Shown here: positions 1-21,868 of the stretch, piece after piece | Layout of the letters: every line of letters begins with the position of its first letter | Numbering within the stretch: position 1 is the stretch's first letter | IMG/VR virus record: IMGVR_UViG_3300025128_000393 | Location: 1 to 21,868 of that record | DNA: 21,868 nt | Origin: a virus | Reading direction: 5' to 3' (one strand) | Notes under the pieces: generated by a model | What the model saw: only the letters and a program-made list of their open reading frames with translations | Database searches by the model: none | What the model was told of the DNA's origin: nothing | Program-made: the position numbers and the translations under genes

Positions 1-370
1 TAATACGGGTGTGGATAACTGTGTAATGACTTATTATGGAGATACGTCTGTTGAAGATAGGCAAAAAGCAATTAAAGAAATACAAGACCCAGATAGTCCT
101 GTTAGATTTTTAGTTGGCACACCACAGACTGGTGGTTATGGTATTACATTAACCGCTGCATCAACTATGATTTATTATTCTAATGGTTATGATTTAGAAA
201 AACGACAACAGTCAGAAGCTAGAATAGATAGGATTGGCCAAACTAAACCTATGACTTACGTAGATATTATTGCTGAAGATACTGTTGATGAAAGAATTGT
301 AAAAGCTTTACGTAAAAAAATTAATATAGCTAGTCAAGTTATGGGTGAAGAATTAAAAGATTGGATATAG
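1..370 (+). CDS. SNF2-family helicase, C-terminal part (partial)
   Basis: This is the 3' end of a helicase gene that starts left of the window; the frame is open from base 2, so the GTG at 11 is probably not the real start. Visible residues match the second RecA-like (helicase C) lobe of SNF2/superfamily 2 enzymes. A motif V-like GGYGITLTAAS segment is followed by a motif VI-like QSEARIDRIGQ, whose two arginines normally contact ATP. The DIIAEDTVDERI stretch after it is typical of SNF2 proteins. The protein ends in ELKDWI and a TAG stop. Motifs I-III would lie outside the window. Marine phages commonly carry such a helicase with their replication or recombination genes. It is the only plus-strand gene here and converges on the late block, 28 bp from the next stop codon. 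The family call is firm; the exact role in phage DNA metabolism is inferred. Confidence 0.88.
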   Translation, partial: NTGVDNCVMTYYGDTSVEDRQKAIKEIQDPDSPVRFLVGTPQTGGYGITLTAASTMIYYSNGYDLEKRQQSEARIDRIGQTKPMTYVDIIAEDTVDERIVKALRKKINIASQVMGEELKDWI

Positions 371-398
371 GAAATTATAGGACTTACGTATAACGCGC
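371..398. other. Convergent intergenic junction
   Basis: Only 28 bp separate the TAG of the plus-strand helicase from the TAA of the minus-strand 64-aa gene. The segment contains the palindrome TACGTA (385-390) but no convincing GC-rich hairpin with a T-tract on either strand. If transcription terminates here, it does so without an obvious intrinsic terminator, or the transcripts overlap. Confidence 0.5.
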
Positions 399-593
399 TT
401 AAATTTTTGTAATTAACATAACAATAAGGCTTGCCATACCAGCAACTAATGTACCAACAGACACTAATAAAATGCTTTCTACTCTATTAATCTGTCGTTC
501 TAATTTTAAAATTTTATCGTGAGTTTGTTTTTGCATTATTCTGCAAAGTTTTTCGTGTGATTCTATTTTTTGTAATGCGTTATCTTTTGGCAT
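399..593 (-). CDS. Small coiled-coil and membrane-anchor protein, holin-like candidate
   Basis: This 64-aa protein has a charged N-terminal half predicted to be helical (roughly residues 8-40, with leucine/isoleucine spacing suggesting a coiled coil). One hydrophobic segment follows (about residues 41-62) and the protein ends in ITKI. Cytoplasmic helix plus single C-terminal membrane segment resembles XhlA-type haemolysin/holin accessory proteins and other small phage lysis proteins, but there is no decisive motif. Its ATG lies inside the 3' end of the 619-aa gene (14-nt overlap), preceded by a weak GTAGGT purine stretch, so translation is probably coupled. It is the last gene of the late unit, a plausible position for a lysis gene, though no endolysin is visible next to it. 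It could instead be a membrane-anchored virion or accessory protein. Confidence 0.65.
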   Translation of the reverse strand: MPKDNALQKIESHEKLCRIMQKQTHDKILKLERQINRVESILLVSVGTLVAGMASLIVMLITKI

Positions 594-2439
594 ATTTACC
601 TACCCAGTAGCAGATTGGCTCAAGAATTTTTCTATATACTCTACCTAATAAATGTTTCTTGCCTCTCGCTTCTTGTCTAATGTCTATAGTTCTATGAACT
701 GCAATGTGTTCTAATGTTTTCTTTAATAGTTTATTTGTTTTAGATAGTCTTACTAATGGTAAGAATATTTTATGGTATCCTATTTGATACTCAGGCGCTA
801 AATCTTTTGAATGTCTTAACCATATTTTATTTCTAAATGATCCAAAGCCATAAGAATCGTTCATCATAGTGCAGACAATCTTTCTATCGCCACCTGATGG
901 ACCATCTCCTTTTTCAGCTGCTTCTACAGCACTAGCATAAACATCACCAGAAGAAGTTTGATAACCTCCTGATCCTAGACCACCAATTCCAGTAGATACA
1001 CTAGCTACCCCAGTATCTCTTTGTTGATCTCTAGCGTCATCGCTCCCACTTTGTACAGGTGTTAGATCTTCAATTTCTTGAACATAATCTTTTTGTTCTT
1101 GTTGTGCTTCTTCTAATCTTGTTTCATTTAATTTTTGTTCTATTATTTCTCTATCTTCTAACTCTTGCAAATTACGTTTGTTCATTTCTTCCCAATTTTT
1201 TCCATATTCATTTTTCGCTGTTAAACTTCCATATTCTTCAACATAATCTTCTTTTGATTTTTCAAATTGTTCTTGTAAATCAATTTGTCTTTCAAGATTA
1301 TAGTCATCATAATCTCCAGTAATACTCTGTACATTTTTACCATACTTATCAACTGTTAAACCACCTGCTGTTGTTTTTAACATTCCTATTTCACCTAGTG
1401 CTCCTAAAGCTTCTTCATTGTACTTATCAGGTTCTATTGCGCCTAAAACTAATCCAGCACCAGGTATTACAAGACTAATAGCACCACCTATTAAAGATTT
1501 AGTTAAGTCAATTGTTTTACCACCAATCTCTATAGTGTTATCAAAACCTTCTTTTACTTTACCACCTAATGCAACTAAACTATCCTTAAATTTATTGATA
1601 CCTGCTGCACCTTGATCCTTAACGCTTTCAAATGCATCACCTATCTTACTTCTTAACGTTGGATTAAATGCTTCTAGTCCTATGTTCGCATCACTTGCCA
1701 TAACATCTGCTTGATTCATATTTACCATACCCATAATTGGATCTTGGTATATGTCTGCTTCAGGAGGAGTACCAAATCCTAAAGAAGGTGGTTCGGTAGC
1801 TCTTGTATCTATTGTTTCTGCACGACCTGTTGCTAGATCTATGCCCTCTAAATAATCTTCTAATCCTGTTGTAGTATCTCCAAAGGTAGCTACTGGTTTA
1901 GTTGTTTCAACATTTATATCAGGAAAAAAATCTGTTGCATAACCAATACCTGGTATATTACCAGCTTGTTCTAATAAATCTTGTCTGCCTGTATCTGCAA
2001 AAGTAGGTGCTTCATCTAAAGAATAAGCAGCATCAGATGTCATAGCTTGTTTAACAGTTTGTGTTTGTCCAGTTACCGGATCAGTAACCATTTGCGTTAA
2101 AGGATTCTGTGCTCCGCCACCTGTAATTGTAGGTGTGGTAATATCAACACCACCTGCTTCACCTCCGCCACCACCGCCACCTGTATCAACAACAGATTGT
2201 GTTGTATCAACAACAGGTGCTGCTTCTTCAACCGGTGGAGTAAATCTTAAAGATTGTGGTAACCCAAAACCTGTATAGTATTGTGCTATACCTCTACCTT
2301 CCCCTATGTCTTGTACATAGTCTTCACCAAATAATTGTTGTCGAATAGCATCTAGAGCCGGATCAGAAGCTGCAGCTTCTTGAGCCTTAACCATTTCTGC
2401 TGGTGACCCGGCTTGTAATTTAATTCTGTTTATTCCCAT
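580..2439 (-). CDS. Putative virion/internal protein with conserved C-terminal orphan domain
   Basis: This 619-aa protein has three parts. Residues 1-260 are acidic and low in complexity, with a run of seven glycines at 87-93 and many T/P/D residues. The middle (about 260-470) has an amphipathic or hydrophobic stretch (LIGGAISLVIPGAGLVLGAI) followed by a highly charged E/Q/K-rich region likely to form a coiled coil. Residues from about 518 to the end form a compact, basic, aromatic-rich domain containing KIVCTMMNDSYGFGSF and ICYWVGKYA. I recognise this C-terminal block as one that recurs in marine phage proteins, but I know no function for it. The start is the ATG at 2437-2439 with a weak TAAGG upstream. 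The gene lies 26 bp after the 1461-aa gene, at the end of the probable ejection-protein series, so a virion or injected role is inferred. Confidence 0.72.
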   Translation of the reverse strand: MGINRIKLQAGSPAEMVKAQEAAASDPALDAIRQQLFGEDYVQDIGEGRGIAQYYTGFGLPQSLRFTPPVEEAAPVVDTTQSVVDTGGGGGGGEAGGVDITTPTITGGGAQNPLTQMVTDPVTGQTQTVKQAMTSDAAYSLDEAPTFADTGRQDLLEQAGNIPGIGYATDFFPDINVETTKPVATFGDTTTGLEDYLEGIDLATGRAETIDTRATEPPSLGFGTPPEADIYQDPIMGMVNMNQADVMASDANIGLEAFNPTLRSKIGDAFESVKDQGAAGINKFKDSLVALGGKVKEGFDNTIEIGGKTIDLTKSLIGGAISLVIPGAGLVLGAIEPDKYNEEALGALGEIGMLKTTAGGLTVDKYGKNVQSITGDYDDYNLERQIDLQEQFEKSKEDYVEEYGSLTAKNEYGKNWEEMNKRNLQELEDREIIEQKLNETRLEEAQQEQKDYVQEIEDLTPVQSGSDDARDQQRDTGVASVSTGIGGLGSGGYQTSSGDVYASAVEAAEKGDGPSGGDRKIVCTMMNDSYGFGSFRNKIWLRHSKDLAPEYQIGYHKIFLPLVRLSKTNKLLKKTLEHIAVHRTIDIRQEARGKKHLLGRVYRKILEPICYWVGKYAKR

Positions 2440-2465
2440 AATATTTTATACCTTAATTATATTTT

Positions 2466-5400
2466 CTAAACAATACCTCTGTTAAATACATCTCTTATTT
2501 CTAATGGTTTGGTTAAAGCTTGGTTTTCGCCGCTTGCTGCTAGTACAGGTGTTGTGCCTGTTATTTGACTATTTATTACAGAATTAGTGTTAGACATCGG
2601 ACTAAGTGTTTGAGGTGAGGTTCTTTCAAACATTAAATCAGACATACTTAAGTCACCATCTATTAAATCTATTCTTCTATTTTTATTAATAATACCATTT
2701 AATGTAGGTAAAGCTTGAATATATGGATTTGGTATAGAGGTCCCTTCTTTTTTATTTAAGTCTCTATTAATTTCTCCCATTCTTGTAGTAAAAAAATCAC
2801 TTGGTCTTTTAGGTGTATACACGCCTAACATCAAATCTGATATAATTGTTTTAGATAAACCTTTTCTTTTTTCTAATTCTTTTCTAATTTTATAATCAGG
2901 CATTCCAAGTTTTTTCATAGCATCAATATCTTTAGCCATTTTTTTTAATGTTTGAAATCTTGCTTGTTCTGAATATTGATAACCATTAATAATGTCCTCA
3001 GGACTAACTCTACCTCCTCTTAATAAAGGTGAGGTAAATAAATTTTCACTTTTCTTTAGATTAGATCCAAACTCAGATGTTTTATATATCAAAGATCTTT
3101 CAGGATCAGATTGTTTTATTCCAAAACCAGCAAGACCAGGTAACTCATCAAATAGATTATATTCTTTTCCGTACTTAGGATCTGTCTTACCAAGTAAACT
3201 ATTACCAATTCTTGTTAATTGTCTATAAGAACCAGGCTCAAATGATTTAGATATATGACCTACACCTTTTACTATTTTAATAAATGGATCATCTGCTTCA
3301 GACCATACTCTTCGACCATCTCTACCTATACCTCTTCTAATTGTGCTATCGACTAATGCTTCAGTAAAAATAGATTCCTCTGTAAAGGGTTTTAATAATT
3401 CAACAGCAGATTCTTGAAGTCCAGCCCCTAACGATTCTTTTAAAGATGTCTCATCTGTTTTACCATCCGCAATTGAATTAAACACAGTATTAAATGGACG
3501 TATTAATGTATCATAAGCATTTGAATAACTAAAATCTACATATTTTAAATAACCATTTTTATCTCTGCCCATAGGTAATAGTGTAGAATTTTTAGACCAT
3601 TCGGGAACAACTCTTCGTAATGCTTCCATTTCTTCATCACTTACATCGTGCATTGCTTTAAATGTTTCTTGAGATATTTTAGGTATACCTCCTACAGTTA
3701 AACCAAAACTTAATAATCTTTTATTACCTAACTTAACAATTTCAGGTATACCACTTGCTCTTTCTTTAAGAGCCTGTTCTATAATATTAGATCCTGTTCT
3801 TAATATTTCTAACGGAAAAGCTATAAAGTTTCCAAAAGGAGAAAGTCTTAATGCTTGACCTGTTCTACCTACATAAGAATAGTTTGGTACTAAGTTACGA
3901 GATAGGTTAGCAGCAAACTCATCCATAAACTCTTCGTAAGTTCCTTTGTATGTTTTAGTTACTGCATCGTAATTTCTTTTAACACCGCCTTGTAAATATT
4001 TTGCTACGTCTTCACTAACTGTTTTACCTTGTAATGCATCTTGAAAATTATTTGCGTTAATACCTTTATTTGCAAAAATACCTTCATAACGATTACGTTC
4101 TAAACCCCACGTAATTGTTTTCCAATAATCATCTTCTGCAACGTATGCATCTTGAATTTTGCTATATATTTTTTTACCTTTTTGAAAACCTCCTAAAAAA
4201 CCTCGGAAAGCTTTTGTTTCTGTTTTTGCTGGATCAACAAAAATATTTTTGTAAAAATCTAAACCAAGTCTTTTTAATTCACCTGCTTGAACTTGCGTTT
4301 GCACAACCCCTGCTCTTAATAATCTTTTATATAAAGCTATGTCTTCTTTAGTTAATGTTCCTCTAACTCTACCATAACTTAATCTTTTTGCTGTCTCCAA
4401 TAAACCTTGTCCAGTTCCTGCTGTTTCAAATACTTTTCCTCCTAAACTTTTAGGCAGTAATGAACTAAAGTCTCCACCTGTTGGAACAATTGCACCATTT
4501 GCTGCTGCAAAGGCTCCTGCACTAATTAAGTTTCTAGCGTGTGTAATAGGAGATAAAATAGTTTTAGTAATTTGTGATATTGCTTTAGGCGCTAACACTC
4601 CATATTTATATACAGTTCCTATTTTATTTGTATTTAAAAATTGCACTGTTGTTTCAAATAAATCATCATAAATAGGTGCTCTAATATATTTACCTTCAAG
4701 AGGATTTAAACCAATTAATTGTTTACTTTTAGAAACAGGTTCTACTTTTTTAAATTGTTTTGGATCTCGAAGTTTAATAAAAGCATCTTCGATATTAAGT
4801 GCATCTCCATTATCTACTAAATCTTTTGCAGCTCTATAATCATCTATTGTTCTCCCTGTCTTTTGTAATAAAGCTTTTGCTTGTTTAATTTGTGCATCGT
4901 TTAAAGGTTTTATTATTTTTTTTCCCGTTGAAGGATTAATTATTATTTCATCGGGAATGTTTAATAAATCTTTAAATATTTTTTCTTCTCCAAGTTCAGT
5001 TTTACCAAAGACAAATTTGTTAGGTCCTTTTTTAGAACCTATTTTGCCTACATCATCTATAAATTCTAATGTGTGATTTAAACTAGCCATTTTACTAATA
5101 CTAGAAAGATAAGTATGTTTTGGATCTGTTATTCTTCCATATATTATTTCTTCAAACTCATTTAATTTTTTGTTTCTTAAAATTTCAGGATTAACTTTAA
5201 TTACTTCGTCTTCTAATTTAGCTTCTGCTTTATTTCTAGGTTTTCCTGTTAACGCTTCTTGTGCATCACCAGGTTTAATATCTGTTTGTCCTGCTCTTAT
5301 AGCATCTATGTCATCTAAATTCCTAGCTGTTAAATATCTAGCAATAGTATCATCTCCTTTTTTTCTAGTAGCATTCATAAAATCTATATCTTTTAACACC

Positions 5401-6851
5401 TCTTCTGGTTTAACATTTCTTTTAACTGCTTCGGTAGCTACTTCTCTATCAACAAAATAAGTTAAAGCTTTTTCTTTTTGAGCTTTTGCTGCGGCGTTTC
5501 TAAAAAAAGGAAATATAGATTGATCAAAATGTCTATAATCTGCTGTTAAATAATTACCTATTTCATTTTGGAGTTTAATAGATAGATCTGATTGTAAATT
5601 TTTTTGTAGTATTCTGCCGGTCATGTTATCCACACCGTTTCTCATTTCTAGTATTATAGTTTTAAATTCGTCAGCTGTTTCTTTATTAGTAGTTTTTTCT
5701 ATATTTTTTAAAAATGTATCCATTTTACCACCAGCCGTAATTTGATAATCATCAAGTCTAAACAAACCATCGGGTCCCTCTGGTGTTGTTAATTTTCTAA
5801 AACCACTAGAACTATCAAACTTTAAAGTTTTTCTAGCAGTGTTTACAATTCCAGATTTTTTTTCAATTAAATTAGATAAATTAGCACTATCTGGTTTTTT
5901 ACCAGGTACAGGTTGCATTATTTCTTGTATTTCTTTTAAAACACCTTCTTCATTTTTAAAGATACTTGTTTCTATTTGTGGTACTACTTTTTTCACAGAG
6001 TCAAATAACTTATCTACTCTAATTCCTGCTTCAAATTTAGCTGCTTCTGCAGCATCTAATCCAGCTCTTTTAATTTCAAAAGTAGCTTCATCTAACATAC
6101 CTGCTTTACCTAAACCAAACTTAATATATTTTTCATATATTTGTTTTAAATCGTTTTCAGCGTATCTTTGTAAACCAGTTTTAGATGGTCTTCTAATTGC
6201 AGATATACCTTTACCTGCTCCAGCTATTCCTAAATTAAATAATGATCCATCTACACCAAATTTTAATCTATTAGTTAATCTACGATATGCTTCTGCTCTT
6301 CCTTCTTTTTGTTCAGTGTCCATCATAGTAATTGCAAAAGGTTCTAAAGAAGTGCCTCTTAACATATCACCTAATGTTCCAATATCCTCATCAGATACAA
6401 TAGCTTCTCCAGCTGCAGCTCCACCTATACCTGCTGCTAGTTGTGAGTTTTTAACGTTATTTATTATTTTTCCAAACCTACTTAACTGTGCATAGTTACC
6501 AACTTTTCTAGCATCGATTGCTTTTTTAGCTAAACCCATACCTATCTTTGCACCTTGAAATGCAGGTACACCTATTTGTGCTAGCGCTTGAGTAATTTTA
6601 CCAACAGTTCTAGCTTCGGCTTCATCATCAAAAGGATTAAGATCATCAAAAAATTTTTCAACATCTGTAGCTAAATCAGTATTACCAACTAAATCAATTA
6701 ATTCTGCTCCTAAAGATACAAATCCTTTTGGAATATTTATAAGTCCAGTTGCAACTCCAGCTAAAGCTGATTCAATAAAACCAGTTTCATCTGCTTTTTT
6801 CTTTTTTGCTGTTGCTGTAGGTCCAAAAGCTTCTGCTTCAGATACTGGCAT
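2466..6851 (-). CDS. Giant internal virion / DNA-ejection protein candidate
   Basis: This 1461-aa protein is the largest in the window. It has small-residue-rich hydrophobic segments near residues 25-55, 135-155 and 200-215, long charged helical regions, an Ala/Gly-rich block around 764-785 (LSPITHARNLISAGAFAAAN), and near 982-1027 a block containing VPNYSYVGRTGQ and SPFGNFIAFPLEILRT. The last two resemble sequences I know from very large uncharacterised proteins of marine podoviruses; no enzyme motif (lysozyme or transglycosylase) was seen. Length, composition and position after a gp10-like tail gene fit injected proteins such as P22 gp16/gp20 or T7 gp16, which form a conduit across the host envelope; this is inference, not homology shown here. 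The start is firm: the ATG at 6849-6851 follows the SD AGGAGGG, which overlaps the stop of the upstream gene. Confidence 0.75.
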   Translation of the reverse strand: MPVSEAEAFGPTATAKKKKADETGFIESALAGVATGLINIPKGFVSLGAELIDLVGNTDLATDVEKFFDDLNPFDDEAEARTVGKITQALAQIGVPAFQGAKIGMGLAKKAIDARKVGNYAQLSRFGKIINNVKNSQLAAGIGGAAAGEAIVSDEDIGTLGDMLRGTSLEPFAITMMDTEQKEGRAEAYRRLTNRLKFGVDGSLFNLGIAGAGKGISAIRRPSKTGLQRYAENDLKQIYEKYIKFGLGKAGMLDEATFEIKRAGLDAAEAAKFEAGIRVDKLFDSVKKVVPQIETSIFKNEEGVLKEIQEIMQPVPGKKPDSANLSNLIEKKSGIVNTARKTLKFDSSSGFRKLTTPEGPDGLFRLDDYQITAGGKMDTFLKNIEKTTNKETADEFKTIILEMRNGVDNMTGRILQKNLQSDLSIKLQNEIGNYLTADYRHFDQSIFPFFRNAAAKAQKEKALTYFVDREVATEAVKRNVKPEEVLKDIDFMNATRKKGDDTIARYLTARNLDDIDAIRAGQTDIKPGDAQEALTGKPRNKAEAKLEDEVIKVNPEILRNKKLNEFEEIIYGRITDPKHTYLSSISKMASLNHTLEFIDDVGKIGSKKGPNKFVFGKTELGEEKIFKDLLNIPDEIIINPSTGKKIIKPLNDAQIKQAKALLQKTGRTIDDYRAAKDLVDNGDALNIEDAFIKLRDPKQFKKVEPVSKSKQLIGLNPLEGKYIRAPIYDDLFETTVQFLNTNKIGTVYKYGVLAPKAISQITKTILSPITHARNLISAGAFAAANGAIVPTGGDFSSLLPKSLGGKVFETAGTGQGLLETAKRLSYGRVRGTLTKEDIALYKRLLRAGVVQTQVQAGELKRLGLDFYKNIFVDPAKTETKAFRGFLGGFQKGKKIYSKIQDAYVAEDDYWKTITWGLERNRYEGIFANKGINANNFQDALQGKTVSEDVAKYLQGGVKRNYDAVTKTYKGTYEEFMDEFAANLSRNLVPNYSYVGRTGQALRLSPFGNFIAFPLEILRTGSNIIEQALKERASGIPEIVKLGNKRLLSFGLTVGGIPKISQETFKAMHDVSDEEMEALRRVVPEWSKNSTLLPMGRDKNGYLKYVDFSYSNAYDTLIRPFNTVFNSIADGKTDETSLKESLGAGLQESAVELLKPFTEESIFTEALVDSTIRRGIGRDGRRVWSEADDPFIKIVKGVGHISKSFEPGSYRQLTRIGNSLLGKTDPKYGKEYNLFDELPGLAGFGIKQSDPERSLIYKTSEFGSNLKKSENLFTSPLLRGGRVSPEDIINGYQYSEQARFQTLKKMAKDIDAMKKLGMPDYKIRKELEKRKGLSKTIISDLMLGVYTPKRPSDFFTTRMGEINRDLNKKEGTSIPNPYIQALPTLNGIINKNRRIDLIDGDLSMSDLMFERTSPQTLSPMSNTNSVINSQITGTTPVLAASGENQALTKPLEIRDVFNRGIV

Positions 6852-6855
6852 AATA

Positions 6856-6862
6856 CCCTCCT
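6856..6862 (-). promoter_or_regulatory. Strong ribosome binding site of the 1461-aa gene
   Basis: The minus strand reads AGGAGGG four nucleotides before the ATG at 6851, and it overlaps the TAG stop (6861-6863) of the 458-aa gene. It is the best Shine-Dalgarno match in the window. It fixes the start of the giant protein and suggests efficient translation reinitiation. Confidence 0.75.
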
Positions 6863-8237
6863 ACGTTTCTGTTGTTGGTATTGGCATTATAAATTCTGGC
6901 TCTCCTGGTTTATATAATTTTCCATCTACAAATCTTACAGGTTTACCATCTTTTGGTTGGACATAATATTCATAATTAGTTCTATCCTCAGGGTCTTTAG
7001 GTAGTGCTGCATCGTTTCTTGAAAGAACTCCTATAAGGTCTTCAAATTTAGTGCCTTCTAATTTTTTCATTTCTCTTTTAAAACCATCTGCACTTACCCC
7101 CATCTGCTCTCCTGTTTTTCTATAAAATTCATCGTCAGCTCTCATTTCTGCAGAACTCTTTTTAGGTTTTGTAATAAGCTCGTATGCTTCTTCAAAACTA
7201 TCTAATCCATATTCTTTTTGAATAGCTTTAATATATTTAATTTGTTCAGGTTCTTTCATGTCGTCAAATGTTTTTTGTAGAGCTAATAGTTTAATATCTT
7301 TGTCTCCTTTTCTTTTTTCTGATAATATTTCTTCAGCGCCTTCTATTCCTTTTTGACCTTCTCTGGCTATCGTGCCAAGTAAATCTCCACCAGGCGCACC
7401 TGCTACACCAAGTCCAACTTTTGCAAGTTGTAAGTACAAAGATTTTTTAGTATCTTCATCTGCGTTACCCATTACTTGATCTATAATACCTTTGTTCTCA
7501 TCATACACGTTCATTAAAGATTTTTCTGGATCTTCTTTTTTATCTGGTTCTGGAATGTTTATGATATTTGTTTCTTTCTTTTTAGTTCCTTTAATTCGTT
7601 TACCTGTTTTTGCATCAAATTGATCTTCTAAACCTAAATCTTTTAATCTTTGTTCTTTTCCTCCTCTAGGAAAAAAACCATATTTTTCTCCTTGATCTTT
7701 TTCCCTCAACTCTTTTGAAAAGTCTATAAACTCATCTGTAGATGTTTCATCAAATAAAAATGGATCTGCTCTAGTTGCTTCTTTTCTAAAAGCATATGCT
7801 TCTGGAGTGTCAGTTGATTTTGTTACAAAATCTGCTAATTGAGCTATACCTGTTCCTGTAGCTGCAGCCGCAGCATATGGGCTAAATCTTGATAGTCCAG
7901 CTAGTCTAGCTGCTCCTGGTATATTTTTTAAACGTCTTAATATTCTAGCAAATCTACCTGTTCCACCTGGAGGCACTGGAGGTCCTTGAGGAATTACAGC
8001 AGGTACTCCTGGAGTTGTTACAGGAAGTCTAATAGGAACACCTCTTGTAGAATAAGGAGGTCCTTGCATAATACCACCTCCTCTTACAAAAGTTCCTTCT
8101 TGAAAACCAGCTCTAGGTGTAAGACCTGCATCAGGAATTATTCCTGTCATAATACCAGTCATACCACCACCCATATATTTTTCTCTTTGGGCCATGCCAC
8201 CTTTTCTAAACATCGGTCTTGTTAAAGTTCTAGACAT
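6861..8237 (-). CDS. Putative structural/ejection protein, Gly/Pro-rich N-terminus
   Basis: This 458-aa protein starts with basic, Gly/Met-rich sequence (RPMFRKGGMAQREKYMGGGM), then a Pro/Val/Gly-rich linker (about 60-95) and a short Ala-rich segment (about 105-140, including FSPYAAAAATGTGIAQL) that could be membrane-active. The rest is a charged, mostly helical C-terminal half. The first residues resemble the leader of many uncharacterised marine phage virion proteins; I cannot name a family with a known function. Its ATG overlaps the TAA of the 301-aa gene as TAATG, so it is probably translationally coupled. Its stop overlaps the ribosome site of the 1461-aa gene. Placement in an uninterrupted run of four Ala/Gly-rich proteins supports a role in the internal core or ejection apparatus. 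A scaffold-like role cannot be excluded. Confidence 0.68.
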   Translation of the reverse strand: MSRTLTRPMFRKGGMAQREKYMGGGMTGIMTGIIPDAGLTPRAGFQEGTFVRGGGIMQGPPYSTRGVPIRLPVTTPGVPAVIPQGPPVPPGGTGRFARILRRLKNIPGAARLAGLSRFSPYAAAAATGTGIAQLADFVTKSTDTPEAYAFRKEATRADPFLFDETSTDEFIDFSKELREKDQGEKYGFFPRGGKEQRLKDLGLEDQFDAKTGKRIKGTKKKETNIINIPEPDKKEDPEKSLMNVYDENKGIIDQVMGNADEDTKKSLYLQLAKVGLGVAGAPGGDLLGTIAREGQKGIEGAEEILSEKRKGDKDIKLLALQKTFDDMKEPEQIKYIKAIQKEYGLDSFEEAYELITKPKKSSAEMRADDEFYRKTGEQMGVSADGFKREMKKLEGTKFEDLIGVLSRNDAALPKDPEDRTNYEYYVQPKDGKPVRFVDGKLYKPGEPEFIMPIPTTET

Positions 8238-9142
8238 TATCTAAAAATCCCGCCTATTGCACTAGCTGCAGCTTGGAAAGGATTTTTACCAGTTAGTCCG
8301 CCGTAGATACCAGCAAGTCCTGTACCAACACCTAATGCAGTTTGTAATGCACTAGCTTGTGGTGTTTGTGCTATTTGTGTTGATCCTGGATATCCTGAAA
8401 TTAATGATGCAACACCAGAACCATATGTACCTAATCTTTGATAAGGTTCATACGCTTGTGTTTGCGCTGCTTGTCTTTGTGCATCTAATACTGCTTGTGT
8501 TTGTGCTTGCTGCACGCCGCCCAAGCTTCCTAAACCAGATATTTGTTGTTGCACTAAATTTTGTAATCCGCCACCTAATGTTGCTTGTTGTTTAGAAATA
8601 TTTAATTGATTTGCAAGATCTGCTTGTCTTGCTTGTTGTGCTTGTTGAAAACCTTGTTGTAACAAATTAGCTTGTAGTGCTGCTCGATTCCTATCACTTT
8701 CTGATTGATACTGTGCTTGCAATACACCTTCTCTACCACCACCAAATGCACCTGGCACACCTAAGGCTTGTGCTGCTTGTGCTGCTTTTTGTGCTTGAGC
8801 TTGTCTATCAAATTCAGTTAACGTTGTATCAATAACGTCTTGTTGATAAGGTGACATGTAAGCTTGTCTTTGCGTTGTTGTCATTGGACCTGTTAGTCCT
8901 GTTGCTGCATCTGCTGCAGTTCCAGCTTTTGTTAAGAACGGTTGAAATGCACCAAGTCCTTTTGTAGGGTCTGTTGCTTGTTGATAAGCTGCTGTTTGAA
9001 GTGGATCTTGTGCTGCAACTTGTGGTGCAAATTCAGTTGTCTTAACTGGTAAAGATGTTAACGCTGCTAACTGTGTTCCGTAATCTCTACCTAAATCTTC
9101 TATAAATTGTGCGGGTAATGTTCTTGTTATTGTTTCAGCCAT
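8237..9142 (-). CDS. Ala/Gln-rich putative DNA-transfer (ejection) protein
   Basis: This 301-aa protein is strongly enriched in alanine and glutamine. Residues about 105-235 form a long predicted helix or coiled coil with repeated QAQ/QQA patterns, interrupted by a Gly-rich GVPGAFGGGREG turn. The C-terminus (about 262-301) is Gly/Ala-rich and hydrophobic, ending in IGGIFR. Similar Ala/Gln-rich proteins are widespread in marine phages, and the composition recalls P22 gp7/gp20-type pilot proteins that leave the virion with the DNA. I see no enzymatic motif. The ATG overlaps the preceding TAA (TAATG), and the gene end overlaps the next ATG in the same way, so translation is likely coupled on both sides. 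The structural-protein call is fairly safe; the ejection role is inferred from composition and context. Confidence 0.72.
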   Translation of the reverse strand: MAETITRTLPAQFIEDLGRDYGTQLAALTSLPVKTTEFAPQVAAQDPLQTAAYQQATDPTKGLGAFQPFLTKAGTAADAATGLTGPMTTTQRQAYMSPYQQDVIDTTLTEFDRQAQAQKAAQAAQALGVPGAFGGGREGVLQAQYQSESDRNRAALQANLLQQGFQQAQQARQADLANQLNISKQQATLGGGLQNLVQQQISGLGSLGGVQQAQTQAVLDAQRQAAQTQAYEPYQRLGTYGSGVASLISGYPGSTQIAQTPQASALQTALGVGTGLAGIYGGLTGKNPFQAAASAIGGIFR

Positions 9143-10440
9143 TATGCTACCTTACCTTCATTTCGTTTCATTAAATCATACATTCGTTGTGCTCCTTTTT
9201 TTATATTACCGTCTCCTGCACCTCTTACTGCATCAGCGGTCATTACAAATTCGTTTTTAGATAACATCGCTGGAACATCATCTGCTTTTTCTTTTACACC
9301 AACTGGAACAAAACCACCTTTATCTCTGTAGTCTCTTTCCATAACACCAGCTCTGTTTCTTTTCATTTTACCCATAGGCATATCCATGATACCACCACCA
9401 AATGCTTTAGCTCTTTTCTTTTTTAATTTTTTCTTTTTTGGTTTTTTAGTTTGGGGAGTATTAAATTCTAAAAAATCTTCCATACTATCATAAAGATCTA
9501 TATGTCTAATTGGACTACCATCTTCATGATAACCATGAAAACCTTCATAAGGACCTTCCATACCATAATTTCCATTTCCTTTTGGACCACCACTAGCATA
9601 CCCAATTCTTCCGCCCATAGCTTTTCTATTTAATTGTCTCAAATATCTTTGATAATCTTCATCAGTATCAAAGTCACTTCTTCTTAATTTACCTATATCA
9701 GATGGTAATACTCCACCACCTTTTTTAGGTATTGCACCAGCTTCATCTGATACAAACTTTTGTTTTACATTTTCTTTATTCATAGCTAGTGATCCTTCTT
9801 GTAAATCAACTCTGCCACCTTTAGCTGCAACAAAATTTCTAGGTGTTAAGAATCTATAATTCTTATCAAACATTTGTTGTTGACTTAAATCGCCACTTCT
9901 ATATTTATTTAGATCAGCTCTTATTTGATCAAAGCCAATACCTTTACCTCTGTAAACATCTTGTGCTAATTCTTTTGCTTCTTCTTCTGATGCACCTTTA
10001 GATGTAAAGTATCCTATTAAACCTCCTGCACCTAACATTTTACCTAAGCCCGTTATACCCATAGACCCACCACCTTTAGTTAAACCTAGTTTACCTAAAA
10101 GTCCTGCTGTTTTAGTAAATCCTGTTTCACCTAAAAAAGAAGGCATACCTGCTGCTCTAACTCCTGGTATAATACTTCCAAATAAACTTGACTTTAAACC
10201 ACCTAAGCCGCCACTCATTATCTTAGGGCCAAGATAACTAGCACCTAATCCTAATATAGCAGCTCTACCTATTGGACTTTTAACAACTTGTTTAGCAACG
10301 CCAGCAACTTTTTTTAAACCTTTACCTATACCTTTAACTAGTTTACCTAAAAAATAACCTTGTCTTGGCATAACATTTGTTATTCCACCTGATGCACGTA
10401 GTTGTCTTCTAATGTGAGCTCTTGTTATCATATATGTCAA
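9142..10440 (-). CDS. Putative virion protein with conserved C-terminal NEFVMTADAVRGAG domain
   Basis: This 432-aa protein begins with a basic amphipathic region (LVKGIGKGLKKVAGVAKQVV, near residues 32-52) and a Gly/Leu-rich hydrophobic stretch to about residue 155. A charged middle follows, with a lysine-rich run near 330-345 (KKPKKKKLKKKRAK). Residues about 386-432 carry DDVPAMLSKNEFVMTADAVR and a helical tail, a C-terminal motif I recognise from many marine phage structural proteins; its function is unknown. The frame opens with TTG at 10440, but the ATG at 10431 three codons later is an equally plausible start; neither has a clear SD. It is the first gene after the 76-bp structured gap and opens the internal-protein series 432-301-458-1461. 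A membrane-interacting ejection or tail-core role is inferred. Confidence 0.7.
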   Translation of the reverse strand: MTYMITRAHIRRQLRASGGITNVMPRQGYFLGKLVKGIGKGLKKVAGVAKQVVKSPIGRAAILGLGASYLGPKIMSGGLGGLKSSLFGSIIPGVRAAGMPSFLGETGFTKTAGLLGKLGLTKGGGSMGITGLGKMLGAGGLIGYFTSKGASEEEAKELAQDVYRGKGIGFDQIRADLNKYRSGDLSQQQMFDKNYRFLTPRNFVAAKGGRVDLQEGSLAMNKENVKQKFVSDEAGAIPKKGGGVLPSDIGKLRRSDFDTDEDYQRYLRQLNRKAMGGRIGYASGGPKGNGNYGMEGPYEGFHGYHEDGSPIRHIDLYDSMEDFLEFNTPQTKKPKKKKLKKKRAKAFGGGIMDMPMGKMKRNRAGVMERDYRDKGGFVPVGVKEKADDVPAMLSKNEFVMTADAVRGAGDGNIKKGAQRMYDLMKRNEGKVA

Positions 10441-10516
10441 TTGTTTTATTATATTATTTTGGCAGGGATTGCACCTGAATTTACATTAATACTTGTTTTT
10501 CACAAGTAAATCAAGA
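10441..10516 (-). other. Structured 76-bp intergenic segment, tRNA-3'-half-like
   Basis: This is the longest non-coding gap inside the minus-strand block. On the minus strand a 6-bp hairpin with a 7-nt loop (TACTTG 10508-10503 paired with CAAGTA 10495-10490) is followed by a second small hairpin (CAGG 10477-10474, loop TGCAATC, CCTG 10466-10463). Spacing and loop sizes resemble an anticodon arm and T arm. However, no D arm or pairing acceptor stem is visible, and the 7-nt loop TGAAAAA lacks the U at position 33. It is therefore not a functional tRNA gene as I read it. It could be a tRNA-derived attachment core, a degenerate tRNA, or an RNA processing or regulatory element. A TATAAT hexamer (10453-10448) lies just before the 432-aa gene but has no good -35 partner. 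Confidence 0.4.
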
Positions 10517-10858
10517 CTATGTTGTAACCTCTCTAGGCTTGATTTCTAAAGCCGAAAGCACAACATGTAGTCTATTTGCAGTAGCTGCAGTCACTTTTAT
10601 TACTTCACTTTCTTGAGCAATTAAAGGTGCTGATAGTAATTCTGTAGTGGCATTTGCCGATATTGATTTTGTCTTAAAAAGACTAAATACGTTATCAGAA
10701 GTATCAGTTAAAGTCACAGTAATTGTATCAGCATTACCTGAATCTTCAGATACCAATATTGATTTAATAACAGCAGTAGAAAAAGAAGGCACTGTATATA
10801 GTGTTGTTGCACTAGTGCTTGTTAAATCTGCTTTTTTATTTACGAAACTATTTGCCAT
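10517..10858 (-). CDS. Small beta-rich virion protein
   Basis: This 113-aa protein is rich in Thr, Ser and Val, with alternating hydrophobic patterns typical of a beta-sandwich. The core includes AVIKSILVSEDSGNADTITV. Proteins with this pattern are common in cyanophage and pelagiphage structural modules and are usually annotated only as hypothetical or virion proteins; a decoration or tail-surface role is plausible but unproven. Its ATG shares one base with the stop of the upstream 54-aa gene (TAATG), so it is probably coupled to it. It ends at a TAG (10519-10517) just before the structured gap. The fold resemblance to the partial protein at the right edge (both short, Thr/Asp-rich, beta-type) is my impression only. 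Confidence 0.78.
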   Translation of the reverse strand: MANSFVNKKADLTSTSATTLYTVPSFSTAVIKSILVSEDSGNADTITVTLTDTSDNVFSLFKTKSISANATTELLSAPLIAQESEVIKVTAATANRLHVVLSALEIKPREVTT

Positions 10859-11022
10859 TATGCTAAAAAGAAAGCCTCCGCTTCTGACTCATCTTTCAAA
10901 TCTTTTTGATAAGATGTGTTTAATTTTTGTACAATACTATCAACGTCTCTAACAAACGATTGTTGTATTTGTTGATCGTATTCTCTATTTGGTTGTGTTA
11001 ATGATTGTACTATTCTAGCCAT
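10858..11022 (-). CDS. Conserved 54-aa phage protein
   Basis: A 54-codon frame exactly fills the gap between the 714-aa and 113-aa genes. It begins MARIVQSLTQPNREYDQQIQ, continues with a charged amphipathic helix containing FVRDVDSIVQKLN and ends EAFFLA. It overlaps both neighbours by TAATG junctions (upstream stop 11024-11022, own stop 10860-10858). The start motif SLTQPNREYDQQ and the RDVD..VQ.LN..YQKDL pattern match a small conserved protein I recall from marine cyanophages and pelagiphages; its function is not known to me. It is predicted soluble, helical and acidic at the C-terminus. Precise fit, coupling on both sides and the recognisable sequence make it a real gene despite its size. 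Position between tail proteins suggests an assembly or tail-associated role. Confidence 0.85.
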   Translation of the reverse strand: MARIVQSLTQPNREYDQQIQQSFVRDVDSIVQKLNTSYQKDLKDESEAEAFFLA

Positions 11023-13166
11023 TATCTTCTTCCATCCGGTTGTACATCCAATCTAAAAGTACCAAGTTTCCAGTGTTGAGTAACACCAGTGTTATCTACT
11101 TTTAAAGATATAGCTCTTGCTCTAGCACGAGTGTCTATTTTAGTGGTAGTTGTTGAAGATGTAAAAGGTCCTAAAGATGAACTTGCTTGTGCATCTGTTG
11201 GATAATTTTTTAAATTTAATGTAATTCTTGCATTTCCTGTTTGTGTTAAAAAGTCAGGTATAACTCTTCTTATTTTCATCATAAATTCTCCATCCCCTTG
11301 TTGTGGAATAGGTGATTGACCAATATCAAAATCTCCTGATTCAATACTAGCTTGAATAGCAGTTGTTGCGCCTGCTTTAATTTGATTAGTTCCAGTTTCA
11401 TGTTCATAATAAGTTGTACAACCATCAGTGTTTCCAACTGTTGCATCACTTGTAGAGCTTGAATCATATTCAGTACCGTGTGGTTTACCAAATATAGCTG
11501 AGTCTGCCCAAGTAGATCTGGCTAATGAACCTATAGTCCATATAGGCCGCTGACCGCCTGAGTCCATGTAATTATATGTAACATTCCTAGAATTAGATGT
11601 AGCACCACTTCCTGGGTAAAACCAACTTACTTCACCAAACAAATTATTTAATCCTGCATAAATATGTTGTCTAGGCACATCTGCTAAACCATCATAAACA
11701 AAATCTTCAACTAAACATGGTAGTGATTGTAGTTGTCCAGTGTATCTAAAAAAACCATTTTCTGACATCCAATATGCAGAACCATCAACCTCAACTGCTG
11801 CGTTCTGTCCGATTAACCCACAGTTAGTTCCAACTTGTTGAAACGAGAAAGTAAATGGTGGACCAACAAATCTCATAATAAACAACGCTGTATCAGTCCA
11901 AATATAAATTGCATCACGACCTCTAATTGCTCCAACAATTCTTGTACCATCTGCAAGTCTTTGTGTACCCGCAGTGTTAATTGAAGTTGGAGTCCAATCA
12001 GTTAATGATTCTTGATCTGACCATCTAATATACATATCGTCTTGTGTAGAAGTTGTTCCAATAGTCGTTTCTGATCCAAAAGAAATTAAGTGTCTGTCTG
12101 GTGTAGAAACTAAAGTAAATTGTGATGCAGTAGGACAACCACTTATAAGTGTTGCTCTAGTAGAAGTTGCACCTGTTGCATTAGAGTTCCATTCAAAACT
12201 TGAACCGTCTGCAATAGTTGCAATAAGTTTATTACCAAAATTATCTAACGACCACATACCAGGAGCTGTTACAATGTCACCTGTTTGTGATGCACCCCAT
12301 TTAGTATAGTCTGATGCATTAGTTACAGTAGCTGCATCACTGTGCGATGCTGCTGTTGTGTTATCTGATCCTCTAGTTAAACCTGATAAAGTTCCTGTAC
12401 CAGTTGTATTTGTTGTATAAGCAATTCTTTCATCGTCGATTACAACAGTTCCTGATGCAGGAAATCCGTTTGAGTCATCAAGAACAATACTTGTTGAACC
12501 TGAAGTTAAAGCTCCATCTAAAGTAGATGTAACTGCACCCAATGCAGTACCACCCCATAATCCAAGACCCCAACCAGCAGCTGACTCTTCAACTGCAGGT
12601 CCAATTGAATAGTAGTGTTGAACTCTTATTCCACCAGATGTTGAAGCACCTGATCCCGATTCATTCGACCCCATTTCAATTGTAATTGTTGTTGAAGTAG
12701 GGACGGTTGCAACCATGAATACTTTATCATCAAAATCACCAGAACTAAAATTAGAATTAGTAATAGCGGTAAAATTATCTAACTTAATAATATCGTATTG
12801 ATTAATGTTATGAGCAGATGCAAACGTAATCGTAACTGTAGCGTCACCGTTTGTTGTTGTAAATGCGTTTGTTAATGTTGTTGTAGCTTTAATAGGAGTA
12901 ATGTCATAAAATGCACCTCCTGAATATACATATAAAATTCTGTTTGTACCTAATGCTGAATATTTAATACCATCTGAATTAACAAATTGGTGCATAGCAG
13001 TTGTTCTGCCAGTTAAAGTAATATCTCCTAACTGTGCCCAACCACCTATTTTTTCAGGTGAACCATATCTAAATCTTATATTATCACCATCAACCCATTG
13101 GCCTTCGCCACCTGTTGCTGTAACTTGTTTATTAATCCCAGGTTGAAATCTTAATTTTTGTAGCAT
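11022..13166 (-). CDS. P22 gp10-like tail / packaged-DNA stabilisation protein
   Basis: This 714-aa protein starts with FQPGINKQVT, then EGQWVDGDNIRFRYGSPEKI and GGW. This N-terminal signature is typical of a broad phage family annotated as packaged-DNA stabilisation or tail accessory protein, related in role to P22 gp10. Such proteins sit under the portal and close the channel of short-tailed phages. Residues about 85-290 contain Thr/Ser-rich beta segments that look inserted (TTLTNAFTTTNGDATVTITF; a repetitive region with SGSTSIVLDDSNGFPASGTV). Beyond about 300 the sequence suggests a beta-propeller-like fold with repeated W/G-rich blades (MYIRWSDQESLTDW, DAIYIWTDTALFIM, YWMSENGFFRYTG). The ATG at 13166 lies 15 bp after the preceding gene. 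The tail role is well supported by the N-terminus; exact equivalence to gp10 is inferred. Confidence 0.85.
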   Translation of the reverse strand: MLQKLRFQPGINKQVTATGGEGQWVDGDNIRFRYGSPEKIGGWAQLGDITLTGRTTAMHQFVNSDGIKYSALGTNRILYVYSGGAFYDITPIKATTTLTNAFTTTNGDATVTITFASAHNINQYDIIKLDNFTAITNSNFSSGDFDDKVFMVATVPTSTTITIEMGSNESGSGASTSGGIRVQHYYSIGPAVEESAAGWGLGLWGGTALGAVTSTLDGALTSGSTSIVLDDSNGFPASGTVVIDDERIAYTTNTTGTGTLSGLTRGSDNTTAASHSDAATVTNASDYTKWGASQTGDIVTAPGMWSLDNFGNKLIATIADGSSFEWNSNATGATSTRATLISGCPTASQFTLVSTPDRHLISFGSETTIGTTSTQDDMYIRWSDQESLTDWTPTSINTAGTQRLADGTRIVGAIRGRDAIYIWTDTALFIMRFVGPPFTFSFQQVGTNCGLIGQNAAVEVDGSAYWMSENGFFRYTGQLQSLPCLVEDFVYDGLADVPRQHIYAGLNNLFGEVSWFYPGSGATSNSRNVTYNYMDSGGQRPIWTIGSLARSTWADSAIFGKPHGTEYDSSSTSDATVGNTDGCTTYYEHETGTNQIKAGATTAIQASIESGDFDIGQSPIPQQGDGEFMMKIRRVIPDFLTQTGNARITLNLKNYPTDAQASSSLGPFTSSTTTTKIDTRARARAISLKVDNTGVTQHWKLGTFRLDVQPDGRR

Positions 13167-13181
13167 ATTAAACTCTATTTA

Positions 13182-13700
13182 TTATGCGGATACCCAAGCT
13201 GTACCATTCCAATCGTAAATTGTTGGTGTTTCCGCGTTGTCGTTTGATTTTATTGCCTCCCAACCTTTAGTATTATCAGAATTATATTTAGTTTCATTCC
13301 AAGCAGTTATGTATCCCCATACAGGTGGATCTTCGCCATCATCAATTACTGATGGATAAGTTATTGGTGCTTTCCAATCATCACTACCATCTAGTGACCA
13401 TGAAGCATAAGGTTGTGGGCATATAAATTTGTCTTTTGATGCATCGTATCTATATCCAATACCTGCATACTGTTTTCTAAAACTATTACTATAAGAAGTT
13501 TGTTTAAATTCTGTATTTGGTTTTTTAAAAAAATTTTTACACCATGTTTCTCCATCAACATGGCAATCATTATTTCCTAATGTGCCACCTCCTGCTGATA
13601 TATCATCTGCTACAACTGTAACTTGTTTAACTATTAAATGGGTATCAGATGTAAATCCTGTTGGATCTGTTTTTGACTCTAATTCTGCAAAGTGTGCCAT
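13182..13700 (-). CDS. Conserved virion-associated protein (cyanophage/pelagiphage type)
   Basis: This 172-aa protein begins MAHFAELE and contains the conserved core FKQTSYSNSFRKQYAGIGYR, then YDASKDKFICPQPYASWSLD and repeated tryptophan-containing short beta strands (WKAPITYP, VWGYITAW, WNGTAWVSA). This pattern is very common in T4-like and T7-like marine cyanophages and pelagiphages, where it is encoded near tail genes and left as hypothetical. Three W-rich repeats near the C-terminus look like small beta-hairpins. The ATG at 13698-13700 follows a good SD (AAGGAGT, 13713-13707), one of the few strong sites in the block. It sits between the oxygenase cassette and the gp10-like tail gene. Identity as a known but uncharacterised family is confident; function is unknown. 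Confidence 0.82.
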   Translation of the reverse strand: MAHFAELESKTDPTGFTSDTHLIVKQVTVVADDISAGGGTLGNNDCHVDGETWCKNFFKKPNTEFKQTSYSNSFRKQYAGIGYRYDASKDKFICPQPYASWSLDGSDDWKAPITYPSVIDDGEDPPVWGYITAWNETKYNSDNTKGWEAIKSNDNAETPTIYDWNGTAWVSA

Positions 13701-13706
13701 ATTTTT

Positions 13707-13713
13707 ACTCCTT
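13707..13713 (-). promoter_or_regulatory. Ribosome binding site of the 172-aa gene
   Basis: The minus strand reads AAGGAGT six nucleotides before the ATG at 13700. It contrasts with the AT-only leaders of the 160- and 210-aa oxygenase genes upstream and marks a return to efficient initiation for structural genes. Confidence 0.65.
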
Positions 13714-13737
13714 AATGTAGTAAGAATATCATATATA

Positions 13738-14373
13738 TTACTTTTTAGATACTGTAAACCCTTTGTACCATTCAGGTAAACCTAGAAATGGTCTTTTATC
13801 AAACTCATTTTCTTTAGCTATTTTAGATCCTTTACGATTATAATGTAGAAACACCTGTCCGCAATCTTTTCCTTCAAATTCTTCTCGCCAATGTTCTAAA
13901 TCACAGCCAGAATAAATTAACATATCTCCTGGTCCTAAATCTATTTTAATACCAGCTTGACCTCTTTTGCCTGTTGGGTCTAAATATATTGGCCATGGGT
14001 CACCACCTAAGTTTAATGTAGTGGATATTTCACATGAATATCTGTCTTTGTGTCTAGCTAAAACATCTCCTTTTTTATAAATTCTTGCATAAGAATAGGT
14101 TTCAGATAATTTCATACCTGTATGTTTTTCCATTACAGGCTTTACTTTTTGTAATAAAGTTTCCATAACTATATCTCCATAATGTGCATAAGTATTGGGC
14201 GCTTGTGGATCATTCCATCTTCCCCAATATTCAGTAAAAGGTGAAATATATTTTTGATCAAATAAAAATTTTGCTACTTTTCTTTTATTTAAAAAATAAG
14301 AATAAGCAAAATCTGCTATCTCTTTTGATACAGCTTTTTTTAATACGCTGTATTTATTTTTTTTGAAAGACAT
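13738..14373 (-). CDS. 2OG-Fe(II) oxygenase, phage type (211 aa)
   Basis: This protein has the double-stranded beta-helix signature of 2-oxoglutarate/Fe(II) oxygenases: the iron ligands are H108 and D110 in LARHKDRYSCEISTT, with distal H161 in GCDLEHWREEF. Between them lie GGDPWPIYLD and IDLGPGDMLIYSG, typical of the minor and major sheets. The end of the fold is GQVFLHYN, where many relatives have an arginine that binds 2OG; here no obvious basic residue occupies that place, as in related cyanophage proteins I recall. It couples 2OG decarboxylation to hydroxylation of an unknown substrate. The gene overlaps the 3' end of the fusion gene by 20 nt and precedes the 172-aa virion gene by 37 bp. 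Enzyme family is well supported; the substrate is unknown. Confidence 0.87.
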   Translation of the reverse strand: MSFKKNKYSVLKKAVSKEIADFAYSYFLNKRKVAKFLFDQKYISPFTEYWGRWNDPQAPNTYAHYGDIVMETLLQKVKPVMEKHTGMKLSETYSYARIYKKGDVLARHKDRYSCEISTTLNLGGDPWPIYLDPTGKRGQAGIKIDLGPGDMLIYSGCDLEHWREEFEGKDCGQVFLHYNRKGSKIAKENEFDKRPFLGLPEWYKGFTVSKK

Positions 14374-15832
14374 TTAATGCTCCTTTAGGTATTGCTTGAC
14401 AGTTAAAATGTATAAATCTAAATGGCTCATATCCCATATCTACTACATATTGATGCGGCATATAAGATGGAAAAAATATCATTTTTCCAGGGTTTGCTTC
14501 ATAACTTATTTGATGACTTGCATAAGTTATTTTAGTTGGATATTTTTGAGGTAAAAGATTCATCATATTACCTGGTCTTGGGTCTTCAAACATAGGCTTT
14601 GATGTTTTTTCACTGCCTTTTAAAAAGTAAAAACCAGATATATGTCCATTCCAATGAGTATGTAGTGTATGGTGTCCTCCTCCATCTTTAGCAAATTCTT
14701 GTACCCACATTTCTGTAGTAAATACTTGATATTGAGTTAAATCAAAGCCCATCTCATTTAATAAATTATGAGATGTTGCACCTACATAATTTTGTAATTC
14801 TAAAAAATTAGGATCATCAATTAAAGTGCTTGAATGAAATACGTGACCCATATCTCCTTTATCACCAAATTTTTTATTTCTTTTATTAATATCTTTTTTT
14901 AAATTTTTCTTAGCTTGCTTAATATACTTATCAGATGCTTTATTTAAATCTTTAACAAAACTTGGTTCGTCTGCAAACCATATGGGACACTGAAAATAAT
15001 TTTCTCTGTTTAATTTTTTTGGAAATGCTTTAGCACTTTCACATGATATCTTATCAAACTCTTTTTGAGTCTTTACTTTTCTTGCTTTTTTTTGTTTCTT
15101 TTTCATTACATACACCTCATATGTTTTACCTGTAAGCAAACTTCTATACTCATCGTTAATATAAATTTCCCTCAACGTTTTATTGTTCCAAAACATATGT
15201 TTACTTATGGCACATCCAACCCCCACATTATTACCTATATCCTTGATTTTAATTATTTCAAAATATCTTTCAAATATACTTTTATTGATAGATAAATCAG
15301 AAGAAGAGTGGATTAAAAAACCATCTTTTTTAAGTAATCTAACAGCTTGTTGGCAATATTTTTCCAAAGGCTCAAAGTATATTTCTGCTTCAAGGCAGGT
15401 GATTATATCAAATTTATTGTCTGCTAAAGGTATATTAGTAGCACTGGCATTTAAAAAATTAACATTACTATCTCTTTTTGAGGCATGTTTAATATGGTTT
15501 GGGTTTAAATCTACTCCAAATACAGATTTAAATTTGTAATAATCTTTGTAAAAAGATGCTCCACCACCTTGTCCACACGCTACATCCAATAATTCTATAT
15601 TTTTATTGTTTATATCAATACCTGCTGTTTCTAATAAAACATTGTATAGATTTACTTGATAAGTCCAAGGTTTCCATTTACTAGATAAGTTTAAAGGACC
15701 ATTAGTAGGCATATTATCATCATCTAAATAGCAATAGCCATCATTCATAAACAAAGCAATCCCGAGTATATTAAAATCATCATATCTCTTAATTAGTTCA
15801 AATTCTTTTTTGGTCAGTTTTATCTTTTTCAT
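14354..15832 (-). CDS. Fusion: SAM methyltransferase + 2OG-Fe(II) oxygenase-like domain
   Basis: This 492-aa protein joins two enzymes. Residues about 55-180 are a class I SAM methyltransferase: motif I LLDVACGQGGGASF (81-94), acidic D108 in FGVDLNPNHI, then ATNIPLADNKFDIITCLEAE and LLKKDGFLI. The GGGAS and EAEIYF pattern is closest to small-molecule or lipid methyltransferases of the Methyltransf_11 kind. A lysine-rich linker follows (about 243-260). Residues about 278-482 resemble the TIGR02466-type 2OG-Fe(II) oxygenases: NYFQCPIWF start, H391-T-H393-W-N then SGFYFLKG, FEDPRPGN, GKMIFFPSYMPH with distal H460, and R472 in FRFIHFN. The ATG overlaps the upstream stop by 4 nt. A second in-frame ATG at 15106 has its own SD-like GAGG. 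The fusion and family calls are strong; the substrates are unknown. Confidence 0.86.
   Translation of the reverse strand: MKKIKLTKKEFELIKRYDDFNILGIALFMNDGYCYLDDDNMPTNGPLNLSSKWKPWTYQVNLYNVLLETAGIDINNKNIELLDVACGQGGGASFYKDYYKFKSVFGVDLNPNHIKHASKRDSNVNFLNASATNIPLADNKFDIITCLEAEIYFEPLEKYCQQAVRLLKKDGFLIHSSSDLSINKSIFERYFEIIKIKDIGNNVGVGCAISKHMFWNNKTLREIYINDEYRSLLTGKTYEVYVMKKKQKKARKVKTQKEFDKISCESAKAFPKKLNRENYFQCPIWFADEPSFVKDLNKASDKYIKQAKKNLKKDINKRNKKFGDKGDMGHVFHSSTLIDDPNFLELQNYVGATSHNLLNEMGFDLTQYQVFTTEMWVQEFAKDGGGHHTLHTHWNGHISGFYFLKGSEKTSKPMFEDPRPGNMMNLLPQKYPTKITYASHQISYEANPGKMIFFPSYMPHQYVVDMGYEPFRFIHFNCQAIPKGALNVFQKK
15104..15118 (-). promoter_or_regulatory. Possible internal translation start for the oxygenase half
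   Basis: Within the fusion gene the minus strand reads GAGG (15118-15115), eight nucleotides, then ATG (15106-15104) at residue 243. This sits exactly at the boundary between the methyltransferase domain and the lysine-rich linker. Initiation here would make a free 250-aa oxygenase. The site may be chance, because it also encodes YEVYVM, but its position is striking. Confidence 0.35.
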
Positions 15833-16461
15833 TTAAAAGGCCATCCTAAATTCCATATTACTAAACTATATCTCGATCCTTTTTTAACGGGGCATACTCT
15901 GTGCCACACAAAAGAAGGAAACACCACTAAAGATCCTTTAGGAAGTATATCCTTACATTTTATAGTCTTCTGTTTTTTATCAGAATCCATATCTCTAAAA
16001 TCAAATTCTAATTCTCCTCCAGTGTAATCTTTTTCACCTTCGTTTAAAGAAACTGTAACAGATAGTTTTCTAATTTTTCCATTTGACTGATCTCCTTCTT
16101 GTCTTTCATAGGGTTTGGACCAACTATCGCGATGCCAATCATAATACTGTCCTTTATTATATTTTGTAAATTGACAAGGTTCAGACCAATCCCATTGAAA
16201 ATTCCAATTAGCAGAATTATTTGCTTTTTGCACATATGGTTGAATTTCTTTGTAAATCCAACGATCACTCATCCATACAATATTAGAATCTCTTTTCTTT
16301 TTTAAATCTTTAATTTGTTTTTTATTTAAATTTTTTGTATTACTAACACCTCCCGTAACCGCCATTTGGTCTTGTAAAGATTTTCCATATTTTATAATGT
16401 CATCACAAAGTCTGTGAGGAATTACTGATTGAAAATACCAATAATAATGATTTAAATTCAT
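15829..16461 (-). CDS. 2OG-Fe(II) oxygenase, prolyl-4-hydroxylase-like (210 aa)
   Basis: This is a full-length small oxygenase with all expected catalytic residues. H110 and D112 lie in YYDWHRDSW and distal H187 in FPSFVWHRVCPV; R197 in GSRYSLVIWNLG is placed to bind the 2OG carboxylate. A KLSVTVSLNEG strand and YTGGELEF turn, hallmarks of the prolyl 4-hydroxylase/PKHD-like group, lie between them. It needs Fe(II), O2 and 2OG; the target is unknown and could be a protein side chain or a small molecule. The gene lies 4 bp after the 160-aa gene and overlaps the fusion gene by ATGA. Its leader is purely A/T with no Shine-Dalgarno sequence, suggesting low or coupled translation. Enzyme assignment is strong. 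Confidence 0.9.
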   Translation of the reverse strand: MNLNHYYWYFQSVIPHRLCDDIIKYGKSLQDQMAVTGGVSNTKNLNKKQIKDLKKKRDSNIVWMSDRWIYKEIQPYVQKANNSANWNFQWDWSEPCQFTKYNKGQYYDWHRDSWSKPYERQEGDQSNGKIRKLSVTVSLNEGEKDYTGGELEFDFRDMDSDKKQKTIKCKDILPKGSLVVFPSFVWHRVCPVKKGSRYSLVIWNLGWPFK

Positions 16462-16465
16462 ATAA

Positions 16466-16948
16466 TTAAAAATAATTAAAATTAATTACATACCTTTCTT
16501 TTCCATCAGTATTAAATTGTACTTTGTGGTTTATCATAGAATCAAAGATAACTAAGGTATTTTCTATTCCTTTAACTTTTTTACCATTTTCAAAAATGGT
16601 TGTAGCATTAGTAGTGTTGATATAAAATAAAGCAGTTTTACACGGGTATGTTTCATCCACATGAAATCGAGAACAAACTTTTTCTTTTTTAGGTAGATTA
16701 AAATTTATTCTAGATAAAATTAATGCTTTATAATCTAAATGCTTTTTAAAATAATCAGGTATTATATAATAAAATTTTGAATTAGGGTTAGATTCTCTAT
16801 ATAAATAATGTTGAAAAAGAAATCCATCTGAACTTTTTCCGTGAGTTAATTTTGGTTTATAAAACCAAGGAAAAATATCAGTAGTAACTGCTTCTTGTAT
16901 GTGTTTTAATTGTTCTTCTGTTAGAATATCTTTCTTAATTTCAAACAT
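16466..16948 (-). CDS. Small 2OG-Fe(II) oxygenase-like protein (160 aa)
   Basis: This compact protein carries an iron-site pattern: H96 and D98 in SRFHVDETYPCK, distal H141 in DSMINHKVQF, and R152 in ERYVINFNYF as probable 2OG anchor. ALFYINTTNATTIFENGKKV and NTLVIFDS, between them, fit the strands and turn of the jelly-roll core. Similar short proteins occur in T4-like marine phages. It is shorter than the usual 190-220 aa, lacking much of the N-terminal helical support, but the core appears complete. It is the first gene of the oxygenase cassette and lies 46 bp after the glycine-rich protein gene; the gap is A/T only, with no clear ribosome site or terminator. The enzyme call is reasonably strong, the substrate unknown. 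Confidence 0.82.
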   Translation of the reverse strand: MFEIKKDILTEEQLKHIQEAVTTDIFPWFYKPKLTHGKSSDGFLFQHYLYRESNPNSKFYYIIPDYFKKHLDYKALILSRINFNLPKKEKVCSRFHVDETYPCKTALFYINTTNATTIFENGKKVKGIENTLVIFDSMINHKVQFNTDGKERYVINFNYF

Positions 16949-16994
16949 TATAATAAATGTATATATATTTATTTTTAATAAAAGTCTAGATCAA

Positions 16995-18035
16995 TTACGA
17001 AATAGTTAAACAACCATTTGCTGTAAATGTAGCCACCTTATCGTTAGCGGGACCTACACAAGATGTTACTGACCCCCCTGGAGTTACTGATACAGTTGCA
17101 CAAGCAGGGACTCTCACAGCTACAAAACCTGGTCCACCACTTCCAGCGTGACCTGGAGTTAAAGAACCTCCAGCGCCATAACCGCCGCCTCCGCCACCAC
17201 CTCTATTAGTAGTTCCTGCTGTACCTGCAGCACCTCCTGGAGCACCTGCTCCACCTGTTCCACAAGGACTTCCAGCTGCAGCGCTGTTTACATATGCACT
17301 GGCAGCACCACCTCCGCCACCTGCGTAGCTAACGGCACTTCCTGTAATAGCGTTTGGATTACCAGCTCCACCTCTTCCAGAAGTTGTTCCTGGTGCGTTG
17401 TCAGCAGGTTTAGGTGGTTTTTCAGAAGCTCCACCGCCTCCCCCAAATGCACTTGGGTTTGCATAACTTGGAGATCCTGTCGGCCAACTGTTTGGTGCAC
17501 CATCATAACCTTCAACTGGATCATAACCTCCAGCATTACCAGATCCTCCTGCTCTTTCACCACTAGCAGGGCCAGGTCCTTGACCTCCGCCTCCACCAGA
17601 GCCTCCACCAAGACCACATCTAGTTGGTGAAGGGGCTGAACCACCACCTCCACCGCCACCACCTCCAGTGGCAGTAACTAAACAACCAAGACTTGAATTT
17701 GCTCCTGAATTTCCTCTTGTAGTTCGAGCAACAATAGCACCACTACCGCCGCCTCCAACAACTACAGCATAAGTTCCTGCAGCAATTGATAAAGCTGCAC
17801 TTCGAGATGCACAAGGTCCATATCCAGATGCTCTATAACCTCCAGCACCGCCACCTCCAGCACCACCAGAGCCTCCACCAGCTATTACTAAATAGTTTGC
17901 AGCATATTCTGCTGCTGCCGAAACTCCAACGCCAAATCCTAAAATTTGGTAACCAAAAGATTTGCCTCTATTTTGTGGTTTTTTTGAACCTTTACCTTGT
18001 GATTCTAAATTAAAAAAATTATTTAAATCTTTCAT
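16995..18035 (-). CDS. Glycine-rich tail-tip / adhesin-like protein
   Basis: This 346-aa protein contains about 100 glycines, mostly in runs (up to nine) between residues 49 and 305. The N-terminal region (about 12-36: GKGSKK, SFGYQILGFGVG) resembles a leader seen on other marine phage tail proteins. ANYLVIAGGGSGGAGGGGAG opens the glycine-rich domain, as in Gly_rich_2-type proteins. The C-terminal 40 residues form a Thr/Val-rich beta segment ending NGCLTIS. Seven cysteines are spread through it, unusual for a phage surface protein. Polyglycine-II sandwich domains are known in phage adhesins such as S16 gp38, which bind receptors at the fibre tip; a similar role is inferred. It lies 5 bp after the fibre gene and directly before the oxygenases, which makes it a candidate substrate for them. 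Confidence 0.8.
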   Translation of the reverse strand: MKDLNNFFNLESQGKGSKKPQNRGKSFGYQILGFGVGVSAAAEYAANYLVIAGGGSGGAGGGGAGGYRASGYGPCASRSAALSIAAGTYAVVVGGGGSGAIVARTTRGNSGANSSLGCLVTATGGGGGGGGGSAPSPTRCGLGGGSGGGGGQGPGPASGERAGGSGNAGGYDPVEGYDGAPNSWPTGSPSYANPSAFGGGGGASEKPPKPADNAPGTTSGRGGAGNPNAITGSAVSYAGGGGGAASAYVNSAAAGSPCGTGGAGAPGGAAGTAGTTNRGGGGGGGYGAGGSLTPGHAGSGGPGFVAVRVPACATVSVTPGGSVTSCVGPANDKVATFTANGCLTIS

Positions 18036-18040
18036 ATTTA

Positions 18041-21000
18041 TTACGCATCGTTAGCAGCATCAGTTGTAAAAAATATTTTAATGCCATGTAATCTCATATC
18101 ACCATCCATATCGTCATTACCATCAGATACATCTCTACCAATTCTAAAATAACAAAGATCATTATCTGCTGGAGTTCCTGCAATTGTTACTGCACCACTT
18201 TCAGCAGTAACATTTAATTCTTCAACGGCTCCTTGTGCATCATCTGTAACAACTACAGCTGTTCCATAAGCAACATCAATAGTTTCATTATCATTCATTG
18301 CTACACCCTCTAATGATATAGCAACACCAGTAGTGGCCGCTATACCAGACCAAAAACATTGAAAAGTAACTGTACCTAAATTCCATGACTTAGGAAAAGC
18401 CACAGCAAATTGAGCAAACTCGTCACTATCTTTATCAAAATCTAAAACATTCATATCAGGTCTACCTGAAGTTGTTTCCACTGTTGCTAAAGTAGCACAA
18501 CCATTTGAAGTTGTAGGTGTCATAGCTTGTGCGGGAACCCATATAGTTTGTTTTCCTGCTTCAGCTAATGTTCCTACACCATCTAATTTATTTAATTCTG
18601 CTGCTGTTGATGTAACATTAGTTCCACCAATATCTAAAGTTGTCATTTGAACTTCGCCTGCAACAGTTAATATAGCTGAACCTAAAGTTAATAAATCTGT
18701 ATCACCTCCACCACCTATTGTACCACCGCTTTTAATTACAAGATCATCTTTAACTGTAAGAAGTCCAGCAGAAGATATTGTTAATGCATCATTAGTTGAA
18801 GCAACACCAATAGTACCACCATCTTTAATCATTAAATCATCTGCAATAGTTAATAGTCCAGCAGAACTTAAACTCATTTTTGAAGATGCAGCTTCGCTTG
18901 CTCCAGTGTGAAATTCTAATTTTGTAGCATTATTAGAAGAACTAAAGTCTCCTTCTGAAACTGCTTGAATTGCAGCGGCTACCAAAATAGCATCTGTTCC
19001 AGTCCCTTCATCAGGAGCTTGGAATCTAATAGCACCCATAACATCATTTGCTGCCATGTCTGTTTCACCAGTTTGTAGTGTTAATACAATTGGTTTGTCA
19101 TCAGCTGTAGCTGTGTGTTTTAATTTTAATCCAACATCAGCGTCATGTGTAAGTGTAATTTCTGAATCAGCACCAAAAGTTAAAGCTGCTGCATCTGAAA
19201 TTAAACCAAGATCATCACCAACAGTTAAATCTGTTGCAACCTTAACAGTTGTATCATCATCTAAAGTTAATACAGTTGTTCCATCGTATTGTTTAAATAT
19301 TAAATCATCTGTATCAACTTCTAATTTAATTACTTGAGCACCTGCAGTGCCATCCATATCTAATGTTAATTGTAATGTTCCTGCATCTTTAAATTCTACA
19401 TTTCCACCTGCTGCATCTAGAACAATATCTGCTGTTGCATCTAAAGTAATATCAGCGCCAGAATCTATTTCTGCAATTATAGGAGTAGTTAAAGTTTTGT
19501 TTGTTAAAGTATCTTCTGAAACAAGAGATACTAAAGTTGAACTAGCACCAGCTGGTAAAGTTAAAGTATTTGTAACACTAGCCGAGTGAGGTTGTGCAAT
19601 AACTATTTGACCATGTGAATTAGCTTCACAATTAAATTGTATAGCACCTGAATTAGTATCACCTTTAATTGTTACATGGCCTGTACCTTTTGCTACTATT
19701 TCAAGATCAATATTAGAATCACCACCTGTTGCTGATAATAGTGGAGCACCACCTGTTGCAGCATTTGTAATATCAAATTGGTTAACTGCTGAACCTGTTG
19801 TTTGAAATATAATTTGTTCATTACCATTTTCATCTGCTATAAAATGTGCATCATCAATTAAAATATTTGCAGAGTTAGTATCTAAATCACCACCTAATTG
19901 AGGTGAAGTATCTTCTACTATATCTGCTATTGCACCAGATGTAGCAAGTCCTGCTACAATTGCTGATCGTGCAATTTTTTTAAGTCCACCACCCGAAGTA
20001 TCTACTGCTATAAAAACATCATCATTAGCAACTGTAGATATTTCTGATAAATCACCTGCGGCAATTGAATTAAAGTTTGTACCATCTGCAACTAATAAAT
20101 TACCTGCAGTGTTTGTACCCATAGTAATATCATCACCTGATACTGTAAGATCTCCTGATATAGTTAAATTACCACCAGATGATAAAGACATTTTTTCAGC
20201 TGCTGCTTCTGAAGCACCTGTTTTAAAACTTAATTTTGTAGCATTTGAAGAAGAACTAAAGTCACCTTCAGAAACTGCTTCAATACCTGCTGCAACTAAT
20301 ATTGCATCTGTTCCCGTTCCTTCATCAGGTGCTTGAAAATCTATTTTACCAATTACATCATTTGCTGCAATATCTGTTTCCCCTGTTTGTAATGTTAAAG
20401 AAACAGGTTTATCATCAGCAGTTGCTGTATGTTTTAAAGTTAATCCTGTATCAGCAACGTGTGTAAGTTTTATTTCTTGATCGTCACCAAAATTTATAAC
20501 AGCTCCATCTGCTAAAAATAAATCTGAAAATTCTAATGAAGTAGTACCAAGAGTGGCTCCATCAGATGCATCCGGAACAAAAGCTGTTGTTGCTGTAATA
20601 GTTGTTGCTTGAAAAGTTCCATTTGTTGTTAAACCTGTATCTGCTGCGTGAGTAACAGTTATATCTGAATCTGCACCAAAACTTAGTACAGCAGAGTCAC
20701 TTAATAATTTAACATCATCACCAAATACTGCATCTTTTGCTACAGATAAACCACCATCAGTTTGTAATGATCCATCTGTTGTAGAAGTTGCTTCAGTAGT
20801 ATCATCTGTTTTTACAATACCACTAGCTGTAACTGTTGTAGCAGTTAATGCTTGTGCAGCAATCGTGCTGCCTGCTTGTGCAGTAAAAGTATTTGCAGTA
20901 AATTGAAAATCATCAGCTCCTGCAATTTTAATATCTATTTGGTCATCAGTATCTGCTGTAATACTTGTATCCGCATCAGCATCTAAAATTAATTCATTAC

Positions 21001-21463
21001 CATCTAAGTCATGATCTCCAGTAGATGCAATACCTGTATCAACTAAATTTGGATTAGTTGCATGATCAGCTGTTGCATAAACAAGTTTAGTTCCTTTGTC
21101 TGTTGCAGCAAACGTAACTGAACTTCCTGAACCAGTAGCATATTTAAATTGAACTGTATAAGCACCAGATGTGCCATTAACTAAAACATACATCTGTTGA
21201 ACATCTAAAGGAATTGTTACAATTTGATTTCCAGTAATTGTTCCAGTAAATTTTATAATTCTATGCGCAAGAACTGCATCTACTGACCCATCAGAAACAG
21301 ATAATGTTGTTGTATCAGCTGAACCCCCTATATCTTGTTCTATATAACCACCAGCTATTTGTTCTACAATTTGTAAATTGGTGTTGGTAGTTGTTCCCCA
21401 TGTACCGGCATTTTCGCCGGTTGTCATTAGTTCTGTTCCAAGACCTGTAAAACTTGATGCCAT
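18041..21463 (-). CDS. Tail fibre / receptor-binding protein with internal repeats
   Basis: This 1140-aa protein has a fibre layout. Residues 1-135 form a conserved base containing FTGLGTELMTTGENAGTWGT and YVLVNGTSGAYTVQF, which I recognise from marine phage fibres. Residues about 135-960 are Asp/Thr/Ala-rich beta repeats with recurring LTISGDL, FGADSEITLTH and ILDADAD-type units. A block of about 110 residues occurs twice (about 321-432 and 759-871; shared EGTGTDAILVAA and SEGDFSSS). Residues about 965-1140 (TIWVPAQAMTPTTSNG to TDAANDA) match a C-terminal domain common on such fibres, likely receptor-binding or trimerising. The ATG at 21461-21463 follows AGGAGAA (21473-21467), overlapping the upstream stop. 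A fibre role is strongly supported by composition and domains; the receptor is unknown. Confidence 0.9.
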   Translation of the reverse strand: MASSFTGLGTELMTTGENAGTWGTTTNTNLQIVEQIAGGYIEQDIGGSADTTTLSVSDGSVDAVLAHRIIKFTGTITGNQIVTIPLDVQQMYVLVNGTSGAYTVQFKYATGSGSSVTFAATDKGTKLVYATADHATNPNLVDTGIASTGDHDLDGNELILDADADTSITADTDDQIDIKIAGADDFQFTANTFTAQAGSTIAAQALTATTVTASGIVKTDDTTEATSTTDGSLQTDGGLSVAKDAVFGDDVKLLSDSAVLSFGADSDITVTHAADTGLTTNGTFQATTITATTAFVPDASDGATLGTTSLEFSDLFLADGAVINFGDDQEIKLTHVADTGLTLKHTATADDKPVSLTLQTGETDIAANDVIGKIDFQAPDEGTGTDAILVAAGIEAVSEGDFSSSSNATKLSFKTGASEAAAEKMSLSSGGNLTISGDLTVSGDDITMGTNTAGNLLVADGTNFNSIAAGDLSEISTVANDDVFIAVDTSGGGLKKIARSAIVAGLATSGAIADIVEDTSPQLGGDLDTNSANILIDDAHFIADENGNEQIIFQTTGSAVNQFDITNAATGGAPLLSATGGDSNIDLEIVAKGTGHVTIKGDTNSGAIQFNCEANSHGQIVIAQPHSASVTNTLTLPAGASSTLVSLVSEDTLTNKTLTTPIIAEIDSGADITLDATADIVLDAAGGNVEFKDAGTLQLTLDMDGTAGAQVIKLEVDTDDLIFKQYDGTTVLTLDDDTTVKVATDLTVGDDLGLISDAAALTFGADSEITLTHDADVGLKLKHTATADDKPIVLTLQTGETDMAANDVMGAIRFQAPDEGTGTDAILVAAAIQAVSEGDFSSSNNATKLEFHTGASEAASSKMSLSSAGLLTIADDLMIKDGGTIGVASTNDALTISSAGLLTVKDDLVIKSGGTIGGGGDTDLLTLGSAILTVAGEVQMTTLDIGGTNVTSTAAELNKLDGVGTLAEAGKQTIWVPAQAMTPTTSNGCATLATVETTSGRPDMNVLDFDKDSDEFAQFAVAFPKSWNLGTVTFQCFWSGIAATTGVAISLEGVAMNDNETIDVAYGTAVVVTDDAQGAVEELNVTAESGAVTIAGTPADNDLCYFRIGRDVSDGNDDMDGDMRLHGIKIFFTTDAANDA
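18850..19190 (-). repeat. Fibre internal duplication, C-terminal copy
   Basis: This stretch encodes the second copy of a block of about 110 residues (LKHTATADDKP, LQTGETDMAANDV, GTGTDAILVAAA, SEGDFSSSNNATKL, KMSLSSAGLLTI). It is near-identical in protein sequence to the copy at about 20165-20500. The nucleotide sequences are diverged at many third positions, so this is an old duplication or one kept by selection. Boundaries are approximate. Confidence 0.8.
20165..20500 (-). repeat. Fibre internal duplication, N-terminal copy
   Basis: This is the first copy of the block (LKHTATADDKP, LQTGETDIAANDV, GTGTDAILVAAG, SEGDFSSSSNATKL, KMSLSSGGNLTI). A partial third echo (FGADSDITVTHAADTGLTTN) lies further towards the N-terminus at about 20630-20690. 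Boundaries are approximate. Confidence 0.8.
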
Positions 21464-21466
21464 TTA

Positions 21467-21473
21467 TTCTCCT
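21467..21473 (-). promoter_or_regulatory. Ribosome binding site of the tail fibre gene
   Basis: The minus strand reads AGGAGAA three nucleotides before the ATG at 21463 and overlaps the TAG stop (21474-21472) of the preceding gene. This supports the fibre start and coupling to the upstream gene. Confidence 0.65.
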
Positions 21474-21868
21474 ATGCGCTTCCTACAAATACTTCTACAT
21501 CACATGAATCAGTATCTGCATCTGCTGTAATATCTACTAAATCATTTAATGATACTGTTAATGCAGAACCTCCTGCATGCATTGTATCTACAACTCCACC
21601 ACTATTATCACCTGGATATATAAACGAGTGACCAGCGTCTACTTTAATTGCAAACTCTGTACTATCTTCATCTCTAAATGTTAATGTAATGTGGTTAGTT
21701 GAATCTAAATTTGTAATTCTAATATATCTAACATCATCTTCATCAAACTGACCTGCTAAATAACTTTTTGATAAATCTGTTGAAGAGGCTGTAGCAAAAC
21801 CTAACAACCCTGTTTCTGTTGTTGATATTGTAACTATTCTTTTAACAATTTCATTAACACTTGAAATA
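21472..21868 (-). CDS. Small beta-type virion protein (5' end beyond window)
   Basis: The frame stays open to the right edge: upstream of the TTG at 21807 it continues with ISSVNEIVKRIVTISTTETG, so the TTG is not a credible start and the gene is partial. At least 131 residues are visible. The sequence is Asp/Thr/Ser-rich with alternating hydrophobic strands (VRYIRITNLDSTNHITLTF, FAIKVDAGHSFIYPGDNSGG), typical of small jelly-roll or Ig-like virion proteins in marine phages. I recognise the style but no named family with a known function. It ends in EVFVGSA and a TAG that overlaps the fibre gene's ribosome site. Adjacency to the fibre suggests a tail or decoration component. Confidence 0.75.
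   Translation of the reverse strand, partial: ISSVNEIVKRIVTISTTETGLLGFATASSTDLSKSYLAGQFDEDDVRYIRITNLDSTNHITLTFRDEDSTEFAIKVDAGHSFIYPGDNSGGVVDTMHAGGSALTVSLNDLVDITADADTDSCDVEVFVGSA

Follow-up and report, generated by a model that had tools for sequence, protein, structure and literature searches.

A conserved cluster of oxygenase-like genes beside the tail genes of a SAR11 phage and its possible role in protein tailoring

What do the products of four oxygenase-like genes, packed between the tail genes of an ocean phage, act on? The question arises from a window of 21,868 nucleotides, the whole stretch of DNA analysed here, which belongs to a phage of SAR11, an abundant ocean bacterium. The open reading frames at 13738-16948 are exactly those of the original prediction, which had described four consecutive, overlapping or near-overlapping minus-strand genes of 160, 210, 492 and 211 aa (G1 to G4; Table 1). 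The coordinates and spacings are confirmed, with a gap of 4 bases between G1 and G2, an overlap of 4 bases (ATGA) between G2 and G3 and an overlap of 20 bases between G3 and G4. The median spacings among relatives are -4 for G2-G3 (n=114) and -20 for G3-G4 (n=90). Median dN/dS values of 0.17 (G2), 0.18 (G3) and 0.15 (G4) indicate purifying selection, and these three are therefore real genes. The promoter and terminator scan was uninformative, as its counts were at or below chance (43 found against 51 expected from shuffling, and 4 against 4.6, respectively). The cassette has adhesin and fibre-region genes on one side and a structural protein gene on the other, which bears out its placement between receptor-binding and gp10-like tail genes. 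Likewise, a phrog_7759 relative in phage Greip precedes a 'gp10-like DNA stabilization protein', in agreement with the gp10-like call.

Table 1. Positions of the cluster genes, their domains and their neighbours in the window
Feature	Position	Strand	Basis
G1, 160 aa, predicted small 2OG oxygenase, phrog_274, accessory member	16466..16948	-	motif and predicted fold
G2, 210 aa, PF13640 oxygenase, PKHD/PiuC-like, phrog_61, core member	15829..16461	-	profile and PDB matches
G3, 492 aa, SAM methyltransferase fused in frame to PF13759/TIGR02466 oxygenase	14354..15832	-	profiles
G3 methyltransferase half, residues 1-242 (PF08241 at 82-174)	15107..15832	-	profile
G3 oxygenase half, residues 243-492, H391-x-H393 and H460	14357..15106	-	profile, alignment
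G4, 211 aa, oxygenase-fold protein, phrog_2954 'ferrochelatase', core member	13738..14373	-	motif and predicted fold
Glycine-rich protein, phrog_2295, PF21722-like, putative adhesin, constant upstream neighbour	16995..18035	-	
Large fibre-like protein, phrog_31104, upstream of the glycine-rich gene	18041..21463	-	
F5, phrog_7759, tail-fibre-region protein, downstream neighbour	13182..13700	-	
phrog_3287 virion structural protein, gp10/nozzle-like, downstream	11022..13166	-	

Sequence profiles or predicted folds assign the four genes to four non-duplicate families, all of Fe(II)/2-oxoglutarate (2OG) oxygenases. Profile comparisons of G4 with G2 and of G1 with G3 gave no significant match, the latter pair sharing a weak superfamily-level signal at the C-terminus only. 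Recent tandem duplication is thus rejected for the two pairs compared, as had been predicted. An iron site had been proposed for every member; this holds for G1 (H96-x-D98/H141), G2 (H110-x-D112/H187) and G4 (H108-x-D110/H161), whereas G3 shows HxH...H and lacks the aspartate. Across the alignments of the three HxD...H families (A1-A3), the first histidine and the aspartate are invariant, and so is the distal histidine except in A2, where it is near-invariant. The probable 2OG-binding residues R152 of G1 and R197 of G2 are likewise invariant. G2 passes the PF13640 cutoff and matches PKHD hydroxylases (PDB 3dkq; PiuC, 9ghl), with weaker matches to prolyl-4-hydroxylases.

G1 and G4 pass no curated profile cutoff and carry apparently misleading labels. 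The family of G1, phrog_274, is usually labelled 'DNA endonuclease V', yet neither G1 nor its 22 relatives matched the endonuclease Pfam families, and PF13640 was matched by 16 of these 23 proteins. The AlphaFold2 model of G1 (pLDDT 91.8) has an oxygenase fold that matches PHD2/P4H with Z up to 16.0. An endonuclease V identity is rejected for G1, and the fold, modelled with high confidence, and its conserved iron ligands indicate that the phrog_274 label is a mislabel. The 'ferrochelatase' label of phrog_2954 likewise stands against an oxygenase fold modelled with high confidence and conserved iron ligands. No ferrochelatase profile was found for G4 in Pfam or NCBIfam at E<=1, nor a ferrochelatase Pfam match in any member of its family (alignment A1) at E<=0.1. 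The G4 model (pLDDT 91.2) is beta-rich, and its structure matches, among those listed, are oxygenases only; on profiles and predicted fold, a true ferrochelatase is rejected. The A1 profile found nothing relevant among PDB sequences, and the assignment of G4 therefore rests on fold and motif. For both models, all of the best 50 matches listed are 2OG oxygenases, the best or near-best being protein prolyl hydroxylases (Pseudomonas putida P4H, its EF-Tu complex, PHD2). G4 has no conserved Arg/Lys about 10 residues past the distal histidine in the alignment, so its use of 2OG is not certain, which counts against virion tailoring; the invariant Q173 and R163 are candidates for this role. The fold is shared with P. 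putida P4H, PHD2 and the PKHD hydroxylase PiuC, as are the HxD...H site in G1, G2 and G4 and the 2OG arginine in G1 and G2, but identity in the fold matches is 9-18%, and it is fold similarity that suggests prolyl hydroxylation here. Should the 'ferrochelatase' indeed be an oxygenase, the iron/haem interpretation in the literature would have to be dropped and at least four oxygenases counted as one tailoring unit.

In G3, the predicted SAM methyltransferase is present. Its N-terminal half scores 64.7 bits against PF08241 (cutoff 21.2) and carries the motif LDVACGQGGG of class I SAM methyltransferases. The internal Met243 is where unfused relatives start, and the C-terminal half passes the PF13759 and TIGR02466 cutoffs. 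In this C-terminal half, H391-x-H393/H460 is invariant (alignment A4) and takes the place of HxD/E...H, so the ligand set is not textbook; HxH...H also occurs in the aligned stretches of the TIGR02466/PF13759 proteins PDB 3bvc and 2rg4, which differ from G3 in having no fused methyltransferase. R472 is the likely 2OG-binding residue. The fusion is confined to one lineage of four contigs, and a scan with the methyltransferase half found only three near-identical contigs and no close phage relative. The methyltransferase is hence not part of a general pathway, a change to the original prediction, and a widespread methyltransferase-oxygenase pathway is rejected.

The cluster is of a known, widespread type and is not new as a kind, contrary to the unusualness implied by the original prediction. 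Multiple oxygenases in cyanophages have been reported since 2010 (PMC3037559), and S-SCSM1 has 24 of them (PMC9602691). In HTVC023P-type pelagiphages, clusters that pair a '2OG-Fe(II) oxygenase' with a 'ferrochelatase' have been described (Wittmers et al., 2022; PMC9599517), and a 'ferrochelatase' gene adjoins 2OG oxygenase genes here as well. HTVC033P, HTVC023P and 023Pt_psg01 share the families, this adjacency and the tail-region location; the differences are the methyltransferase fused to the G3 homologue here and the published reading of the partner as a real iron/haem ferrochelatase. In pelagimyoviruses and T4-like cyanophages (HTVC008M, Mosig, S-PM2, S-SM1; PMC3037559, PMC9602691), relatives of G1, G2, G3 and G4 occur together by tail-fibre genes, but the genomes are larger, with extra scattered copies, PhyH-type members and nearby halogenase, carbamoyltransferase or bilin genes. 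New here are the two relabelled families, a fixed three-gene core with recurring tail-gene linkage and the lineage-confined methyltransferase fusion.

This core is G2-G3-G4. Among 146 deduplicated loci, 110 carry the G4 gene; G2 lies at most four genes upstream of G4 in 107 of these and G3 in 102, and a glycine-rich or F5 gene is found within seven genes in 103. The expected synteny with fibre-region genes and the expected oxygenase folds were both found. The four-member cassette exists as such in the window, but the conserved unit has three members, G1 being an accessory that changes place. G1, an ORF of 52-59 aa and other genes fill variable slots, and cluster size varies from 2 to 7. The glycine-rich and/or F5 neighbours recur in pelagimyoviruses (HTVC008M, Mosig) and cyanophages (S-SM1, S-SSM5, S-MS29). 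Similarly, S-PM2 and S-RIM32 show the order short tail fibre, oxygenase, tail chaperone, oxygenase, and in the freshwater phage DSL-LC04 an oxygenase directly precedes F5 among lectin genes. Podoviral relatives show neither scattered genes nor non-oxygenase folds, which would speak against a dedicated cassette; in them G2 and G4 occur once and in a single cluster, whereas T4-like relatives have further oxygenase copies scattered over the genome. The many T4-like oxygenases elsewhere, including the Syn30 G4 among replication genes, count against virion tailoring. Because of these scattered copies and three loci in which the cluster is inverted relative to the structural genes, the predicted 'late unit' does not hold generally. 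The cluster genes are not mentioned in a Prochlorococcus cyanophage expression study, and for gp72-gp74 of HTVC027P, a phage that lacks relatives of G2 and G4, no timing is stated in the text of its paper (PMC12753301). In PADLOC, the cluster matched nothing beyond a generic CRISPR-associated 2OG model and a methyltransferase domain of mad2, and an anti-defence role is given no weight.

The leading explanation, favoured tentatively, is that the cluster is a side-chain tailoring operon modifying adhesin or tail proteins of the virion. It is suggested by the prolyl-hydroxylase/PKHD folds, purifying selection, the tail-gene position, the divergence correlated with F5 and the context of G4 relatives. 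The cellular relatives of G4 sit inside NRPS clusters (NRPS-G4-PhyH-NRPS in Cyclobacteriaceae; Rhizonema), a setting that points to amino-acid side chains as what is tailored. Divergence is correlated among G2, G3 and G4 (r 0.73-0.82), and that of the cluster genes with F5 (r 0.63-0.79) far exceeds that with the adjacent structural gene (0.16-0.24), although such distance correlations can reflect shared inheritance only. With Fe(II), O2 and 2OG, each enzyme would hydroxylate an amino-acid side chain, and the methyltransferase fused to G3 in this lineage would methylate the same substrate. The weakest step is the choice of substrates, which may be the neighbouring glycine-rich, F5 and fibre proteins; their modification before or during assembly could change receptor binding or stability. 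Modification of a virion protein, a surface molecule or a metabolite had been predicted; the oxygenase folds and the conserved synteny are borne out, while a modified virion or surface molecule is inferred. Virion protein methylation has been reported in another system (PMC13288928), and a literature search found no hydroxylated phage tail proteins or modified virion peptides. F5 occurs beside tail genes in phages with no annotated cluster nearby and so does not need these enzymes, a further observation against virion tailoring. The conserved adhesin-gene link replaces a vague 'auxiliary metabolic gene' with a testable claim of chemical virion modification, and such phages can be grown on HTCC1062. 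A broader and rather speculative version is that ocean phages of SAR11 and Synechococcus have a tailoring module in common, with which they would modify adhesin or tail proteins of their own like modified peptide natural products. It would comprise several hydroxylases, joined in some lineages by a methyltransferase, halogenase or carbamoyltransferase, and would diversify receptor-binding surfaces by chemistry and not by sequence.

The main rival to virion tailoring, a possible but somewhat doubtful one, is that oxidation and methylation are directed at the infected SAR11 cell, at one of its metabolites, lipids or surface glycans, and might serve to alter the host surface or block superinfection. 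The NRPS context suits a small molecule as well, the antibiotic epimerase SnoN is the closest G4 structure by Z (16.4) among the matches listed, the best-scoring models for the methyltransferase half are those of fatty-acid O-methyltransferases, and carbamoyltransferase, tryptophan halogenase and glycosyltransferase genes lie near such clusters. However, the window shows no gene for a biosynthetic scaffold, the genes constantly found next to the cluster belong to the tail region, and G1 and G2 resemble protein hydroxylases. An unlikely alternative is that the phage steers the infected cell by hydroxylating one of the host's proteins, for instance a ribosomal protein or a translation factor. 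Foldseek ranks the EF-Tu complex of P. putida P4H first among the PDB matches to G4, and PHD2/P4H folds dominate the G1 and G4 matches, but fold rank at such low identity does not show the substrate, and the tail-gene adjacency is left unexplained.

Proximity to tail genes may mark an insertion hotspot only, which counts against virion tailoring. A hotspot in which unrelated accessory genes, not linked by a common pathway, gather between the adhesin and the nozzle gene would fit the variable slots, the range of cluster sizes and the three inversions, but is improbable given the conserved G2-G3-G4 order, overlaps and correlated divergence. Nucleic-acid repair or modification, suggested for cyanophage oxygenases (PMC3037559) and implied by the 'endonuclease V' label, is very unlikely: four of 39 G4 members weakly match the AlkB-type PF13532, but the best folds are P4H/PHD-like with no AlkB entry among the best 50 matches listed, G1 has no endonuclease-family match, and the podovirus cluster is not beside replication genes. 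Least probable is the published interpretation of a ferrochelatase and oxygenases as metabolic helpers acting on iron/haem or the 2OG nitrogen signal (PMC9599517, PMC11561400, PMC3037559), with which the haem oxygenase and PcyA genes after the Mosig cluster agree, but several families would be redundant for merely draining 2OG, and the 'ferrochelatase' is the 211-aa oxygenase-fold protein described above.

The oxygenase reading of the four genes, G1 to G4, is upheld by profile, fold and motif, which establish them as iron/2-oxoglutarate (2OG) oxygenase-type enzymes; all four lie where the original prediction placed them, on the strand it gave. G2 and G3 overlap by 4 bases and G3 and G4 by 20. 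G2 passed the PF13640 cutoff and is similar to PKHD hydroxylases, PiuC among them. The N-terminal part of G3 is a methyltransferase (PF08241, 64.7 bits), and its C-terminal oxygenase half is above cutoff for PF13759 and TIGR02466. No curated Pfam cutoff was passed by G1 or G4. Their AlphaFold2 models, built with our own alignments as input, reached a mean pLDDT of 91.8 and pTM of 0.88 for G1, and 91.2 and 0.87 for G4. Foldseek against the PDB (E<=0.001) gave 444 matches for G1 and 710 for G4, the best 50 of each being 2OG-type oxygenases throughout, with P. putida prolyl-4-hydroxylase and PHD2 leading among those listed. For example, G4 matched the former, in its EF-Tu complex 4iw3, at E 5e-9. 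A second aligner paired G4 with SnoN (Z 16.4, rmsd 3.0, 181 aligned) and G1 with PHD2 (Z 16.0, rmsd 2.9, 152 aligned).

Coordinates of the clustered oxygenase-type genes in the window and of cellular homologues of G4
Feature	Location	Strand	Order
G1	16466-16948	minus	first in reading order
G2	15829-16461	minus	second in reading order
G3	14354-15832	minus	third in reading order
G4	13738-14373	minus	fourth in reading order
Cellular 'ferrochelatase'-family homologues in NRPS clusters (Cyclobacteriaceae, Rhizonema)	L223:3-10053; L220:2-8949		

PHROGs labels the G1 family 'DNA endonuclease V' and the G4 family 'ferrochelatase', a name borne by many of the G4 relatives in 156 phage records. Profile searches matched no ferrochelatase or endonuclease model, oxygenase folds were predicted instead, and both labels are very probably wrong. 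The G4 correction was partly anticipated by annotators, since a few records (S-CREM1, Sf-FP1, S-SCSM1) already say oxygenase and 023Pt_psg01 carries both names.

Alignments of environmental-contig sequences show the iron sites to be retained. In G4, H108, D110 and H161 are invariant (39 sequences), as are H96, D98 and R152 in G1 (23 sequences), where H141 is near-invariant, and H110, D112, H187 and R197 in G2. The oxygenase half of G3 has an invariant HxH (391, 393) and H460 without the Asp, and we therefore infer its metal ligand set; the HxH also occurs in aligned stretches of the solved relatives 3bvc and 2rg4. Some ten residues past the distal His, no Arg/Lys is conserved in the G4 alignment; from sequence, the candidate 2OG-binding residues are the invariant R163 and Q173.

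The nearest annotated relatives of the window, a virus record of 21,868 bases, are pelagiphages, on which its host assignment rests; HTVC033P came first (59% of a 4.1-kb query, 78.7% nucleotide identity), with 023Pt_psg01 and HTVC023P next. Scans of viral contigs gave about 190 loci with G4, of which 146 were kept after removal at >=95% nucleotide identity of G4; most were selected for matching G3 or G4 best, and this biases the set to close relatives. The predicted synteny held for G2, G3 and G4, which stay together near the Gly-rich putative adhesin gene, the tail-fibre-region gene F5 and the virion structural gene T10 (phrog_3287), while G1 is an accessory member that shifts between several slots. 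Among 110 loci with at least four upstream genes, G2 (107) and G3 (102) lie within four genes upstream of G4, the Gly-rich gene within seven upstream (98), and one of Gly-rich or F5 no more than about seven genes away on either side (103). T10 is within four genes in 66 of the 84 loci having two downstream genes. The figures are lower in a purposely divergent subset (29 loci after deduplication): G2 21/24, G3 16/24, Gly-rich or F5 17/24 and T10 14/25. Clusters hold two to seven oxygenases, most commonly three, with G4 nearly always single copy; of 90 G3-G4 pairs that adjoin, 98% overlap, and in three loci the cluster runs opposite to the structural genes. An ORF of 52-59 aa often lies between G3 and G4 (L001:9595-9753 and many other loci), a place held elsewhere by G1 or a longer gene.

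The core genes G2, G3 and G4 have a median dN/dS of 0.15-0.18, with higher values in the neighbours (F5 0.32, T10 0.33, Gly-rich 0.54). Among-locus distances of the cluster genes correlate with one another (r 0.73-0.82) and with those of F5 (0.63-0.79), so these tend to travel together; the correlation is weak with the Gly-rich gene (0.28-0.40) and lowest with T10 (0.16-0.24), although T10 adjoins G4. F5 also occurs beside tail genes with no annotated cluster nearby (Bellamy, CRP-207, HTVC025P, CRP-143), which makes it a tail-region protein rather than a member of the enzyme set.

The methyltransferase half occurs only in the window and in three contigs (L007, L153, L154; nucleotide identity about 96-97% across 5 kb). 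An in-frame junction places it before Met243, the start point of unfused G3 relatives; an upstream gene thus appears fused to an intact oxygenase gene. An assembly artefact is unlikely, as the four contigs come from several metagenomes. The oxygenase half could also be made alone, given an internal ATG at window position 15106 (minus strand) that coincides with the start of unfused relatives.

In HTVC008M, Mosig, S-SM1, S-SSM5 and S-MS29 the same families are again grouped, with relatives of the Gly-rich gene, F5 or both close by. Those of S-PM2 and S-RIM32 come after the gene for the short tail fibre, and in DSL-LC04, a phage of Gammaproteobacteria, an oxygenase directly precedes F5 among lectin genes. 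In contrast, G4 of Syn30 sits among replication genes, and T4-like phages have further, scattered oxygenase copies.

What we infer is the operon's chemistry, substrate and timing, and that G4 uses 2OG. Its enzymes would hydroxylate side chains, with methyl transfer added in the window's lineage, and tail or adhesin proteins would be the likeliest substrate because the neighbourhood is constant over podoviruses, myoviruses and two host phyla. Small-molecule or envelope tailoring is a close rival. Cellular G4 relatives, which retain the iron ligands, lie between an NRPS and a PhyH dioxygenase followed by another NRPS (Cyclobacteriaceae), between NRPS-type proteins on one side and a transporter on the other (Rhizonema), or close to genes for a methyltransferase and for an oxygenase-TPR-glycosyltransferase protein (an Acidobacteria MAG). 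The NRPS context hints at the family's original function, and the cellular context suggests that amino acids or peptides are tailored, which suits a protein or a small-molecule target.

The cluster is genuine and conserved and belongs to a known kind; the fusion variant is new. Eight kinds of 2OG oxygenase genes have been described, frequently in company with one or two 'ferrochelatases' and always next to a 'ferrochelatase' where one was present, and interpreted via iron metabolism (Wittmers et al., 2022; PMC9599517). Cyanophage 2OG oxygenases were tabulated earlier, with 2OG/nitrogen modulation and DNA repair proposed (Sullivan et al., 2010; PMC3037559). Both 2OG oxygenases and 'ferrochelatases' were found enriched in seasonal viruses (PMC11561400), and the functions of viral 2OG oxygenases were stated as not specifically investigated (PMC9602691). 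Our literature search turned up no case of virion proteins being hydroxylated. The useful results here are that two mislabelled families are reclassified and that the link with tail genes is quantified.

Several further genes were observed. In Pelagibacter phage Mosig, annotated haem oxygenase and PcyA genes lie directly past the oxygenase cluster (L200:12984-14220), and in cyanophages S-SSM5 and S-MS29 a NodU-like carbamoyltransferase gene adjoins it on the opposite strand (L204:5617-7281; L233:3163-4794). Tryptophan halogenase genes lie close to oxygenase clusters of T4-like phages (L218:9280-10623; L004:18908-20302; L202:1-1373), the L218 protein passing the PF04820 cutoff. Phage-like contigs with the cluster were assigned to MAGs of unrelated bacteria, probably through contamination: L207, L211, L214 (Maricaulis), L212 (Dehalococcoidia), L213 and L217 (Flavobacteriaceae) and L216 (Verrucomicrobia). 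A close G4 homologue (60% identity; L209:4992-5705) is on an apparently chromosomal contig of a Rickettsiales MAG, with RecQ-like and PurB-like neighbours identified by eye. In the window, three large proteins of 619, 1461 and 458 aa (580-2439, 2466-6851, 6861-8237) gave no match in a PHROG search at E<=0.01 and are probably internal virion or tail proteins.

Follow-up and report, generated by a model that had tools for sequence, protein, structure and literature searches.

A glycine-rich putative tail-tip adhesin and its neighbouring 2OG-Fe(II)-type oxygenases: a candidate adhesin-class-matched tailoring module of phages

Gene order at the locus and the glycine-rich protein

The window, by which we mean the whole 21,868-base virus record IMGVR_UViG_3300025128_000393 analysed here, holds a single co-oriented gene run in the order P0006, P0001, P0002, P0003, P0004, P0005, P0007 and P0008 (Table 1), whose members overlap or are separated by at most 46 bp according to their ORF coordinates. 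By the same coordinates, 5 bp separate the glycine-rich gene P0001 from the 1140-aa fibre gene on its 5' side and 46 bp separate it from P0002 on its 3' side, and the oxygenase-like genes P0002-P0005 are spaced by 4 bp or overlap. By its P0008 the phage falls near pelagiphages HTVC027P and HTVC023P and near phage 023Pt_psg01 (41-48% identity class), and relatives of P0003 or P0005 were found in HTVC033P, HTVC023P, 023Pt_psg01, HTVC008M and Mosig.

Table 1. Features of the fibre, adhesin and oxygenase gene run in the window.
Feature	Position	Strand	Basis
Tail fibre F (P0006, 1140 aa)	18041..21463	-	phrog_31104 E 1.5e-51, strongest over residues 1-303
Glycine-rich tail-tip adhesin, predicted (P0001, 346 aa)	16995..18035	-	phrog_2295, predicted model, structural matches
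O2, short 2OG-oxygenase-like (P0002, 160 aa)	16466..16948	-	phrog_274 E 5.4e-37, weak 2OG matches
O3, PKHD/PiuC-like 2OG-Fe(II) oxygenase (P0003, 210 aa)	15829..16461	-	PF13640 E 4.4e-19
O4, SAM methyltransferase + TIGR02466/2OG-FeII_Oxy_5 fusion (P0004, 492 aa)	14354..15832	-	Pfam, TIGR02466
O5, predicted prolyl-4-hydroxylase-fold oxygenase (P0005, 211 aa)	13738..14373	-	phrog_2954 E 7.2e-50, model
S7, partner gene (P0007, 172 aa)	13182..13700	-	phrog_7759 E 3.1e-26, function unknown
S8, virion structural protein (P0008, 714 aa), 3' boundary of the module	11022..13166	-	phrog_3287 E 9.8e-103

The order that recurs in relatives is fibre, glycine-rich gene, S7, O3, O4, O5 and S8, and the T4-like cyanomyoviruses S-SM1 and S-RSM4 share it in that an annotated tail fibre is followed by the glycine-rich gene, S7 and the oxygenase cluster. 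Among 13 named-phage stretches, all chosen by oxygenase or S8 matches, seven carry both glycine-rich and oxygenase genes and six carry oxygenases only within the stretch; the oxygenases of HTVC027P lie on the other strand. The gene most often found directly 3' of glycine-rich genes belongs to the S7 family, also on contigs where no oxygenase was detected, and the window departs from this usual placement in that its S7 lies 3' of the oxygenases. The S7 protein is perhaps a candidate chaperone or assembly factor, or a second tip protein. Six aligned members of its family begin with MAHFA. The C-terminal part of fibre F, for its part, probably carries the adhesin P0001.

The P0001 ORF runs from ATG to stop and encodes 102 glycines, 23 prolines and seven cysteines (positions 75, 118, 140, 258, 312, 326 and 342), in agreement with the initial annotation, which had counted about 100 glycines in 346 residues together with scattered prolines and seven cysteines. 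We regard it as a real gene because it matches the phrog_2295 profile of glycine-rich phage proteins (E 2.3e-25, residues 41-342), scores 23.7 bits against Pfam Gly_rich_2 (PF21722), close beneath the curated cut-off of 24.3, and has a homologue at 90% identity in contig L088. A sequence search of the PDB returned no match, nor did tblastn against the phage collection, the latter probably because low-complexity masking hides glycine-rich sequence.

The predicted model of P0001 (pLDDT 85.6, pTM 0.84, from 46 alignment rows) combines beta and glycine-rich parts in a fold common to the glycine-rich tail proteins of Bxb1 and Pam3, matching the Bxb1 tail-tip chain 9d93_Qb with a VIA Z of 12.8 over 179 residues and the Pam3 fibre 7ypx_A with 11.9 over 170 residues, yet identity to the Bxb1 tail-tip protein and Pam3 gp24 is 26-28%. 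The glycine-rich domain of ALK/LTK scored Z 4.9-5.6 and unrelated rows at most 3.7, and Foldseek returned no match to the model at E <= 0.001. According to the available portion of PMC9608196, Pam3 gp24 forms a complex with the chaperone gp25, the distal loops of the Pam3 domain are the proposed receptor-binding site, and gp24 is said to resemble S16 gp38. Taken together, the structural scores and the receptor-loop proposal make P0001 most likely a tail-tip adhesin of the Bxb1/Pam3 type, so that structure prediction lends support to the adhesin assignment first made from the letters. The polyglycine adhesin gp38 of Salmonella phage S16, whose polyglycine-II sandwich served the initial annotation as its model, has glycine runs as P0001 does, and was absent from the structural matches listed for the model. 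P0001 contains no long collagen-type Gly-X-Y repeat, only two five-triplet stretches that both fall within glycine runs, and the parallel to collagen drawn in the initial annotation finds no support in that form.

The oxygenase-type enzymes

The count of four oxygenase-like genes given earlier for this locus stands, with the refinement that one of them is a fusion and two are recognised by weak sequence matches or by fold. Judged from its sequence, P0003 is clearly a 2OG-Fe(II) oxygenase, as it scores 69.7 bits against PF13640 (2OG-FeII_Oxy_3; cut-off 27) and its HxD, H and R residues are invariant in six of six aligned sequences; its matches to the PiuC chains 9ghl and 9qn1 are weak (E 3e-4 to 4e-4). 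P0004 joins a methyltransferase (Methyltransf_11, E 1.2e-17) to an oxygenase-type half (2OG-FeII_Oxy_5, PF13759, E 1.5e-13; TIGR02466, E 3.6e-18), and such a fusion looks rare, since only three of 7705 scanned ORFs match the methyltransferase half. Across O4 the HxD pattern is mostly missing, with 55 of 354 matching. For P0002 the matches to 2OG models are weak and fall under their cut-offs, and PHROGs names its family, phrog_274, 'DNA endonuclease V'; an HxD...H...R/K pattern, C-terminal in P0002, is present in 64 of 69 O2-labelled ORFs, and the endonuclease label may be a misnomer.

P0005 has no relevant match in Pfam, and PHROGs labels its family, phrog_2954, 'ferrochelatase', a name repeated in passages of PMC9599517 and PMC11561400. 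Its model (pLDDT 95.2) finds as best PDB match the prolyl-4-hydroxylase of Pseudomonas putida (4j25, 4iw3; E 3.1e-9), followed by PHD2 entries (5.7e-7 to 1.8e-6) and by other 2OG enzymes, small-molecule ones among them. The fold and the HxD...H arrangement are alike in P0005 and in the P. putida and PHD2 enzymes, at an identity of 9-15%. Residues Y99, H108, D110, H161 and R163 are identical in all 59 aligned sequences of the family; no placement was reached for the 2OG-binding basic residue, and R163 is invariant. Ferrochelatase is absent from the 50 fold matches listed, and not one of the 59 O5 sequences reaches E 0.01 against a ferrochelatase model in Pfam. Given this absence and the prolyl-hydroxylase fold, we take the label, as applied in pelagiphages and cyanophages, to be wrong, and P0005 to be a predicted 2OG-Fe(II) oxygenase of prolyl-hydroxylase fold. 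The initial annotation had one prolyl-4-hydroxylase-like gene among the four; the prolyl-hydroxylase fold seen here in a predicted model is that of the 'ferrochelatase'-labelled P0005. When the O3 and O5 families were compared by profile, no significant match emerged, so that any kinship between them is one of fold.

These results bear on the published reading of such genes, found in PMC9599517, PMC11561400, PMC12753301 and PMC3037559, by which the oxygenases and the 'ferrochelatase' serve auxiliary metabolism and steer 2-oxoglutarate, nitrogen, iron or haem metabolism in the host. The first of these reports notes that the 2OG-Fe(II) oxygenase and 'ferrochelatase' genes are often co-located in HTVC023P-type pelagiphages, the same phage group and gene families as in the window; it treats the partner genes as auxiliary metabolic and the ferrochelatase as a true one, and the terms glycine, hydroxyl- and tail fiber do not occur in its text. 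The O5 fold and the lack of any ferrochelatase match speak against such a role, as do the placement of the genes inside a structural gene run and an enzyme subtype that follows the adhesin class more closely than the phage backbone, and we consider this reading improbable.

Co-occurrence of oxygenases with adhesin classes

To the initial annotation, the link between adhesin and oxygenases would be undone if the glycine-rich gene commonly stood without oxygenase neighbours in close relatives. Loci were collected through S8, blind to the glycine-rich gene and the oxygenases, and 30 of the 80 were scorable, having at least 5 kb 5' of S8. Glycine-rich and oxygenase genes occur together in 18 of these and oxygenases alone in ten, among them L042 and L070, whose small glycine-rich protein falls under the glycine threshold; two have neither, and no scorable contig has a glycine-rich gene without oxygenases, so that all 18 glycine-rich relatives carry them. 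Most of the oxygenase-only contigs, among those listed, hold other repeat proteins.

A second sample of at least 119 loci was gathered with a degenerate DNA pattern for glycine-rich genes that ignores oxygenases; of 600 candidate stretches from a search with a glycine-rich alignment as query, a mere 12 had been confirmed, which low-complexity masking is likely to explain. Contigs that end early were left out of the scoring, leaving 55 of 119 loci in this pattern sample, and 36 of 80 and 48 of 80 for the repeat classes K1 and K2 described below (the K2 list being without L083). Among the matches listed, the region up to 4 kb 3' of the adhesin contains an oxygenase in 17 of 21 contigs below 40% GC, but in five of 34 contigs at or above 40% GC. 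On the test across genomes for which the initial annotation had asked, the two kinds of gene thus stay together in close relatives (18/18), where the refuting case did not arise, but their link is not universal (5/34). The eight contigs with only O4 or O2 near the glycine-rich gene have 41-55% GC. L238, L242, L287, L292 and L322 (about 50% GC) each have just one O4-type gene, some 200 aa long, near the glycine-rich gene, and in phages of this kind the two are often separated by a small ORF (about 90 aa).

Nor are the oxygenases peculiar to glycine-rich proteins. Two repeat classes, which we call kelch-like as a name of our own for repeats of which a Pfam scan of one member per family found no match, carry them at the same locus: K1 ('GNATDFGDL' repeats) in 21 of 21 scorable contigs below 40% GC and in two of 15 at or above it, and K2 ('NGTSWTEVNDLNTAR' repeats) in 46 of 47 scorable contigs below 40% GC. 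Hence the oxygenases have more partners than the glycine-rich protein. From their place and their repeats we infer that K1 and K2 are adhesins; class membership was set by our own motif and composition rules. Members of the two kelch-like families occupy the position of the glycine-rich protein in, for example, L060 (380-5482) and L083 (3751-6488). K2 has a small partner gene of its own in 57 of 57 contigs of at least 5 kb with oxygenases. Among contigs of this length with oxygenases, O5 is present in 93 of the 113 with a glycine-rich gene, 37 of the 57 of class K2 and none of the 47 of class K1; repeated contigs are possible in these counts and in that of the K2 partner gene.

Enzymes that act on the adhesin, or on its behalf, would be expected to vary in subtype with adhesin class even where the backbone does not. 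We counted class changes on FastTree trees, some with long branches, and compared them with shuffled class labels. Over 82 contigs and three classes, the O3 tree requires two changes, the minimum (shuffles 23-34), and the S8 tree requires 21 (shuffles 25-34), which lies under all shuffles and indicates that S8 follows class weakly. The corresponding values are two for O4 and 21 for S8 over 76 contigs, and two for O5 and ten for S8 over 61 contigs and two classes. Several contigs came in twice with differing locus names (e.g. L034, L092, L174), such that the 82 rows represent 76 different contigs and repeats are possible in all of these main tree counts. In a reduced set of 56 contigs, from which the window, named phages, repeats and oxygenase-fetched loci had been removed, O3 changes twice and S8 16 times (shuffles 20-32), and in the S8-anchored loci alone (26 contigs) the values are two and five. 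An earlier run of 92 contigs that included the mixed class GB gave 11 changes for O3 and 30 for S8; leaving out its ten GB contigs yields the 82, and tail-collar phages such as HTVC027P lie outside the class trees.

On the 5' side, over 87 contigs (again with repeats possible), the N-terminal 200 aa of the fibre change class 24 times (shuffles 21-28), the full fibre eight times and O3 three times; without oxygenase-fetched loci (56 contigs) the fibre N-terminus changes 18 times (shuffles 16-27) versus three for O3. The fibre N-terminus does not track adhesin class, then, and the full-length fibre does so in part. An earlier test over 36 contigs and two classes was uninformative (fibre N-terminus five, S8 four, shuffles 4-6). 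Because S8 and the fibre N-terminus track class far less than O3, the travelling unit is bounded and comprises the fibre end, adhesin, partner genes and oxygenases, and the coupling of adhesin class to oxygenase set is well supported.

Such a unit could also arise if adhesin and oxygenases merely share a recombination block beside the fibre and have unrelated functions. The block is indeed exchanged between backbones, and PMC3909814 describes marine phage islands with low metagenomic recruitment as holding both adhesins and Fe(II) oxygenases. Linked hitch-hiking fits less well with flanking genes that travel far less (21 changes for S8 and 24 for the fibre N-terminus, against two to three for O3), with a layout that recurs in podoviruses and T4-like myoviruses, and with a proline difference (see below) that is seen in glycine-rich adhesins and absent from unlabelled proteins, fibre, S7 and S8; we judge it decidedly unlikely. 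Far less credible still is a role of the oxygenases in DNA repair or modification, proposed for cyanophages in the available text of PMC3037559 and PMC9146016, with which the position of some relatives beside uvsW/uvsY in S-RIM2 would agree; a link to adhesin class is not expected from it, and the window's genes stand among tail genes.

Composition of the adhesins and their proposed modification

Among the matches listed in the pattern sample, glycine-rich adhesins beside O3 or O5 have 6.35% proline (25 contigs), against 3.42% (8 contigs) for those with only O4 or O2 and 2.85% (40 contigs) for those with none, a contrast by oxygenase neighbours with an AUC of 0.95. Of the 40 without oxygenase, four reach at least 4.7% proline and one reaches the 6.6% of P0001, which is thus richer in proline than most such relatives. 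Proline codons are GC-rich, and low-GC phages are therefore expected to contain less proline, not more. The gain is confined to this class in our comparisons: fibre, S7 and S8 show no increase with oxygenases, K1 and K2 proteins do not differ in proline with and without oxygenase, and unlabelled proteins from contigs with oxygenase (20) and without (39) contain 3.73 and 4.11% proline, which is not different, and do not differ in cysteine either, although Asp, Lys, Tyr, Thr and Gly differ at p < 0.05. Glycine-rich adhesins with oxygenases are also higher in cysteine (0.88 versus 0.21%), Asp and Lys, and lower in Tyr and Thr. The proline and cysteine contrast is confounded with lineage, since the S8-anchored set has no glycine-rich contig without oxygenases. 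With that reservation, the proline contrast fits hydroxylation of prolines in the glycine-rich class by O3 and/or O5.

Two narrower targets were set aside. Cysteine as a general target is out, as the glycine-rich protein has no cysteine in S-SM1, S-RSM4 and HTVC008M, three of four myovirus stretches (Mosig has four), and K1 proteins are lower in cysteine with oxygenase. A proline-rich loop (GNTPPxxPPQG in many relatives) was considered on the strength of its PPQG motif, found in 78 of 147 contigs with oxygenases and four of 45 without (repeats possible), and was dropped since the window's P0001 lacks the loop.

We propose, at a probability of roughly 55%, that the cassette is a tailoring module matched to adhesin class, with the adhesin as the likeliest substrate of the oxygenases. 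In the window, a pelagiphage-like podovirus would then carry an exchangeable module for host recognition, consisting of the fibre end, the glycine-rich tail-tip adhesin, S7 and class-matched 2OG-Fe(II)-type oxygenases. After synthesis of the adhesin, the oxygenases would hydroxylate its side chains, in the glycine-rich class most plausibly prolines of variable loops, through O3 and/or the prolyl-hydroxylase-fold O5, and the hydroxylation may shape or stabilise the receptor-binding tip; the substrate, the residues modified and the benefit are all our inference. P0001 as the modified substrate, the suggestion made in the initial annotation, gains from the co-occurrence, the class-matched subtypes and the higher proline and cysteine, and loses its exclusivity in that the oxygenases also accompany other classes. 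Adjacent genes can, moreover, be co-exchanged without acting on one another.

The main rival supposes that the enzymes alter the host surface structure bound by the adhesin, in order to block superinfection or release progeny, so that the match of enzyme set and adhesin class would reflect a common receptor, with the adhesin left unaltered. Receptor modification of this kind accounts for class-matched co-inheritance equally well, and the sulfotransferase genes of K1 and K2 cassettes would suit glycans. It does not predict the doubled proline of glycine-rich adhesins beside O3 or O5, and the best fold match of O5 is a protein prolyl hydroxylase, albeit with small-molecule 2OG enzymes also listed; on balance we find it rather unlikely. 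From the class matching, a part in completing or tailoring the tail tip seems more likely for the enzymes than one in host metabolism.

Giant viruses co-encode collagen-like proteins with prolyl or lysyl hydroxylases. The window resembles these systems in pairing a structural protein with a hydroxylase-type enzyme, and differs from them in having no Gly-X-Y repeat and several enzymes that are matched to adhesin class. The classing of Fe(II) oxygenases under host recognition is already known: Table 1 of PMC3909814, on marine metaviromic islands, files eight Fe(II) oxygenase genes under 'Host recognition', and its available text names no mechanism, adhesin class or partner. No published proposal that these oxygenases modify adhesins was found in the open-licence literature, which leaves most subscription journals outside, and the accessible part of a transcriptome paper gave no timing of oxygenase expression.

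More broadly, and tentatively, very abundant ocean phages might modify their receptor-binding tips by chemical means, with a co-inherited oxygenase set for each adhesin class and extra enzymes in some. Were this so, the classes concerned would be the glycine-rich, the two kelch-like and perhaps the tail-collar adhesins, host-range variation would have a post-translational layer, and many of the 2OG oxygenases and 'ferrochelatases' that are tallied in marine viromes as auxiliary metabolic genes would in fact modify adhesins; many counted genes could move into the host-recognition machinery. The match of subtype to class and the P0005 fold turn the enzyme-substrate question into a direct test by virion mass spectrometry.

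Some relatives have, in addition, genes for a halogenase, sulfotransferase, methyltransferase or acetyltransferase in the cassette. Halogenase genes occur in seven of 118 glycine-rich contigs of at least 5 kb with oxygenases and in none of 68 without, and sulfotransferase genes in 20 of 47 K1 and 23 of 57 K2 contigs with oxygenases and in none of 14 and two of 16 without, where repeats are possible and 'without oxygenase' may include contigs that end inside the cassette. The natural substrate of phage halogenases may lie on the virion. Tryptophan-halogenase-type genes were seen within adhesin and oxygenase cassettes at L070 8234-9751 and L073 5607-6992, and L488 634-3745 (S-RIM44) has two annotated genes of this type in tandem beside oxygenases.
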